Of a stretch of DNA of 64,000 nt, positions 1 through 64,000 are shown piece after piece. Below the pieces are notes generated by a model. That model searched no databases. It was not told the DNA's origin and worked only from the letters and a program-made list of their open reading frames with translations. Numbering within the stretch: position 1 is the stretch's first letter; every line of letters begins with the position of its first letter. This DNA comes from Thermoflexibacter ruber. GTDB taxonomy: Bacteria; Bacteroidota; Bacteroidia; Cytophagales; Thermoflexibacteraceae. The stretch covers positions 107,852 through 171,851 of the forward strand of contig NZ_FONY01000002.1 in the NCBI RefSeq assembly GCF_900113045.1, in the 5' to 3' direction. A program made the position numbers and the translations under genes.

Positions 1-412
1 TTTGCTTATGAAACTGCATACCTGTTGATTCACTTGGGTTGGGTGGCACGGCGGGAATCCCTCCCCAAGTGGCACAGTCCCCTATTGCTACCGTGTAAGC
101 TGCAACTGCCGCCAGTTCTTTTACCCAGTCTTTCATAGGTCGGTCGCAAAAGTAATTCATAGTGCCTGTGTTGTTAGGTCCTTGTACGATAGAACCCTCA
201 AAAACAAAAATATCTAATTGTTTTTTACCTTTAATCAGGTCGTTCATCAGGTCAGTAACCTGTTCTCCAATTTCTAAACCAACTGAAGGATGCCAAAGAA
301 TATTTACTCCAAAATCTGTAACTAATTCTATTACAGTAGGCTCTTCAGCATTTAGGAAAGACATGGTATTACCACTACATGCTCCCCCTTGTAACCAGAG
401 GACATTTGCCAT
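1..412 (-). CDS. hupS: [NiFe]-hydrogenase small subunit, HupS-like (partial)
   Basis: Only the first 137 residues are in the window; the gene runs off the left edge. The translation opens MANVLWLQGGACSGNTMSF and continues with WHPSVGLE, DIFVFEG, DRPMKDWV and GDCATWGGIPA, which I recognise as the cytosolic group 2a uptake hydrogenase small subunit of cyanobacteria. Cys12 lies where the proximal iron-sulfur cluster is bound, and the Cys of GDCATWGG is another cluster ligand. There is no Tat leader, so a cytosolic enzyme that feeds H2 electrons inward is expected. The ATG is preceded in frame by a TAA six codons upstream, which fixes the start closely. The large subunit should lie further left. 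Group 5 or HupU-type sensors are possible alternatives that the missing C-terminus would settle. Confidence 0.9.
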   Translation of the reverse strand, partial: MANVLWLQGGACSGNTMSFLNAEEPTVIELVTDFGVNILWHPSVGLEIGEQVTDLMNDLIKGKKQLDIFVFEGSIVQGPNNTGTMNYFCDRPMKDWVKELAAVAAYTVAIGDCATWGGIPAVPPNPSESTGMQFHKQ

Positions 413-832
413 ATTTACTATGTTTTAGTATTTATTAAGTCAAAAAGACTATGGAATATAATGTACTTCTACTTTCGATGTGGAAAGCAAAATAGATTCA
501 GATAGGATATTGCTATTTAATTAAATAAGTTAAGATGAGCAAATAAACTTGCTAAAAAAAATTAAATATTAGTCAATTTATATTAATTCTAAATAATTGG
601 AAATTAGATAATTAATTTGTCTAAAATTTTGCTCTTTTTATAGATGAAAAGTTCGACAAAATAAATTTAATAAAACAAGTATGATTTCTATGAAGATAAG
701 CTAAAAAATGTGATTTAATAAATATAATAAGCTCACCTGCTCTTAGAAAGATAAAAACTTTCAACTGCTTTATATCTAATCTAATAGGATAACACACGAA
801 AATAGATAAGTAATGCCTCCTCCGCAAAAAAT
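413..832. other. AT-rich intergenic gap
   Basis: This 420-base stretch lies between the hydrogenase start and the end of cutC, both on the minus strand, so it should hold the hydrogenase promoter and the cutC 3' end. I found no exact TAnnTTTG element on the minus strand and no hairpin with a T-tract. One 68-codon open frame (621-827, minus) has no recognisable features and is not called. Confidence 0.6.
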
Positions 833-1567
833 TTACAATAGTATTCCTTTCATTTTTCTTATTTTTTCTGCATCTGCAAAACTGTTGACAAACTCAGGAA
901 TCCGCAGCTCACCACCCATAAATACTTGATTTTGCTGGTATTGCATATTGCTGCTTACTTTTTTCCTCGCTGAGGAATGAAATTCGGTGATACCTGTCAA
1001 GCGATGAATTTTAGCAATATTGCGCTCTGTTACTCCACCTCCAGCCATGATGATAATACGTTGATTGGCTTTTTTTACCAAATCTGCCAACAAATCAGTT
1101 CCCTCAAAGGCAGAACGTTCCTGTCCCGAAGTCAAAATCCGACTTGCTCCTAAGCCAATGATGTCCTCTAAGGCTTGGAAAGGTTCTATAGCCATATCAA
1201 AAGCACGATGGAAAGTTACTGGTAGAGGGTGGCAATGTTCCATTATGATAGACATTCGCTCTTGGTCTATGGTGCCGTCAGCTTTCAATATGCCCACTAC
1301 TATACCGTCTGCTCCTAAGTTTTTAGCCACTTTTATATCCTGTTTGATAATTTCAAACTCCAAGTCAGAATATAAAAAATCGCCACCTCTGGGACGAATC
1401 AGTACAAAAAGCCCAATTTGAATATGTTTACGACAAAGGGCAATACTCCCTGCGCTGGGGGTAGTTCCTCCCTCAAAGAGATTATTGCAAAGTTCTACAC
1501 GGTCTGCTCCCCCTTTTTCTGCTTCTATGGCAGAGTGGACGGAGTCTATACAAATTTCAAGTGTCAT
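833..1567 (-). CDS. cutC: CutC family protein
   Basis: A 244-residue protein of the usual CutC length. It opens with LEICIDSVHSAIEAEKGGAD and has RVELCNNLFEGGTTPS, LIRPRGGDFLYS and a glycine-rich IMAGGGVTERN strand-loop, all typical of this TIM-barrel family. CutC was originally linked to copper homeostasis, but its biochemical activity remains uncertain, so copper handling is an inherited label rather than something visible here. Its first 11 bases overlap the 3' end of the upstream TPR gene, suggesting translational coupling, although no functional link between the two is known. Confidence 0.95.
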   Translation of the reverse strand: MTLEICIDSVHSAIEAEKGGADRVELCNNLFEGGTTPSAGSIALCRKHIQIGLFVLIRPRGGDFLYSDLEFEIIKQDIKVAKNLGADGIVVGILKADGTIDQERMSIIMEHCHPLPVTFHRAFDMAIEPFQALEDIIGLGASRILTSGQERSAFEGTDLLADLVKKANQRIIIMAGGGVTERNIAKIHRLTGITEFHSSARKKVSSNMQYQQNQVFMGGELRIPEFVNSFADAEKIRKMKGILL

Positions 1568-3194
1568 GTGTATTTCTTTTTGCGTAGGTTTTCTGAACTA
1601 CTTCTTTAATGACTTTATCTAATTTTTCTGCACTTTCTTGCAAATATTTAATAATTTGTACATTCTCTTCACTACTTGGGTTTTCTTTATCAAAGAGTTG
1701 GACAAGACCTAAGATAGTTGCTAAGGGTGCGCGAACTACATGAGAATTGAGCCAGGCAATCTCGGCGAGTTTTTTTTGATTAATTGATTTTTCCAATTCT
1801 CGTTTTTTGCGGGTATATAAAATGCCTATGATTAGCAGAGTAGTAAGCATCACAAAAATGATGCTTACAAAGATTAACTGATTGTTTTTATAAGCTATTT
1901 GTAATTCCTTTTGCTTTTGCTGTTGATGCAATTTATCTATCATGCTTTGCTTTTGTTGTATCTCAAAATTCGTTTGTAGTTCTTGTATCATTTTTTCTTT
2001 TTCCATACTCAGCAAACTATCAGAGATTTTTCTTGATAGAATGTAAAAATTTAGTGCTTGTTGATAGTCTTTTTTCTGATAAAAAATATCATACAATAAA
2101 TAGCTGATTTCTTTTACTAACTCAGCCGCACCTATCTCTTGAGCCATTTGTAAGGCTTTTTTTGCCTTTATTTGGCTGTTTGCTAAATTGTTTTTATGAT
2201 AGTCAAAATGAGCAAAATTGAATAAAGTATGAGCAGTTTTTTCTTTGTTTTTTAATTGTTGGTATAAGTTTAGGGCTTCAAAGTAGTACTTTTCTGCCAA
2301 AAAATCCTTATTAGTAGATGAGTAAGTATTGGCTAATGCTAAGTAGTTTTCTGCGATACCTTCTTTCTCCTCTATCTGTTTTGAGATAGCTAAAGCATTT
2401 TGGAAATAATACAAAGCACTGTCATACTTTTTTTGCTTGTATGACAGACTACCCAGATTGGTCATTGCCATAGAGATGCCTTGTTTATCATCTATACTTT
2501 TAGCCAATGATAAAGACTTTTGGTAATAGTAATAAGCTTGGGCATAGTTTTTACGAATATCATAAATATTCCCAACATTATTAGAGGTATATCTTTGCCC
2601 TTCTTTATCATCATTTTGCTCAAATAATTGTAGAGCTTTTAAGTAATAGTACGAAGCTGAGTCATAATTGCCTTGTACTTCATGTATCATTCCAATATTA
2701 TTTAAGCCAACAGGTACACCTTCTCTATTGTTGAGCTTTGTATCTAATTCTACTGTTTTACGGAAATACTGAAATGCCTTTGCATACATGCCTTGTTCTT
2801 TGTAAACTAATCCTAAGTTATTGTAAGCACTTGCAAGTCCCTCTTCGTAATTGATTTTTTGACTAATTTTTAAAGTACTATCTAAGAGGTAGGTAGCTGA
2901 GTCATAGTTGCCTCTAAGCCAATGGTTTACCCCTAAATGATTTAGAAAAGTGGCTATACCTTTTTTATAATTTAACTTCTGTGCCAAAAGTAAACCTTGT
3001 TTTGCCCAAAATACGGCACTATCAGGTTGGGAAAATCTGTATATCCTTGATAGGGAGGATATATAGTCTATCTTTAAGTGGTTGGTAGGTGTATTTTTTA
3101 TCAATAAACTTAAACTATCTACTTCTGACTGAGCATAGAGATAGGGAGTAAAAACAAGAATAAGTGAAGTTACAAAGAGAAGTTTACTGAACAT
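1557..3194 (-). CDS. TPR membrane protein with terminal histidine DHp domain, no ATPase domain
   Basis: The 545-residue protein has a signal peptide (about residues 1-21), then some eight tetratricopeptide repeats (for example LNHLGVNHWLRGNYDSA and NNLGLVYKEQGMYAKAF), a coiled coil, one membrane helix (440-461) and a short cytoplasmic tail. The tail carries an H-box, LNSHVVRAPLATILGL, with His485 in the phosphoacceptor position, and a second helix ending at the C-terminus. No N, G1, F or G2 box follows, so it cannot bind ATP as a kinase. The layout matches a histidine kinase cut off after its dimerisation domain. It could be a phosphotransfer or dimerisation partner of other kinases, such as the complete TPR kinase at 46216-48336. 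It overlaps cutC by 11 bases. Confidence 0.85.
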   Translation of the reverse strand: MFSKLLFVTSLILVFTPYLYAQSEVDSLSLLIKNTPTNHLKIDYISSLSRIYRFSQPDSAVFWAKQGLLLAQKLNYKKGIATFLNHLGVNHWLRGNYDSATYLLDSTLKISQKINYEEGLASAYNNLGLVYKEQGMYAKAFQYFRKTVELDTKLNNREGVPVGLNNIGMIHEVQGNYDSASYYYLKALQLFEQNDDKEGQRYTSNNVGNIYDIRKNYAQAYYYYQKSLSLAKSIDDKQGISMAMTNLGSLSYKQKKYDSALYYFQNALAISKQIEEKEGIAENYLALANTYSSTNKDFLAEKYYFEALNLYQQLKNKEKTAHTLFNFAHFDYHKNNLANSQIKAKKALQMAQEIGAAELVKEISYLLYDIFYQKKDYQQALNFYILSRKISDSLLSMEKEKMIQELQTNFEIQQKQSMIDKLHQQQKQKELQIAYKNNQLIFVSIIFVMLTTLLIIGILYTRKKRELEKSINQKKLAEIAWLNSHVVRAPLATILGLVQLFDKENPSSEENVQIIKYLQESAEKLDKVIKEVVQKTYAKRNTHDT

Positions 3195-3358
3195 ACTTTA
3201 AAAGCGATAATCACAACAAATATACGCTTCACAACGATTATTTTAGATTAATTTTGGAAAACTCAGATAAATCGGATAACTTTCCAAGTAATATTGAGAT
3301 TAAGTTTTTATCATTTTAGTTTTTTCCAAAAAAATTAATACAAGCCTTACAAACAACA

Positions 3359-4147
3359 ATGAATCTTTCTTTACTAAACAAACAAGCAGTAGTGGCAGGA
3401 AGTACTCAAGGCATAGGCAAAGCAATCGCCGTTGAGTTAGCCAACTTAGGGGCAAGCGTTACCCTTTTAGCACGTAACGAGGAAGCCTTAAAAAAAGTAT
3501 TAGCCGAGTTAAATATTTCTCAAAATCAAAAACATGACTATCTTGTCGCTGACTTTGCCAACTCAGAAGACTTAAAAACCAAAATCTATCAGTATGCTTC
3601 TCAAAAGGAGGCAGTACATATCCTTATCAATAATACAGGCGGACCTCCTGCGGGTAATATTTTTGAGGCAGATGTGCAGCAATTCCTCAATGGATTCTCT
3701 GCTCACATTATTTGTAATCAGCATCTTAGCCAAGCTCTTGTTCCTTTGATGAAAAAAGAGGGTTATGGGAGAATTATCAACATTATCTCTACTTCCGTCA
3801 AAGTACCCATAGCAGGTCTGGGAGTTTCTAATACGATTAGAGGGGCAGTTGCCAACTGGGCAAAGACCTTAGCTACTGAGCTTGCTCCTTTCGGGATAAC
3901 AGTAAATAATATTTTACCGGGCTATACCAAAACAGCACGTTTGGACTCCTTAATGGCTACGCGTGCCAAAGGAGCGGGTATTTCTGCTGAGGAATACAGT
4001 GAAAAACTCAAGGCTACTATTCCTGTACGCAGGTTTGGAGAAGCAGAGGAGATAGCTTATGCTGCTGCTTTTTTAGCTTCGCCGTCGGCTGCCTTTATTA
4101 CAGGTATCAACTTGCCTGTAGATGGTGGTAATACTCCGTGTTTGTAA
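3359..4147 (+). CDS. Atypical short-chain dehydrogenase/reductase
   Basis: A 262-residue SDR fold protein. The N-terminal cofactor motif AGSTQGIGKA (TGxxxGxG type) and the NNTGG stretch are intact, and the C-terminal PVDGGNTP tail is typical of the FabG-like group. The catalytic YxxxK of classical SDRs is missing: the aligned segment reads GLGVSNTIRGAVANWAKTLA, with Ser in place of Tyr and Arg in place of Lys. I recall a recognisable subgroup with SNTxR at this place, so this looks conserved rather than mutated. Substrate unknown. It is monocistronic and ends in a hairpin shared with sprA. Confidence 0.9.
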   Translation: MNLSLLNKQAVVAGSTQGIGKAIAVELANLGASVTLLARNEEALKKVLAELNISQNQKHDYLVADFANSEDLKTKIYQYASQKEAVHILINNTGGPPAGNIFEADVQQFLNGFSAHIICNQHLSQALVPLMKKEGYGRIINIISTSVKVPIAGLGVSNTIRGAVANWAKTLATELAPFGITVNNILPGYTKTARLDSLMATRAKGAGISAEEYSEKLKATIPVRRFGEAEEIAYAAAFLASPSAAFITGINLPVDGGNTPCL

Positions 4148-4151
4148 AACG

Positions 4152-4192
4152 AACAGCCAGCTCTATGTAAATTTCTCATAGAGTTGGCTGTT
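4152..4192. terminator. Bidirectional terminator between SDR gene and sprA
   Basis: Arms 4152-4167 and 4177-4192 form a 16-bp stem with one G-U pair around a 9-base loop. A T-rich stretch follows on the plus strand. It sits 5 bases after the SDR stop and 16 bases from the sprA stop, so it can serve both convergent genes. Confidence 0.85.
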
Positions 4193-4207
4193 ATAATTTT
4201 TTATTAG

Positions 4208-7200
4208 CTACTGTGCTAAGTTAAATCTCACCCTAAGTCCAAAATTGGTGTTGGTACGCTTAAATGAATTAGAAATATAAGGCTGATTGATAGAGCGGTC
4301 AAAGTAAAACTGTACATTGACTCGTTGATTGACCGCGTATTGGATAGTAGGACTAATCTGAATGTTCAGATTTCCTGCGGTTACAGTAGTTACTTGCTCT
4401 TCGTCATCATTCAAGCGTCTTTGCAAAGTGCGAGTATCGCGTGCGGTCAGTGCTAAGCGAAAGGTCAAGTCATTTTTAAGTACTTTATAGCCTCCGTCAA
4501 TCTTAAAAGGAATCTTCAGTCCTGCTTTAGTATAGCTTACATCTACGGAAATATCGGTATTTTTCAACTCTGTAACCTGAACGTTAGTAAGATTAAGAGC
4601 AATACTTCTTTGCTTGCGATATTGGATATTAAAAGTCATATTGCTAACAGTACGCAAATTGACTCCGAGTAATGGATTAAAGTTCTCTGTAATATTGACT
4701 TGATTCATCACCAACACAGGTACAAGGTCGCCTGTAAGCGGGTCAAATGCCGCCAAAGGAATATCCTGTTCTCTAATATTTAAGTCCACATAAGTAGGTC
4801 CGTAAAACAATGATGAGGTATAACCGCCTACGTTGTAGTCAGAAGTATAGGAATGGGTAATTTGTACACTTCGGAACATTCTTTTGAACATATCTAAGTT
4901 GGATAGTCCAGAGTAAGTAATTCTCCAATTAGGCATAGGAATTTGAGGGAATGCAGACAGAGATTGCCCAGAGGCATCTTTCCCTGAATAGGCTGCTAAG
5001 AAGGCAGGAATAAGGACATCTTGGGAGTTGAGGCGATACTCCGTAGGCTCGGGATTTGCTGCATCTAAGCGTGCTTTGATAGTATTTCTATAAGCAATCA
5101 TGTTGTCAAACAAAGGAGAATTAAAAGCGGCATCATCTCTGGCAAAAGTTGTCCTCAATGAGAAAAAGGAAATGCTATACTGCCCACTGCGAGTAGTAGT
5201 TTCAGAGCGGTGTTGCTCCAAAGAAGTATTAAATCTAAATACCTCTGAATAGTTAGCACTTCTGATTTTCTTTGCATCTAATTGCATATCAAAGTCTTTG
5301 AAAGGCTCTACGGTTACTCTCAACCCTAAATTAGTAGTATTACCCTGAGCAAAGGAGTTGTTTTGCAGTGGACTGCGAGAAAGCCAACCGTTTTGCGAAG
5401 CCATATTTTTAATATTAGAGTTTTGACTTCCCAAAATAAAGCCTACTCCTGGTGCCCCGTTGTTTTGGTCTATTCCAAAATAACTTGGAACGCTTAGCAC
5501 TCCTGGGAAAACAGTGGAGTTGTTAGCGGAATAAGTAAAATTTACTTTTTGTACTGACATCAGTAAGCGAGTAATCACCTGAACAGGTTTAGCGGGTGGC
5601 TTACGAGGCAGTTTGTCTTTTTGCTGTTTCTCCTCTATTTCCTTGATTTTGTCTGCAAACTTTTTTAGTTTTTTTTCTATTTTCTCCAAACGCTTTCTGT
5701 ACTTGAGCGTATCGCTTGCACTTAGCTTTTCTGCTTTAATAGTATCTACTCGCACGGGCAGCAAGCTCTTTTTCCAGTTGCTTACTTTTTCCTTGTACTT
5801 GCTTATTCTTTTAGCAAATTTAGCTGTATCGTATCGCAAGTCTTGGATTTTTAGTTCGTACTTGTCTATTTTCCTGATGAGTCGGCGAACCTTTGCTTTG
5901 GTTGTGTCAGGAAGGTTTAAGTTTTTACTTTCTAAAACAATAGGCTTCCCTGACAAGCGAGCTTCTATACCTGCTTTCCTTTTCTCGTATCGTTTAATTC
6001 TTGCTTGTAGTCGCCGCTTTTTCTCTTCGCCTCTTGGAGGTAACTGTACAGTTTTATTTGGATTATTGACCTGCTGAAGAAAACGACTTTTATCATATAA
6101 CTTTCTCAGGTTCAACTGTCCTTGCAAATTGACGTTATTATTATTTTGCATATTATTCCCCAGAGTATCGGCTATGCCTACTGCGCCTGCCGTCCAAGTA
6201 TAGCCTGCCTGATAGCGAACATCTGCATCTAACCAATCAGTAATGGGAAATTTGTCAAAAGGTAATTTATAAGTCGCCCCAATGGTCTGCTGGTAGTTTT
6301 TCATACGACCTAAACGCAAAACATTGCGAATGACCGAATCTCGCTTAGTAACTTCACGGTTAGGGTCCACCAAGTCGCGATTGATTTCGCCCAGCGGCTC
6401 GTCTATCATCGCAAAAACTTGAGATTGGTAATCTACATTTAAGTTGCGAGAAATCCCCCAACGCATTTGGTAAAATCTATTGAAAGTAAAGGCTTTTTCA
6501 TACAAAGGCAAAATGCCCAAGGTAGTCAGGTCAGCATTGCGAAGCTGGGTTTTTACAAAACGTCTATCTACATCAGCTCTGATATTGATGTTGTTGGGTA
6601 AAGGGTTAAGGTTAAAGTCTTTGATAAATTTTAAATACTTGGAATCTAATTCTGTACTTTTCTTGAAAGGCTCCCAAGCAGGACGCGTACTGGTATAAGC
6701 ATACCCAATACCTACTCGGGTAAAACGCTCATTGTATTCGTCTATTCGTATATTCCTGTTTCTCAAATCATTGTAGGAATAGTTTAGTACAAAATTCGAC
6801 AAACTCCAAAGTTGGGGCTTGGCACCGGGTTTGGGGTTTGTATATTTGACATTGGTAAAGTTGATACTGCGGCGTATGCCTTCCTCTCTGACCAAACGCA
6901 AAAACGCATCGCTATCGGTATTAGGTCGAGTTTCTAACGCCAAGTCCAAAGGCATATCTGGGTCTAATGGATTGAAATAAGGTGTAGATAAGCGTCTTTC
7001 ATAGCTGACAAACATAGGCAGACTGATGCCCAATTTGCCAAGTAAAAATTTGTCTAACTTGACATTGGCAGAAATATCATACTCTAAGTTGTGGTCGCGG
7101 GTACGAGCAGAGATTTTGTCTTGGATTCCCCCAAAAAACGGCGAGCTATACCTAACAGAAGCATTGACCAAAGCTAAGTCTGCTAATTGGGTATTTAAGC

Positions 7201-10200
7201 GAGCTGTTGCCGCCCAGCCTGCACGATTGTTAAAACCAGCTACTCGGAGTTCATTGACCCAAATACATACTTGCTTAGGAGCTTCATCTGCACTTTCTGG
7301 ATTACGCAAGCCAATCATTAGGGTTTGTACTGAACTAATATCGGGATTACCCACTACCGTCAGTTTAAATCTATCTACCGTTTCGCTATAAGGGATTCTC
7401 AATGAAAGGTTTTGGCGATTGCGATTGGCTTTGAGGTTTATCAAATCTTGGATAGCTACATCTATTTCGTTTTCTATTGCCCAAATCAGTCGCGGGTCTT
7501 GTGTTCCTTTGGGGGTCATGACCAGAGGCACTTCAATTTCATAGAAATTTTCTTTAAAATCTGTTCCCAGACGCAAGAAAGCAGTCATTTCCCCGTCTTT
7601 GGTGGTTTCACTTTCCGCATGGATAAACATTTTTACGCGGTCATAGTTCACCATATCTAAGATGATGTTTTTATATACTGCTCTGCTATCCCTATCTCCT
7701 AAATTATCTACACAAAGCCTCAAAGACTGTTCGTTTCTGCGGGCATTGGTGTTAGAGGCAAAATCCAAATCTCTAATAAAACCCGGAGGCAGTACATAGG
7801 GAGTATTTACTCCGTCAAACGCTCCATTTTCTTCTGCATTTACTGAGGAAACTGTAAACTGAGCATTATAAGGCTCTTTGGGCAGGGTAAAACCGGGCTG
7901 AGTCAAATCCTCTAAGAATGGTCGCCATTGTGTGCCTACAAACTGAAACTGAGCCAGACGTAAGACCACAGGTTGTTGCCAATCTGTAAGATAAGTACGA
8001 ATAAAACGGATAGATTTAAAGTTCTCAATATTGCCAAACTTACTATCAAACTTTCGGATAGGTATGCGAAACTGATACCAAGTAACCTGCTCGCCTCCTG
8101 CATTGGCAATGACCTTAGAAACCACATAGGGATTGTTTGCTAAATTATTGGGGCGTAAATCTACTTGGTACTCAAAGTAGGTTTCTAAGTCATTGAGGGT
8201 ATTATCTCTGTTCAAATCTTCATTGTCAGGGAAAGTAGAAGAAGAGGCTGTACCTGCATTGGCAGGAGAGTTGCCGTCTTGCCCATTAAAAAAGCGATAG
8301 CGGTCAAATACAGAAAATTCTCCACCACCAAAGGTTTCATCTAAATAATACCTAAAATTATCTCCAGAGGGGTCTTGCTCAAATTGGTTATAGACGTTGG
8401 GGGCTAATACTCCTCTGATTCTGTCTAAATATCTTCTGAAAAAAGTTCGCTCCTCCTCATCGGTTAGCCCATCCATACCTACATCTTGGCGTTCTCTGGC
8501 TCCATTTTCTGCGGAAAAGGCATTGGTCAGGTAAGGCTGTCGGGTAACTTTTCCCCAAGGAGTGATAGAAAAATCTCTTTGATTGTCATTAGAAGGAAGC
8601 CCATTTTCAAAGCCATGACGTGAATCTGGAATATAATCTTCTGAAATACTACCAATGTTAAAAACGAGTTTACCACCTGTATTGTTGTTGGTTCTAACGA
8701 CCTGACCATTGATATTTCTTGAGATTTGCCCCGTTGTCCCTTGAATAAAAGGGTCTAAAAGCCAAAACTCTATGTACTGAACGTTAATATTGTCAAAATC
8801 AATATCATGAGTAATTGCTTTGGTAATAGAAGCGAAGTTGCCTCTTGGGTTTTTCAAAGTCCCGTTGTTATTCAAGTCTGGATTGTAGTTATACATACCA
8901 CGCTCGTCGGGATAGTAGGCTAAATCTAAGGTAAACTCAGGCTGATTGATAATTTGAGGGTCTCTCCCTTTGAAAATTTCGTTGAAAAGGATTGCTCTCG
9001 TATAGTGATTGAAGGGTGCGCTGACCACAGGTCTTTGTCCTAAACCTCCCGTACCTGCCCCTTGCGTAGCGAAAGCAGTGATGTCTATGCCGTACCAAGC
9101 CAATTTTGCCCTTTTGTAGGCATAAGCTAAAGTATCAGTTTTATTGGTTGGTAAAAACTGAAAAGGGGTAGTTCCCAAAGACCAAGTTTGTGCTTGACGA
9201 GTCAAATCATAGGGAATTTCTGCCGCCTCAAAGTCATCTATATAAGAAGTACCTCCATCTTTGCCAATGAGCTGATTAGCTCCCGGTATAATGGTAGCAA
9301 ACTCTCCCGCAAAGGTAAAATTAGAAGGTTCTTTGGTACTTATAAATGGCAGTTTATCAATAAGTTTAGTCAAAATAGGCGCATCTTTCCTGATATTGAC
9401 CCCTAAGCCAAACATCGTATTGCGTGTGGGTTCTGTACCTATGCTAACCCTTGTGATGTTCGGTCTTTCGTTCAGGTGCATGAGCGTGCCTGTGAAGCGA
9501 ATATCTTTGCTAAATCTGTATTCTATATCAGTGCCAAAAAGGTTACGTGTTTGGAAATTGAACAAGTCAGAGCGTTCATATTGGATGATAATTTCTTTTC
9601 CTGAACGTAAAACTCCCTCATTGGTAATTCTTACTCGCCCAAACTGATAATCCACAGAGAAATCGCGTCCCTCTTGCAAAACTGTTCCACCTGCTCTGAC
9701 GCTTACAGAGTTAGGAGAAATATTAATCCCCGGCAGTTGGATTTCTGTACCTAAGGCAGATTGAAAACTTCCTTTTAAGAAAAACTTACTTTTACTCGTC
9801 AAAAGAATCGCGTCTGCTTTCGTTCCTCTATACAACTCATTAAAAACGTATTTGTTAATGAGTTGTCTTTCCAATTCAGGGATAAATTTGCTTTCCAATT
9901 TACTCCCAAAAGGTTCAAGGACAGGAAAGATAATTTTCCCTAAGCGTGCATCTATAGTAACTCCTTCAATATAATCAAAATTGCCGTCAGGCTGCGGGTC
10001 GTTGTTCTGATTGAGCTTGTCCATATTCAGCACTTGCACCAAAGGAATGTCTTTGAAATTTACTCCCTCTTGTAGATTAGGGTTGTCAATGCCTGTGATG
10101 TCATCTCTGTAAATAATTCTCAACTGAAAGTTCTGACGGTCTAACTGATTGGTTTGCAAGCCGTAGATATTTTTCATCATCAAATCCCACATTGGCAAGT

Positions 10201-11818
10201 CTGTACGAATCGTAGAAGGTCGTAACATTTTCATAATGATGACATTATTGGCAGGTTGGTTTTGATAACTTTCGGTGAGTTCGCCTACTTTGTACCTTTG
10301 ACCATTGTAAGTATATTCATAAGAAACAGCTAAAATCTCATCGTTTCGTAAAGGCGTTACCAAAGAGATGTAGCCTAAATTGGCATTAAAGGTGTATTCT
10401 CTTTCGTCTAATTTCCTTGCACCTCTAAGTAGCTCATAATCTGTCCCTTTCACCAGCCTATATTGGTCTTCTAATATCCTACTTACTTGGTCGACATCTC
10501 TAATAGCTTGATTTTGAGTAACTGTTTGAAAGAGCTGGTTAGCATCATTGTTAGAAGGGGAAGCAGGATTAAACTGACCAATAGCAGGGTTATCTTTTCT
10601 GAAAGGATTGCCTTCTCCCATGTCCATAAAAGCTACTACATTGCGAAGAGTTTGCGTATTGTTATTTCTATTGGTTACATATACTTCCAAGCGAGTAACT
10701 ACCACCCCAGAAGTTACTACGGGGATAGTGCGCAAAGAAGGCTCATAATTACCTCTAAAAAAATGCCCTAAGAAAAAATGTCTATTATCTTCATATTGGT
10801 CAGCACGAATCTCGAACTGCCGAGCCTGCGCTCCGCCTCTTACTCTGAGGGTCTCGGCTGTTCCTCTTTGATTAGAAACAATCGTACTTACCCAAAGTTT
10901 TCCAAAACGCAAGCGCGTTTTTACCCCCAATAGATTACGTCCTCCTGTAATCAAACTGTTACTTGTGGGCATACTTACGTTCCCAATTTGTACCTCCTGA
11001 ACGATGTCCTCCTCAGAAGAAGAATATCCTATTTTAAAATTGTTTTCGTATTGGAAAGTACTTTTGGTATCCCAGTTTACATTGAGATTGAGTTTCTCAC
11101 CTATTTTTCCTATAAGATTCATCTGGATTTGTTGGTCAAAAAATAAACCTCCGTTGCGTTGTTGGCGAATAGGAATCTGCGGATTGTCAATGCGTTGCCA
11201 CCTTCCGCCAAAGTCGAGCATGACAGAGCCATTGGGCTGTAGGTCTAAATTACTTCCCCCGAAAAGTCGGTCAAAAGTTTTTCCAAGAGGAATAAGAGGA
11301 ATTGCTCTATTCCCTCCACCAGAAGTAACTGTTCCTGCTCCGCCTTGCGATTCAGTCAGTTTTTTCCAATATTGACGATTGAGTTCCTCTGACCTGATTT
11401 TCAAGTAAGTATCAAAAGGAATATTAGAGGCGGGTCTAAATTCATTATCTCCAATTTTTTCATATACAGTGTAAAACTTGCCACTACTGTCCAGCTCTAT
11501 GCGGGTATTAAAACCACTTGGGTTTCTCATGAGTAGGGGCGAGGTACGCTGACGAAAAGGAGAGAAAAAGCCACCATACTGCGAGCCATACCTATCTCTA
11601 AAAAATAAAGAGCGTTTAGTGGTGTCTTCTAATGGCAAGTTTAGTAGATTGGAAGTCAATAAACTGAAACTATGTTTGGTAAGGTTATGATAATCTACAC
11701 CTGCTGACTTTTGTTTTTTTTCTTCTTTTTTTGATTCCGCTAATAGACTCCCGTTCAATAAAATAAATTGGGCGAAAACCAAAGCAAAAGTGGAAAGAAT
11801 ATTATTTTTTACAAACAT
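4208..11818 (-). CDS. sprA: SprA/Sov, type IX secretion outer-membrane translocon
   Basis: A 2536-residue protein, the size of SprA (about 2400 residues) and far too large for most other outer-membrane proteins. It has a signal peptide (MFVKNNILSTFALVFAQFIL), a repeated beta-rich body, and family landmarks such as GTSYIDDFEAAEIPYDLTRQ and a C-terminal beta strand ending VRFNLAQ. SprA forms the very large beta-barrel through which type IX substrates, including gliding adhesins, cross the outer membrane. A lysine/glutamate-rich, helix-forming segment of about 150 residues lies near residues 1920-2075 (bases about 5590-6060). No other type IX gene is in the window, as is common since these genes are scattered. 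A consensus promoter lies about 130 bases upstream. Confidence 0.97.
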   Translation of the reverse strand: MFVKNNILSTFALVFAQFILLNGSLLAESKKEEKKQKSAGVDYHNLTKHSFSLLTSNLLNLPLEDTTKRSLFFRDRYGSQYGGFFSPFRQRTSPLLMRNPSGFNTRIELDSSGKFYTVYEKIGDNEFRPASNIPFDTYLKIRSEELNRQYWKKLTESQGGAGTVTSGGGNRAIPLIPLGKTFDRLFGGSNLDLQPNGSVMLDFGGRWQRIDNPQIPIRQQRNGGLFFDQQIQMNLIGKIGEKLNLNVNWDTKSTFQYENNFKIGYSSSEEDIVQEVQIGNVSMPTSNSLITGGRNLLGVKTRLRFGKLWVSTIVSNQRGTAETLRVRGGAQARQFEIRADQYEDNRHFFLGHFFRGNYEPSLRTIPVVTSGVVVTRLEVYVTNRNNNTQTLRNVVAFMDMGEGNPFRKDNPAIGQFNPASPSNNDANQLFQTVTQNQAIRDVDQVSRILEDQYRLVKGTDYELLRGARKLDEREYTFNANLGYISLVTPLRNDEILAVSYEYTYNGQRYKVGELTESYQNQPANNVIIMKMLRPSTIRTDLPMWDLMMKNIYGLQTNQLDRQNFQLRIIYRDDITGIDNPNLQEGVNFKDIPLVQVLNMDKLNQNNDPQPDGNFDYIEGVTIDARLGKIIFPVLEPFGSKLESKFIPELERQLINKYVFNELYRGTKADAILLTSKSKFFLKGSFQSALGTEIQLPGINISPNSVSVRAGGTVLQEGRDFSVDYQFGRVRITNEGVLRSGKEIIIQYERSDLFNFQTRNLFGTDIEYRFSKDIRFTGTLMHLNERPNITRVSIGTEPTRNTMFGLGVNIRKDAPILTKLIDKLPFISTKEPSNFTFAGEFATIIPGANQLIGKDGGTSYIDDFEAAEIPYDLTRQAQTWSLGTTPFQFLPTNKTDTLAYAYKRAKLAWYGIDITAFATQGAGTGGLGQRPVVSAPFNHYTRAILFNEIFKGRDPQIINQPEFTLDLAYYPDERGMYNYNPDLNNNGTLKNPRGNFASITKAITHDIDFDNINVQYIEFWLLDPFIQGTTGQISRNINGQVVRTNNNTGGKLVFNIGSISEDYIPDSRHGFENGLPSNDNQRDFSITPWGKVTRQPYLTNAFSAENGARERQDVGMDGLTDEEERTFFRRYLDRIRGVLAPNVYNQFEQDPSGDNFRYYLDETFGGGEFSVFDRYRFFNGQDGNSPANAGTASSSTFPDNEDLNRDNTLNDLETYFEYQVDLRPNNLANNPYVVSKVIANAGGEQVTWYQFRIPIRKFDSKFGNIENFKSIRFIRTYLTDWQQPVVLRLAQFQFVGTQWRPFLEDLTQPGFTLPKEPYNAQFTVSSVNAEENGAFDGVNTPYVLPPGFIRDLDFASNTNARRNEQSLRLCVDNLGDRDSRAVYKNIILDMVNYDRVKMFIHAESETTKDGEMTAFLRLGTDFKENFYEIEVPLVMTPKGTQDPRLIWAIENEIDVAIQDLINLKANRNRQNLSLRIPYSETVDRFKLTVVGNPDISSVQTLMIGLRNPESADEAPKQVCIWVNELRVAGFNNRAGWAATARLNTQLADLALVNASVRYSSPFFGGIQDKISARTRDHNLEYDISANVKLDKFLLGKLGISLPMFVSYERRLSTPYFNPLDPDMPLDLALETRPNTDSDAFLRLVREEGIRRSINFTNVKYTNPKPGAKPQLWSLSNFVLNYSYNDLRNRNIRIDEYNERFTRVGIGYAYTSTRPAWEPFKKSTELDSKYLKFIKDFNLNPLPNNINIRADVDRRFVKTQLRNADLTTLGILPLYEKAFTFNRFYQMRWGISRNLNVDYQSQVFAMIDEPLGEINRDLVDPNREVTKRDSVIRNVLRLGRMKNYQQTIGATYKLPFDKFPITDWLDADVRYQAGYTWTAGAVGIADTLGNNMQNNNNVNLQGQLNLRKLYDKSRFLQQVNNPNKTVQLPPRGEEKKRRLQARIKRYEKRKAGIEARLSGKPIVLESKNLNLPDTTKAKVRRLIRKIDKYELKIQDLRYDTAKFAKRISKYKEKVSNWKKSLLPVRVDTIKAEKLSASDTLKYRKRLEKIEKKLKKFADKIKEIEEKQQKDKLPRKPPAKPVQVITRLLMSVQKVNFTYSANNSTVFPGVLSVPSYFGIDQNNGAPGVGFILGSQNSNIKNMASQNGWLSRSPLQNNSFAQGNTTNLGLRVTVEPFKDFDMQLDAKKIRSANYSEVFRFNTSLEQHRSETTTRSGQYSISFFSLRTTFARDDAAFNSPLFDNMIAYRNTIKARLDAANPEPTEYRLNSQDVLIPAFLAAYSGKDASGQSLSAFPQIPMPNWRITYSGLSNLDMFKRMFRSVQITHSYTSDYNVGGYTSSLFYGPTYVDLNIREQDIPLAAFDPLTGDLVPVLVMNQVNITENFNPLLGVNLRTVSNMTFNIQYRKQRSIALNLTNVQVTELKNTDISVDVSYTKAGLKIPFKIDGGYKVLKNDLTFRLALTARDTRTLQRRLNDDEEQVTTVTAGNLNIQISPTIQYAVNQRVNVQFYFDRSINQPYISNSFKRTNTNFGLRVRFNLAQ

Positions 11819-12194
11819 ACTATTTTGGGAATTCTTCTAAATAGAACACTAAATTTGGTGTATCATTATCTCATAGGCGTAGTAGTTTTGAGGTTTTGAT
11901 ATTATAAGGTTGCAAGATAGAGTAGTTTTTTAACTTTCTTGTTCATGCAAAGCTAAAAAATGAAAAAAAGAAATCCAAATGTTAATTTTCTAATCGCAAG
12001 AAAAAATATATAGCTCATAAGATTGTAGTAGCCTTATTATCACTTTTTTGTGCTTTTTTAGAAATATTCTAATTTTAACACTGTGCCGAGAAAAAGATTG
12101 TAAGGGAAAGACAAAGGCGGGTTTGATGATAGTAATGCTAACATAATTTGTGCATCATTACTGCTCCCCCATTTGCCTTATATCCCCTCCAACA
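11819..12194. other. Gap between TolC gene end and sprA start
   Basis: Besides the sprA promoter, the gap holds a weak imperfect hairpin near 12125-12170 (7-bp AGTAATG/CATTACT arms) past the TolC gene. It has no T-tract and is not called as a terminator. I see no further gene. Confidence 0.5.
11948..11979 (-). promoter_or_regulatory. Bacteroidota-type promoter for sprA
   Basis: Read on the minus strand, TTTG (11979-11976) is followed after 20 bases by TAGCTTTG (11955-11948), matching the -33 TTTG and -7 TAnnTTTG consensus of the Bacteroidota primary sigma factor. It predicts a start near 11942 and a leader of about 120 bases. Confidence 0.5.
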
Positions 12195-13670
12195 TTAGTT
12201 TTGGTAATAAATGGTTTCCTTCTTCTCGAAATCGTAGAGCGTGAGTTGGCGGAGTTCGTAGTAAGCTGACCAAAAGCTACGCAAAGAAGTGAGATACTGC
12301 CTTTTGGCATCATCTTTTGCTTTCAAAATATTAATCAACTCATTAATCGTAATTTTGGCAATGAGGTAGCGGTTTTGAGCAATGTCATAGCTTTTCTGTG
12401 CCACCTCATCTGAGCGTTTGGATACTTGCAGCTGTTCTCTGAGAATCTTGAACTGTCGTACTTTTTGCAGGACTTCCTGCTCGAAAGCAAGTACATCTTG
12501 GCTTACGATGGACTTAGTAACCTCTTCATTTGCCAAAGCAGTTTGGATTCTTGCTTTCTGCCTCCCCCAATCCAAAATCGGGATTTGCAAGCCTATGTTA
12601 AAAATTTGCTGATTTTGCACATTGGCATAAGCCTCGCCAAAACTTGCCGCTCTGTTCGTAAAACCGATAGAACCAGTGATATTGATGTCTATGCCGTTAT
12701 CGCCTCGTGCTTGGGCTACTTGCCTTTCGCTCTCCAAAATCCTACGTTTGAAGGAAATATATCTTTCTCTATTTGCTTTAGCCTGCTCTAAGGCTACTTG
12801 TTCGTCTATCTCGAAGGTGGGAATTTCCTCTGGGGCTACTAAGGTAAAATCACCTAAGTTTGCCCGATTGCCCAAGAAATTTTTAAGGGAAAGTAGATTA
12901 TTTTGAAAATCCAATTGGGCTTGCGAAAGTTGTTGGGAGGCATTCATTACCCCCAACTCTAATTGAAGCAACTCATTTTCAGCGATTCTTCCCATTTCGT
13001 AGCGACCTTGTGCGATTCTGTAAATAGTATCGTTGTTTGCCAAATTCTTTTTTGCCAAATCCATAGTGATTTGCGAGAGCAAAAGGTCAAAAAATAAGCC
13101 CGTAGCCCTTACAGAAAGCACTTCTATATCTTCGGAGTATTTTTTTTGTGATTCCTCATAGCGCAATGGTTCTATCTTCTTGTCCCAAAGCAATTCATTA
13201 AAAACAAAAAGAGGTTGCTCAAAGCTGATAAAAGCAGGTGTTGCTAAAAAAGATGTGCTGCGATTATCTCCCAAAATATCAAGGCGTTGCAAGCCTGTAT
13301 TTACCCAAATAGCCCCTCCCGTAGCACTAATGACCTGCCGAAGTCCCAAAGTGAGGTTATTTTGAGCAAAACTTTGATTGATGAAAGCTACTTGCCCGTC
13401 AGGAAGAGTAATTGGGTTAATAGCTCTGTTAAAATTGGGCAAGGTACCTCTAAGCACCAGCTGCGGTTTGTAGTTAGATTGAAAAGTGCGATATTGCCAA
13501 TAGCGGTTATTTTTGGTATTTTTGGCAACTAAGGCTGAGGGAGATTCGCCTTTAGCTATGTCTATGACTTGTTTAAGCGTAAGTTGTCGCTGTGCCTGCG
13601 TTTGCGTACTTGCAAATATCCATAGGCAAAGCAAAAGTTTTTTAATGAGGTTTAAGTTTTTAATTCGCAT
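12195..13670 (-). CDS. TolC-family outer-membrane efflux protein
   Basis: A 491-residue protein with a signal peptide ending near TQAQ and the opening LTLKQVIDIAKGESPSALVAK typical of TolC proteins, then two outer-membrane-efflux repeats of long helices (for example AQGRYEMGRIAENELLQLEL and AQNRYLIAKITINELINIL). The pair of similar YxxGxIxxxELL helices is the family signature. It would form the outer-membrane exit duct of the efflux system whose permease and adaptor lie directly upstream in the same direction. It is the last gene of that operon. The cargo cannot be told from sequence. Confidence 0.95.
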   Translation of the reverse strand: MRIKNLNLIKKLLLCLWIFASTQTQAQRQLTLKQVIDIAKGESPSALVAKNTKNNRYWQYRTFQSNYKPQLVLRGTLPNFNRAINPITLPDGQVAFINQSFAQNNLTLGLRQVISATGGAIWVNTGLQRLDILGDNRSTSFLATPAFISFEQPLFVFNELLWDKKIEPLRYEESQKKYSEDIEVLSVRATGLFFDLLLSQITMDLAKKNLANNDTIYRIAQGRYEMGRIAENELLQLELGVMNASQQLSQAQLDFQNNLLSLKNFLGNRANLGDFTLVAPEEIPTFEIDEQVALEQAKANRERYISFKRRILESERQVAQARGDNGIDINITGSIGFTNRAASFGEAYANVQNQQIFNIGLQIPILDWGRQKARIQTALANEEVTKSIVSQDVLAFEQEVLQKVRQFKILREQLQVSKRSDEVAQKSYDIAQNRYLIAKITINELINILKAKDDAKRQYLTSLRSFWSAYYELRQLTLYDFEKKETIYYQN

Positions 13671-13683
13671 ATTGAACTAAGGT

Positions 13684-13761
13684 TTAGATTTTTCGCCCTG
13701 TTTCTTGGGCAAACAACTGATAAGTAAATAAAAATAAGGTAATTGCAATCAAAAATTTCAT
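13684..13761 (-). CDS. Possible 25-residue signal-peptide-like sORF
   Basis: An ATG-started frame encodes MKFLIAITLFLFTYQLFAQE followed by TGRKI and a stop. It is a complete signal peptide with an AxxA-type cleavage site and almost no mature part. It sits 13 bases before the TolC start inside the efflux operon. It may be a leader or the stump of an eroded secreted gene. Evidence is limited to the well-formed signal sequence. Confidence 0.35.
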   Translation of the reverse strand: MKFLIAITLFLFTYQLFAQETGRKI

Positions 13762-13859
13762 TTTCAAAATGGTTTAATTTAAACAATGTATTGCTTTCAA
13801 ACAAATTCAAATTACCTCAAACTTGTATTCAATCATAAGCTGTAAATGATGGATTATTT

Positions 13860-14894
13860 TTATTCATACCTAAGCGAGGTAATAGGGTCTTGCATTGCGG
13901 CACGCCTTGCAGGGGTAATGCCAAAAACGATACCTACCGAAGCCGCTACAAAGAAAGACACAAAAATAGAACTCCCTGATACAATCGTAGGAATCTTAGC
14001 AACTTGCTCTATAGACTGAGCCAGCACCACGCCCAGAATAATGCCTATAAACCCTCCCGCTACACTAATTAGCGTTGCTTCGCACAAAAATTGGGTAACA
14101 ATGTCCGATTTTTTTGCCCCCAGCGAAATCCGCAAGCCTATTTCTTTGATGCGTTCTAAGACAGAGGCAAGCATGATGTTCATAATGCCAATTCCACCTA
14201 CTAAAAGCGAGATACCAGCAATTACGCCCAGTACAATGTTAAAAATATCTTTGGTACGCTGTTGCTGTTTTAATAATAGTTCAGGGATAGTAATTTCATA
14301 ATCTACCACTCCGCTATGCCTGCGGTTAAGCATACGCCCAATAATTTCAGAGGTTTTGTCCAACAATTCTGTTTTTTCTATTTGCACTACCAAGCGGTCA
14401 AGTTGGTGATAATTGACAGGTTCTTTACTTTTATTCTGTCCTTCTTCGTTTTCATTATTGGCTCGTTGTATCATGGCTTTGGTTACTAAACTGCGGTTTA
14501 CATAACGCATGAGCAACGTTTTGACGGGCGTATAAACGTCCATATCGTAGTTCCTGATGCCCAGATTAGTCGCAGTATTTTGTGTTACCCCTCTCTGCTC
14601 CAAAACACCTATGATTTTGAGCCAATGTTTCCCACATTTGATATACTTCCCGATAGGGTTTTCCTTGCTAAAAAAACGCGTTTGGATACCCCGCCCAATG
14701 ATACATACTTGGTCGCCGTATTCTAAGTTCTTCTGATTGAATAGCGTACCTTCGGAAAGCTTATAATTGAGCAAGCGAAAATAGGCAGGCTCTACTCCTA
14801 CCAACTTGGTTTGTCGCTGTACTCCATCTTTGACGATAAAGGTTTCTAATACTATTTCAGGACTTACCGACTGAACATTGGGAATATGTTGCAA
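13860..14894 (-). CDS. ABC permease, C-terminal fragment
   Basis: This frame carries the rest of the MacB periplasmic core domain (VQSVSPEIV, GRGIQTRFF) and the FtsX domain with three membrane helices (ISLLVGGIGIMNIMLASVLE, RIKEIGLRISLGAKKSDI and the closing TPARRAAMQDPITSLRYE). It has no ATG at a sensible position; the listed start is a TTG. Homology begins earlier, at about 14938, directly after the A7 run, so this is the continuation of the upstream fragment and not an independent gene. Confidence 0.85.
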   Translation of the reverse strand: MQHIPNVQSVSPEIVLETFIVKDGVQRQTKLVGVEPAYFRLLNYKLSEGTLFNQKNLEYGDQVCIIGRGIQTRFFSKENPIGKYIKCGKHWLKIIGVLEQRGVTQNTATNLGIRNYDMDVYTPVKTLLMRYVNRSLVTKAMIQRANNENEEGQNKSKEPVNYHQLDRLVVQIEKTELLDKTSEIIGRMLNRRHSGVVDYEITIPELLLKQQQRTKDIFNIVLGVIAGISLLVGGIGIMNIMLASVLERIKEIGLRISLGAKKSDIVTQFLCEATLISVAGGFIGIILGVVLAQSIEQVAKIPTIVSGSSIFVSFFVAASVGIVFGITPARRAAMQDPITSLRYE

Positions 14895-14917
14895 AATACT
14901 TTGAGCATCTGCAAGGG

Positions 14918-15202
14918 TTAGCCCTGCGGAAAGGTGAGATTTTTTTCCTTCGAGTTAGTGGTGCTTTCTTGGTTCTCTTCCTTCTTCTTCTCGACAACAG
15001 GGGTAATTACTATGTTATTGACACCTACCAACTTGATTTGTTCCAAAATTTCTTGCTGCGCTCCATTGCCAACAGCCAACATCGCAATTACCGCAGATAC
15101 GCCAAAGATGATACCTAAAGCAGTAAGAGTAGCACGAATTTTATTAGCAAAAATCGCTTCCCAAGCAATGGAAAGGTTAAATAAAAAACGGGTGAGATTC
15201 AT
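14918..15202 (-). CDS. ABC permease, N-terminal fragment
   Basis: A 94-residue frame with the first membrane helix of a MacB/FtsX permease: FANKIRATLTALGIIFGVSA followed by VIAMLAVGNGAQQEI and the start of the periplasmic domain (VNNIVITP). It starts 10 bases after the adaptor stop. The last residues (NLTFPQG) are out of the family frame and end at a TAA created by the shift at the A7 run. Confidence 0.85.
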   Translation of the reverse strand: MNLTRFLFNLSIAWEAIFANKIRATLTALGIIFGVSAVIAMLAVGNGAQQEILEQIKLVGVNNIVITPVVEKKKEENQESTTNSKEKNLTFPQG

Positions 15203-15212
15203 AGTTTAAGTT

Positions 15213-16499
15213 TTATTTATGTCTGACTTCTGAAACTGCTTTTTTCTCGTCTTTTTGCCCTTCTAAGCGTACTAATTCTATGTTGGAGGCATTGGAGGGT
15301 ATAGAGAGCATGACTGACTCGTTTTCGTTCAAACCTGCTAAAATCACTGCTTCGTTGTCGTTGGTTTTTCCTAATTTGACTTCTTGCTTTACCAAGCCTA
15401 TGCCACTTTTCTTAAATACATAAGTAACGCCATTCTCATTATGCACGCTTTCCAAAGGTACAAAAAGCACATTTCCAAGGGTTTCAGCGATGATGAGATT
15501 ACTGGTAGTCATGGAGGGGAGCAGGGTGGTGTCTTTCTCACTTACCTCTATATCTACCTCGAAAACCTTAGAATCAGAGTTGGGCTTTTGCTCTCCTACA
15601 TTAGCTACGGTAATTACCTTGCCTGAGTATTTCTTTTCAGGGAAAGCGTCTAAGCCGATATTAACCATTTGCCCAACTTTAATTTTCTGAATATCTACTT
15701 CATTGACATAGGTTTTAGAAAGCATGACCGACATATCAGGTAGCGTAGCCACTACGGGATTCCAACTTGCTATCCTCGCGCCTTCTCTCTTTTTCTGTCC
15801 GTTCCAATCTCTTGCATAAATCAACATTCCCGCTTTAGGGGCTTTGATGTTAAAATCTTCTAACAATTTTTGGATAAAATCTACGGCACGCTGTGCTTTT
15901 TCTACGTTTGCTCCTGCCTCTTGCAGTTTGGCGATGGCTTTTTCTCGTTTGATTTTATAGTTTTCAGAGGCTTGTTTGAAGTTCCTTTCTGCCTTGTCTG
16001 CCTCTATTTCCGCTTGGCGGATAGTGGCAGGAGGTTCGTATTTAGATTGCTGTAAGATGAGTTTCTTTTCCTCTTGGGCATATTTCAAATTGACCAATTC
16101 GTCCCTTGCTTGGCGAAGTTCTAAGGTTGTATCTATTTGTGCTTGTGCATATTGTAGATTGGCTTTGTCCAATTCAGTTTGTCGGTCTTTCAGTTTAGCA
16201 ACCAGTTCCGAGCCGTCCAAAGAGGCAACAAAATCGCCTTCCTTTACTTGCGTGCCTTCTGGAATGATTGTGCTGATTTTGACCTCCCAAACCCCTACGC
16301 TATTAAAACCTTGCGGTCCTAAAATATCGACTGAGTTTTTGGCGAAAAGTTCGCCTGAGGAATTGACGCTAACGATAAATTTGCCTTTTTTGACGGTAGT
16401 ATAAATCTCTTCGCTTTGGGTAGCATTGCGTCCAAAAAAGTAGTAGCCAGCACTTAAAAGTACCACTACAAGAGTAGTAATTAGAATTTTGCGTTTCAT
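15213..16499 (-). CDS. HlyD/MacA-type periplasmic adaptor
   Basis: A 428-residue membrane-fusion protein: N-terminal anchor helix (KILITTLVVVLLSAGYYFFG), a split lipoyl/biotinyl-like domain (VNSSGELFAKNSVDILGPQG and IKAPKAGMLIYARDW), a helical hairpin of about 100 residues between the halves (EEKKLILQQSKYEPP and neighbours) and a beta-barrel domain (VNEVDIQKIKVGQMVNIGLD). It links an inner-membrane permease to TolC. It is the first gene of the operon adaptor-permease-TolC. No ATP-binding subunit is encoded with them, so the ATPase must come from elsewhere. A copy of the TTACTGATATGAAAA motif lies 56 bases upstream of the start. Confidence 0.93.
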   Translation of the reverse strand: MKRKILITTLVVVLLSAGYYFFGRNATQSEEIYTTVKKGKFIVSVNSSGELFAKNSVDILGPQGFNSVGVWEVKISTIIPEGTQVKEGDFVASLDGSELVAKLKDRQTELDKANLQYAQAQIDTTLELRQARDELVNLKYAQEEKKLILQQSKYEPPATIRQAEIEADKAERNFKQASENYKIKREKAIAKLQEAGANVEKAQRAVDFIQKLLEDFNIKAPKAGMLIYARDWNGQKKREGARIASWNPVVATLPDMSVMLSKTYVNEVDIQKIKVGQMVNIGLDAFPEKKYSGKVITVANVGEQKPNSDSKVFEVDIEVSEKDTTLLPSMTTSNLIIAETLGNVLFVPLESVHNENGVTYVFKKSGIGLVKQEVKLGKTNDNEAVILAGLNENESVMLSIPSNASNIELVRLEGQKDEKKAVSEVRHK

Positions 16500-16881
16500 T
16501 GTCCAAGCTTTTTTATAAATTAATGCTCAAAATACCTCTCCTGCACCAGAGTACTTACTGATATGAAAAAGGTTACAAGTTGTTTGATTTCTGTTCCCAA
16601 TAAAAAATTATAATCTCAAACTAAAGCCATTGGCTCTGTGAAATTTATGTGTTGTAGCAATTTAGGAACAGATTAAAGATGTGTATGTAAAGTCAAAAGC
16701 CAACATCATTTTAGTAGTATTAGGCATACAACAACTATGAACACAACCTGATCTACTAAAAATTTAGTGCAATATAGGTAAAAAAATGAATTTTTCAAGT
16801 TCTCATTTGTTAAGGAATACAAAAATATGATAAAATTGTAGAGAAAAGAGTAAGCATTAGGTAATTGTGCAAATTAAAGCA

Positions 16882-16938
16882 GCCCATCGCCTCTATCTAA
16901 ATCTTTCCTCTGTGGAGATAAACTTCTTGATAATCAAA
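16882..16938 (+). repeat. Dispersed repeat, copy A (degenerate)
   Basis: The stretch containing CTCTATCTAAATCTTTCC and CTTCTTGATAATCAAA matches the copy at 32409-32458 (CCCTATCTAAATCTTTCC, CTCCTTGATAATCAAA) over about 50 bases, with the middle diverged. Both copies are intergenic and in the same orientation. Related C/G-rich mobile-like repeats recur between genes in many Bacteroidota. Confidence 0.6.
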
Positions 16939-16964
16939 TACTATATATCCTTCTAACCTTAGAC

Positions 16965-17018
16965 CACAGATTTTACAGATGATACGGATTTTCACTGATA
17001 AATTACCCAAAATCTGTG
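16965..17018. repeat. Inverted-repeat element of the CACAGATTTT type
   Basis: Ten-base arms CACAGATTTT (16965-16974) and AAAATCTGTG (17009-17018) enclose 34 bases with ACAGATGATACGGATTTTC. This resembles the widespread intergenic repeat built from CACAGATT, ACACGGATTTTC and AATCTGTG units that I recall from many genomes. Function unknown. Confidence 0.5.
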
Positions 17019-17230
17019 TTTTACTCGCAAAATCAGTATTATCTAATGTTCCATAAATAGCAGTAATAATGGAGGAGTGGAAAGGAAATGATAGATAAAC
17101 CCGTGATATTGCTTACCATGATGAAAATCAGGAGTAATCTTGATGGGTAGCCTGACGATTTAGAAAATCGCTTAGAAGCAAGTATTGACATCAGTAAGTG
17201 GTTCAAATCCAGACGATAAACAAGTAAAAC

Positions 17231-17263
17231 AAAAAAGGTATCTCCAAAGAAGATACCTTTTTT
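17231..17263. terminator. Perfect hairpin with A/T tracts on both sides
   Basis: Arms 17231-17243 and 17251-17263 form a perfect 13-bp stem (AAAAAAGGTATCT) around a 7-base loop. The A and T tracts make it a bidirectional terminator. On the minus strand it would end the MerC-like transcript 209 bases downstream of its stop. On the plus strand it would end an unknown transcript. Confidence 0.75.
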
Positions 17264-17471
17264 CAAACGTCAAATTAAGTTAATCCTACAAATCTTATGA
17301 AAACTTACTATTATCTTTATGCTTATTCTGAATATCTTTTACTTGAAAAACTTTACGCTACAAAAGTAATAAATGTTTTAATCTAATTCAAAAAAACTCT
17401 TCTAATAGGCATCTTACTGATACGAATAGGGCAAATATTCAGGTAAATAAATCTAACAAATTCACCAAAGA

Positions 17472-17861
17472 TTATACATGAGATGCACAACAAGTTTGCG
17501 CTTGGCAATAACGAAGATTATATAAATGCACTACTATTAGAAATAGTGAAGTAAAGATAATGATATATTCAAAAACTTTTGCATAATTTTCTAAAAAAAC
17601 TGATGTAGCAAGTATGCTAAAACTAATCCAAAGAATCCACTTAATTGCGGGAAACATGGTATGTTTTGCGGCTTGGAGGACAGCATAAAAACTAAAAATC
17701 AAAAATATATAATCCCATTTGAAAGCCCCCTCTATTTCATGCTCGAAGCTAACCGCTCTCCATGCAAATACAATAGGAAGTAAAATACAGTGAATCAAGC
17801 ACAAACCTGCGCTAAGAATACCAAGATAGTCCGCTCTAAGATGAGTTTTGATTTTATTCAT
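17472..17861 (-). CDS. MerC-domain membrane protein
   Basis: The protein (129 residues from this start) has DYLGILSAGLCLIHCILLP, the Cys-x2-Cys membrane motif of MerC transporters, four hydrophobic helices, and a C-terminal CQAQTCCASHV with extra thiols. MerC proteins carry mercury or other thiophilic metal ions across the inner membrane. In Bacteroidota they are often beside Fur-family genes and are more plausibly zinc related. The frame is open to 17915, but I choose the ATG at 17861. The promoter and dyad operator at 17884-17926 would otherwise lie inside the gene, and the extra 18 residues look like non-coding sequence. Confidence 0.8.
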   Translation of the reverse strand: MNKIKTHLRADYLGILSAGLCLIHCILLPIVFAWRAVSFEHEIEGAFKWDYIFLIFSFYAVLQAAKHTMFPAIKWILWISFSILATSVFLENYAKVFEYIIIFTSLFLIVVHLYNLRYCQAQTCCASHV

Positions 17862-17883
17862 TGATATTAGATTTGCTATTATG

Positions 17884-17926
17884 TTGCAAAAATATAAAAA
17901 AATATTCATTTGCAATCATGTTGCAA
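17884..17926 (-). promoter_or_regulatory. Promoter with overlapping TTGCAA dyad operator
   Basis: On the minus strand TTG (17915-17913) and TATTTTTG (17894-17887), 18 bases apart, fit the Bacteroidota promoter. A 7-5-7 dyad TTTGCAA-N5-TTGCAAA (17909-17927) covers the -33 element, and a third TTGCAA (17884-17889) covers the -7 element. The arrangement is that of a repressor of the Fur/Zur type. Predicted transcription start is near 17880, about 20 bases before the chosen ATG. Confidence 0.6.
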
Positions 17927-17965
17927 AATAATAATTAGAAAAATTGTAAAAATAAGATTTGCCAA

Positions 17966-19105
17966 CTAATTACAAGCCAAATCTGCTACTTGCTTGCCTA
18001 TCTGCGTCCCAATAGCTACTCCCATGCCACCCATGCGGACTGCTAAAATGATATTGGGTGAGTGATACTTGACGATGGGCTTTTTCTCCTTGCCAAAAGC
18101 CATGATGCCTGCCCAGCGATGTGCTATTTGGAAGGACTGATTAGGGAGAATGATAGTGCGTAGTTTTTCTTCTAAATTATTCATTATCTTTTGGGTAATA
18201 GCTATTTTTAAAGTATTTTCTGTTTCAAAATCTATATTTCGCCCCCCTCCAAAAATTAGCTGATTTTCAAAATTGCGGAAATAGTAAAAGCCTTCGTCAA
18301 AGTGAAAAGTACCTTTGATTTTCAAGTTAGGAATAGGCTCAGTAACAAGAACTTGCCCTCGCCCTGCGGTAATATTTTCTAAGGGGAAAAACTTTGAGGT
18401 AAAAGCATTGGTACAAACAATGATCTTCGGAGCAGAAAAAACTATATTTTCACTATCTATATAATTTTTCACCCAAACCTTTACCATTTCCTGTTCGGCA
18501 ATATCCTCAATTTGCATTACTTCGCATTGATTCAATACTGTTACTCCTTTGGATTGTACGTAACGTAGCAGGGATTGCATCATTTTGCCCGTATCTATCT
18601 GCCCTTCATAAGGATTGAAAACAAGCGATTTAGTAAAGTTTTTATCAAAACCAAATTGGGAAATTCGCTCATTTTTTAGTTCATAAACGTTATTTTCAAA
18701 TAAAGGAAATAACAAATCATTGACCATATCTATTTTCTCCAAAGCGGGAAGTTCTTTTTCAGAAATAAGTTCATATCCGCCGTGTTGCAAAAAGCCGATT
18801 TGTGTATCTCCCAGTCGCTTTCGCAAGCTCAAGAGTCCTTGATAACGTTCATTGACTAAACTGACTACTTGGTCAGAAGACATGATTTTCAAATCAGCCA
18901 AGATTTCAGTCAAGCTACCAAAGCAGGCAAACCCCGCATTTTTCGTACTCGCTCCAGTAGGGAAAATGCCACGTTCTAAAACCAAAATCCTTGCATTTTT
19001 GTCTTTTTCTATAAGCGAAGCCGCCGCAGAAAGCCCTACAATCCCACTACCCACAATAAGGTAGTCGTAATGTAGAAAAGATTGTTTTTCCCAGAAACTA
19101 AGCAT
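17966..19105 (-). CDS. FAD-dependent oxidoreductase (DAO family)
   Basis: A 379-residue protein with the dinucleotide-binding motif YLIVGSGIVGLSAAASLIEK near the N-terminus, ERGIFPTGASTKNAGFACFG (FAD contact region of the glycine/D-amino-acid oxidase family), VCTNAFTSKFFP, and a C-terminal IILAVRMGGMGVAIGTQIGK that closes the FAD site. It probably oxidises an amine or amino acid, but the substrate cannot be read from sequence. It lies between the XRE regulator (49 bases upstream) and the MerC-like gene on the same strand, and could be cotranscribed with the regulator. Confidence 0.88.
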   Translation of the reverse strand: MLSFWEKQSFLHYDYLIVGSGIVGLSAAASLIEKDKNARILVLERGIFPTGASTKNAGFACFGSLTEILADLKIMSSDQVVSLVNERYQGLLSLRKRLGDTQIGFLQHGGYELISEKELPALEKIDMVNDLLFPLFENNVYELKNERISQFGFDKNFTKSLVFNPYEGQIDTGKMMQSLLRYVQSKGVTVLNQCEVMQIEDIAEQEMVKVWVKNYIDSENIVFSAPKIIVCTNAFTSKFFPLENITAGRGQVLVTEPIPNLKIKGTFHFDEGFYYFRNFENQLIFGGGRNIDFETENTLKIAITQKIMNNLEEKLRTIILPNQSFQIAHRWAGIMAFGKEKKPIVKYHSPNIILAVRMGGMGVAIGTQIGKQVADLACN

Positions 19106-19153
19106 TTAGGTATAGTAAGAAACAGTTTTTGCAAAAGATAAAATTAGCTTATC

Positions 19154-19504
19154 TTAGCTAAATTTCTTTTTAAAAATCTCTATAATTTCTTTTAAATAGT
19201 GGTTTTCTTGTTTGAGATGCTGGATTTCCTGCTCGTAAAAGGCTCTTTCATAATCTTTGATTAAGGAAGTTTCATGATTAAACTTGTTGCTAAAAACCAT
19301 TTTGTCATCAAAATTGATAATTTCTGATATACTCACCTCAAGAACTTCTGCAATTTGTTGCATACGCGAATAAGAAATATCTGTTTCTTCTCGCTCTATT
19401 TTTCCATAGCCATTAGTGGACATATTCAGTTTCTTTGCCATGTATTCTTGTGTGAAGTTTCGCAATTCTCGCAACTTTTTGATTTTCATTCCTATGGTAA
19501 GCAT
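19154..19504 (-). CDS. XRE-family transcriptional regulator with coiled-coil tail
   Basis: A 116-residue protein with an N-terminal Cro/CI helix-turn-helix (IKKLRELRNFTQEYMAKKLN, then MSTNGYGKIEREETDISYSR) over residues 6-65 and a C-terminal helix rich in Glu/Lys/Gln (about 85-116) that is probably a dimerising coiled coil. A consensus promoter precedes it, and one copy of the TTACTAATACGAATA motif sits immediately upstream of that promoter's -33 element, so autoregulation through this motif is a testable guess. MKIKK at residue 6 is an alternative start. Confidence 0.9.
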   Translation of the reverse strand: MLTIGMKIKKLRELRNFTQEYMAKKLNMSTNGYGKIEREETDISYSRMQQIAEVLEVSISEIINFDDKMVFSNKFNHETSLIKDYERAFYEQEIQHLKQENHYLKEIIEIFKKKFS

Positions 19505-19575
19505 GATTTTTTAAGAAAATAATTAACGTGATAAAAATTTTTAGATAGCTTGATTCGATAATACAGCCTTCTATA

Positions 19576-19607
19576 CAAAGATAGGTTTACCTGTTAATAG
19601 CATCAAA
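19576..19607 (-). promoter_or_regulatory. Bacteroidota-type promoter for XRE gene
   Basis: On the minus strand TTTG (19607-19604), 20 bases, then TATCTTTG (19583-19576): a full consensus match with the same spacing as the sprA promoter. The predicted leader is about 65 bases. Confidence 0.55.
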
Positions 19608-19668
19608 CTGTTTATTACTAATACGAATAATACTTTATTATAAATAACTCGCAATACTTTTGCAGCGT

Positions 19669-19718
19669 ACTAATAACCTACATATAAAAAAATTGGCTAA
19701 GCCTAAAGGTTATTTTTT
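19669..19718 (+). ncRNA. Possible short hairpin RNA
   Basis: TACTTTTG (19655-19662, a -7 consensus) predicts a start at about 19669. The RNA would begin with AATAACCT (19672-19679), pair with AGGTTATT (19707-19714), carry an inner GGCT-A-AGCC mini-hairpin, and end in a T-tract. There is no good -33 element. Promoter, hairpin and T-tract follow in order without a reading frame, which is why I list it, at low confidence. Confidence 0.3.
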
Positions 19719-20101
19719 GCGGTGCAAAATAGTCATTTTAAGGTATATTCCAACAAAATTTTTAACATAAAATTTTGTTTTTCAATAAGTTGCAAATTAC
19801 TAACTGAGAGTTTCATTAGATACCTTCAAAGTGAGTAGTATTACTTAGGTTTTCAAAATTAACTCTAAAAAGTTTTTTTTAATAAAAATTTAACACTTTT
19901 TGAACGACAAATTGCATATTTTACTATTACGAATATGCTTTTTACTTTGCTAAAATCTTTTTTAGTAAAACGAAACAAAAAATGCTTTATTTATTATAGC
20001 GAACAATGAGATATTAAAAAACTTTAAACAAAAGGCATATCTTACTAATAAATGAATTAAATTCTTTACTTTTGTACATCTAAATCTTTTAAAAAGCTAC
20101 A

Positions 20102-20983
20102 ATGGAAGGATTAAGAGAGATTTTATACAAACTTCGCAGGTACGAAATCAAGATTCGCAAGGCTGTCAATACTGAAATGCACGGAGATTTTCACTCTGTT
20201 TTTAAGGGTTCAGGATTGGAGTTTGACGATGTACGGGCTTACCAATACGGAGATGATGTGAGGACGATAGACTGGAACGTAAGTGCCAAAGGCGAAGGCA
20301 CCTTTGTAAAAACTTTCAAAGAGGAGAAAGAGCAAAACGTATTTTTTATCATAGATGTAAGTGGTTCTCAGCATATTGGCAAGGAAGGTAAGCAGAAAAT
20401 AGATATTAGCAAGGAGATTTGTGGAGTGCTTTCTTTTTCTGCTTTGAAAGAGGGAAGTTCAGTAGGATTGCTTTGTTTTAGCAACCAAAGGGAAAAATAC
20501 ATCAAGCCTAAAAAAGGGGCAAAACATATCTACGAACTCATCGGTAGTCTTTTCAAGTTGCAAACTCAGTCCTCCAAAACCAGCCTGACTAAGGCGATTC
20601 GCTTAGCAATGAATATCATCAAACGCAAAAGCATCATTGTGATTATTTCTGACTTTGTTGATGAGAATTACGAACAGAGTTTGAAAGCCTTAGCAAAAAA
20701 GCATGACTTAATTGCCATTCACATAGCAGACCAAAGAGAAACAGAACTACCCCCCTTAGGCATCGTTCCACTTTTAGACAAAGAAAGTGGCAATACGATT
20801 TGGGTAAATTCCTCTTCGAAAGACTTTAGAAAGGGCATCATTGGCAAATTTGCTGAAAAGCAAGCCAACTTGGAGAAACTTTGCCACAAGCATCGTACTA
20901 ATTATGTATTCATCAACACAAGTGAAGACTATGTACCTAAGTTGGTGAAAATGTTTAGAGTAAGGAATCTGACTAAAAAATAA
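20102..20983 (+). CDS. DUF58 domain protein
   Basis: A 293-residue protein matching the DUF58 family at full length. It has the hallmark GLEFDDVRAYQYGDDVRTID followed by WNVSAK, then a von Willebrand A-like domain beginning FFIIDVSGSQ with the DxSxS metal site. In other Bacteroidota such proteins are encoded beside MoxR ATPases and Bat proteins, but no MoxR or Bat gene is adjacent here. Cytosolic, no membrane helix. It converges on the DUF4097-like operon and shares a terminator with it. Confidence 0.92.
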   Translation: MEGLREILYKLRRYEIKIRKAVNTEMHGDFHSVFKGSGLEFDDVRAYQYGDDVRTIDWNVSAKGEGTFVKTFKEEKEQNVFFIIDVSGSQHIGKEGKQKIDISKEICGVLSFSALKEGSSVGLLCFSNQREKYIKPKKGAKHIYELIGSLFKLQTQSSKTSLTKAIRLAMNIIKRKSIIVIISDFVDENYEQSLKALAKKHDLIAIHIADQRETELPPLGIVPLLDKESGNTIWVNSSSKDFRKGIIGKFAEKQANLEKLCHKHRTNYVFINTSEDYVPKLVKMFRVRNLTKK

Positions 20984-21019
20984 CCAATCTTTACAGGTTT
21001 ATTGCCTTATAAAGATTGG
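20984..21019. terminator. Hairpin between convergent genes
   Basis: CCAATCTTTA (20984-20993) pairs with TAAAGATTGG (21010-21019). The left arm starts directly at the DUF58 stop codon. The T-tract is weak on both strands, so termination efficiency is uncertain. Confidence 0.6.
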
Positions 21020-21025
21020 TATTCC

Positions 21026-22093
21026 TTAATAATTGTTCATTTTCACGCTTCCATAACGAGTAGATATAATTACCTTTGCTCCTCCTTTTTTGCCTACGTA
21101 TCCTTCGTACTCTTTGGAGTTATTAGATTCTATGAGTTTATTGATTTGCGCCCCTGCTATGTTATTCCTAAAACCTCCATAGTGGGTACTTACACTAAAA
21201 TCAAAAACCGCACCTTGCTCAAAATTGAGGTCAAAAGAAGAATAACCTCCTTCTAACTCTATTTTCTCAAAACCTTTGGCTACTCTGTCCACCGTACAGC
21301 CGTTCCCGTAGCGCGTTTCCATGACCAAGGACTTAGTAATCTGACGCACTCTTACGCCTGAGTAGCTTGCCTTGCCTTTGACTATAGCTGCGGTTTCCTC
21401 TATTCGTAGTTCACCGTAGCGTATGTCTATTTGCAAAGCCTCTATTTTATCAAATTCTATTTTCCCGTAGGCATTGTCCACATCTAAATTGCCTGCATTG
21501 CGAATTTTAGAACCGCTATAGCTGATTCTTAGTCTTGCTCTTTCTATTTCTTCGCTGTCTATGCCTCCGTAAGCTACTTCTATGCTTTTGCTTACTCCTG
21601 TTAAGCGGTTAGTACGCAACTTCCCATACTTTACAGAAAGGTCTAACTCTCCTGAAAAATTATCTACGAAAGCCGCACCGTATTTATTTATCAATCTCAA
21701 AGGATTGCTCTTGGGCATATTTACTACGTAATTGATTTCAAAACCGCGATTGTTGTTGATGCTGATGCTACTACCCCCTACTTGGGTCTCGAAAGTAATA
21801 AAATTGCCACTTTTCCCATATCGGATATTGATGCGGTCAAGTTCCTCTTGCGCTCTGCTGGCAGAGCTTGCCCAAGCCTTCATGGTGATTTCTACCGTAA
21901 TTTCGTTTTTGTCCCAAGTATAAATATCTACTTTGCCGTATTTGTTGTTGATTTCCAATCTATCATTGGACGAAACTTGGTATTTTTCGGATATTTTCTT
22001 TGTAACTTCCTCAAAAGGAAATGCCGAAGCATGAGTTACGAATATCAAACTCAATAAAGCCCAAAGAAAAATGATATATTTAAATGATTTCAT
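21026..22093 (-). CDS. DUF4097-like envelope protein with repeated YG motif
   Basis: A 355-residue exported protein with signal peptide (about 1-24). The mature part is a chain of short beta repeats, each centred on a (K/R/A/H)YG or SYSG motif followed by a hydrophobic strand: NKYGKVDI, NKYGAAFV, VKYGKLRT, NAYGKIEF, IRYGELRI, TRYGNGCT, THYGGFRN, TRYGSVKM. This is the pattern of DUF4097/putative auto-transporter adhesin head proteins that fold as a beta helix. It is the third gene of an ECF sigma / anti-sigma operon, so it is probably an effector or signal component of an envelope response. Ligand unknown. Confidence 0.8.
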   Translation of the reverse strand: MKSFKYIIFLWALLSLIFVTHASAFPFEEVTKKISEKYQVSSNDRLEINNKYGKVDIYTWDKNEITVEITMKAWASSASRAQEELDRINIRYGKSGNFITFETQVGGSSISINNNRGFEINYVVNMPKSNPLRLINKYGAAFVDNFSGELDLSVKYGKLRTNRLTGVSKSIEVAYGGIDSEEIERARLRISYSGSKIRNAGNLDVDNAYGKIEFDKIEALQIDIRYGELRIEETAAIVKGKASYSGVRVRQITKSLVMETRYGNGCTVDRVAKGFEKIELEGGYSSFDLNFEQGAVFDFSVSTHYGGFRNNIAGAQINKLIESNNSKEYEGYVGKKGGAKVIISTRYGSVKMNNY

Positions 22094-22134
22094 TGTGTTA
22101 GATTTTTAATGTTAAATGCCTTTTTTGTGATAGT

Positions 22135-22716
22135 TTATAGTTTTTTTCCTTTTTGTTCTTCCTTTATTTTCTCTATTTGTTTCAATACTTCTAATTGCTG
22201 GTTGAGCAAGTCTATCCGTATTTGCAGGTTTCTCACCATTTCGCTGATAACCAACTCATTGCTATTGGTGTTTAGCTCTTTTTTTAGGTCTTTATAAGCC
22301 TTGTCCAGCTCGCTAAGGTACTCTTCGGTTTCGCTATCGGTTTTTGTACCTGCTAAGTTGTACTTTTTCAATTCTTGGCGTTTTTGCTCTATTTGCATAA
22401 AATAAAACTGCTCTGCTTCTGCCAACTCTGGATAGATACTTTCCAAGCTGATGTTTCCTGCATTTTCTATTTTGGCAATCGTTTTTTGCTTGTTTTGTGA
22501 GTTGTAATAGATTTGTAAGCCTATCATACACACAATCAATGCTGTAAATACTGCCGCCATTTGCCAAAGTTTAGTAATAGGCACAAGGCGTACTTGTTTT
22601 TGAGCGGGTTGTTTTTCGTCTAACTTTGCCGCTATTTTTTCCCAAAGTAAGTCATTGGGTTCTTCTGAATCAAATGCTTCTTTGTGGGAGCGAATGTATT
22701 TTTCAAACTTGTCCAT
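22135..22716 (-). CDS. Probable membrane anti-sigma factor
   Basis: A 193-residue protein: an N-terminal cytoplasmic part (MDKFEKYIRSHKEAFDSEEP, then NDLLWEKIAAKL), one membrane helix (LWQMAAVFTALIVCMIGLQI), and a long periplasmic coiled-coil region. No zinc-binding HxxxCxxC is present. The position directly behind the ECF sigma gene (4-base gap) and the one-helix topology are the basis for calling it the cognate anti-sigma factor. Confidence 0.75.
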   Translation of the reverse strand: MDKFEKYIRSHKEAFDSEEPNDLLWEKIAAKLDEKQPAQKQVRLVPITKLWQMAAVFTALIVCMIGLQIYYNSQNKQKTIAKIENAGNISLESIYPELAEAEQFYFMQIEQKRQELKKYNLAGTKTDSETEEYLSELDKAYKDLKKELNTNSNELVISEMVRNLQIRIDLLNQQLEVLKQIEKIKEEQKGKKL

Positions 22717-22720
22717 TTTT

Positions 22721-23317
22721 TTATTTTTTTAAAATTTCTTGTAGCTTCTTTTTCGCTCTATTGTATTGCGACTTAGAAGTTGAAACTGAAATACCTAAAA
22801 TCTCAGCAATTTCTTGGTGGTCGTAACCTTCCAACAAGTAGAGAGAAAATACGATGCGGAAGCCGTCAGGGAGTTGGGCGATTGCCTTGCGAATCTGCTC
22901 AGCTTGGTAGCTCATTTCCTCTGTGGCGATTGCCTCGTGGGGGCTTTCATCTTCGTAATCCTCGTTGCTGTCTATGTCTGCAAACTGAAAACGTCTTTTC
23001 CTCACTTGGTTCAGTGCCGCATTGACTACTATTTTTTTCAACCATGCACCAAAAGCAGCTTCGTTCCTATAAGTTTCTATTTTTTCAAAAGCTATTAAAA
23101 AAGCCTCCTGCAATACGTCCTCTGCCTCAAGTGTATCGCCAGTAATTCGCAAGCAAACATTATACATTGCTTTGGCGTACAGCTTGTAGATTTCGTACTG
23201 TGCCTTTCTGTCGCCTCGTTTACAGCGCAGTATAATCTGCTCGTTAGAGTTTTGGTACTGCGTTATGTCCACTACCTTCGACATCTTGGCTGTTGATAAG
23301 TTTACCGAAACTTGCAT
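22721..23317 (-). CDS. ECF-type RNA polymerase sigma factor
   Basis: A 198-residue sigma-70 family protein. Region 2 is YEIYKLYAKAMYNVCLRITG with DTLEAEDVLQEAFLIAFEKI, and region 4 is LPDGFRIVFSLYLLEGYDHQ with EIAEILGISVSTSKSQYNRA. The two are joined by a short linker, as in ECF sigmas. It heads the operon sigma, anti-sigma, DUF4097-like protein. Start: the ATG at 23317 is used; an ATG 33 bases downstream (23284, MSKVVDI) is an equally plausible start. Confidence 0.95.
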   Translation of the reverse strand: MQVSVNLSTAKMSKVVDITQYQNSNEQIILRCKRGDRKAQYEIYKLYAKAMYNVCLRITGDTLEAEDVLQEAFLIAFEKIETYRNEAAFGAWLKKIVVNAALNQVRKRRFQFADIDSNEDYEDESPHEAIATEEMSYQAEQIRKAIAQLPDGFRIVFSLYLLEGYDHQEIAEILGISVSTSKSQYNRAKKKLQEILKK

Positions 23318-23434
23318 TGGAAGCCTACTTTTTTGCTTTGTTTATTTCCTTTCTGAACGAAAGACACACAAAGAAATCGCAGAGTTGCATGAGAAAGAAA
23401 TTTTTTTGAAAAATTAATATCACAAAAACATTTT

Positions 23435-23478
23435 ATTCAAATATTTTATTATATGAAAATATATTAATATATTTGAAT
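23435..23478 (+). promoter_or_regulatory. AT-rich dyad and -7 element before sulfide:quinone oxidoreductase
   Basis: ATTCAAATAT (23435-23444) and ATATTTGAAT (23469-23478) are perfect inverted arms 24 bases apart. The right arm overlaps TATATTTG (23468-23475), a -7 consensus lacking a good -33 element, which suggests activator-dependent or repressed transcription about 30 bases before the start codon. Confidence 0.4.
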
Positions 23479-23515
23479 AATCATTTAATTATCAACTCTA
23501 AATTTTTCAGTAAAT

Positions 23516-24721
23516 ATGAAAGCTAAGCATCATCAAATTATTATTGCTGGCGGCGGGAATGCAGGGATTTCCGTAGCGGCACAGCTCTTTTTAAAGAACC
23601 CTAAGTTAGATATTGCGATTATAGAGCCTTCAGACAAGCATTATTATCAGCCAGCATGGACGCTGGTCGGCGGAGGCGACTTTGATATTCAGAAAACAGT
23701 AAGAGCCGAGGCGGAGGTCATGCCTAAAAAAGCTAAATGGATAAAAAGTAAAGTAAGCAGATTTGACCCAGACAACAATCAAATAACTTGCAGTAATGGA
23801 GAAACATACAGCTACGATTTCTTAGTGGTAGCGATAGGTATTCAGTTGGACTGGCATCTAATTAAGGGTTTGGAAGGCAACTTAGGGAAAAATGGAGTTA
23901 CGAGCAACTATTCTTTTGATACAGCACCTTATACTTACGAGTGTATTAAAAATTTCAAAGGAGGCAAAGCCCTATTTACCAGCCCCGCTACGCCAATCAA
24001 ATGTGGAGGTGCCCCTCAAAAAATCATGTATTTAGCCGCAGACAATTTCAGAAAAAGAGGTATTTTAAAGCAATCGCAAATCAAATTTAATACCGCAGGA
24101 GGAGTCATCTTCGGGGTAAAAAAATATGCAGAAACCTTGCAAAAAGTAGTGGATAGGTACGGTATTATCCTCAATTTTAAACATAACTTAGTGGAAATTA
24201 GAGCTAAGGAGAAAATAGCAGTTTTTGAAGTAGAAAAAGACGGTGTAAAAACTTTGGTAGAAGAAAGTTATGATTTTATTCATCTTACGCCTCCTCAATC
24301 TGCCCCTGATGTAGTGAAAAATAGCTCATTAGCCGTGCCTAACAACCCGCTTGGTTGGGTGGACGTAAACAAGCATACCTTGCAACACAACCGTTATGCC
24401 AATGTGTTTGGCTTAGGAGATGTTACAAGCACGCCTAACGCCAAAACAGGTGCAGCGATTCGCAAGCAAGCTCCTGTTTTAGTAAGCAATCTGATGGCGG
24501 CTATTGCTAAAAAAGGATTTGAAAAGCAATACAACGGCTATGGTTCCTGCCCCTTGGTAACGGGTTATGGAAAATTGGTATTAGCAGAGTTCGATTATGA
24601 CAACAATCCCGTAGAAACTTTCCCCTTTGACCAGAGCCAAGAACGCTGGACAATGTACCAACTCAAAAAGCAAGTACTCCCTTGGCTGTATTGGAATAAG
24701 ATTTTGAGAGGAACTGCTTAA
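23516..24721 (+). CDS. sqr: Sulfide:quinone oxidoreductase, type II
   Basis: A 401-residue flavoprotein. IIIAGGGNAGISVAAQL binds FAD, EPSDKHYYQPAWTLVGGG is the SQR signature, and TPIKCGGAPQKIMYLAAD contains one redox Cys. The C-terminal GYGSCPLVTGYGKLVLAEFD with ETFPFDQSQER is nearly the motif of mitochondrial-type (SQOR) enzymes. It oxidises H2S to the sulfane level at the membrane and hands electrons to the quinone pool. Only two of the three classical Cys are clear, as expected for type II. It opens a sulfur island whose later genes consume the persulfide it makes. Confidence 0.95.
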   Translation: MKAKHHQIIIAGGGNAGISVAAQLFLKNPKLDIAIIEPSDKHYYQPAWTLVGGGDFDIQKTVRAEAEVMPKKAKWIKSKVSRFDPDNNQITCSNGETYSYDFLVVAIGIQLDWHLIKGLEGNLGKNGVTSNYSFDTAPYTYECIKNFKGGKALFTSPATPIKCGGAPQKIMYLAADNFRKRGILKQSQIKFNTAGGVIFGVKKYAETLQKVVDRYGIILNFKHNLVEIRAKEKIAVFEVEKDGVKTLVEESYDFIHLTPPQSAPDVVKNSSLAVPNNPLGWVDVNKHTLQHNRYANVFGLGDVTSTPNAKTGAAIRKQAPVLVSNLMAAIAKKGFEKQYNGYGSCPLVTGYGKLVLAEFDYDNNPVETFPFDQSQERWTMYQLKKQVLPWLYWNKILRGTA

Positions 24722-24919
24722 GAGTGATTTATGTCATTTTTTTGATGTTATTTTTTTGCTTATTTTGGTATGTTTAAAAGAACAGATGCGAGAAAATTGA
24801 TTCTTTTTAAACTCTGCTCATAGTTACATACCTTGCTATGATTTGCAGGAGATATTGAAAAGCAAGCGAATATTTGCATCAAAACGAACATAATTTTATT
24901 TTAATAAAAACAAAAAACT

Positions 24920-25126
24920 ATGAAAGCAAACATGGGAACAGCTGACCGAGTGGTCAGAATTATCGTAGCCTTGATTATTGGCGGTTTGTACTTTGCTAAT
25001 ATGATTTCTGGGACAGTAGCGATTATCCTGTTAGTATTGGCGGGAATTTTTATTGCCACAAGTTTTATGAGTTTTTGCCCTTTATACCTGCCTTTTGGGA
25101 TTAGTACAAGAAAAAAACAAGGGTAG
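24920..25126 (+). CDS. DUF2892 (YgaP-like) membrane protein
   Basis: A 68-residue protein with two hydrophobic helices and the family ending SFCPLYLPFGISTR. The opening MGTADRVVRIIVALIIGGLY is also typical. DUF2892 domains are found fused to or beside rhodaneses (as in E. coli YgaP), and the CP motif suggests a role with sulfur. Three bases separate it from the Crp/Fnr gene. Confidence 0.9.
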   Translation: MKANMGTADRVVRIIVALIIGGLYFANMISGTVAIILLVLAGIFIATSFMSFCPLYLPFGISTRKKQG

Positions 25127-25129
25127 GTC

Positions 25130-25750
25130 ATGGAGTTAGACAGCCTTGTAGAGTTTAATACCTCCCCTGCCATCAAGGAAAAATTGCTGGCTTACGGCAG
25201 GGTGAGGACTTTTAAAGAAGGAGATACAATTTTGCGAGAAAATGCTTATATCAAGTCTATTCCGATTGTAGTCAAAGGAAGCATCAAAGTCATTCGTACT
25301 GACGAAGATGGGCGTGAGATTCTTTTGTACTACATCAAGGCTGGGGAGAGTTGCATTATGTCTTTTTTAGGGGCAATGCACGACGATACCAGCAAAATCA
25401 AAGCAGTAGCAGAGGAAGACTGCGAAATACTTTTCATTCCCAATGATAAGGTAAGCCTGCTCCTCAAAGAATATCCTGAATGGTTAGATTATATTTTTCG
25501 CCTTTACCATAAGCGTTTTGAGGAACTTTTGGAAGTGGTCAATGAGATTGCTTTCAAAAAAATGGACGAGAGGCTACTCAACTTCATTCAGAAAAAATGC
25601 GAACTCACCCAAAATAAAACATTGAGCATGACCCACGAACAGCTTGCTAACGAATTAGGCACAGCAAGAGTAGTGGTTTCTCGCTTGCTCAAACAAATGG
25701 AAGACGAAGGTTTGGTCAAGTTGGGAAGAAACAAAATTACACTTCTTTGA
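25130..25750 (+). CDS. Crp/Fnr-family transcriptional regulator
   Basis: A 206-residue regulator: a cyclic-nucleotide-binding-like sensor domain (ILRENAYIKSIPIVVKGSIK, DGREILLYYIKAGESCIM) and a C-terminal winged helix with LSMTHEQLANELGTARVVVS followed by RLLKQMEDEGLV. There is no N-terminal Cys cluster for an iron-sulfur centre. Cys residues at GESCIM and EEDCEI could sense persulfides. Its place between the DUF2892 gene and the persulfide dioxygenase, and the GTAAC boxes just downstream, suggest it controls this island. Confidence 0.93.
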   Translation: MELDSLVEFNTSPAIKEKLLAYGRVRTFKEGDTILRENAYIKSIPIVVKGSIKVIRTDEDGREILLYYIKAGESCIMSFLGAMHDDTSKIKAVAEEDCEILFIPNDKVSLLLKEYPEWLDYIFRLYHKRFEELLEVVNEIAFKKMDERLLNFIQKKCELTQNKTLSMTHEQLANELGTARVVVSRLLKQMEDEGLVKLGRNKITLL

Positions 25751-25765
25751 AAAAAATTTCCTTGT

Positions 25766-25813
25766 GTAACAAAAGTAACTGTGCAGGTCAAGCACTCACC
25801 GTAACTTTGTAAC
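25766..25813 (+). promoter_or_regulatory. Paired GTAAC boxes and promoter of the persulfide dioxygenase gene
   Basis: GTAAC-AAAA-GTAAC (25766-25779) and GTAAC-TTT-GTAAC (25801-25813) each differ by one base from a palindromic GTAAC-N3/4-GTTAC site as expected for Crp/Fnr proteins of this phylum. TAACTTTG (25802-25809) fits the -7 consensus. The base pattern at -33 is poor, with the upstream box just before it, as at activator-dependent promoters. Predicted leader about 40 bases. Confidence 0.5.
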
Positions 25814-25853
25814 ATCAAAATTGATAAACACCAAAAATTAAACAAGTAAAACT

Positions 25854-27278
25854 ATGAAAGTAGAGCAAATATACACAGGATGTTTAGCTCAGGGAGCTTA
25901 CTACATCGAGAGCAACGGCGAGGCGGCTATCATTGACCCACTTCGCGAAGTTCAACCATATATAGACATGGCTAAAAAGCGGGGAGCAAAAATCAAATAC
26001 ATCTTTGAAACGCATTTTCACGCTGATTTTGTTTCAGGACACGTGGACTTGGCAAAAAAAACAGGGGCTACTATAGTTTACGGTCCTACCAAAATGAAAA
26101 CAGGATTTGAGGCATTGATTGGGGAAGATGGACAAATTTTTGAATTGGGCGAGGCAAAAGTAAAACTTATTCATACGCCAGGGCATACTATGGAAAGTTC
26201 CTGCTTCCTTTTAATAGATGAAAAAGGCAAGGAAAAGGCTATTTTTACAGGGGATACACTTTTTATTGGGGACGTAGGCAGACCTGATTTGGCACAGCAC
26301 GTAATTGCGGACTTGACAGAGGAGAAATTGGCAGGTTATCTTTTTGATTCTTTGAGAAATAAAATCATGCCTTTGAGTGATGATTTGATAGTCTATCCTG
26401 CACATGGAGCAGGAAGTGCTTGTGGAAAAAATTTGAGCAAGGAAACTTCGGATACTTTGGGAAATCAGAAAAAAACTAACTACGCCCTTAATCCTAACTT
26501 GACCAAAGAGCAGTTTATCAAAGAGTTGCTTACAGGGCTAACTACTCCACCAAGCTATTTTCCTAAGAATGTGCTGATGAATATTCAAGGGTATGAGAGC
26601 ATAGATGAGGTTTTGGAAAAAGGGACAAAAGCACTTTCTGTTAATGCTTTTGATGTAGTGGCTAACGAAACTTCTGCCCTCATCTTAGACACTCGCAGTG
26701 CTACTGACTTTGCTAAGGGCTTCATTCCCAATTCTATTAATATAGGTATAGACGGAAGTTTTGCGGTTTGGGTAGGAACGCTAATTCCAGACATCAAACA
26801 AGAAATCTTGATAGTTGCTGACAAAGGCAGAGAGCAAGAAGTAGTAACTCGCTTGGCAAGAGTGGGGTATGATAACGCAATCGGTTATTTGGAAGGAGGC
26901 TTTGAAGCTTGGAAAGCATCGGGCAAAGAGATAGACACTATCCCAACCGTAAGTGCAGAGCAGTTGGCAGAAATTCGGGCTAAAAACCCTAATATCAACA
27001 TCTTAGATGTAAGGAAAGCAAGCGAATACTACTCCGAACACGTCATAGATGCGATTAATGCTCCTCTGGATTACATCAATGATAGCATGGTTTTAGTCGA
27101 CAAAAAGAAAACCTACTACGTGCATTGTGCGGGAGGGTATCGCTCTATGACCTTTGTTTCTATCCTCAAAGCCAGAGGCTACGAAAACCTTGTCAATGTG
27201 GACGGGGGCTTTAGTGCGATTAAAAATTCAGGAAAGTTTAAGGTTTCAGATTACGTTTGTCCAACAACCATGTTATAG
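25854..27278 (+). CDS. Persulfide dioxygenase fused to two rhodanese domains
   Basis: A 474-residue protein. Residues 1-250 are an ETHE1/GloB-like metallo-beta-lactamase fold with FETHFHADFVSGH, TPGHTMESSCF and TGDTLFIGDVGRPDL, supplying the iron ligands and persulfide site. Two rhodanese domains follow. The first (about 265-360) reads IVADKGREQEV at the active loop and lacks the Cys; the second (about 375-470) has VHCAGGYRS with the catalytic Cys. It would oxidise glutathione- or other low-molecular-weight persulfide to sulfite and transfer sulfur to or from thiosulfate. With SQR this makes a complete sulfide detoxification route. Confidence 0.93.
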   Translation: MKVEQIYTGCLAQGAYYIESNGEAAIIDPLREVQPYIDMAKKRGAKIKYIFETHFHADFVSGHVDLAKKTGATIVYGPTKMKTGFEALIGEDGQIFELGEAKVKLIHTPGHTMESSCFLLIDEKGKEKAIFTGDTLFIGDVGRPDLAQHVIADLTEEKLAGYLFDSLRNKIMPLSDDLIVYPAHGAGSACGKNLSKETSDTLGNQKKTNYALNPNLTKEQFIKELLTGLTTPPSYFPKNVLMNIQGYESIDEVLEKGTKALSVNAFDVVANETSALILDTRSATDFAKGFIPNSINIGIDGSFAVWVGTLIPDIKQEILIVADKGREQEVVTRLARVGYDNAIGYLEGGFEAWKASGKEIDTIPTVSAEQLAEIRAKNPNINILDVRKASEYYSEHVIDAINAPLDYINDSMVLVDKKKTYYVHCAGGYRSMTFVSILKARGYENLVNVDGGFSAIKNSGKFKVSDYVCPTTML

Positions 27279-27279
27279 T

Positions 27280-27483
27280 ATGAGTTTCATTCAAAAATAC
27301 AAATTCACCATTATTGGTTTAGTTGTCGGTGCGATAGGAGGTTATTTGTACTATTTTTATATAGGTTGTGCAAGCGGCACCTGCCCTATCACCTCCCAGC
27401 CGCTCAATAGCACACTTTATGGGGCAGTGATGGGAGGCTTGCTGTTCAGTAATTTTGAACAGAAAAAAGATTCGGAGAAATAG
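27280..27483 (+). CDS. DUF6132-like small membrane protein
   Basis: A 67-residue protein starting MSFIQKYKFTIIGLVVGAIG, with two hydrophobic segments and the loop YIGCASGTCPITSQP. The GCxSGxCPIT loop is the mark of the DUF6132 family, usually found beside rhodaneses and sulfur genes. It starts one base after the dioxygenase stop, so it is translationally linked. A longer open frame from 27154 overlaps the dioxygenase and is not credible. Confidence 0.85.
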   Translation: MSFIQKYKFTIIGLVVGAIGGYLYYFYIGCASGTCPITSQPLNSTLYGAVMGGLLFSNFEQKKDSEK

Positions 27484-27574
27484 CTTTTATGTGTAGTGTG
27501 TCATGTGATAACCCATAACACATTAGAAAAAGAGAACTTAATACTTACATTTTTTTATAAAAACAGATAATACC

Positions 27575-27823
27575 ATGACAGTAGTAGATGTACGCACACC
27601 CGCAGAATTTAGAGGTGGCAATGTAGCAGGGAGCATCAATATCCCTTTGCAAGAAATCCCTCAGCGTTGGGAGGAGTTTAAAAAGTTAGCACAACCTATC
27701 GTACTTTGCTGTGCGAGTGGGAATCGCAGTGGGCAAGCCACTACCTTTTTGAAAAATAAAGGTATAGAGTGCGAAAATGGTGGCGGTTGGATGCAGGTAA
27801 ATTATAGGCTGTCTCAGGCTTAA
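27575..27823 (+). CDS. Single-domain rhodanese
   Basis: An 82-residue rhodanese with VVDVRTPAEFRGGNVAGSIN and the active-site loop LCCASGNRSGQAT carrying the catalytic Cys. Slightly shorter than the usual 95-110 residues because the N-terminal strand is reduced. It is the last gene of the sulfur island, 91 bases after the DUF6132 gene, and closes with a terminator. Confidence 0.92.
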   Translation: MTVVDVRTPAEFRGGNVAGSINIPLQEIPQRWEEFKKLAQPIVLCCASGNRSGQATTFLKNKGIECENGGGWMQVNYRLSQA

Positions 27824-27849
27824 CTTTTTGCAGAATGATTGACGAAAAT

Positions 27850-27891
27850 CTCATGCGTTTGCATTTCTTATGTAAGCGTATGAGGTTTTTT
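27850..27891 (+). terminator. Terminator of the sulfur island
   Basis: Arms 27850-27864 and 27870-27884 form a 15-bp stem with three G-U pairs around a 5-base loop, followed by GTTTTTT. It lies 26 bases after the rhodanese stop. Confidence 0.85.
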
Positions 27892-28027
27892 AGCATGTAT
27901 AAGCTCTTTTACTATTTTTAACTAAACATTTTAACAATTTTTAAAATCTAATAGGCTTATTGAATCAGTATATTTTAGCTACTTTGAAAATCAAACTCTA
28001 AGCGAGGACATCTCAACCCTTCAATTT

Positions 28028-28180
28028 ATGACTGAAAATCCAATACCAACGCCCGAAGAAAACGAAAATGATGGACTTCCTCCAATCTTTAAGACTTGGA
28101 ATCAGTTGTATATGACTTTGATTTTTTATCTTTTAGGGCTGATAGTGCTATTTTATTGGTTCACTCAACTCTTTAAATAA
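28028..28180 (+). CDS. Small membrane protein upstream of sodium:solute symporter
   Basis: A 50-residue frame: an acidic start (MTENPIPTPEENENDGLPP), then PIFKTWNQLYMTLIFYLLGL and one hydrophobic helix ending FYWFTQLFK. I recall similar short proteins with FKTWxQxY and a single helix in other Bacteroidota, encoded in front of transporters. It ends 37 bases before the symporter start and is likely in the same transcript, perhaps as a small subunit. Too short for most gene finders. Confidence 0.7.
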   Translation: MTENPIPTPEENENDGLPPIFKTWNQLYMTLIFYLLGLIVLFYWFTQLFK

Positions 28181-28217
28181 TTTCATGTCTTGTTTTACTT
28201 ATTGATTCCTTAACCTG

Positions 28218-29927
28218 ATGCGTACATTAGACTGGATAGTATTGATTGGAACGATTGCATTTATTACTGCTTTTGGAATTTGGAAAAGTAGGAAGCATAG
28301 AAGCGATGTAGAAAATTATTTATTTCCTAAGAAAATGAACTGGTGGACAATAGGACTGTCTATTGCCGCTACCCAAGCGAGTGCGATTACCTTTCTAAGC
28401 ACTCCCGGGCAAGGTTTTTCTGATGGAATGAGGTTCGTACAGTTTTACTTTGGCTTACCTTTAGCAGTAATAGTACTTTCTATTACTTTTGTTCCTATCT
28501 TCCAAAAACTCAAAGTACGCACTGCTTACGAGTACTTGGAAAATCGCTTTGACCTGAAAACGAGGTCTTTGTGTACCTTTCTTTTTCTCACTCAAAGGGG
28601 ATTGGCTGCGGGACTTACGCTTTATGCGCCTTCTCTCATCTTATCTACTATTCTAAACTGGGATATTTCTTGGACGAACCTCTCCATAGGGGTCGTAGTA
28701 CTGACTTATACTTTTTTAGGAGGGACTACAGCCGTAAGCGAAACACAAAAACAACAGCTTTTTGTAGTGTTTTTAGGCATGATTACCGCAGGGGTAATTC
28801 TGGTGCAAATGCTTCCCGCTGAGGTATCCTTTGGAACAGCGGTAAGTTTAGCAGGAAAAATGGGTAAATTGAACGTGATAGATACCAATTTTGACTGGAA
28901 TAACCGATATACCCTATGGTCTGGCTTGATAGGCGGGTTCTTTGTTTCTATGTCGTACTTTGGCACTGACCAGTCCCAAGTGCAGCGATACTTAGGGGGT
29001 AAATCAACTGCGGAGAGTCGTTTAGGACTAATTTTCAACGGCTTTATCAAAATTCCTATGCAGTTTTTGATTTTGCTTTTGGGGACTTTGGTTTTTGTAT
29101 TCTATCAGTTTAACTCATCTCCCATTTTTTTCAACCAAGTCGAGGTACAAAAGATATATCAGAGTGCAGACAGCCTCAAATTCAAGCAGTTGGAACAGCA
29201 GTATGAAGTTCTGCTCGCTCAAAAAAGCATTCATGCAGGAGAATTAGCCAGAGCTTTAGATGTCAAAGATGAAGCCTTAATAGCACAAACTCAAAGTGCA
29301 TTCCAAGACGTAGAAAAACAAGCACAAAGTGTTCGTAAAGAAGCTATTGAGATTATTCACGAATATAATGTTGCTGAGGGACGCCAAAAAGCCACCGACA
29401 CCAACTATATTTTCTTGACCTTTGTAATTAACTATTTACCACAAGGAATCGTAGGACTGCTGATTGCCGTTATTTTCTGTGCCTCGATGTCTGCAAGTGC
29501 TTCTGAACTCAATGCGCTTGCTTCTACTTTTATGGTAGATATTTACCAACGCAATATCAAAAAGAATGGAACAGGGAAACACTACCTAAGAGTTTCAAAA
29601 TTAGCTATGGTAGGCTGGTGTGTGTATGCTATTCTTTTTGCTGAATTTGCTAACTCTCTAAGCGGGAACTTGATAGAGGCAGTGAATATTTTAGGCTCGC
29701 TGTTTTACGGGACGATATTAGGTATTTTTTTGGTTGCTTTTTATTTCAAGACGGTGAGAGGTGATGCTGTTTTTGTTGGAGCAATTTTAGCAGAGGCGGC
29801 AGTAATATGGTGCTGGCAGAATACGAGTATCTCTTTTCTTTGGTACAATGTAATTGGGTGTGTATTAGTTATTCTCATCTCTTTGCTTATGAATCTTTTT
29901 GTGGCAAACAAGGCACATCACTCATAG
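28218..29927 (+). CDS. Sodium:solute symporter (SSS family)
   Basis: A 569-residue membrane protein with many helices and family motifs: NYLFPKKMNWWTIGLSIAAT near the N-terminus, FLGGTTAVSETQKQQ, and YFGTDQSQVQRYLGGKS. Between two late helices it has a hydrophilic, helix-forming insertion of roughly 100 residues (about 310-395) that common SSS proteins of this subgroup in Bacteroidota share. It imports a small solute with Na+; the substrate is not identifiable. Confidence 0.92.
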   Translation: MRTLDWIVLIGTIAFITAFGIWKSRKHRSDVENYLFPKKMNWWTIGLSIAATQASAITFLSTPGQGFSDGMRFVQFYFGLPLAVIVLSITFVPIFQKLKVRTAYEYLENRFDLKTRSLCTFLFLTQRGLAAGLTLYAPSLILSTILNWDISWTNLSIGVVVLTYTFLGGTTAVSETQKQQLFVVFLGMITAGVILVQMLPAEVSFGTAVSLAGKMGKLNVIDTNFDWNNRYTLWSGLIGGFFVSMSYFGTDQSQVQRYLGGKSTAESRLGLIFNGFIKIPMQFLILLLGTLVFVFYQFNSSPIFFNQVEVQKIYQSADSLKFKQLEQQYEVLLAQKSIHAGELARALDVKDEALIAQTQSAFQDVEKQAQSVRKEAIEIIHEYNVAEGRQKATDTNYIFLTFVINYLPQGIVGLLIAVIFCASMSASASELNALASTFMVDIYQRNIKKNGTGKHYLRVSKLAMVGWCVYAILFAEFANSLSGNLIEAVNILGSLFYGTILGIFLVAFYFKTVRGDAVFVGAILAEAAVIWCWQNTSISFLWYNVIGCVLVILISLLMNLFVANKAHHS

Positions 29928-30139
29928 AGGTAGTTTTCATAGTATTGTATTTTTTTAAAATTTTTTTGTATTTATTAAGGTAATTTTTTTCATAATTTGT
30001 TTACTTTTCGCTTGCTTATTACGTTTATTGAGAATAGAAAGCAAGCAAAGTTTATTACTTAATGTTGAAATGATAAAAACAAACAACTTTTGGGGTAGGT
30101 GATAAAACTTTGAAATAAGAAAAACAAAATTTACAATAA

Positions 30140-30172
30140 TTTGTATTTTATTTGTAACAAAGTATATCTTTG
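30140..30172 (+). promoter_or_regulatory. Promoter for the RsbW-like gene
   Basis: TTTG (30140-30143), 21 bases, then TATCTTTG (30165-30172). The predicted start is near 30179, about 20 bases before the chosen ATG at 30201, and supports that start over the longer frame from 30141. Confidence 0.5.
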
Positions 30173-30200
30173 GCAAAAGAGTCTTTTTAAGAGTAAAACA

Positions 30201-30614
30201 ATGATGAAGTCCTTAAAATTACGCATACCATCACTTCCAGATAATATTCGTATTGTAGAAAGTTTTATAGACAATGCGAGAGAAAGATTCTCTTTTGATG
30301 ATGATATTTATGGTAACATTATGATTGCGGTAACTGAATCGGTCAATAATGCTATCATTCATGGGAATAAACAAAACAAAGAAAAAAATGTCGATTTAGC
30401 ACTGGAAGTAGCAGAGAATAACATCAAATTTACCATCAGAGATGAGGGAGAAGGTTTTGATTATCACAATCTTCCAGACCCTACTGCCCCAGAAAACTTA
30501 TTTAAAGTAGGGGGCAGAGGAATTTTTCTTATCCAAAACTTAGCAGACGAAGTTGCCTTTGCTGATAATGGCAGAACGATTATGCTTACCTTTTACGTAG
30601 CTGAAAATGCTTGA
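30201..30614 (+). CDS. RsbW-like ATP-binding protein (anti-sigma/switch kinase family)
   Basis: A 137-residue GHKL-fold protein. The N-box reads IAVTESVNNAIIHGNKQN, and the ATP lid motifs are RDEGEGFD and GGRGIFLIQNLAD. This is the small HATPase_c type of RsbW/SpoIIAB serine kinases. A partner such as a STAS protein is not encoded next to it. The SpoIIE-type phosphatase at 59199-61139 could act in the same partner-switching pathway, but nothing here proves it. Confidence 0.9.
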   Translation: MMKSLKLRIPSLPDNIRIVESFIDNARERFSFDDDIYGNIMIAVTESVNNAIIHGNKQNKEKNVDLALEVAENNIKFTIRDEGEGFDYHNLPDPTAPENLFKVGGRGIFLIQNLADEVAFADNGRTIMLTFYVAENA

Positions 30615-30664
30615 AGCAAAACTTATATATCTTATAGAAAGGCTTTATAAAAAAGAAGAACACT

Positions 30665-30775
30665 ATGAAAGATGCTTACCTCATGCAAATAATTACAAAG
30701 CTTCAAAATAGCACTCTCACCTCACTAAAAGATTTTAAGACCTTCAAGTGTAAGTTTTTGACATACCAAGCCTAA
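30665..30775 (+). CDS. Possible 36-residue sORF coupled to coaBC
   Basis: The frame encodes MKDAYLMQIITKLQNSTLTS and 16 more residues. Its TAA stop overlaps the coaBC start in a TAATG junction, the classical arrangement for translational coupling. No family is recognised. It may be a leader that helps initiate coaBC. The evidence is the junction only. Confidence 0.35.
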   Translation: MKDAYLMQIITKLQNSTLTSLKDFKTFKCKFLTYQA

Positions 30776-31989
30776 TGATAAAAAATAAAAAGATTCTTCT
30801 TGGGGTTACAGGAAGTATTGCCGCTTACAAATCTGCCTTTTTAGTCAGGCTGCTGGTCAAAGCAGGCGCAGAAGTGAAAGTAATCATGAGCCAATCTGCG
30901 ACTGACTTTGTTGCTCCACTTACACTAAGCACACTATCTAAAAATCCTGTACTCATTGATTTCCAAAAAGATAAGACAGGTGAGTGGAACAACCACGTAG
31001 AGTTGGGGCTGTGGGCTGATGTGATGCTTATTGCCCCTGCAAGTGCTAATACTATTGCTAAAATGGCAAATGGATTATGCGACAATCTACTGTTGGCTAC
31101 GTACTTATCTGCTCGGTGCCCTATTTTTTTATGCCCAGCGATGGACTTGGATATGCTTGCTCACCCCAGCACCTTGCATAACCTTCAAAAGTTGCAAGAA
31201 TTTGGTAATCATGTCATTGAACCCAAAGAGGGAGAACTGGCGAGTGGACTATTTGGCAAAGGTCGAATGGCAGAACCAGAGGAAATTGTTGTGAGTCTTG
31301 AACATTTTTTTGAATCACAAAAACAAGCAAAAAAACTGCATGGTAAAAAAGCACTCATTACAGCAGGGGCAACGCGTGAGTACATAGACCCTGTTCGCTT
31401 TATCAGCAATAACTCCTCAGGCAAGATGGGCTACGCCATAGCAGAGGAATTGGCTGCGCAAGGTGCGGCGGTAACGCTTATCAGTGGAAAAACCTATCTC
31501 AGTATTCAAAACAGCCATATTCACAAAATCAATGTGGAAACAGCTGCGGAGATGTTTGAAGCTACAGTAGCGCACGTAGCGGATAATGACATTATCGTTC
31601 ACTGTGCCGCCGTTGCTGACTATACGCCAAAAGAAAAAGCCTCTCAAAAAATCAAGAAAAAAGAAAACGATTTGACTATTGAGCTTGTAAAGACCAAAGA
31701 TATTGCTAAAGAAGTAGGTCATCTGTTACAGCCCCATCAATTCCATGTAGGCTTTGCCTTAGAAACAAATGAGGAGATAAAAAATGCCAAAGAAAAGCTA
31801 CAAAAGAAGAATTTTGATATGATAATACTTAATTCGTTGCAAGATAAAGGGGCGGGGTTTGAACACGACACAAATAAAGTGTCTATTATCGATAAAACAG
31901 GACAAATCATAGATTTACCTCTAAAAAGCAAGAAAGAAGTGGCTCAAGATATTGTACGTCTGATAGTTTCTAAGCTACCAAAGACTTAG
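30775..31989 (+). CDS. coaBC: Phosphopantothenoylcysteine synthetase/decarboxylase
   Basis: A 404-residue bifunctional enzyme for two steps of coenzyme A synthesis. The N-terminal CoaC flavoprotein domain has LLGVTGSIAAYKSAFLVRLL, APASANTIAKMANG and LCPAMDLDM. The C-terminal CoaB domain begins near residue 185 with KALITAGATREYIDPVRFIS and carries NNSSGKMGYAIAEE and the AAVADYTPK substrate motif. Length and domain order are standard. Confidence 0.97.
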   Translation: MIKNKKILLGVTGSIAAYKSAFLVRLLVKAGAEVKVIMSQSATDFVAPLTLSTLSKNPVLIDFQKDKTGEWNNHVELGLWADVMLIAPASANTIAKMANGLCDNLLLATYLSARCPIFLCPAMDLDMLAHPSTLHNLQKLQEFGNHVIEPKEGELASGLFGKGRMAEPEEIVVSLEHFFESQKQAKKLHGKKALITAGATREYIDPVRFISNNSSGKMGYAIAEELAAQGAAVTLISGKTYLSIQNSHIHKINVETAAEMFEATVAHVADNDIIVHCAAVADYTPKEKASQKIKKKENDLTIELVKTKDIAKEVGHLLQPHQFHVGFALETNEEIKNAKEKLQKKNFDMIILNSLQDKGAGFEHDTNKVSIIDKTGQIIDLPLKSKKEVAQDIVRLIVSKLPKT

Positions 31990-32150
31990 AATAACATACC
32001 CAACTCAAGCCTATTTTCTTAGGCAGACTTAATTTTATACTATTTTTTCAAAAAATTTTCAAATTTTTTCAAACGGCTTGCAACCATTTTTCTATCTGAT
32101 GGGTCTTAGCATTGAAGTAAACTTAAACCTATTAGTAAACTTTGCTTTAC

Positions 32151-32176
32151 AACATCTTTGGATTTCCAAAGATGTT
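32151..32176 (+). terminator. Hairpin 1 downstream of coaBC
   Basis: AACATCTTTGGA (32151-32162) faces TCCAAAGATGTT (32165-32176), with T bases continuing to 32180. A perfect stem with a tiny loop about 160 bases after coaBC; a likely terminator. Confidence 0.7.
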
Positions 32177-32210
32177 TTTTAAGAAAACCTAACTTACAAG
32201 CTCAATGCAG

Positions 32211-32255
32211 GAAGTTATTGGTTGTTTTTTTAATAATCAATAACTTCTTTGTTTT
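32211..32255 (+). terminator. Hairpin 2
   Basis: GAAGTTATTG (32211-32220) pairs with CAATAACTTC (32238-32247), followed by TTTGTTTT. The loop is T-rich. No gene ends between hairpins 1 and 2. Confidence 0.5.
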
Positions 32256-32338
32256 ATAACATTTAGCATACAACTTAGGTGGTTTTAAAAGTTTTTGATA
32301 TAAAAGATTTAATATTTAATCCTAATTATATGGTTTTA

Positions 32339-32374
32339 GATGATGCTATCTTTGGTGGTATCATCTTTTTTTTT
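32339..32374 (+). terminator. Hairpin 3 with T9 tract
   Basis: GATGATGCTA (32339-32348) pairs with TGGTATCATC (32356-32365) using two G-U pairs, followed by nine T. It has the strongest T-tract of the three, yet no gene is visible between it and hairpin 2. Confidence 0.6.
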
Positions 32375-32408
32375 GTAAAATTAATTCAACAAATAAAAAT
32401 GTTGTTCT

Positions 32409-32518
32409 GCCCCTATCTAAATCTTTCCCGAAAGGGGAAAGACTCCTTGATAATCAAAGACTTGACTCTCTTCCCCTCTTGGGGGCGTAGTGCAACTGAA
32501 GGGCTGGGTAGGGAGGAG
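32409..32518 (+). repeat. Dispersed repeat, copy B (long)
   Basis: Starts CCCCTATCTAAATCTTTCCC, has the inverted units CTTTCCC-GAAA-GGGGAAAG, and continues through TTCCCCTCTTGGGGG, CGTAGTGCAACTGAAGGGCT and GGGTAGGGAGG. The first 50 bases match copy A at 16882-16938. Such CCCCT/AGGGG repeats are scattered between genes in Bacteroidota. C/G-richness contrasts sharply with the AT-rich surroundings. Confidence 0.7.
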
Positions 32519-32664
32519 TTATGTTTCTTGATGTACTTACTTGTCTTTTTCTCCACAAAGTCTTATGCTCATGGCATACTTGCGAATGGATTTTACGAAC
32601 CTTCAAAAATTGTCAAAAAAAATTAACTATTCTCGAGATTTTTTAAGATTTTTTTTAACTTTAT

Positions 32665-32690
32665 ATTAAGATTTACGAATAAATCTTAAT
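32665..32690. promoter_or_regulatory. Perfect palindrome upstream of first susC
   Basis: ATTAAGATTTA-CGAA-TAAATCTTAAT, two perfect 11-base arms 31 bases before the susC start codon. The second susC lacks it although both share the leader GTTnnnTTTTTTAACAAACA. It could be an operator or a transcript hairpin in the leader. Confidence 0.55.
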
Positions 32691-32720
32691 TGTAGTTTTT
32701 TTAACAAACAAAACTTAAGT

Positions 32721-35700
32721 ATGAAAATGAAAAACAAAGACCGACTCTGGGTAGGTTATATTCCTATCCTTTCCTTCCTATTCTTTTTTTTAATCAGTTC
32801 ATTCTCTTATGCACAAAAAAGAGTCAGCGGAAAAGTTACTGACTCTGATGGCGGTGCGGCACTTCCTGGCGTAACTGTGTTAGTCAAAGGCACTTCTTCT
32901 GGTACTGCCACTGACGCTGACGGTAACTACTCGATTTCTGTTCCTGCGGGTAGTTCTGATGTCTTGGTATTCTCTTTTGTAGGCTACAAGACGCAAGAGG
33001 TAGCAATAGGCAATCAAAGTACAATCAACGTAAGTTTAGTAGCTGATGTAACTGCTTTGCAAGAAGTAGTGGTAACAGGGTACGGCACTGAGCAAAAGAA
33101 AGATATTATTGGTGCAGTTGCTGTAGTAAGTACTAAAGAACTTTTGGCAACTCCCGCAGGTAATATTACTCAGCAGTTGCAAGGGAGAGCGGCAGGGGTA
33201 GTAATCGGTACGAGCGGGGCACCTGGCGCAGGGGCAAAAGTGCGTATTCGCGGGTTTAACTCCTTCGGTGGCAATGACCCTCTTTATATTATAGATGGTG
33301 TACCTACCACAGCACCGAACGCCTTTAACCCACAAGACGTTGAATCCTTACAAGTATTAAAAGATGCTACTGCCGCTTCTATCTATGGGGCGCGTGCTTC
33401 TAATGGGGTAGTAATTATCACTACTAAGCAGGGCAAGGCGGGCAGACCAAAGCTAAGCTACGATACTTACTATGGTATGCAGTCTGTAAATCGCTTCCCC
33501 GAGTTACTCAACCCTACCCAATACGGTGAATTGCTTTGGACTCAGTTTAGGAATGCGGGACAAACTCCCACACATCCCATTTATGGTAGTGGTCCTACTC
33601 CTGTTATTCCAGAGTTCTTAGTAGCAGGACCAGACGTAGGAGTAAATTCCAATAATCCTAATACAAATCCTGCCCTTTACAATGTAACAGACTTCAGCCG
33701 TCCTATTCACCAAATCACAAGGGCAAACAGAGAGGGAACTGACTGGTACAAAGAAATTTTTAAAAATGCACCTATTCAAAGCCATCAGATTTCGGCAAGT
33801 GGTGGAACTGACGCAGCTACTTACTCTTTAGGCTTGAACTACTTTAATCAAAGAGGGGTAGTTATTCATACGGGGTATGAGCGTTTTACTGTTCGTGCAA
33901 ATACCATGTTCAAACCCAAAGACCGCATTCGCATAGGGGAAAATATGCAGATTTCTTACGAAGAATTGGTAGGTACACAAGCGGATAACCCTGATGCCCT
34001 TTTGACAGGGGAAGGTGGTGCGATTGCTCAAGCATATCGTATGCAATCTATTGTACCTGTGTATGATATTAACGGAAACTTTGCAGGTACTCGTGGCGCA
34101 GGTTTGGGTAATGCAAGTAGCCCTGTGGCTGACCAAGCAAGAAGCAAAGACAACAAAAACTTTGCTTATCGTATCTTTGGTAATGTGTTTGCTGAGTTAG
34201 ATATTTTAAAAGATTTGACTTTCCGTTCCTCATTTGGCTTAGACTTCACTACGCGTTATCGTCAAGCATACGGATTTAGAACCTTTGAAAGAGCAGAGAA
34301 TACGGCAAGTAACTCGTACTCAGAAAGAAATGACTGGGGAAGAAGTTGGACGTTTACTAATACTTTGACCTATAAAAAGACTTTTGCAGAAGACCACAAC
34401 GTAAAAGTAATGGTAGGGACAGAAGCAATTAAAATCAATGGTAGAGGGGTAGGCGGCTCGAGAATCAACTTTTTCGTAGATGACCCTGATTTCAGAGTGT
34501 TAGATAGAGGACAGCCCGTAGGTCAAAACAACTTTAGCTATGGTTTCAGAGAATCTCTTTACTCACTTTTTGGTAGAGCAGACTATACGTTTAAAGATAG
34601 GTACTTAATGAACATTACTGTACGTAGAGATGGCTCGTCTAAGTTCGGTCCTGAGAACCGATTTGGGGTGTTCCCTGCCATAGGCTTAGGCTGGAGAATT
34701 TCTCAGGAAGAGTTTATGAAGGACATTACTTGGATTACTGATTTGAAACTAAGAGGTGGCTGGGGACAGGTAGGTAGCCAAAATAACGTTTCTGCTGCGA
34801 ATCAATACAGTTTCTATCGTTCCACACCGGGTAACTCCTCTTATGACATCACAGGCTCAAGCACAAACGTAGTGGCTGGTTTTGACCTTGACCGCATTGG
34901 TAACTTAGCGACTAAGTGGGAAACTGGGGTAATGACCAATATAGGTATAGATGCTACTTTATTTGATGGAAAATGGGACATCAATGCCGAGTGGTACACT
35001 CGTGAGGCAAAAGGCTTATTAATAGGTCGCCAAGCACCTTTTACGGAGCCTGATGCAGCTCAGCCAGCCATCAACGTAGGTAATGTAAGAAACAGGGGTA
35101 TAGACTTGGCGATTACAAACAGAGGAAATATCACTGAAGATTTGCGTTATACAGCTACGCTTACTGTAACTCGCTACAAAAACGAAGTATTAAATATTGA
35201 CGGAAATCCAAGAACCTTCTTCACTGGTGGTGATACCCGCTTCGGTAACGTAACGCGTACACAACAAGGACTACCTGTTTCTGTATTCTGGGGGTATATC
35301 ATAGACGGCTTCTTTAATACAGAGTCAGAAGCTACTGCCGCTCCGAACCAACCTATACGCAAAAAAGTGGGTGGTTGGAAACTTAGAGATATTAACGGCG
35401 ATGGAGTAGTCAATGCAGATGACCAGACCAATATCGGTTCTCCACACCCCAAATTGCAGACAGGTTTGAATGTGGAGTTAGCATATAAGGGCTTTGATTT
35501 TTCTATGTTCTTATTCTGGAACTATGGCAATAGTATCTTTAACTATAACCGTTGGTGGATTGACTTTAACTCTTTCCAAGGCAATAGAAGTACCAGAATG
35601 TTAAACGAGTCTTGGACACCTCAGTTAGGCAATGCGGCAAAACTACCTATTTTAGACGTTTCTGACAATCAAAGTGGCAATATTCCAAGTACTTATTACA

Positions 35701-35960
35701 TAGAATCTGGCTCTTATCTCAGAATGAGAACTATGCAGTTAGGTTATACGATTCCTAAATCTTTGTTGAATAAAGTAGGCATCGCAAGTGCAAGGGCTTA
35801 TATCCAAGGGCAAAACCTCTTTACTGTTACGCCTTATTCTGGTACAGACCCTGACGTAGCTTTGCAAAACAATAACCAAGGTGACTTAGGCTTAGGGGTA
35901 GATAGAGGTTTATTCCCTAACTCACGTCAGTTATTGATAGGTATTAACATTGGTTTCTAA
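32721..35960 (+). CDS. susC: SusC/RagA TonB-linked outer-membrane receptor (copy 1)
   Basis: A 1079-residue receptor. Signal peptide to about residue 31 (FSYAQ), carboxypeptidase-D-like N-terminal domain (KRVSGKVTDSDGGAALPGVT), plug with EVVVTGYGTEQKKDIIGAVA and the SusC box LYIIDGVPTTAP followed by VLKDATAASIYGARASNGVV, then a beta-barrel ending LLIGINIGF. It imports large nutrients, usually glycans or peptides, together with SusD. The first 40 residues are nearly identical to those of the paralogue at 39607, also in DNA. Substrate not determinable. Confidence 0.97.
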   Translation: MKMKNKDRLWVGYIPILSFLFFFLISSFSYAQKRVSGKVTDSDGGAALPGVTVLVKGTSSGTATDADGNYSISVPAGSSDVLVFSFVGYKTQEVAIGNQSTINVSLVADVTALQEVVVTGYGTEQKKDIIGAVAVVSTKELLATPAGNITQQLQGRAAGVVIGTSGAPGAGAKVRIRGFNSFGGNDPLYIIDGVPTTAPNAFNPQDVESLQVLKDATAASIYGARASNGVVIITTKQGKAGRPKLSYDTYYGMQSVNRFPELLNPTQYGELLWTQFRNAGQTPTHPIYGSGPTPVIPEFLVAGPDVGVNSNNPNTNPALYNVTDFSRPIHQITRANREGTDWYKEIFKNAPIQSHQISASGGTDAATYSLGLNYFNQRGVVIHTGYERFTVRANTMFKPKDRIRIGENMQISYEELVGTQADNPDALLTGEGGAIAQAYRMQSIVPVYDINGNFAGTRGAGLGNASSPVADQARSKDNKNFAYRIFGNVFAELDILKDLTFRSSFGLDFTTRYRQAYGFRTFERAENTASNSYSERNDWGRSWTFTNTLTYKKTFAEDHNVKVMVGTEAIKINGRGVGGSRINFFVDDPDFRVLDRGQPVGQNNFSYGFRESLYSLFGRADYTFKDRYLMNITVRRDGSSKFGPENRFGVFPAIGLGWRISQEEFMKDITWITDLKLRGGWGQVGSQNNVSAANQYSFYRSTPGNSSYDITGSSTNVVAGFDLDRIGNLATKWETGVMTNIGIDATLFDGKWDINAEWYTREAKGLLIGRQAPFTEPDAAQPAINVGNVRNRGIDLAITNRGNITEDLRYTATLTVTRYKNEVLNIDGNPRTFFTGGDTRFGNVTRTQQGLPVSVFWGYIIDGFFNTESEATAAPNQPIRKKVGGWKLRDINGDGVVNADDQTNIGSPHPKLQTGLNVELAYKGFDFSMFLFWNYGNSIFNYNRWWIDFNSFQGNRSTRMLNESWTPQLGNAAKLPILDVSDNQSGNIPSTYYIESGSYLRMRTMQLGYTIPKSLLNKVGIASARAYIQGQNLFTVTPYSGTDPDVALQNNNQGDLGLGVDRGLFPNSRQLLIGINIGF

Positions 35961-36024
35961 AAATTTTTAAAACCTTTTTTTTCATCATTCTGTTAAAAAG
36001 TAATCCATTAAAAATCATAGTGAT

Positions 36025-37746
36025 ATGAAAAATATAAAAGTCAAACTTATTTTTACGTTTGCTCTTCTTTTGGGAGTAACGTATGCTTGTAAGGATAGTT
36101 TCCTTGACCAGCCTCCCATTGGTACATTCAGTGCCAATGTATTGCAAAACAAAGCAGGGGCTGAGGGTATGTTGATTGGTGCTTATTCTATGTTGGATGG
36201 GATAGGTGGACCCGGCGGTTGGCAGTCTGCGGGTAGCAATTGGGTGTATGGCAGTATTTGTGGGAATGATGCTTATAAGGGAACTGATGCTGGGGACCAA
36301 GTAGATATTAACTCCATTGAGAGGTTTGAGCCTCTGCCAAATAATGGATACTTTATTACTGTTTGGAGGCATTTGTATGATGCTATTGGTCGTGCTAACG
36401 ATGCAATTCGTTTTGCAAACGAAGCCAAAGATATGTCCCAAGCAGATAAAACTCGCCTAATAGCAGAAGCACGCTTCCTCAGAGGGCATTATCATTTTGA
36501 ACTGAGAAAAATCTTCAATAGGGCTCCTTTTATAGACGAAACGGTTACAGATTATCTTTTGCCAAATGATAAGGAGATATTCCCTAATATAGAAGCTGAC
36601 TTCAAATTTGCTTTTGATAATTTACCTGAAACCTTAGCTGATGCAGGTAGAGCAAACAAGTGGGCAGCAGGTGCATTCTTAGGAAAAACATATATGTTCC
36701 AAAAGAAATATACAGAAGCAAAACAAATCTTTGACCAAGTAATTGCCAATGGTAGGACTACCCGAGGAGCCAAATACGCCTTGAATGCATCTTTCCACGA
36801 TAACTTCCGAGCCGCTACCAAAAATAGTGCTGAATCCGTTTTTGCTGTTCAGTATTCTGTTAATGACGGAGCAAATGGGAACAACGGAGATGCAGGTGGT
36901 GTATTGAACTATCCTTATAATAACGGACCTGGTGGTTGCTGTGGTTTCTTCCAACCTACTCAAAACTTGGTCAATGCTTACCAAGTAGATGCTAATGGCT
37001 TGCCTTTATTAGAAACATTTAATAATGCAGATGTAAAAAATGACCAAGGCATTGCCTCCAATCAACCTTTTGAACCGCATACAGGTCCTCTTGACCCTCG
37101 CTTGGATTGGACAGTAGGTCGCAGAGGTATTCCTTACTTAGATTGGGGACCTCACGGAGGACAGAACTGGATTCGCGACCAAGCATACGGCGGTCCTTAC
37201 AGCCCTAAGAAAAATGTTTACTACAAAGCAGAAGAAGGCAGACTAAGCGATGCAACAGGCTGGACAAGAGGTTACAGTGCTAATAACTATACTATCATGC
37301 GCTATGCAGACGTACTGTTAATGGCGGCAGAAGCAGAAGCAGAGGTGGGCAGCTTGGCAAGAGCTTTAGATTATGTAAATCAAGTAAGGAGGAGAGCCGC
37401 TAACCCAGCGGGTTTTGTTAAGAATCCTGATGGTTCAAATGCCGCTAACTACAGAATAGGAGAGTATAGTTCCTTCCCAAGTAAGGAGTTTGCTATCAGA
37501 GCCATTCGCTTTGAGAGAAGGCTGGAGTTGGCTATGGAAGGACATCGCTTCTTTGACTTAGTACGCTGGGGAATTGCTGCAGAGAATATCAATGAGTACT
37601 TCAGAGTAGAGCAAACAAAACGTCAGTATTTACGAGGTGCGAGGTTCACCGCAGGAAAGAATGAGTACTTCCCTATTCCTGAGCAGGCGATAGTTCGTAG
37701 TTTGAAGGATGGTCAGCCTACTTTAAAGCAAAATCCAGGATACTAA
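36025..37746 (+). CDS. susD: SusD/RagB lipoprotein (copy 1)
   Basis: A 573-residue surface lipoprotein lid for SusC. The lipid-anchored Cys is in LLGVTYACKDSF. SusD hallmarks are LIAEARFLRGHYHFELRKIF, the TPR-like helices, RYADVLLMAAEAEAEVGSLA, RRLELAMEGHRFFDLVRWG and the closing NEYFPIPEQ with LKQNPGY. It starts 64 bases after susC and ends in a strong terminator. It shares a GPGGCCGF segment with its paralogue at 42974. Confidence 0.96.
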   Translation: MKNIKVKLIFTFALLLGVTYACKDSFLDQPPIGTFSANVLQNKAGAEGMLIGAYSMLDGIGGPGGWQSAGSNWVYGSICGNDAYKGTDAGDQVDINSIERFEPLPNNGYFITVWRHLYDAIGRANDAIRFANEAKDMSQADKTRLIAEARFLRGHYHFELRKIFNRAPFIDETVTDYLLPNDKEIFPNIEADFKFAFDNLPETLADAGRANKWAAGAFLGKTYMFQKKYTEAKQIFDQVIANGRTTRGAKYALNASFHDNFRAATKNSAESVFAVQYSVNDGANGNNGDAGGVLNYPYNNGPGGCCGFFQPTQNLVNAYQVDANGLPLLETFNNADVKNDQGIASNQPFEPHTGPLDPRLDWTVGRRGIPYLDWGPHGGQNWIRDQAYGGPYSPKKNVYYKAEEGRLSDATGWTRGYSANNYTIMRYADVLLMAAEAEAEVGSLARALDYVNQVRRRAANPAGFVKNPDGSNAANYRIGEYSSFPSKEFAIRAIRFERRLELAMEGHRFFDLVRWGIAAENINEYFRVEQTKRQYLRGARFTAGKNEYFPIPEQAIVRSLKDGQPTLKQNPGY

Positions 37747-37788
37747 GGATTGCTTTGTTTAAAGTTTTTTGTTAATAGTTAATCTAAC

Positions 37789-37835
37789 AAAGTAAAGCGT
37801 TGGTAAGATCTTCATTCTTATCAACGCTTTACTTT
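37789..37835. terminator. Terminator of SusCD pair 1
   Basis: Arms 37789-37807 and 37817-37835 form a 19-bp stem with one G-U pair and a 9-base loop, flanked by A and T runs. It separates the SusCD pair from the next gene. Confidence 0.85.
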
Positions 37836-37889
37836 TAAAAGAAATAAGAATAAAAATCGCATTTATTAGGATTCTATGGGTTGAAAAAA

Positions 37890-37901
37890 CAAAACGTTTT
37901 G
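37890..37901. promoter_or_regulatory. CAAAACGTTTTG palindrome
   Basis: A perfect 12-base palindrome with a central CG, 69 bases before the VCBS/haem lipoprotein start. Central-CG palindromes of the AAACGTTT kind are typical of LacI-family operators. No LacI gene is in the window. Confidence 0.35.
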
Positions 37902-37969
37902 ATAAATGAGAATATACGCTTAACTTCATGTAATTACTGAATTTTGTCTTTCAATCTAATTGAATAAAT

Positions 37970-39487
37970 ATGCAGAAAACTCTACTTCCTTTTTTGTCCA
38001 AGCTAATTGGATTCATAACTTTAGCCTTTTGTTTATCTAATTGTCAGTCAGAAGGTAGTTCTAAGACAGCAGACTTCACAGGAGAACAACTTGCTCAGAA
38101 ATATTGTGCATCTTGTCATGCTTTTGTATCGCCTGAACTATTGCCCAAGAATACTTGGTTAATGGGTGTGCTTCCTGAAATGAGAGCAAGGCTGCTTACA
38201 TACTATAATTTTGAAGATGATTATTTAAACTATTCTAAAAACTTACATAAACCACTAATTACTTCTCAGGATTGGCAAAAAATAGTAAATTATTTCGCTA
38301 ACTCTGCACCTGATTCCTTAACTTCTTTTGCAAGCGCACCCGTAAAAACAGGCTTAGAATACTTTATACCATACTTTATTAATGAGGGTAGTGATGTCCC
38401 TCCTCATATTACTATGCTCAAGGTAAATTCTTTGAAAAAAAGCATCTATATATGCGAAGGAGATAAAAACCAATTACTTATTTTTGATAGGTATGGTAAA
38501 AAATATGATAGTTTGCTGGTAGATTCGCCCATTACCGACCTTGTTTTTGAAGGAGATGAACTCTATTTACTTACTATTGGAAAGATGAAGCCCAACGACG
38601 ATTCTTTGGGTAAATTGCTTAGGTGGAGAAAAGGTGAAGTTCCGCAAGAGGTGATGAATCACTTGAATCGCCTTGTTTTTATGCAGTTAGCAGACCTCAA
38701 CCAAGACGGAAAAAAAGATATGCTTATTGCAGAATACGGACACGAAAAAGGTAGCTTGGCTTGGTTTGAAATAGGGAAAGAAAAACCACATAAACATGTT
38801 TTGAATACTTATTCAGGAAATTTAAAGTCTTATTTGAAAGATATGAATGGGGACGGGTGGGTAGATATTGTATCCTTAGTTGCTCAGATGAATGAGGGCA
38901 TTTTTACTTATTACAATCAAGGCGATGGGAAGTTTAGGGAAAAAAATATATTGACATTTTTACCCGTTTTTGGTGTTACTGATTTTGAGTTGATAGATTG
39001 GGATAATGATGGTGATTGGGATATTTTACTGACCAGTGGAGATAATGCGGACTATTCTGTTACGTTAAAAAATTATCATGGATTTCGTATTTACCTCAAT
39101 GATGGGAAAAATAACTTTATAGAAAAATATTTTTACCCACTCAATGGAGCATTTAAGGTAAGAGCAAGAGATTACGACCAAGATGGTGATATAGATATTG
39201 CCCTGATTTCCTTTTTTCCAGACTATGCAAACCTTACCAATGAAAGCTTTGTGTATTTAAAAAATAAAAACTCTTCTAATTTTAGCTTTGAGGCAGGTAC
39301 TTTCAAGGAAGCAATACAAGGGCATTGGATGGTTATGGAAACAGAAGATATAGATGATGACGGAGATTTAGATATAGTACTTGGCTCGTTTACCTCAGCT
39401 CCCGTAGCCCCTCCACCTCATTGGACTAATCTTTGGAAAAGTAAAAGGTACTCCTTTTTACTTTTAGAAAATCAATATATAAAATGA
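37970..39487 (+). CDS. Lipoprotein with c-type haem motif and VCBS/FG-GAP repeats
   Basis: A 505-residue exported protein. The leader ends LAFCLSNCQS, so a lipid anchor at Cys25 is likely. CASCH (residues 46-50) is a single haem c site in a short cytochrome-like segment with LPEMRAR behind it. The rest is a beta-propeller of FG-GAP/VCBS repeats, with calcium-loop motifs DLNQDGKKD, DMNGDGWVD, DWDNDGDWD, DYDQDGDID and DIDDDGDLD. It lies between two SusCD pairs in the same direction, with a terminator before it, so it is a separate unit, perhaps a surface redox or binding protein related to SusCD substrates. No function is established. Confidence 0.85.
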   Translation: MQKTLLPFLSKLIGFITLAFCLSNCQSEGSSKTADFTGEQLAQKYCASCHAFVSPELLPKNTWLMGVLPEMRARLLTYYNFEDDYLNYSKNLHKPLITSQDWQKIVNYFANSAPDSLTSFASAPVKTGLEYFIPYFINEGSDVPPHITMLKVNSLKKSIYICEGDKNQLLIFDRYGKKYDSLLVDSPITDLVFEGDELYLLTIGKMKPNDDSLGKLLRWRKGEVPQEVMNHLNRLVFMQLADLNQDGKKDMLIAEYGHEKGSLAWFEIGKEKPHKHVLNTYSGNLKSYLKDMNGDGWVDIVSLVAQMNEGIFTYYNQGDGKFREKNILTFLPVFGVTDFELIDWDNDGDWDILLTSGDNADYSVTLKNYHGFRIYLNDGKNNFIEKYFYPLNGAFKVRARDYDQDGDIDIALISFFPDYANLTNESFVYLKNKNSSNFSFEAGTFKEAIQGHWMVMETEDIDDDGDLDIVLGSFTSAPVAPPPHWTNLWKSKRYSFLLLENQYIK

Positions 39488-39606
39488 GAAATGTTAATTT
39501 CAACTTAAAAAAACTACATTTTTCTTGCATAATTAACAATTATTATATCTAATTTTATACTGTATTTCACAGTTATAGTTAAGTTTTTTTAACAAACAAA
39601 ATTGGT

Positions 39607-42600
39607 ATGAAAATGAAAAACAAAGACCGACTCTGGGTAGGTTCTATCCCTATCCTTTCTATTCTATTCCTATTATTTATCAGCTCATTTACGTATGCCC
39701 AGAAAAGGGTCAGTGGAAAAGTTACTGACGCTGAGGGCGGCGCTCCTTTGCCAGGAGTTACCGTCTTGGTAAAAGGCACTCAGTCAGGGACAGCCACTGA
39801 CTCAGATGGGAACTACTCCATTGCTGTTCCTGCGGGTAGTTCTGATGTCTTGGTATTTTCTTTTGTAGGTTTCGTTACGCAAGAAGTAGCCGTAGGCAAT
39901 CAAGCAGTTATCAATATAAGCATGCAAGCAGATGTAAAGGCATTACAAGAAGTCATTGTAACAGGGTACTCTACTCAACAAAAGAAAGAAATTACAGGAG
40001 CGATTGCTACTGTTTCTACCAAAGAATTGCTCTCTGTGCCGGCACCTAACTTTGCTCAACAGCTACAAGGCAAGGCAGCGGGGGTTACTATTGGGAATGA
40101 TAACTCCCCCGGTGGAAGTACCATGGTGCGTATTCGTGGTTTTGGTACTATCAATGACAACTCCCCTCTCTATGTAATTGACGGCGTACCTTTCAAATCA
40201 GACAACGGACAAGGTCTGAACAACATCAATCAAAATGATATAGAGTCTATTTCCATTTTGAAAGATGCTTCCGTAGCGTCTATTTACGGGGCGAGGGCTG
40301 GTAATGGGGTAATCATTATCACTACCAAAAAAGGGAAATCAGGTGCGCCCAAAGTAAGTTTTGACGCTTATACGGGCATACAAACTCCACGCAAGTATAT
40401 TGACTTGATGAATGTAAACCAACTGGCAGAGTTAGAGTGGTTGCGCCAACGCAATACAGGGCTTCCTGCGGGACAGACTAATCCATCTTCTGCTCAGTAC
40501 GGCAGTGGTCCGAATCCTGTACTTCCTGACTATATTTTCCCTGCTGGGGCAAGAGAAGGCGACCCAAGAGTAAACCCAGCTAACTACTCTAATGACATTG
40601 ACGACCCAGAGTTTGGAAGAACTAAATTCTTAATTACCAGAGCCAACAAACAAGGGACTGATTGGTGGAGAGAAATAGCAAAACCTGCTATCTGGCAAAA
40701 CTATAACTTGACTGCGTCTGGAGGTACGGACAAGGCAAGGTATATGTTCTCAGGGAATTACTTAGAGCAAAATGGTATCATTATCCATACAGGCTTTAAG
40801 AGATATACTATCAGGGCAAATACAGAGTTCAGTATTAGAAACAGAGCGCGTATAGGGCAAAACTTGCAAATAGGCTATACAGAACGAGTAGAAATGCCTG
40901 CGGGAAATCAAAGCGAGGGAAATCCTGTTTCAGGGGTATATAGGGCGCAACCTATCGTTCCTGTATATGACATCGCTGGGAACTTTGCAGGGCATAAAGG
41001 TACAAACTTAGGAAATGCACAAAACCCTGTTGCCCAATTAGTTCGCAATAAGGACAATAAATACCGTAATATGAGAATTTTTGGTAATGTTTTCGCTGAG
41101 GTGGATATTGCTAAGAATTTAGTTGCGAAGACAAGTTTTGGCTTAGACTATAATTTAGGGCATGGCAGTTTTTACAGTATCCGCAATATAGAAGCCGCAG
41201 AACCAAGTGCTTCCAACCGCTTAGACGTAAATACTTATTGGAACTCTAACTGGACTTGGACAAATACTTTGACCTATAATCGTACTTTCAACGAAGTGCA
41301 TAAAGTAAATGCCTACATAGGCACAGAGGCTATCCGAAACACTTTCAGAGACTTTGGTACAGGACGTAACAACTTCTTTACCGATGACATCAATTATCGT
41401 TTCATCAATGCAGGGGCTGGCTTACCTAACTCCTTTGGTGGTGGTGGTGAATGGGCATTGTTTTCTATTTTTGGTAAAGCTGAATATGGATTTAAGGAAA
41501 AATATTTGTTTTCTGCTACTATTCGTAGAGATGGTTCTTCTCGCTTTGGTCAAGCCAATAGATATGGTGTTTTTCCTGCCTTCAGCGCGGGCTGGGTACT
41601 CTCTGATGAGGAATTCCTGAAAGATAATGGAATTATTAATTTTGCCAAAATCAGAGCAGGTTGGGGACAGTCAGGAAACCATGACGGATTTGGAGATTAT
41701 CCTGCTTACTCTACGCTTGGTAGTAGCATTAGCGAAACTTTTTATGATATTAGGGGTACAAGCACCTCAGCAGTATTGGGTTTCGCGCCACAAAGTACAG
41801 GAAATCCAAATATTAAATGGGAAGCAACAGCTACTACCAACGTGGGGTTAGATGTAACCTTGCTGAAGAACTTAGAGCTGAACATAGATGTCTATAACAG
41901 AAAGACTACCGACTTGCTCTACAATATTCAACAACCTGCTACTGCGGGAAATAACATAGGCGCACCTGTATCTATTGTTACAAACATTGGCTCTATGCAG
42001 ACCAGAGGTTTGGACTTTGCTCTTACCTACAATGGTAATGCGATGAACAATGAATTCCAGTATAGTATTAATGCAAATGTTTCTTTATATAGAAACAAGC
42101 TACTTAATATCTCTGGTATTGATAATGACTTCATTGCCGACGGAGGTAGTAGGATAGGCAACCTTACTCGCAGCATTGTGGGGCGACCTTTGAGTATGTT
42201 CTGGGGGTACTTCCAAGATGGTATATTCCGTAGCCAAGCCGAAGTAGAAGCAGCAAATGCTTTAGACGGCAATCGTAATACACCTTACCAAGATGCTATC
42301 CGTCCTGGTCGTTTTCGCTTCCGCGATATTAATGGAGATGGCGTAGTCAATGCAGATGATAATACAGTAATAGGCAATCCTCACCCTAAGTTTACCTATG
42401 GTTTTAACCTCAATGCCTCTTACAAAGGTTTTGATTTGACTGTATTCTTGCAAGGTGTGCAGGGAAATGATATTTTCAACTTCTTCAAATATCAAACTGA
42501 CTTCAACGTATTCCAAGGAAACAGAAGTACTAGACTGTTAGACACTTGGACAGAGCAAAATCCTAATGCCTCTATGCCAAGATGGGATAGCGATAATGGT

Positions 42601-42894
42601 AGTGCTGATGCTGTACCATCGTCTTATTATGTAGAAAAGGGGTCTTATCTAAGAGCAAGAAATATACAAATAGGTTATAATTTACCTTCTGCGAGTTTGA
42701 GCAAAGTAGGCATAGAGCGCTTGCGTGTGTATTTGCAAGCACAAAACCTGTTTACTATTACCAAGTATAGTGGCTTAGACCCCGAGATTACCTTAGCTAA
42801 CTTTGGTACAGGGGGCGACCGTACTATTGGGGTGGATTATGGAGCGTATCCTGCACCTAAAACCTTCTTAGTAGGTTTGAGTATTGGTTTCTAA
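39607..42894 (+). CDS. susC: SusC/RagA TonB-linked outer-membrane receptor (copy 2)
   Basis: A 1095-residue paralogue of the protein at 32721. Same signal peptide and carboxypeptidase-like domain (QKRVSGKVTDAEGGAPLPGV), plug motifs EVIVTGYSTQQKKEITGAIA and LYVIDGVPFKSD, and terminal strand FLVGLSIGF. The opening 130 bases and the 20-base leader upstream are almost the same as in copy 1, while the barrel has diverged in loops, as expected after duplication and change of ligand. It is followed directly by its susD. Confidence 0.97.
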   Translation: MKMKNKDRLWVGSIPILSILFLLFISSFTYAQKRVSGKVTDAEGGAPLPGVTVLVKGTQSGTATDSDGNYSIAVPAGSSDVLVFSFVGFVTQEVAVGNQAVINISMQADVKALQEVIVTGYSTQQKKEITGAIATVSTKELLSVPAPNFAQQLQGKAAGVTIGNDNSPGGSTMVRIRGFGTINDNSPLYVIDGVPFKSDNGQGLNNINQNDIESISILKDASVASIYGARAGNGVIIITTKKGKSGAPKVSFDAYTGIQTPRKYIDLMNVNQLAELEWLRQRNTGLPAGQTNPSSAQYGSGPNPVLPDYIFPAGAREGDPRVNPANYSNDIDDPEFGRTKFLITRANKQGTDWWREIAKPAIWQNYNLTASGGTDKARYMFSGNYLEQNGIIIHTGFKRYTIRANTEFSIRNRARIGQNLQIGYTERVEMPAGNQSEGNPVSGVYRAQPIVPVYDIAGNFAGHKGTNLGNAQNPVAQLVRNKDNKYRNMRIFGNVFAEVDIAKNLVAKTSFGLDYNLGHGSFYSIRNIEAAEPSASNRLDVNTYWNSNWTWTNTLTYNRTFNEVHKVNAYIGTEAIRNTFRDFGTGRNNFFTDDINYRFINAGAGLPNSFGGGGEWALFSIFGKAEYGFKEKYLFSATIRRDGSSRFGQANRYGVFPAFSAGWVLSDEEFLKDNGIINFAKIRAGWGQSGNHDGFGDYPAYSTLGSSISETFYDIRGTSTSAVLGFAPQSTGNPNIKWEATATTNVGLDVTLLKNLELNIDVYNRKTTDLLYNIQQPATAGNNIGAPVSIVTNIGSMQTRGLDFALTYNGNAMNNEFQYSINANVSLYRNKLLNISGIDNDFIADGGSRIGNLTRSIVGRPLSMFWGYFQDGIFRSQAEVEAANALDGNRNTPYQDAIRPGRFRFRDINGDGVVNADDNTVIGNPHPKFTYGFNLNASYKGFDLTVFLQGVQGNDIFNFFKYQTDFNVFQGNRSTRLLDTWTEQNPNASMPRWDSDNGSADAVPSSYYVEKGSYLRARNIQIGYNLPSASLSKVGIERLRVYLQAQNLFTITKYSGLDPEITLANFGTGGDRTIGVDYGAYPAPKTFLVGLSIGF

Positions 42895-42973
42895 TTAGTA
42901 AACTTTTTCAAGTTTTTTTAAACAAAAATGTTACTCATCATATTTTAAATAAAGGTCTAATTTTCTGATAAAT

Positions 42974-44680
42974 ATGAAAAAAATTTTAGTTTTTACTTTC
43001 ATTCTAATTGTTGCCTTAGTGTATGCTTGTGGGGAAAAGTTCCTTACAAAAGAACCTTTGGGCGTAGTGAGTGAGCCTGCTCTGCAAAGTGCTAAAGGAG
43101 CAGATGCACTCTTGATAGCGGCGTATTCTTCTTTGGACGGGTACTCTGGTTGGGGCAATGGAGGACCTTGGCAAGGGTCAGCAACCAATTGGGTATTTGG
43201 TAGCATTACAGGGGGAGATGCTTACAAAGGAAGTGACCCTGGCGACCAGCCTGCTATTACACCTATTGAGAGAATGGCAGGTCTGCCTAATAATGAGTAT
43301 TTTGAAACTCGCTGGAGAGTATTGTACGATGGAATTTCTCGCGCTAACTATGCACTGAGAGCTATTAAGGGAGCTAAGGATTTAACTGATGCTAATAAAA
43401 CAGCAAAAACAGCAGAAGGTCGTTTCCTAAGAGGACACTATCACTTTGAACTGAAAAAAATGTGGAATATGGTGCCTTATGTAGATGAAAATGCTACTGA
43501 TTTTAAAATTCCTAATGACAAAGACATCTACCCACAAATAGAGGCAGACTTGAAGTTTGCAGTAGATAACCTACCTCTGCGTCAATCAGATGTAGGAAGA
43601 GCAACCAAAGGTGCAGCACAAGCACTGCTTGGCAAAGTTTTCCTTTTCCAAAAGAAATTCAATGAAGCTAAGCAACAGTTTGATGCAGTAGTAGCCAGTG
43701 GAATATATAGTCTTGCTGCTTGCTATCATGACAACTTTAACCCTGCTACTAAAAACGGACCTGAATCTGTTTTTGCTGTGCAATCTTCTGTCAATGATGG
43801 TAGCGCAGATAACCTAAATGGGAACTATGGAGAAATTTTGAACTATCCTTACACAGGCGGTCCAGGCGGGTGCTGCGGTTTTCACCAACCCTCTCAGAAT
43901 TTAGTCAATGCTTTCCAAGTAGATGCTAACGGTTTGCCTTTGTTAGATACTTATAACAATACTGATGTTAAAAATGACCAAGGTATTCCTTCTAATAGTC
44001 CATTTACACCTCATACAGGTCCGCTTGACCCTCGCTTGGATTGGACGGTAGGGCGTAGGGGTATTCCTTATTTGGATTGGGGTCCCCACCCAGGTCCAGC
44101 TTGGATTCGCGACCAAGCCTTTGGAGGTCCTTATGCTCCTAAGAAAAACGTATTCTACCGCTCTCAACAAGGCACGCTCTCTGGTGCTTCTGGCTGGGCG
44201 CAGGGGGCAAATGCTAATAACTACAATATTATCCGCTATGCAGACGTATTGCTCATGTTAGCTGAGTGCGAAGTAGAGTTAGGGAATTTAGAAAGAGCAA
44301 GAGCCTTGGTAAACCAAGTAAGAAATAGAGCAAAAAGTGGGTGCGTAGTGAGAAATCCAGATAACACTCCTGCGGCGAATTACAGAGTTGAGCCATACAA
44401 TACTCCTTGGACAAGCAAAGAGTTTGCTACTAAGGCTGTACGCTTCGAGAGAAGAATAGAGTTGGGCATGGAAGGACACCGTTTCTTTGACTTGGTGCGT
44501 TGGGGCATCGCAGAGCAGGAGTTGAACGCTTACTATGCGAAAGAAGGCACGCTGAGAAGCTACTTGCAGGGAGCAAGATTCACCAGAGGGAAGAACGAGT
44601 ACTACCCTATTCCTCAACAGCAAATCGTGCTTTCCACAGCAGGTGGTCAGCCTACCTTAAAACAAAATCCGGGGTATTAA
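42974..44680 (+). CDS. susD: SusD/RagB lipoprotein (copy 2)
   Basis: A 568-residue lipoprotein paralogous to the one at 36025. Lipid Cys in VALVYACGEKF; helical core AEGRFLRGHYHFELKKMWNM, RYADVLLMLAECEVELGNLE, RRIELGMEGHRFFDLVRWG; C-terminal YYPIPQQ with LKQNPGY. GPGGCCGF and DPRLDWTVGRRGIPYLDWG are shared word for word with copy 1, so the ligand pocket may be related. It starts 79 bases after its susC. Confidence 0.96.
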   Translation: MKKILVFTFILIVALVYACGEKFLTKEPLGVVSEPALQSAKGADALLIAAYSSLDGYSGWGNGGPWQGSATNWVFGSITGGDAYKGSDPGDQPAITPIERMAGLPNNEYFETRWRVLYDGISRANYALRAIKGAKDLTDANKTAKTAEGRFLRGHYHFELKKMWNMVPYVDENATDFKIPNDKDIYPQIEADLKFAVDNLPLRQSDVGRATKGAAQALLGKVFLFQKKFNEAKQQFDAVVASGIYSLAACYHDNFNPATKNGPESVFAVQSSVNDGSADNLNGNYGEILNYPYTGGPGGCCGFHQPSQNLVNAFQVDANGLPLLDTYNNTDVKNDQGIPSNSPFTPHTGPLDPRLDWTVGRRGIPYLDWGPHPGPAWIRDQAFGGPYAPKKNVFYRSQQGTLSGASGWAQGANANNYNIIRYADVLLMLAECEVELGNLERARALVNQVRNRAKSGCVVRNPDNTPAANYRVEPYNTPWTSKEFATKAVRFERRIELGMEGHRFFDLVRWGIAEQELNAYYAKEGTLRSYLQGARFTRGKNEYYPIPQQQIVLSTAGGQPTLKQNPGY

Positions 44681-44731
44681 TCACTCAAGTTTTTTCTTTT
44701 TTCAAAACTACTTGGTAGAAAAAACTTATGC

Positions 44732-44775
44732 AAAGCCAGCGTTAGTGAGTCAGATGACTTGCTAACGCTGGCTTT
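44732..44775 (+). terminator. Terminator of SusCD pair 2
   Basis: AAAGCCAGCGTTAG (44732-44745) pairs perfectly with CTAACGCTGGCTTT (44762-44775), followed by further T. It starts 51 bases after the susD stop. Confidence 0.88.
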
Positions 44776-44862
44776 TTAGCTAAAAAAACTCTTTCAAATT
44801 CTTATATAAATTTTTGAAAATTACACTATATTAGTCGTTAGATTCTCGCAAATCAGATTTTT

Positions 44863-45438
44863 ATGCAAAAAAGAACATTATTGATGGGCATAATTGCTTT
44901 CCAAATATTGATTTTGGTAGGTATGTTTGGAAAAGCTTTTTACCCTCTTTGGATAGGTGAGGAAGTAACGTTTAAGGTGCTTCCCCGTGACCCAAGAGAT
45001 ATTTTTAGAGGGAACTATGTGGACTTGAGATACAGTTTTAACAACATCAATCTCAATGAATTAACAAATGACTTAGATAGGCTAGGCAAATATAGATTTG
45101 GTGATAAATTATATGTAGAATTGGCATTGAAAAATGGCTTCTACGAGCCTGTAGGGATATGGCAGAATCCGCCAGAGAATAAAAAATTCTTGCAAGTAAT
45201 AGCAGAAGATACCTACGGCTACGATACACTCCAATCTATCTCGGTCAATGCAGGCATAGAGTCCTATTTTACGAGTGCCGAAAATGCACTTAAAATAGAA
45301 AGGCTAACAGTTAGCGACAGCATGGAGGTAAGCGTAAGCGTCATGGTAGCCCCTGATGGGAAAGCAAGAATAAAAAAAATTAATACAAAGCCTATCAAAC
45401 GAAAAGAGGTAACTCAAGAAGATAACTCAGCGCAGTAG
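44863..45438 (+). CDS. GDYXXLXY-domain protein
   Basis: A 191-residue protein with one N-terminal membrane helix (LMGIIAFQILILVGMFGKAF) and the family signature VLPRDPRDIFRGNYVDLRYS, where GNYVDLRY occupies the GDYXXLXY box. These proteins usually accompany DUF2157 membrane proteins, which is not the case here. Function unknown. It ends two bases before the esterase start, so the two are coupled. Confidence 0.85.
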   Translation: MQKRTLLMGIIAFQILILVGMFGKAFYPLWIGEEVTFKVLPRDPRDIFRGNYVDLRYSFNNINLNELTNDLDRLGKYRFGDKLYVELALKNGFYEPVGIWQNPPENKKFLQVIAEDTYGYDTLQSISVNAGIESYFTSAENALKIERLTVSDSMEVSVSVMVAPDGKARIKKINTKPIKRKEVTQEDNSAQ

Positions 45439-45439
45439 T

Positions 45440-46138
45440 ATGACAGATTTTAGCGAATATGAAAAATGTACTTTTACAAATCAGGAAGGAGAAAAGTTAT
45501 TTTATCGATTGTTGAAGCCACATTTAGTTAATAATTGTATGTATCCTCTTGTCATACACTTGCACGGCGTACATGAAAGAGGGCAAGATAATGAAATACA
45601 ACTGCGAAATGGAGGCTCTCTATTCTTAATACCAACCAATAGGCAAAATTTTCCTGCCTTTGTCATGTTCCCCCAATGCCCTCCCAAACTTCGATGGGGA
45701 ACTGCTGGCTGGGACGATAGCGTTTACAACCAGACCGTTTCGCCCACTATGCAGTTAGTTTTAGATACTATAAATTTTTTGATAAAAAACTATCCCATTG
45801 ATGCTAAGCGATTGTATATCATGGGTTTGTCTATGGGAGGATTTGGGGTATTAGATGTAGCTATGAGAAGACCTAAACTCTTTGCGGCTATCATTGCTAT
45901 TTGTGGAGGAGGCATAGAGCAGATGGCAGAGAGAATCAAAACTACTCCCGTTTGGTTATTTCACGGTACAGAAGATGAGGTGGTCAAAGTAGAATATTCT
46001 CGGCGAATGTACGAAGCCCTCAAAAAAATAGGGGGAAAAGTTCTTTATACAGAATATCCTGATACAAAGCATGATTGCTGGGTTAAAGTCTATCAAGAAC
46101 CCAACTTACTACCTTGGCTTTTCAATCAGCATCTGTAA
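45440..46138 (+). CDS. Alpha/beta hydrolase, esterase/phospholipase-like
   Basis: A 232-residue alpha/beta hydrolase. LVIHLHGVHERGQDNE forms the oxyanion region, YIMGLSMGGFGVLD the nucleophile elbow with Ser in GLSMG, WLFHGTEDEVV the acid strand, and TKHDCW the catalytic His. This pattern belongs to the polyhydroxybutyrate depolymerase/phospholipase-like prolyl oligopeptidase group. No signal peptide, so probably cytosolic. Substrate unknown. Confidence 0.88.
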   Translation: MTDFSEYEKCTFTNQEGEKLFYRLLKPHLVNNCMYPLVIHLHGVHERGQDNEIQLRNGGSLFLIPTNRQNFPAFVMFPQCPPKLRWGTAGWDDSVYNQTVSPTMQLVLDTINFLIKNYPIDAKRLYIMGLSMGGFGVLDVAMRRPKLFAAIIAICGGGIEQMAERIKTTPVWLFHGTEDEVVKVEYSRRMYEALKKIGGKVLYTEYPDTKHDCWVKVYQEPNLLPWLFNQHL

Positions 46139-46215
46139 GTTTTTTATTTAGGTGGTTTATCTTAGTTGTTGTCTTTTTTGAAACGCTTAAAGGTAAAAAC
46201 TCGTAAGAATAGCTT

Positions 46216-48336
46216 ATGTGTAAGGTACTCAAATGTATATTTTTATACTTACTTGCGGCTATATATCTCCCCTTCAAATTTGCATGGGGACAGAAATCAT
46301 ATGTAGATAGCCTTGAAATAGCCTTGCATAATGCTCAAAATGACACAAACAAAGTTTTGATAATCAGTAAATTATTGGAGATATATCTTATTAGTGGTGA
46401 TGAAAAAGGAGAGCAGATTAGTGAGCAAGGTATTTTGCTTTCGCGCAAATTAGGCTTCAATAGAGGAGAAATGCTCTTGTCAAGGCAATTAGGAGAATTT
46501 TACCAAAGACAAGGAAAATATGCTCAAAGTGTATTTTATACTAATAATTCACTTCAAATTGCAGAAAATCTACAAGACCTTGTAAGTATTGCTGATGCTT
46601 ATTTTACGCTGGCAATTATCTATACTGATGGGCTAAAACAATACAACTTGGCAATCTTTTACGCATTAGAGGCACTTCAAATTTACGAGAAGCAAAACCA
46701 CCAAGATGGCAAAGCCAATACCTATAACCTCATTGCTTGGGTATATGGTATGACCAATCAACACCTTGACCTTGCGCATATTTATATTGATAAAGCCATT
46801 AGAATAGCCCAAAGAACTAAAGAGAAAAAATTTTTAGCTTATTATTGGGGAACAAAGGGATTAATTTACAAAACAGAAAATCAATTAGACTCAGCTATTT
46901 TCTATTTTCAAAAAGCCAATCAAGACTTAGAGAAAATCAATGATAAAGCCATCATCGCTTACTTTAATATTTTTCTTGGGGAGATTTATCTCCAACAGGC
47001 AAAAGATAAGGAGGCTCTTCGTATTTACCAACAAGCAGTCCAATACGGCACAGAAGCAGAAGCCCAAGATTTTCTCAAAGATGCTTACTTAGGGCTATCA
47101 AAAATATATGCTTCTCAAAATCAGTATGATAAGGCTTATGATTATCAAAAGCTACACTTGCAGATTAAGGATTCTATCTTTAATTGGACTACCTCCCAAA
47201 GACTGGCAGTGATTCAGCAAGAGTATGAAAATGAAAAGCAAAAAGTACAAATAGCCTTATTGGAGAAAGAAAAACAACTCATTCAAGAAGAAAAACGCAC
47301 CTATATAATTTCTTTTCTGGGTGGACTGTTTACAGCTATTATTGTACTATTTTTAGTAGTTCATAACAGTAGGCAAAAAGCTAAGGCAAATATGCTTCTG
47401 CAAGCTAAAAATAAAGAAATAGAAGCTCAAAATGAGGAACTTAGACAAAGTAAAGAGGAAATAGAAGCCCAAAATGAAGAATTGCATCAGAGCAGAGAGG
47501 AAATACAGATGCAAAGAGACCTCGTAGCACAGCAAAATCTCCAACTTATAGAGGCTCAAAACACGATTATAAGCCAAAGTGAACAAATTAAACAGAGGAA
47601 TATTTACTTAGAAAAGATAGTGGAGGAAAGAACACAAGAACTAAAATTTACCGTACAAGACCTACTCAAGCATATTCAAGATTTGGAACAGTTTTCTTTT
47701 ATTATTTCCCACAATTTACGCGCCCCTGTGGCTCGCATCCAAGGACTTATTAATATTTTTAACCAAGAAAAGATAGAAGATAATTTCAACAAACAAGTAC
47801 TTACACATATCTTTCAATCTGCACAGAGCTTAGATACGGTTATCAGCGATTTGACAGAGATTATCTCTATCCGCAAAAGTTTGAATACTAACAAGGAGTT
47901 TGTAAATATCAATGAACTTGTTGAAAATGAGTTGGCAAGTTTGGACAATGCACTCAAACAAGCAGATGCCTTCGTTGAGAAAAAGCTAAATGTAAGTGCT
48001 TTCTATTCCGTCAAAGCCTACCTACAAAGTATCATTCATCACTTACTCTCCAATGCTATCAAATATAAATATCCTCATCGTCCTTTGCGAATATTGATAA
48101 CTACAAGCATGAAAGAAAACTATTTCTGCTTAAGCGTGCAGGACAACGGCTTAGGGGTAGATACAAGCGACCCTTACAAAATTTTTGGCTTGTATCAGCG
48201 CATGCATACCCACGTAGAGGGAAAAGGATTTGGGCTTTTTTTAGTCAAAACCCAAATAGAAGCAATGAGAGGTCGCATAGAGGTAGAAAGCATTATTAAT
48301 CAGGGAAGTACATTTAAAGTATTTTTACCTGTATAG
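46216..48336 (+). CDS. TPR sensor histidine kinase
   Basis: A 706-residue kinase. Signal peptide, a TPR sensor region (about 30-340), a membrane helix (FLGGLFTAIIVLFLVVH), a coiled coil with IEAQNEELRQS-type repeats, then a complete kinase core: H-box FIISHNLRAPVARIQGL (His499), N-box SIIHHLLSNAIKYKY (Asn613), G1 VQDNGLG (643-645), F-box KIFGLYQRMH, and G2 EGKGFGLFLV (669-673). TPR domains outside the membrane are common in kinases of this phylum. No response regulator is beside it. Compare the protein at 1557, which has the same plan but stops after the H-box. Confidence 0.94.
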   Translation: MCKVLKCIFLYLLAAIYLPFKFAWGQKSYVDSLEIALHNAQNDTNKVLIISKLLEIYLISGDEKGEQISEQGILLSRKLGFNRGEMLLSRQLGEFYQRQGKYAQSVFYTNNSLQIAENLQDLVSIADAYFTLAIIYTDGLKQYNLAIFYALEALQIYEKQNHQDGKANTYNLIAWVYGMTNQHLDLAHIYIDKAIRIAQRTKEKKFLAYYWGTKGLIYKTENQLDSAIFYFQKANQDLEKINDKAIIAYFNIFLGEIYLQQAKDKEALRIYQQAVQYGTEAEAQDFLKDAYLGLSKIYASQNQYDKAYDYQKLHLQIKDSIFNWTTSQRLAVIQQEYENEKQKVQIALLEKEKQLIQEEKRTYIISFLGGLFTAIIVLFLVVHNSRQKAKANMLLQAKNKEIEAQNEELRQSKEEIEAQNEELHQSREEIQMQRDLVAQQNLQLIEAQNTIISQSEQIKQRNIYLEKIVEERTQELKFTVQDLLKHIQDLEQFSFIISHNLRAPVARIQGLINIFNQEKIEDNFNKQVLTHIFQSAQSLDTVISDLTEIISIRKSLNTNKEFVNINELVENELASLDNALKQADAFVEKKLNVSAFYSVKAYLQSIIHHLLSNAIKYKYPHRPLRILITTSMKENYFCLSVQDNGLGVDTSDPYKIFGLYQRMHTHVEGKGFGLFLVKTQIEAMRGRIEVESIINQGSTFKVFLPV

Positions 48337-48362
48337 ATGAAGCAATGAATAAAATAATATTT

Positions 48363-49403
48363 TTAAAATGTATATTTCTTAATCAATAATTGGCGTTTGG
48401 ACTGGTCAAGCCCGATTTCCTGCTCCAGCATATTAATCACACTACCGTACTTGGCTTTGATAACATTTAACGAGGCGATGATGTATTTTCTTTGTACACC
48501 TGCCAATACATTGGCTATTGCTGGTTTGATTTGACTTAGCATACCCGTATTTGCCAAATATTTCGTATATCGGTTAGAAAGATAATACTCTTGAATAATA
48601 GTTTCTTCTGGCACACCCAAGACTGATAGGATAAGTGCCGCACCCAAGCCTGTTCTATCCTTCCCTGCTGTGCAGTGAAAGAGGACAGATTCGTTTTCAT
48701 TAGCCTCCAATAAAGTATTAAAAAAAGGTGCGTAGTTTTTGATATTGTTAGGCATTTGCTGATAAAAACCCTCGAACACCCTCTCCACATCATCTGCCAT
48801 TGCATTGGGGTTGCTCATCACTACGTAGAGTTGCTTCATTCCTTCATCATTGCTTGGGGAAATAGAAGTCCACACTCGCTTGATTTCGTAATTAGCAGGA
48901 TACTTGTCAGGACTTTGAGCCACCTCTTGCTCATTTCTAAAGTCGACAACGTGTTTGATATTTTGTTGAGCAATCATTTGCAAGTCATTATCAGAGAGTT
49001 TTCCCATGTCGCCGCACCTAAAAATTCTGCCCCATGCTACCGTCTTTCCATCAGCAGTTTTCAAACCACCTAAATCACGAAAATTGGGGGACTGCTCCAT
49101 AAAAAATCTCCTTTCAGAGAATATGATAGTATCTTTTTTATATACTGCTGCAAAATATTTTCGTTGTAATGGAGTAGCCTCAACTATCAAACTATCTTTG
49201 AGTATGCGGGCTTTGCTATTCCAACGCATCTGCCTCGGCAATTCGCCTTCATAAATTTTCCATTTTGTTTTATCAGCGGATTTGATAAGATATTGCGTAC
49301 TTGAGATACGCTCCGCCCAAACTTTCTCGACAGGTAAATGAGCATTTTGAGCAAAGGCAACCTGTGTTTGTATGATAAAGAATAGAATAAAGATTTTTTT
49401 CAT
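48363..49403 (-). CDS. Exported tyrosine/dual-specificity phosphatase
   Basis: A 346-residue protein with signal peptide (MKKIFILFFIIQTQVAFAQ). NFRDLGGLKTADGKTVAWGR opens the bacterial tyrosine-phosphatase domain and VLFHCTAGKDRTGLGAALIL is the CX5R active site, with Cys and Arg present. Related enzymes act on phosphotyrosine or phosphoinositides. The first 100 residues are an additional beta-rich domain. It would act in the periplasm or outside the cell, an odd place for a phosphatase of signalling proteins. Confidence 0.92.
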   Translation of the reverse strand: MKKIFILFFIIQTQVAFAQNAHLPVEKVWAERISSTQYLIKSADKTKWKIYEGELPRQMRWNSKARILKDSLIVEATPLQRKYFAAVYKKDTIIFSERRFFMEQSPNFRDLGGLKTADGKTVAWGRIFRCGDMGKLSDNDLQMIAQQNIKHVVDFRNEQEVAQSPDKYPANYEIKRVWTSISPSNDEGMKQLYVVMSNPNAMADDVERVFEGFYQQMPNNIKNYAPFFNTLLEANENESVLFHCTAGKDRTGLGAALILSVLGVPEETIIQEYYLSNRYTKYLANTGMLSQIKPAIANVLAGVQRKYIIASLNVIKAKYGSVINMLEQEIGLDQSKRQLLIKKYTF

Positions 49404-49444
49404 AAGGTGATTTTGAAAATGAGTTTAAAGCCTTATTACTTAAA

Positions 49445-50215
49445 TTATATCGTATAACCTCCATCTACCGTATAGACTGCTCCTGTCGTATAAGCACTTG
49501 CTTCTGAGGCTAAAAATAAAGCCACTCCCGCTAAGTCCTCAGGCTGTCCAATGCGAGAAATAGGCAAGTGCTTGATTGATTTGCTCAACATTTCTTCATT
49601 CTTCCAAAGTGCTTCGCTGAACTTGGTTTGTATAAGCCCTGGACAGATGACATTAGCTCGTATGTTGTCCCTGCCCCACTCCTTGGCAAGGACTTTGGTG
49701 AGCATCACCAAAGCAGACTTACTTACGCTGTAAATGCCTAAAAAAGGCTCTGGCGAAATCCCTCCTATACTACTGATATTGATAATAGAACCACCACCTC
49801 TTGCTTTCATACTTGGGTAGCAGAGTTTGGCTAATTCAAAGGGGGCTTTAACATTGACTTGCATAATTTTGTCGAATGCTGCTTCATCAGTATTGATAAC
49901 AGGACCAAAAACAGGATTGGTGGCTGCGTTGTTTACCAAAATGTCTATGCCCCCATAAACTGCTATGGTTTTTTCTACTAAGTTTTTTAGTTGGCTTGCC
50001 TCTCCCACGTGACAGGCGATAGCTGTAGCTTCATAGCCCTTGTTTTTCAGAGTATTAGCTACTTCTTCTACGGCTTCTTGCTTTCGGCTACTTACGACTA
50101 CCTTTGCCCCTGCTTCTGCAAAGATAGTAGCCATAGCTTCACCTATGCCTTTGCTTGCACCCGTAACTACAGCAACCTTGTTTTTTAAATCAAACTTTTC
50201 TTTTAAGTTGTTCAT
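49445..50215 (-). CDS. SDR-family oxidoreductase (classical)
   Basis: A 256-residue classical SDR: VAVVTGASKGIGEAMATIFA binds NAD(P), NNAATNP follows, the catalytic triad is in SSIGG and YSVSK, and the C-terminus is AVYTVDGGYTI. It resembles DHRS4/glucose-1-dehydrogenase type reductases. Unlike the SDR at 3359 it keeps YxxxK, so it should be active. CAAATATA (50250-50257) gives a -7 TATATTTG upstream, without a good -33. Confidence 0.93.
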   Translation of the reverse strand: MNNLKEKFDLKNKVAVVTGASKGIGEAMATIFAEAGAKVVVSSRKQEAVEEVANTLKNKGYEATAIACHVGEASQLKNLVEKTIAVYGGIDILVNNAATNPVFGPVINTDEAAFDKIMQVNVKAPFELAKLCYPSMKARGGGSIINISSIGGISPEPFLGIYSVSKSALVMLTKVLAKEWGRDNIRANVICPGLIQTKFSEALWKNEEMLSKSIKHLPISRIGQPEDLAGVALFLASEASAYTTGAVYTVDGGYTI

Positions 50216-50436
50216 TGTGTTGTTTTTTTATTTGCTAAATTTTTTCTCTCAAATATACAAGATAATACAAGATTGGAGGCTGAGAAAAATCATTTTGCAA
50301 AAGAAGTCTAAATTTACATTCTCAAGCCAAGGCACTAATATAAAATATTATTAGTAAAAAGTAACTTAAATAATAAAAGTATATCTTTGTGTAATTTTTA
50401 AGATTAGTACATCAAAGCAGAATGTAAGTACCAAGA

Positions 50437-51609
50437 ATGCTAAACAGAAGATTACTTAGAATTAAGGCAATGCAACACTTGTATGCCTTCAAGCAATGCC
50501 GAAAGTCCAATTTTCAACTCGCTCTTGACCAAATAGAGGCTTATTTCCAACCTGATTTGAACTCTATGGAGGTACAAGATAAAAACCTGCTCAATAGCCA
50601 AAAGGAAATTGCTCAGAAGATTTTTATCAATAGCTATCAAACCCCTCATCTCAGCCAAACTGAAGCAGCGGTAGAACCTAAAGTGAAAGGAAGTATAGAA
50701 AAGGCATTGAACTTTTATCAACAGCACAATAAAAAAGATGCCGAACGCCTCAAAAAAGAAGTACTCGATAGCGTAGATTTGCTTTATGACCGCTATTTGC
50801 TATTGCTCAAATTATTAGTAGAATTATCGGATTTTGTTCAGATAGAGTACTCAGAAACAAAGAGAAAGGTTTATACTAAGAAAATAATTTTTGAGCATGA
50901 ACTCAAATTTTCGTCTAACAAAATACTCATTCCTTTGAAAAAAGATGCTCATTTCAAAGAGGAATTGAGCAGACGCAATCTGAAGTGGAATCAAGAGCTT
51001 ATCCGACAGTGGTACAAACTGCTCGTCAAAGATGAAACTTACCTTGCCTATCGCCAACTTCCAAGTGCTGATTTCCAACAGGATAGTGAAATAGTACATT
51101 ATATTTTCAAAGAGTTTATCCTCAAAAATGATGTTATCCAATCCTACTTTGAAAGCGAAGACATCAATTGGGTAGAAAATCGGGCTATTCTAAGAGGAAT
51201 AGTAATGAAAACCTTGAAAGCAATTACCGAAAATAGCGAAATAGTTTCTCTATTTGAACTTTCACCTAATTGGGAAGATGATAGGGACTTTTTCAAAGAA
51301 CTGTTTTACTATACCATCAAGCATGGTGAAGAACACGAGGCAAAGATTGCCGAAAAGGTAGAGAACTGGGACGTAGATAGAATCACTGCCATAGACCGCG
51401 TATTGTTGGAAATGGCTCTCTGTGAAATGATTTGCTTCCCAAGTATCCCCGTCAAGGTAACTATTAATGAGTACATAGAACTGTCTAAGATTTACAGTAC
51501 CCCTCAAAGCAATATATTTATCAATGGCGTATTGGATAGTATTTCACAAGAATACCTCAAAGAAGGAAAAATCAAGAAAAGTGCAAGAGGGTTGCTGGAC
51601 AACAAATAG
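50437..51609 (+). CDS. nusB: Transcription antitermination factor NusB, extended form
   Basis: A 390-residue protein, the long Bacteroidota form. The start MLNRRLLRIKAMQHLYAFKQ and the C-terminal NusB fold (KVENWDVDRITAIDRVLLEM, then PVKVTINEYIELSKIYSTPQ and INGVLDSI) are diagnostic; typical NusB is about 140 residues. The extra middle portion is helical and without known role. NusB with NusE binds boxA in rRNA leaders and supports antitermination. TATCTTTG at 50382-50389 is a possible -7 element. Confidence 0.95.
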   Translation: MLNRRLLRIKAMQHLYAFKQCRKSNFQLALDQIEAYFQPDLNSMEVQDKNLLNSQKEIAQKIFINSYQTPHLSQTEAAVEPKVKGSIEKALNFYQQHNKKDAERLKKEVLDSVDLLYDRYLLLLKLLVELSDFVQIEYSETKRKVYTKKIIFEHELKFSSNKILIPLKKDAHFKEELSRRNLKWNQELIRQWYKLLVKDETYLAYRQLPSADFQQDSEIVHYIFKEFILKNDVIQSYFESEDINWVENRAILRGIVMKTLKAITENSEIVSLFELSPNWEDDRDFFKELFYYTIKHGEEHEAKIAEKVENWDVDRITAIDRVLLEMALCEMICFPSIPVKVTINEYIELSKIYSTPQSNIFINGVLDSISQEYLKEGKIKKSARGLLDNK

Positions 51610-51693
51610 CGTTTTTTGTTGAACTTTTAAACACTTTATTTTGTAATAAAATATAAACTACTTTTGACTACTTAAACAATACAGGACAAAACT

Positions 51694-51996
51694 ATGAAAA
51701 AAGGAGGAAACATATTATTAGGTTTTTTATTTGGCGTGGTCGCAGGGGTAACAGTAGGTATGTTGTACGCACCAGAAAAAGGCTCGCATACACGTAACCG
51801 ACTTAGCTATCGCCTGGACAGATACCGAAACATACTGTCTAATTTGATAGACCAACTTGTAGAAGAAAAGGAGAAAATGGTCAGTGCGGCGAAAGTAGAA
51901 GAACAGAAACGCAAAAGTGAAATGAAAGAAAAAGCAGAAAAACTGATGACTGAAATAGATGATTTAAGCAATAAAATCAAAACCAGAGTAAACTAA
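51694..51996 (+). CDS. YtxH-domain protein
   Basis: A 100-residue protein starting KKGGNILLGFLFGVVAGVTV, then GMLYAPEKGSHTR, which is the YtxH glycine-rich membrane segment and APxxG box, and a charged helical tail. YtxH proteins are associated with stress responses, but their function is unclear. It lies between nusB and the DUF1573 gene, as is often seen in this phylum. Confidence 0.9.
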   Translation: MKKGGNILLGFLFGVVAGVTVGMLYAPEKGSHTRNRLSYRLDRYRNILSNLIDQLVEEKEKMVSAAKVEEQKRKSEMKEKAEKLMTEIDDLSNKIKTRVN

Positions 51997-52051
51997 ATTG
52001 TACTTGATTATCTTCAATATTCTTAAAAAAACAGTAAAAAAATCAATTCAG

Positions 52052-52582
52052 ATGAAATCAATACTTACATTTTTGGTCTTAGGGTTGTTTTGGGGGCTTT
52101 CTGCTTGTGATTCTAAGCAGTCTGCCGCTACCAACGAGACAGATAGCAATACGCCTCCATCTGCTACCGTAGCAAATGTAAACAATGCTCCCAATACTTC
52201 ATCTACTACTTCTGATAATACTACGGCTAAGGCAGGAGTTGCTAAGATAGAGTTTGATAAAGTACAGCATGATTTTGGTACTATCAAAGAAGGCGAGGTA
52301 GTAAAACACAAATTCACTTTTAAAAACGTAGGTAATGTACCGCTGGTTATTAGTGATGTAAAACCTACCTGCGGTTGTACGACGACCAACTTCACCAAAA
52401 CGCCTGTGATGCCTAATGGACAAGGAGAAATCGAATTGCAGTTTGATAGCTCTGGTAAGGCAGGTCCTCAGCACAAGCCTGTAACTGTCTTAGCCAATGT
52501 GGAAGGAGGGCAAACTCAACTAGTGCTGACAGCTACGGTAGAAGCAAAACCTACCATTGCGGGACCTTATAGAAATCAATAA
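52052..52582 (+). CDS. DUF1573 lipoprotein
   Basis: A 176-residue lipoprotein. I choose the ATG at 52052 because it gives a proper lipoprotein leader (LVLGLFWGLSACDS); the longer frame from a TTG at 51998 puts 18 polar residues before it. A Ser/Thr/Asn-rich linker follows, then a DUF1573 domain: FDKVQHDFGTIKEGEVVKHK, FKNVGNVPLVISDVKPTCGC. The immunoglobulin-like fold is exported; role unknown. Confidence 0.93.
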   Translation: MKSILTFLVLGLFWGLSACDSKQSAATNETDSNTPPSATVANVNNAPNTSSTTSDNTTAKAGVAKIEFDKVQHDFGTIKEGEVVKHKFTFKNVGNVPLVISDVKPTCGCTTTNFTKTPVMPNGQGEIELQFDSSGKAGPQHKPVTVLANVEGGQTQLVLTATVEAKPTIAGPYRNQ

Positions 52583-52610
52583 GCCAATCAATCATTCATT
52601 GAGGAATAAT

Positions 52611-52650
52611 AAAAAAAGCTGTAAAAGGTATTCTCTTTACAGCTTTTTTT
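52611..52650. terminator. Perfect bidirectional terminator
   Basis: Arms 52611-52625 and 52636-52650 form a perfect 15-bp stem (AAAAAAAGCTGTAAA) with a 10-base loop. It ends the nusB-ytxH-DUF1573 unit. Confidence 0.92.
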
Positions 52651-52685
52651 ACACAATTTTACCAAGAAAATCAACTATCTAACTT

Positions 52686-53150
52686 ATGAATGCCATCTTT
52701 GCTAAAATGAATTTTAAAAATCAATCTGTTATTCATGTCATCAATGCGCCAGAAAGTTTCGTACCCGTTCTTAATGAGATGAGCAAATTGACAGAAATAA
52801 AAGCAGAAGTAGGGGAGGGGGATAAAATTAGTTTTATAGTTGTTTTTGTTTCGAAGCAACAAGAAGTTGATGAGTGGGCGGCTAAAATATCCCCATTGCT
52901 ACAAGGCGATGGCTTGCTATGGTTTGCCTATCCTAAGGGTACTTCCAAGAAATATAAGTGTGAATTTAATAGAGATACAGGCTGGCAAATCTTGGGTAAG
53001 TTAGGCTTTGAAGGAGTAAGGCAAATTGCCATAGATGAGGACTGGTCAGCACTTCGATTTAGGAGGGTAGAGTACATCAAGCAAATGAAAAGGGACGAGA
53101 AACGCGCTATGAGTACTGGAGGCAAGGAAAAAGTCAAAAAGAGTAATTAG
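52686..53150 (+). CDS. DUF3052-like protein
   Basis: A 154-residue cytosolic protein. The segments DGLLWFAYPKGTSKKYKCEF, RDTGWQILGKLGFEGVRQ and DEDWSALRFRRVEYIK are what I recall from DUF3052-related proteins of Bacteroidota, which have no known activity. An ATG seven codons downstream (52707) is an alternative start. Confidence 0.75.
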   Translation: MNAIFAKMNFKNQSVIHVINAPESFVPVLNEMSKLTEIKAEVGEGDKISFIVVFVSKQQEVDEWAAKISPLLQGDGLLWFAYPKGTSKKYKCEFNRDTGWQILGKLGFEGVRQIAIDEDWSALRFRRVEYIKQMKRDEKRAMSTGGKEKVKKSN

Positions 53151-53182
53151 ACATTGGTCATAAGCTCAAATCAAACAAAAAA

Positions 53183-53212
53183 GGTTAATTTTGCCAAAAG
53201 ACAAAATCAACC
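53183..53212 (-). terminator. Terminator of the first YfiR-like gene
   Basis: On the minus strand GGTTGATTTTG (53212-53202) pairs with CAAAATTAACC (53193-53183) using one G-U pair, then six T follow (53182-53177). It starts 64 bases after the stop at 53276. Confidence 0.8.
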
Positions 53213-53275
53213 CCAGTAAATCAATCACTAAAACAAAACAAACTTCCAAACTATGAAAACTACAAAACTATGATT

Positions 53276-53806
53276 TTACCCTACTAAAATGGACAACTTT
53301 ACTAACTCATTAGAAACCTTCAATCCTGCACTTTCTATGGCAGATTTATTCATCTCAAACTTAAGTTTATCGCCTTGTATGACAAAATTAATCCCTGCTC
53401 CTTTTTTAGCTAAATTAGAATCCTCTGTTACTATCAAGATATGATTAGCCTGACTCTTTGGTTGAATACTTTTAAACTTATACGAGAAATTGCGCTCTAC
53501 AAATATGATATGGCAGTTCACAATGTCTTCTTCTTTGGTAATTTTCTTTACTGAAATTTTCTGATTGCTAATAAACCTATTCTTCATCAAATTTTGTGTG
53601 GCAGAGAGCATCTCGTCATCTCCATACACCCCAATCACAAAATCACCTTGTTGCCTTTGAGAAGGCCATTCTACATACTTTGTAAAGTGATACAGCAGAC
53701 CTGCATAAACCCTATAATTATTGCTCGTGTCTTGTGCTTGCAAGGGTAGATGACACAAGCAAAAAACAATTACCAATAGTTTGAAAATGTTTCCTATAAT
53801 TTTCAT
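53276..53806 (-). CDS. YfiR/DUF4154-family protein (copy 2)
   Basis: A 176-residue periplasmic protein with signal peptide (IFKLLVIVFCLCHLPLQAQ) and the family core RVYAGLLYHFTKYVEWPSQR, FVIGVYGDD, CHIIFVERN and HILIVTEDSNLAKKGAGINF. In Pseudomonas YfiR represses a diguanylate cyclase from the periplasm. No cyclase is near, so the role here is open. It is about half identical by eye to the gene just upstream. Confidence 0.9.
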   Translation of the reverse strand: MKIIGNIFKLLVIVFCLCHLPLQAQDTSNNYRVYAGLLYHFTKYVEWPSQRQQGDFVIGVYGDDEMLSATQNLMKNRFISNQKISVKKITKEEDIVNCHIIFVERNFSYKFKSIQPKSQANHILIVTEDSNLAKKGAGINFVIQGDKLKFEMNKSAIESAGLKVSNELVKLSILVG

Positions 53807-53872
53807 AACGCTACACTTTTAAAGGTGGTTTCTAATTAAAATTTCAGTAAAAGTTAGAAGTAAAGTTAAGGT

Positions 53873-54400
53873 TTAGCCCACAGGAATAGATAGTTTCACT
53901 AATTCGCTGGATACTTTCAATCCTGAGTCCTCTATAGCTGCTTTATTCAATTCAAATTTTAGTTTTTCTTCTATCGTGATAAAATTGATTCCAGCCCCTC
54001 TTTTCCCGCCTTCTTCTCCTTCTGTGATGAGAAGTACATGTGCTGATTTAGCTTTGGGATAGATAGCATTAAACTGTCCATTCTGAAATCTTTGTACATA
54101 AATGATATGGCATTTATCTGCATCTTCAGCTGACTTCACGTTTACTACACTAATTTTTTGATTCCCTACTGTGCGATTCTTTGCCATTTCCTCTACTGCT
54201 GCGTATAAGGTAGCGTTGCCTAACACACCTATTACGAAATCACCATTTCTTTTTGCTGAGGGCCACTCTATATGCTTTGTAAAGTGATACAAAAGACCCG
54301 CATGCAATTTATAATTTACATCTTGTGCTTTCAAAAAAGAGCTAATCAGCAAAATAGCACCGATGATTAGAGCGATAATTCTGAATTTCTTGATTGACAT
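53873..54400 (-). CDS. YfiR/DUF4154-family protein (copy 1)
   Basis: A 175-residue paralogue of the next gene: signal peptide (IIALIIGAILLISSFLKAQ), KLHAGLLYHFTKHIEWPSAK, DFVIGVLGN, CHIIYVQRF and HVLLITEGEEGGKRGAGINF, ending VKLSIPVG. The two are separated by 66 bases and point the same way, so one transcript probably covers both. Two copies of TTACAAAGGTA lie 90-150 bases upstream; each contains a -7-like TACCTTTG on the minus strand. Confidence 0.9.
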   Translation of the reverse strand: MSIKKFRIIALIIGAILLISSFLKAQDVNYKLHAGLLYHFTKHIEWPSAKRNGDFVIGVLGNATLYAAVEEMAKNRTVGNQKISVVNVKSAEDADKCHIIYVQRFQNGQFNAIYPKAKSAHVLLITEGEEGGKRGAGINFITIEEKLKFELNKAAIEDSGLKVSSELVKLSIPVG

Positions 54401-54819
54401 AGGAGTAAGTTTTAAATAATTAGAAGTTCTTAGATATAAACTCTTTGCTTGTAAATGTTAGTGATAGTATGCTATTTAATTTACGTTACAAAGGTATAGG
54501 GTTTTTTTCAAATATAAAACTTGCACTAAATTGGAAAATTACAAAGGTAACTTTTAGTATTACTTTATGCCTTTGATATAAAAATAGCATCAAATACAAC
54601 GCCAAGTATGTTAAGAAGTGCCTGTTTTATTCTTTAAGTGAAGTTTAATATTAGAAAAGTACAATAAATACTTTTCTGATGCTATGTAGTTTTCCTGTAA
54701 TAATAAATCGGAAAATGAAACTTTTTGAGGGCTAAGAAGGGAATAAACCAGATAAAACAAAAAACCTTACATCAGACTTACATAAATTTTTCTCACCTTA
54801 CATCATCTTACATGATTTT
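54401..54819. other. Gap upstream of YfiR-like genes
   Basis: Contains the TTACAAAGGTA direct repeat (54486-54496 and 54539-54549, 53 bases apart), a perfect 9-bp hairpin (AGAAAAGTA 54653-54661 with TACTTTTCT 54669-54677) inside a longer TAGCATC/GATGCTA pairing (54586-54592 with 54678-54684), and four CTTACAT units (54765-54813). No gene seen. Confidence 0.5.
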
Positions 54820-55278
54820 TTATTTTTTAGTAATCAGATAAACCCCTAAAAACAGGCAAATCACACCTACAATTTTGGTGAGAGTAATAGGCTTGACATT
54901 GAAACCTACCAGCCCAAAATGGTCTAAAAAAAGAGATGTAACTAATTGACCTGCAATAGTTAAGCTAATAAAACTCACTGCTCCTATCTTAGGGGCTACA
55001 AGTACAGTAACCACTATATAAAAAGCCCCTAACAAGCCTCCAATCCATTTCCACCATGTAATTTGAAAAAGTGAATGAATTGCAGGGAAAGAGTTATTTT
55101 TTTGCAGACTTACAAAAATTAGTAATCCTGTTAAACCAACAGAAAAAGAAAAAACAGAGGAAATGATAGGGTCGCCTACTGACATTCGGAGTTGGGAGTT
55201 AGTACCTGCTTGAATTGCCAGCGCACCACCAGCCACTAAGGTAAGAATGAAAAAAAGTACATTTGCCATTATTTTCAA
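54820..55278 (-). CDS. DUF606/YdcZ-type small DMT transporter
   Basis: A 152-residue protein with five hydrophobic helices and typical YdcZ sequence: AGGALAIQAGTNSQLRMSVG, ISSVFSFSVGLTGLL and WWKWIGGLLGAFYIV with AGQLVTSLFLDHFGLVG. This half-size DMT family works as dimers, and its substrates are mostly unknown. An ATG three codons downstream would also serve as start. Nothing else is in its unit. Confidence 0.92.
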   Translation of the reverse strand: MKIMANVLFFILTLVAGGALAIQAGTNSQLRMSVGDPIISSVFSFSVGLTGLLIFVSLQKNNSFPAIHSLFQITWWKWIGGLLGAFYIVVTVLVAPKIGAVSFISLTIAGQLVTSLFLDHFGLVGFNVKPITLTKIVGVICLFLGVYLITKK

Positions 55279-55420
55279 TTTTTAAAGTTAAAACAGCCTT
55301 ATATTTTGACTTAAAAACACGAAATTTAGTAATAAGTTTGATTTTTACCTCAAAAATTGATGCTATTCAGTAAAATTAGACAAAATTAAAGTAAAGCATT
55401 TATACATAGATTAGATACTA

Positions 55421-57979
55421 CTAATCTAAACTTTTCAATATAGTTTCCAATGCTGCCTCGTCTGTGATAAGTACTTTTCTGGCTTTGCTTCCTTCAAATG
55501 CCCCTACGATTCCCGCCGCCTCCAACTGGTCCATGATACGACCTGCGCGGTTATATCCCAGACTTAGCTTGCGCTGAATCAGGGAGGTACTACCTTGCTG
55601 GTGTGCCACTACTAAGCGAGCTGCATCGTCAAACATAGAATCCCGCTGAGCGAGGTCGACGGCTTTGGTTTCTGCTCCCTCGTCCTCAAATTCGGGCAGT
55701 GCATAAGAAGTATCAAAGCCTCTCTGCTCGCCAATAAACTCGCAAATGCGCTCAACTTCGTGTGTGTCCACAAATCCGCATTGCAAGCGAATAATGTCCG
55801 AGCCGTTGGAAATAAGCATATCACCTTGCCCTACTAACTGTTCGGCTCCTTTTGTATCCAAAATAGTTCGAGAATCTATACCAGAAGTTACTCTAAATGA
55901 AAGTCTTGCAGGGAAGTTTGCCTTAATAGTTCCTGTAATGACATTGACGGAAGGGCGTTGGGTAGCGATAATCAGGTGAATCCCGATGGCGCGAGCAAGC
56001 TGTGCCAAACGTGCTATTGGCGTTTCTACTTCCTTTCCTGCCGTCATCATCAAGTCGGCTAACTCATCTATTACCAACACTATATAAGGTAAAAAGCGAT
56101 GCCCTTCTTCGGGATTCAACATTCTTTTAATGAACTTTTGGTTGTACTCTTTGATATTCCTACAGCCTGCTGTTTTGAGCAAGTCATAGCGTACTTCCAT
56201 TTCTATACAAAGCGAGTTGAGAGTATGCACTACCTTGCGCGTATCCGTAATGATTGGCTCCTCGGAAGCAGGCAGGGTCGCTAAGTAGTGCCTTTCAATC
56301 TTATTATAAAGTGTAAGTTCTACCTTTTTAGGGTCGACCAAGACAAATTTTAGCTCAGCAGGGTGCTTTTTGAATAACAAAGAGGTCAAAATCACATTCA
56401 AACCTACCGACTTCCCCTGCCCCGTGGCGCCTGCCATGAGTAGGTGAGGCATCTTTGCCAAATCTGCGACAAAAACCTCATTGGAAATTGTTTTTCCCAA
56501 AGCAATAGGCAATTCTTTTTCTGAATCTTTGAACTTGGGGTCATTGATTAAGATGCTCATTTTCACTATTTCCCGATTCTTGTTGGGAACTTCTATGCCT
56601 ATGGTACCTCGTCCAGGAATAGGGGCGATGATGCGGATACCCAAAGCCGACAAGTTCAAAGCAATGTCGTCTTCTAAGTTCTTGATTTTAGAGATTTTAA
56701 CTCCTGCTTGGGGGACTATTTCATACAAGGTTACGGTGGGTCCTATAGTTGCTTTGATGCTTTGAATCCCAATCTTAAAATGACTGAGGGTTTCTACAAT
56801 TCTATCTTTATTTGATTCCAATTCTTCTTTGGTTACTCTCACCTTGCTATCTGTGGCAGGGTCAAGGAGTTCGGCATCAGGGAATTGGTATGAACTCAAG
56901 TCCAAGCGTGGGTCGTAGTTGCCAAAGCGAATATGGGGGGGGGTTTTAGCATCAGGCATTTTGATTTCGACTTTGAAAGGGAAGCCTAACTGACCATCGT
57001 CTTCTTCTACTATCTCTTGTGCTGTTTTTTCTGAGCCATCATCTATAATAAAATCCACCGACTTATTTTTAGCCATCACCTCAACTTCTTCCTCCTCCTC
57101 CACAAAAGCCCCACTTAGGTTTTCTAATTCTTCCTCACTATCAACTTTTGCAGTTTCAGGATTTACATTTTGCTGATTAGCTGTATTATTCAATACGTTT
57201 TTCAAGTTTTCTTTAAAGTTAAAAGAAAACTCTCGCAGTGAAAAAGGCTCGTCCTCGATAGGCTCTCGTTTGATTTTATCCTCGCTTGTAGTTTTGACAG
57301 GTTCTTTGACTTTTGTGCCTTTATTGAGGTTGCTTGTAATCTTGATTTGGGGGATTCGGTCAGTAACCGCATAAAAAGAATCCAAGCCAAACTTATACAC
57401 TAAGAAGATTATCATAGTGAAAACCAGCAAGATAGTAGTAGCCCAGCCCAACAAACTGTCCAATAAAATAGCGATGTCAATGCCTATTTTCCCACAAAGA
57501 AAAGCCCAAGCACTCTCGCTCTCTAAGTTCAGCACTATGTACCCTAAGAAAGCACTTGTCCAGAAAAGAAGGAATATAGCAGATTTGATAAAACTCCATT
57601 CTCTAAAAAGGCTTTTATCAAAAACAAGTTTATAACCTATATTAAAAATCCAAGGAATGAAAAGGAAAGAAGCAATACCAAACCACTTGTAAATGAACAA
57701 GTAAGAAAGAATAGCCCCTACAAAGCCAAGTAAGTTTTCTACTTTCCCTCGTGGCACTCTGCTGTTATGCCCTGACCAGACAGACTCTACTATGCTTTGG
57801 TCTGCCTGCCCAGTAAAAAAATAAGAGAAAAAGGATAAAAATAAAATAATTGCAAAAAGCATGATAAGCAAGCCAACCGTAACGCTGAATCGCTTGTCGT
57901 AATAAACCATGTCCCAAAGGGAAATTTGTTGGGGTTTACTCTTTTTCTTTTTATATGCCGTTCTTTTTTGAGTAGCCAT
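55421..57979 (-). CDS. ftsK: DNA translocase FtsK/SpoIIIE
   Basis: An 852-residue translocase. Four to five membrane helices lie in residues 30-200, an acidic linker in about 200-340, then the motor: LLMAGATGQGKSVGLNVILT (Walker A), YIVLVIDELADLMMTAGKE (Walker B), RLAQLARAIGIHLIIATQRP (FtsK signature) and a C-terminal gamma winged helix (SLIQRKLSLGYNRAGRIMDQ). It pumps chromosomal DNA through the closing septum and helps resolve dimers. Length is standard for the phylum. Confidence 0.97.
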   Translation of the reverse strand: MATQKRTAYKKKKSKPQQISLWDMVYYDKRFSVTVGLLIMLFAIILFLSFFSYFFTGQADQSIVESVWSGHNSRVPRGKVENLLGFVGAILSYLFIYKWFGIASFLFIPWIFNIGYKLVFDKSLFREWSFIKSAIFLLFWTSAFLGYIVLNLESESAWAFLCGKIGIDIAILLDSLLGWATTILLVFTMIIFLVYKFGLDSFYAVTDRIPQIKITSNLNKGTKVKEPVKTTSEDKIKREPIEDEPFSLREFSFNFKENLKNVLNNTANQQNVNPETAKVDSEEELENLSGAFVEEEEEVEVMAKNKSVDFIIDDGSEKTAQEIVEEDDGQLGFPFKVEIKMPDAKTPPHIRFGNYDPRLDLSSYQFPDAELLDPATDSKVRVTKEELESNKDRIVETLSHFKIGIQSIKATIGPTVTLYEIVPQAGVKISKIKNLEDDIALNLSALGIRIIAPIPGRGTIGIEVPNKNREIVKMSILINDPKFKDSEKELPIALGKTISNEVFVADLAKMPHLLMAGATGQGKSVGLNVILTSLLFKKHPAELKFVLVDPKKVELTLYNKIERHYLATLPASEEPIITDTRKVVHTLNSLCIEMEVRYDLLKTAGCRNIKEYNQKFIKRMLNPEEGHRFLPYIVLVIDELADLMMTAGKEVETPIARLAQLARAIGIHLIIATQRPSVNVITGTIKANFPARLSFRVTSGIDSRTILDTKGAEQLVGQGDMLISNGSDIIRLQCGFVDTHEVERICEFIGEQRGFDTSYALPEFEDEGAETKAVDLAQRDSMFDDAARLVVAHQQGSTSLIQRKLSLGYNRAGRIMDQLEAAGIVGAFEGSKARKVLITDEAALETILKSLD

Positions 57980-58093
57980 AAACTAATGATTACACATCGA
58001 TTTTGTGTCAATTTTAATGTAAAGATAGGCAATAATTATATAAGTTGAAAAAAAGAAAAAAAATAGTTAAAGTTTGTGTGTTAGCCAAAAAGA

Positions 58094-58132
58094 TTAGCCT
58101 ATTATAAGGCTTCTTTCCTTATATTAGGCTAA
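58094..58132 (-). terminator. Terminator of the NlpC/P60 gene
   Basis: TTAGCCTATTATAAGG (58094-58109) and CCTTATATTAGGCTAA (58117-58132) pair over 16 positions with one mismatch and a 7-base loop. On the minus strand a T-rich TCTTTTT follows. It starts 9 bases after the gene's stop. Confidence 0.85.
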
Positions 58133-58140
58133 CGTAAATC

Positions 58141-58911
58141 TTAGCGATGTGTACTTTGTTGAGGCACAAAATTATCTCCTTTGAGGGCAAGTGTTTCATC
58201 GTTTTGGGCTTCTATGATGCGTTTAGCAAATAAATACCTGGATTTATAATAGTTTTTCCAAGCAGGCGAGTGCAAGTTATCAATCACAATGCCTCTGCGA
58301 GCCGCATGGATAAAGTGGACTTCTTCGCCCTCATCAGAAATAACCATAGCTACATGGCTGATTCTGTATCCTTTACTTTTTTTACTTTTATACCCAAAAA
58401 ATAACAAATCTCCCTTACGGACTTTCTCAAAATCTACCTGTTCGCCATAGGTTGCCTGTGCCATGCCTGCGGGAATTTTGTAGCCAAAATGCTCCATGAT
58501 ATAAGAAGTAAAGTTAGAGCAGTCAAAACCTTTGGTACTTCGGCCCCCAGAGCGATACCGAGTACCTAAAAAACGCTTAGCATATACAGTTACATCTTCT
58601 CTCAAAGCCTCTAAGGGTTCAAAGTCAATACATTCATCTTGAGGAATTTGCACATAAGAAAGTTGGAAAGTAGGAGGAGCGGAAGGTGGTTGGGTGAGCT
58701 TAGTAAAAATCTTATCAGGAGAAAACAATGAAGGAAGGATTTGCGGTTCTGCTACTCTAATAGGTTGTTTTTTTAGCTTACCTATGAACTGTACTTGCTT
58801 TTCATTCGCTTGTTCTTTATGTTGAGTTACAAGTGATTGTGTAAAACTACAAGCGCTGCACACAACACCAGACAACAAGGCAATCATAAATTGCTTGATT
58901 CTTGAATTCAT
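58141..58911 (-). CDS. NlpC/P60 (C40) cell-wall peptidase, lipoprotein
   Basis: A 256-residue lipoprotein (leader ALLSGVVCSACSFTQ). The catalytic domain starts near residue 115 with YAKRFLGTRYRSGGRSTKGF; DCSNFTSYIMEHFG carries the nucleophile Cys and SHVAMVISD the His, with HAARRGIVI behind. It cleaves peptide cross-links in peptidoglycan, as expected for an outer-membrane-anchored endopeptidase in wall growth. The N-terminal linker is unrecognised. Confidence 0.93.
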   Translation of the reverse strand: MNSRIKQFMIALLSGVVCSACSFTQSLVTQHKEQANEKQVQFIGKLKKQPIRVAEPQILPSLFSPDKIFTKLTQPPSAPPTFQLSYVQIPQDECIDFEPLEALREDVTVYAKRFLGTRYRSGGRSTKGFDCSNFTSYIMEHFGYKIPAGMAQATYGEQVDFEKVRKGDLLFFGYKSKKSKGYRISHVAMVISDEGEEVHFIHAARRGIVIDNLHSPAWKNYYKSRYLFAKRIIEAQNDETLALKGDNFVPQQSTHR

Positions 58912-59198
58912 AAGTCCTAATTATATGGTTTATTAATAAGTTTTTGAATTTTGAATCACTTACTTATTTGAGTAGTAACGAGTTCAAAATTGTACGAACT
59001 ATTCTTAAAGCGAGAGCAAAGTTAGCATTTAGACCAAAAAAAGCAAATTTTCAGCTAAGTTAAATCTAAATAGTTATATAGTTAAGTATTTGATTATTTG
59101 GATATTAATTTTTTATCTAAAATTAAAGTATTGAAAATCAATAATTTGTAAAATAGCACTTTTTTAACTTTTTTTATCAAAATATCGTGAATAAAAGT

Positions 59199-61139
59199 TT
59201 ATACTTTGAAGCCAATGAGCAAAATGTCATCAATCTGTTTATGAGCATTTTGCCAGTGGGTAAGTGCTTGTTCTACTCTATTTTTTTGTGTTTCCATGTC
59301 TTCTAAATAGATAGAAAGCAATAGTTCTTTCAATTTTTGGATAGAAAATTTTTTGTTGTTTTCGCCTCCAAACTGGTCTGCATAGCCATCGGAAAAAATA
59401 TAAAAAGAAGTAGAAGTTTGAATATCAAAGATATGAGAAGTATATGAGTAATCTGCGTTTTCCCCTATAGAGATTTTATCTCCTTTGATTAGCTCATAGT
59501 GATTGTTCTGAATGATTAAAAGAGGGTGTCTTGCCCCAGCAAAAGCAAGAGATTTATTAGCGAAATCTACGGTGCAAAGTGAAATATCCATACCGTCTTT
59601 GATGGCATGGTCTTCTTGCCGTAAAGTTTGCCAAACTCCTTTGTGCAACTCATTGAGAATCAAGTGTGGCTCGTGTATTTCTCTGTCATGCACTATTTGG
59701 TTTAGCAAAGTATTTCCAATCATGGACATAAAGGCACCAGGTACGCCATGTCCTGTGCAGTCCACCGCCGCAATAATTACCTTATTTCCTTTTTCTGCAA
59801 ACCAATAAAAATCTCCGCTCACTATATCTCTTGGCTTAAAAAAGACAAAGTGCTGCGGTAAAGCATGGCTCATTTTTTTATCAAAGGATAAAAGTGCATT
59901 TTGAATCCGCTTGGCATAGTTGAGGCTGGCGGTCATGTCTTCGTTGATTTTGACAAGTTGGCGGCTAAAATGCTCAATATTATCTCGCTGGGCTATAATT
60001 TCCTCAGCTTGTTGTGAAAGTTCCTCATTGGTAACTTGTAATTCTTGCGTTTTGAAGCGTAGGCTTTTCACCATAAACTTGAAATCTTTGGCAAGCCTTC
60101 CTATTTCATCATTGGCTTCATAGGGATACAATTCTATTTTCTCATCAAAATTGCTTTGGATAATCTCATGAATAGAAAGAGAAAGATACTTGATAGGACG
60201 GCTCAGTTTTCTATATACCGTAACAGCCAATAAGATATTTAGAATCAAACAGATAACTATTAAGATAGCTACTCTTTGATTAATATTTTTTACCAACTCC
60301 TCTATCTTTTGCGATATTTTTTGGTCTATGATTTCAAGTTTTTTTTCTAAAAGGGTAGAAATCTGACTAATTTGCTGACGAAAACCCATGTTGTTGCTAT
60401 AGCCTATCTGTGCTTCGATGCGAGTAAGCTCTAAAAAGGTAGCTTTATAATTAGAAAGCAAGTAGAGTATCTCCTCTTTATTTTTGTTATTTTTTTGCTC
60501 GTTTATTTCTTCTATCAAGTCATTTACTTGATTTTGCCAGCGTTCTATGTAAACCCCTTCTTTTCTAAGAAAGAAGTCTTTTTCATGTCTGCGAATAGTG
60601 AGCAAAATAGTTTGGTTAATCTTGTAATCTTTATTTTCTAACTGATGAACGAAGTCCCGCATTTTGCCCTCTAAGCCATAGTCCTTAAAGCCTCTTATTT
60701 TTTGTAAGCGAGTAAGTGTATCAAAAACATGCTGATATTGATTAATTAAAATAGATAAGGTATCTATGTCTGTATCTATTTCATTTTCTATGACTTGTGG
60801 TGAAAGTTTGAGGTTTTGTAAATCTTTTAAAATTTTTCTTAGAGCAGTATTGTACTTTAAGATATAAAGCGATTTGCCATCAGACTGATAAAATTTGGGA
60901 TTGATGCTCTCGTTGTTAAAAAAGTCTTTTTCTATGTTATCAGCTTTTTTGAGGTTATGATTAATCTGATACAGCGTAGTGGCAACTTGATTAAATTTAT
61001 TTTTCTGATTATCAAACCAATAAAAAGTCGTGATGACGATGATAACTAATAAAAAGTAAGCAGAGAAAGCAAGGGCAAATTTTGCTTTGAGTGTAGTCAA
61101 TGGAAGTATAGAAGATATTTTTTGAAAAATACGATTCAT
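59199..61139 (-). CDS. Membrane SpoIIE-type serine phosphatase with HAMP domain
   Basis: A 646-residue protein. Two membrane helices (FALAFSAYFLLVIIVITTFY near 20-45 and VAILIVICLILNILLAVTVY near 290-312) bracket a helical periplasmic sensor, then a HAMP domain (RPIKYLSLSIHEIIQSNFDE), a coiled coil, and a PP2C/SpoIIE domain from about residue 420 with IVSGDFYWFAEKGNKV, DCTGHGVPGAFMSMIGNTLL and the metal-binding DGYADQFGG. It removes phosphate from serine or threonine, typically on a STAS anti-anti-sigma protein. The RsbW-like kinase at 30201 could be its opponent. It lies 79 bases downstream of the CHAT-AAA gene, same strand. Confidence 0.92.
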   Translation of the reverse strand: MNRIFQKISSILPLTTLKAKFALAFSAYFLLVIIVITTFYWFDNQKNKFNQVATTLYQINHNLKKADNIEKDFFNNESINPKFYQSDGKSLYILKYNTALRKILKDLQNLKLSPQVIENEIDTDIDTLSILINQYQHVFDTLTRLQKIRGFKDYGLEGKMRDFVHQLENKDYKINQTILLTIRRHEKDFFLRKEGVYIERWQNQVNDLIEEINEQKNNKNKEEILYLLSNYKATFLELTRIEAQIGYSNNMGFRQQISQISTLLEKKLEIIDQKISQKIEELVKNINQRVAILIVICLILNILLAVTVYRKLSRPIKYLSLSIHEIIQSNFDEKIELYPYEANDEIGRLAKDFKFMVKSLRFKTQELQVTNEELSQQAEEIIAQRDNIEHFSRQLVKINEDMTASLNYAKRIQNALLSFDKKMSHALPQHFVFFKPRDIVSGDFYWFAEKGNKVIIAAVDCTGHGVPGAFMSMIGNTLLNQIVHDREIHEPHLILNELHKGVWQTLRQEDHAIKDGMDISLCTVDFANKSLAFAGARHPLLIIQNNHYELIKGDKISIGENADYSYTSHIFDIQTSTSFYIFSDGYADQFGGENNKKFSIQKLKELLLSIYLEDMETQKNRVEQALTHWQNAHKQIDDILLIGFKV

Positions 61140-61218
61140 GCTATTGTTTCGTGGTTTGTGTTTGGCACTTTTCTGCTTACCTTACTAATTTGAGAAAAAA
61201 GTTCAAATAACATTCTAA

Positions 61219-62925
61219 TTACAACTTTCTTTTAAAGTATTCTTCATACAGTTTGTTACTTACTCTATAATTGGGGGCATTCCCTTTGACAAGTCCTATG
61301 GCTCTCAACGCCTCACAAGCTAAGTGATTTTGCGTTTGTCTTTGGTGCAAGATGTTGCTAAGTGCCTCTGATTTGTCAGGATTTTTTTGTAAATACTGCA
61401 AATGAGTGTTGAGGTGAGCGGCAAAATATCCATCATCTTGGGTAGCATTTTTTAGAAAATCTGATAGGCTAAGTTGATTTAAGGCTATCTGATACAGTGC
61501 TTTGCGGACTAAGAAAGGATGCCCGCCTACCATTTCCATAAGTGAACTAATCTCAACAGCAGATAGCGTCAGCTGATGCCTACTTGCCAACTCCGCTACC
61601 TCTGTTTCCGAAAAGTCCAAAAGATTGACCTGCATCCCTACATTAAAAGGGGACTGATTGAGATTAGTGATGGCGTATTGGGCTTCGGTGGCGTAGGTAA
61701 TTATCATTTTGAATTTTGCCCACTCGGGTTTTATCTTGCTATCTTCGTGCCATGCGCGCAACATACCAAAAAACTCTGTTGAAACTTGGGGAAAATCAAA
61801 TAATCGGTCTGCCTCGTCCAATACTAAAACAATATTGTCTGAACATTCTTTGAACAAATATCGCTCAAAATAGCGAGAACATTTGACCTTATCAGTGAGA
61901 AATCGCGAGTTGAAGTACTCCTCTACTTTTTCTTCTATGTTCAGGCTGTAGGAAGCAAAACCACAAATAAATTTGAGCAAAGTTTCCAAATCGCTCATTT
62001 CCTTAGCAGAGAACTCTTGAAAGTTCAGGTCTATGACTTGATGTTGATGGTCTTTGGCATATTTGCTAATGCGTTGGGAGATAGAGGTTTTTCCGTACTG
62101 TCGTGGTGCTTTTATTCTAATAAGCGCATGAGGTTGCAAGATTTGTGCCTTGCATCGCTCATCTACTTCTCGTTCTATGTAAAAAGGAGAGCCAAGAGGC
62201 ACTGCTCCTTTGGGTTCTTCTATTTTCAAGGAAGTAGGCATTTTTTTTATCTTAGGCACGATGCCTTTGTTAATATTCCAAGTGCTAATATAGTCATATT
62301 CTTCTGAAATACGTAGTTGCCAAGGAAAATTATCAGAGGCTTCTGGAGCATTTTTACGGTACAAGCCTCTTACGTTGCTTGTGTCGTATGAAATTTTGAT
62401 GCTATCTACGGCATCAGCCCAAGCAGTCGTCAAATCATTTTCGTTGGCTAAGGCATGGTAAAATCTCGAAGCCAACTGAGTGGCTATGTCGTCTTGGATA
62501 GCAGAGGAAGTACTAATGACGGTAGGAATACCCTCTTTGATGAGTTCCTCAGCTTGTTTTTCCGTAGCACAGCCGTTTAAAAAAACCATTTGCAAGCTAT
62601 TTCTTCGGGCTAAAAAAGAAACTAAACCTGCTCCCTCAGCTACTGTGGGTTTGCCTTCTGTATCTTCTAAAAGTAATTGGTAGCCGTCAGCATGCCCTCC
62701 AAAATGAAAAACAGCAATTCGGTCTTTGTAACGGCTATCTTGAAAGGTATTTAGGATTTCGTCAATGGTAGTATTTGCCTCAAAAATTACTTCACATTTC
62801 CCTTGTAATACAGCCCTGTCCAATGCTTTGCGAATCTCGTCTAATTCTTTGGGTAAGTTCCTCAAATAGCGTGCATTGTCTTGGCGGTCATTGGCAAAAG
62901 CAAGAAAGAAAATTGGTTTGCTCAT
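61219..62925 (-). CDS. CHAT-domain protease fused to AAA-like ATPase
   Basis: A 568-residue fusion. Residues 1-200 are a CHAT (caspase-HetF-like) peptidase: AVFHFGGHADG with His78 and MVFLNGCATEKQ with Cys119 supply the catalytic pair. Residues 240-568 form an AAA-like (AAA_35-type) NTPase: LIRIKAPRQYGKTSISQRIS (Walker A, Lys279), NIVLVLDEADRLFD (Walker B, Asp370-Glu371) and the winged tail VGGHPFLVRKALYQIALNQ. Such pairs, protease plus STAND-like ATPase, suggest a signal-gated protease as in conflict and cell-death systems. No obvious substrate or sensor gene is adjacent. The SpoIIE-type phosphatase gene follows. Confidence 0.9.
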   Translation of the reverse strand: MSKPIFFLAFANDRQDNARYLRNLPKELDEIRKALDRAVLQGKCEVIFEANTTIDEILNTFQDSRYKDRIAVFHFGGHADGYQLLLEDTEGKPTVAEGAGLVSFLARRNSLQMVFLNGCATEKQAEELIKEGIPTVISTSSAIQDDIATQLASRFYHALANENDLTTAWADAVDSIKISYDTSNVRGLYRKNAPEASDNFPWQLRISEEYDYISTWNINKGIVPKIKKMPTSLKIEEPKGAVPLGSPFYIEREVDERCKAQILQPHALIRIKAPRQYGKTSISQRISKYAKDHQHQVIDLNFQEFSAKEMSDLETLLKFICGFASYSLNIEEKVEEYFNSRFLTDKVKCSRYFERYLFKECSDNIVLVLDEADRLFDFPQVSTEFFGMLRAWHEDSKIKPEWAKFKMIITYATEAQYAITNLNQSPFNVGMQVNLLDFSETEVAELASRHQLTLSAVEISSLMEMVGGHPFLVRKALYQIALNQLSLSDFLKNATQDDGYFAAHLNTHLQYLQKNPDKSEALSNILHQRQTQNHLACEALRAIGLVKGNAPNYRVSNKLYEEYFKRKL

Positions 62926-63078
62926 GAATTTTTTATCTAAAACTAATCTATCATTTAGCTAACAAATATATCAATAAATTCAAATACAAAGTATTGCGTT
63001 TCAAATATTAATAAATAACAAACAAATTTATAACAGAGTTAAATCCTATGCAATCAGCATTATAAACGATAACAATAG

Positions 63079-64000
63079 CTATTTTCTTTTGCTTAAAAAA
63101 TAGAAAATCAGACCTAAACACATGATACCTATGCCTATCATGGACTCTACAGGTCTATCCAAAAAAACATAGACCAAGGTCCATAAATTAAGTAATAAAA
63201 AAATTGCTGGGGTAAAGGGATAGCCCCAAACCTTATAAGGTCTTGGGAGATGAGGCTTAGTTATCCTTAGCACAAATACACCCAATACGGTCATAGAAGT
63301 TACTGATATTAAGGCAAATGAGGCATAAGTTAGTACCTGATTGAAAGATGAGGTATAGATAAAAAGTAAGGTCAGCAAGGTTTGGAAAAGCATAGAAAAG
63401 ATAGGGATTTGCTGTGGATTTGTTCTTGCAAAAAGGCGTAAACCTTTGAAATCTTCGCCCATGCGTTTGGTGATTCTGGGACCTACGAAAATCATAGCAC
63501 TCATAGTAGAAACCAGCAGAAGTGCAATGATAATAGACATAATTTCTGCTCCCAAACTGCCAAAAATCTGTTTAGCAGAGAGAAAACCTATTTCCAACTG
63601 CCCTTTCAAATCTGTGAGTGGTACTGTATAGAGAAATACAAAATTGAGCAGTACATACATGACTAAAACTATCAATGTACCTATAAAAAGAGCCTTAGGA
63701 AGGTTTTTTTGAGGCTCTGCTATCTCGCTGGTGATATATACCGCTGCATTCCAACCTGTATAAGCATAGGAAACATAAATCAACGAAACCGCAAAAGAAG
63801 GACTTACCATAAGGGCAAAACTCTCTAAGTTGGGAATGAGGTCAGTAGGCTGAGGATTGGGTACGAAAAAAGCAGAGGCGATAAAAACAACGATAAGCGT
63901 AATTTTGATAAAAGTAAAAAAGTTATGAAAACGACTCCCCCAATGCACGCTATTGGCATGAACAAAGGAGATGATGACGACTGCTCCTGCGGCGTAGTGT
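63079..64000 (-). CDS. APC-family amino-acid permease (partial)
   Basis: The frame is open to the right edge, so the start is missing; an internal GTG at 63948 is not a start because coding sequence (AAGAVVIISFVHANSVHWGS) continues upstream. At least nine hydrophobic helices are seen, with the family pieces YAYTGWNAAVYITSEIAEPQ, NLPKALFIGTLIV and PRPYKVWGYPFTPAIFLLL. APC permeases import amino acids with protons. Substrate unknown. Confidence 0.93.
   Translation of the reverse strand, partial: HYAAGAVVIISFVHANSVHWGSRFHNFFTFIKITLIVVFIASAFFVPNPQPTDLIPNLESFALMVSPSFAVSLIYVSYAYTGWNAAVYITSEIAEPQKNLPKALFIGTLIVLVMYVLLNFVFLYTVPLTDLKGQLEIGFLSAKQIFGSLGAEIMSIIIALLLVSTMSAMIFVGPRITKRMGEDFKGLRLFARTNPQQIPIFSMLFQTLLTLLFIYTSSFNQVLTYASFALISVTSMTVLGVFVLRITKPHLPRPYKVWGYPFTPAIFLLLNLWTLVYVFLDRPVESMIGIGIMCLGLIFYFLSKRK

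Follow-up and report, generated by a model that had tools for sequence, protein, structure and literature searches.

The locus encodes two SusC-SusD pairs in tandem with a further lipoprotein gene, here called CYT, between them, and lies in the window, the whole 64,000-nucleotide stretch of Thermoflexibacter ruber DNA that was analyzed (Table 1). Both SusC proteins score well above the cut-off of 368 bits for the full-length SusC/RagA model NCBIfam TIGR04056 (SusC1 = 873, SusC2 = 886), as do both SusD proteins for Pfam SusD_RagB, PF07980 (SusD1 = 190, SusD2 = 174, cut-off = 23.1). SusD is directly 3′ of SusC in each pair, after gaps of 64 bp (pair 1) and 79 bp (pair 2). This is almost certainly a SusCD locus: like others of Bacteroidota, it has proteins that match the family models and SusC before SusD, in this case twice. 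It differs in having tandem pairs, a heme-c propeller lipoprotein between them, and no glycosidase in the flanking genes scanned. The glycosidase search covered 14 other window genes (Pfam), among which the combination of SusCD with glycan-degrading enzymes that marks a PUL was not found; the rest of the genome may hold some.

Table 1. Features of the SusCD locus, in window coordinates
Feature	Position	Strand	Evidence
SusC1, TonB-dependent outer-membrane channel, 1079 aa	32721..35960	+	TIGR04056 2.6e-262; CarbopepD_reg_2, Plug, beta-barrel Pfam domains
SusD1 lipoprotein, 573 aa	36025..37746	+	SusD_RagB 7.6e-56; SusD-like_3 5.7e-14
Terminator-like hairpin, 20-bp stem, between SusD1 and CYT	37789..37835	+	Stretch 37780-37845: -27.8 kcal/mol, z -10.8 vs 200 shuffles
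Heme-c / FG-GAP propeller lipoprotein (CYT), 505 aa	37970..39487	+	CASCH 46-50; FG-GAP_3 1.3e-23
Lipobox Cys25 codon, CYT	38042..38044	+	Lipobox-like LSNC in ITLAFCLSNCQ
CASCH heme-binding site, residues 46-50, CYT	38105..38119	+	C46, C49, H50 in 56/56 aligned rows
Met71, candidate distal heme ligand, CYT	38180..38182	+	Invariant in 56/56 rows
GDNADYSVTLKNYHG motif, CYT residues 357-371, candidate ligand/active site of propeller	39038..39082	+	GDN...K.[YF]HG in 48/56 family rows
SusC2, 1095 aa, SusC1 paralogue	39607..42894	+	TIGR04056 3e-266; 51% to SusC1
SusD2 lipoprotein, 568 aa, SusD1 paralogue	42974..44680	+	SusD_RagB 5.4e-51; 63% to SusD1
Terminator-like hairpin, 20-bp stem then T run, after SusD2	44732..44775	+	Stretch 44681-44820: -45.9 kcal/mol, z -7.8

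An earlier note on this DNA had called the two pairs paralogues with near-identical leaders and with GPGGCCGF and DPRLDWTVGRRGIPYLDWG in common, and all of this is borne out: the five genes are at the positions it gave, the SusC leaders are near-identical, and both SusD proteins contain the two motifs. By their alignments (1107 columns for SusC, 575 for SusD) the pairs are paralogues, yet no close copies; DNA identity between SusC1 and SusC2 is 86, 78, and 75% in the first three 40-codon blocks, versus 58% overall. Judged by sequence, the SusD motifs are traits of a wider SusD clade: among the 94 SusD-type open reading frames (ORFs) gathered, 15 contain GGCCG and 41 contain DPRxDxTxGRxG.

A single operon of all five genes was rejected as the likeliest layout, given the hairpins 3′ of SusD1 and SusD2 and the leader DNA common to SusC1 and SusC2, which provides SusC2 with a leader of its own. 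Even a shorter transcript comprising pair 1 and CYT appears doubtful, because the strong hairpin sits in the 223-bp gap that separates SusD1 from CYT. A simple consensus scan gave no excess of promoter-like sites (29 versus 31.0 in shuffles) and listed neither hairpin.

Domain architecture of CYT

The structure model of CYT (pLDDT 85.9) has a helical N-domain and a propeller aligned over residues 128 to 505. A loose lipobox pattern matches 44 of the 58 family ORFs and fails in 14, and CYT is probably a lipoprotein on the outer membrane. CxxCH is kept in 57 of the 58 ORFs. In the 56-row family alignment, which like the tree excludes L151 and L143 (417 aa, has CGSCH), not only C46, C49, H50, and M71 but also R234 and H370 are invariant, and K367 is present in 55 rows. 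Heme would be attached at Cys46-Cys49-His50, perhaps with Met71, just 21 residues after His50, as distal ligand.

Window CYT falls below the cut-offs of the Pfam cytochrome models (DHC, 18.1 versus 22.2 bits for the whole protein and 22.1 versus 22.2 for the N-domain), and therefore the heme call rests on CxxCH conservation together with profile and fold matches that are weak yet agree with one another. A profile of the N-domain retrieved 41 PDB sequences up to an E value of 10, all of them by name c-type cytochromes or heme-c subunits, led by the diheme cytochrome 3u99 (0.0028). The fold match to 3u99 is weak (Z 6.7 over 59 residues), as is the best Foldseek match (E = 0.74), whose list also includes unrelated capsid rows. 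The best profile and fold matches, though weak, are small c-type cytochromes (DHC diheme cytochrome c and sulfite dehydrogenase chain 2blf_B), which resemble the N-domain in having CxxCH after the first helix; window CYT has a single CxxCH only.

The propeller has four FG-GAP_3 stretches (83.7 bits versus a cut-off of 26.9), and by repeats and fold it is a member of the FG-GAP / VCBS superfamily. Its best fold matches (VIA-align) are to aldos-2-ulose dehydratase (4a7k, 4a7y, 4a7z; Z about 30 over 342 to 346 residues), at 10% identity. The dehydratase chains are about 880 residues long and thus contain further parts. CRTAC1 also matches in fold (Z 26.0 over 345 residues), and whereas the single CYT sequence found no relative among known structures at E 1, the CYT profile reached CRTAC1 (6.9e-6), integrins, and weak cytochrome matches. 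The large UnbV_ASPIC / CRTAC1-like lipoproteins share with CYT an FG-GAP propeller and a similar gene position beside SusCD. They differ in being about 1100 to 1275 aa long, in carrying a UnbV_ASPIC domain (PF07593), which has no match in CYT (absent from the genome's own 6 matches), and in lacking GDN...K.[YF]HG, which none of the 31 ORFs in the UnbV/ASPIC cluster contains; CYT has 505 aa and CxxCH. That CYT belongs to a heme-c plus propeller family is hardly in doubt, and the earlier note's reading of an anchored protein with a heme-c site and a calcium-loop propeller stands. A CASCH site that proved not to be conserved was one of two findings that the note had named beforehand as able to overturn it, and the site is conserved.

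CYT might instead be a purely binding accessory resembling the surface glycan-binding proteins encoded in Sus loci, its propeller capturing cargo beside SusD and its small heme domain structural or vestigial. Beta-propellers in general serve mostly as recognition sites (PMC8023676), which favors such a role. A vestigial heme site is hard to credit because all four candidate heme-site residues are invariant across the family rows, and we regard a binding role alone as possible at rather low probability.

Association of CYT with SusCD loci

CYT belongs to what is, on sequence evidence, a conserved Bacteroidota family, present in at least 36 of 395 genomes of the phylum (window genome included) among the matches listed at E ≤ 1e-60. 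In a smaller set of 58 other genomes, 9 have full-length kin, whereas a search of the 12 further genomes from the window's own genus and family (some incomplete, one only 62%) yielded no relative of full length. L037, a close relative, came from a contig scan that otherwise yielded three partial matches to the propeller, and a control locus (L193) contained an additional SusC-SusD-UnbV-haloperoxidase-CYT run beyond the family matches listed.

Linkage was counted for 56 of the 58 family ORFs listed (55 loci, L117 holding two), excluding L151 (956 aa, no CxxCH) and L037 (outside the density table). Of the 56 genes, 24, from 8 families, have a same-strand SusD no more than 8 kb upstream, where 0.85 would be expected and 20,000 draws gave 6 at most; the genes come from related genomes and are not independent, two of the 24 positives (L113, L124) are SusD-like_2 where the expected density was built on the SusD_RagB type, and for genomes G217 and G338 candidate counts higher than the listed matches were used, which raises the expectation. 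All 23 SusD genes behind these positives match SusD-type Pfam families (21 SusD_RagB, 2 SusD-like_2). SusD directly adjoins CYT (within 230 bp) at 7 of the 56 genes, and SusC-SusD-UnbV-haloperoxidase-CYT runs at L123 and L127 have 4-bp gene overlaps. On the CYT tree the SusD-upstream label changes 11 times, at least 8 of them forced by well-supported branches; shuffled labels average 18 changes, and none of 500 shuffles was as low as 11. The other finding that the earlier note had named as able to overturn it, a lipoprotein that never co-occurs with SusCD elsewhere, is contradicted by these counts, and the pairing, which that note called unusual for a nutrient-uptake locus, is no oddity of this genome but recurs in eight families.

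A functional link of CYT to SusCD loci is very likely on these counts. Descent of SusCD and CYT together as a unit is not supported: the window SusDs are placed without support on the SusD tree and are not joined to CYT-adjacent SusDs, and the forced linkage changes on the CYT tree are also at odds with it.

The same counts bear on the idea that CYT is a standalone cytochrome with an electron-transfer or sensing task of its own, often found beside SusCD because both move together and sharing no function with it. SusCD is not required for CYT function, since an upstream SusD is missing at 32 of the 56 genes and family f44 (8 CYT genes) retains CYT in genomes with 0 or 1 SusD; the hairpin between SusD1 and CYT in the window and the apparently unrelated neighbors of several relatives, such as an ammonium transporter (L046), point the same way. 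Against it stand the excess of upstream SusD over expectation across eight families, the repeated changes forced on the tree, and the tight gene overlaps in some runs, and we consider it unlikely.

Neighboring genes and cargo

Large FG-GAP lipoproteins of the UnbV/ASPIC type (ORFs over 900 aa) adjoin 18 of the 56 CYT genes; clustering gives 20, a count we do not quote because it includes a 126-aa fragment (L124) and a 579-aa ORF (L139). Pfam found the UnbV_ASPIC domain in 20 of the 21 cluster members scanned, and in two congeners (G001, G002; loci L199, L200) a UnbV/ASPIC protein follows a SusCD pair similar to the window's. Both this adjacency and its position in the congeners favor CYT as a binding accessory. 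UnbV/ASPIC linkage was rejected as a hallmark of the window SusD clade. A UnbV/ASPIC gene lies downstream at 7 of 20 SusD2-like loci selected for having no CYT and at 5 of 19 further SusD1-like loci, versus 5 of 20 control SusD loci, which were hand-picked among the high-ranking SusD_RagB matches, not at random; these similar rates mark it as a broad SusCD association.

The fullest cluster, SusC-SusD-UnbV/ASPIC propeller-vanadium-haloperoxidase-like-heme propeller, occurs at 10 of the 56 CYT genes, and 10 of the 56 have a haloperoxidase-like gene on their own strand no more than 5 kb away. A profile of nine haloperoxidase-like proteins matches the PDB vanadium-dependent haloperoxidase 4cit (3.6e-164), all nine contain PAP2 (Pfam), and the wider cluster of 11 has KxxxxxxR and SRxYGGIH throughout and P[ST]GH in 7. 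A halogen or peroxide chemistry unit, in which haloperoxidase-like protein, UnbV/ASPIC propeller, and heme protein together convert halide or reactive oxygen into a product that SusCD takes up, would draw on these matches and is nevertheless very improbable, as 46 of the 56 genes have no haloperoxidase-like gene nearby and none lies beside the window locus, the genome's own two copies being elsewhere (L109).

Enzymes also neighbor CYT relatives, as examples rather than frequencies, because the scan took in 26 neighbors from 15 family loci in addition to the sets of UnbV, SusD, and haloperoxidase genes. They include a GH2-GH20-GH29-GH92 directon (L116), a 3-keto-disaccharide hydrolase (L048), an M14 peptidase (L137), and a beta-lactamase-type protein (L138); a PL14-like match at L133 is below cut-off. 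In one congener (L200), a GH29 fucosidase comes after the UnbV/ASPIC protein. The earlier suggestion that the cargo might not be a glycan, as no glycosidase accompanies the pairs, does not follow: some relatives adjoin glycan enzymes, others peptidases or unrelated genes. The chances that the window locus imports a carbohydrate-containing cargo are about even. Other neighbors of CYT relatives are, besides the ammonium transporter, a cupin (L041), a multiheme-type cytochrome (L131), DUF1573 (L114), TPR proteins (L139), and an AraC regulator and an outer-membrane barrel (L050); like the M14 peptidase and the beta-lactamase-type protein, these give no lead.

A possible redox accessory of SusCD

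We propose that this duplicated SusCD nutrient-uptake locus carries, in CYT, a probably outer-membrane lipoprotein that would join one c-type heme domain to an FG-GAP propeller of seven blades. Most likely this propeller, in which Arg234, Lys367, and His370 are specific to the family, would bind cargo or a partner, and the heme would pass electrons to or from whatever is bound, a redox step accompanying capture by SusD and TonB-driven import through SusC. Taken whole, this explanation of CYT as a redox-active accessory of SusCD loci is the likeliest single one, and we would put it at even strength with all others together, and whether CYT is redox-active rather than merely binding is in itself a balanced question. 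More tentatively, and with rather less probability, Bacteroidota may couple TonB-driven SusCD import to an outer-membrane redox reaction, with CYT oxidizing or reducing captured cargo or taking electrons from a partner dehydrogenase or haloperoxidase, as a modular subunit gained or lost several times by different SusCD loci.

In the open-access papers searched we found none joining SusD or TonB with VCBS, FG-GAP, UnbV, haloperoxidase, iodoperoxidase, or cytochrome c; papers on CRTAC1 with SusD are, by their titles, biomedical, and those that a looser search brought up were judged to be on other subjects. SusCD systems are regarded as capture-and-import machines supplied by hydrolases. A conserved heme-c propeller lipoprotein that repeatedly joins SusCD would add a redox component to this picture, and CYT would offer a handle on SusCD pairs without a recognized enzyme.

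The middle gene and the flanking SusCD pairs

Both SusC-SusD pairs of the window are complete and co-oriented, and the single gene between them encodes a predicted haem c and FG-GAP propeller lipoprotein (CYT). Identity between pair 1 and pair 2 is 51% for SusC and 63% for SusD, and their sequences indicate paralogues of moderate age. SusC1 and SusC2 are closer at their 5′ ends (32700-33080 and 39586-39966), leader DNA included, than elsewhere: nucleotide identity reaches 86, 78, and 75% in the first three 40-codon blocks versus 58% overall, a pattern that could reflect either gene conversion or selection acting on the leader. A second hairpin lies downstream of SusD2 and the leader DNAs of SusC1 and SusC2 are similar; the likeliest predicted transcription units are SusC1-SusD1 and CYT, either alone or together with SusC2-SusD2. 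Genes nearest the locus include those for an SSF symporter, a HATPase, a GDYXXLXY protein, an alpha/beta hydrolase, and a TPR histidine kinase; a scan of 14 other window genes turned up no glycosidase. A 2536-aa ORF occupies 4208-11818 on the minus strand.

Features of the tandem SusCD locus (window positions)
Feature	Position	Strand	Remark
SusC1	32721-35960	+	TIGR04056 match far above cut-off
SusD1	36025-37746	+	SusD_RagB match
Hairpin	37789-37835		After SusD1; 20-bp stem, -27.8 kcal/mol, z -10.8
CYT lipoprotein	37970-39487	+	Single gene between both pairs
SusC2	39607-42894	+	TIGR04056 match far above cut-off
SusD2	42974-44680	+	SusD_RagB match

Predicted structure and conservation of CYT

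CYT carries a lipobox-like Cys25, a CASCH motif at 46-50, and FG-GAP repeats. Its model (mean pLDDT, 85.9; 18-row alignment) combines a helical domain at the N terminus with a domain of beta-strands, and the latter can be aligned to propellers over residues 128-505. VIA-align ranks aldos-2-ulose dehydratase (Z about 30) first for the propeller, ahead of LGI1, integrin alpha chains, and CRTAC1 (Z 26-28); CRTAC1 is the top Foldseek match (1.5e-11). Modeled separately (pLDDT, 84.9; 54 rows), the N-terminal domain has cytochromes as its better fold matches, all weak (Z 6.7 over 59 residues for diheme cytochrome 3u99), in a Foldseek list that also includes unrelated rows. Its profile matched 41 PDB sequences to E 10 (best E, 0.0028), all of them c-type cytochromes or haem c subunits by name.

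Full-length relatives occur in 9 of 58 other genomes searched and, at E≤1e-60, in at least 36 of 395 genomes of the phylum (the window's own included); none was found in 12 other searched genomes of the same genus and family, some of which are incomplete. CxxCH is present in 57 of 58 family ORFs, the exception being a 956-aa distant match. Cys46, Cys49, His50, Met71, Trp102, Arg234, His370, and Gly371 are invariant across all 56 aligned rows, and Lys367 is kept in 55; the invariance of the haem residues argues against a vestigial haem site. The motif GDN...K.[YF]HG occurs in 48/56 rows versus 0/31 ORFs of the UnbV/ASPIC cluster (large, CRTAC1-like FG-GAP lipoproteins), a distribution that points to a family-specific site beside generic calcium loops.

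Linkage to SusCD and other partners

Among the 56 CYT genes listed (55 loci), 24 have a same-strand SusD no more than 8 kb upstream, against 0.85 expected from genome SusD densities; 20,000 random draws never gave more than 6. These linked genes span eight families, and SusD directly adjoins CYT (≤230 bp) at 7/56, the window included. All 23 SusD genes at linked loci are SusD type by Pfam (21 SusD_RagB, 2 SusD-like_2). Mapped on the CYT tree, the presence of an upstream SusD switches 11 times, and well-supported branches force at least 8 of these switches: linkage has been gained or lost repeatedly. Upstream SusD is absent from 32/56 CYT genes, and eight genes of one family sit in genomes with 0 or 1 SusD, which together argue against a strict need of CYT for SusCD.

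An UnbV/ASPIC FG-GAP protein of >900 aa lies within 3 kb of 18/56 CYT genes. At 10/56 there is also a vanadium-haloperoxidase-like gene no more than 5 kb away, and these ten have all three partners, SusD included. The haloperoxidase assignment is based on a profile match of nine such proteins to PDB 4cit (3.6e-164) and PAP2 in 9/9. Some CYT runs contain 4-bp gene overlaps (L123, L127). A control locus (L193, 2680-11898) has a SusC-SusD-UnbV-haloperoxidase-CYT run outside the list, and the family therefore has more members than those listed. The genome of L139 has just one SusD; the run at 7055-15937 of this locus joins a CYT gene to two UnbV-cluster ORFs and TPR proteins.

Two congeners (G001, G002) have a SusCD pair resembling pair 1 (SusD identity, 60 and 63%). 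After this pair come a short gene (Uma2-like in the scanned locus, L199) and an UnbV/ASPIC protein; in G001 a GH29 fucosidase is next. Judged from gene order, CYT in the window species may occupy the place of the congeners' other FG-GAP lipoprotein. A third SusD of the clade in the window's own genome (L106, G000:C55:194622-196322; 60% identity to SusD2) is accompanied by SusC about 42 kb downstream of the window pairs, on the same contig and opposite strand. It clusters with other genomes, apart from the window pairs, in the SusD tree, and no haem lipoprotein was found in its 20-kb stretch. Elsewhere in this genome (L109, contig C42, 7355-15950), an UnbV/ASPIC ORF accompanies two haloperoxidase-like genes, with a second UnbV ORF after one gene on the opposite strand; no SusCD was found in that 20-kb stretch.

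Possible cargo and function

The component parts are of known kinds. PMC8023676 groups VCBS propellers with integrins and also covers aldos-2-ulose dehydratases, and a text search of it did not return "cytochrome"; both gene kinds appear in tables of PMC3174227. No description of the haem-propeller and SusCD combination, or of its statistical link, was found in the open literature searched.

Examples from 26 scanned neighbors at 15 loci allow a sugar- or peptide-containing cargo, which might be what is left of glycoproteins. At L116 (9286-19970), GH2, GH20, GH29, and GH92 genes, an N-glycan-like enzyme set, precede CYT in one directon. CYT is followed by 3-keto-disaccharide hydrolase and Gfo/Idh/MocA genes at L048 and has a ThuA-GSDH-cytochrome-CBM6 protein downstream at L141. 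Upstream genes include Asparaginase_2 and CutC (L055, scanned; L121 and L122, by clustering), a dipeptidyl-peptidase-like gene (L142, scanned; L128, clustered), and a prolyl oligopeptidase (L053). Various further scanned neighbors appear unrelated.

In known SusCD systems SusD captures cargo and SusC imports it, and the same division of labor would apply here. The CYT propeller site would most likely bind cargo or a partner protein, and the predicted haem would most likely carry electrons. Because their linkage is repeated, a shared task of CYT and SusCD is favored.
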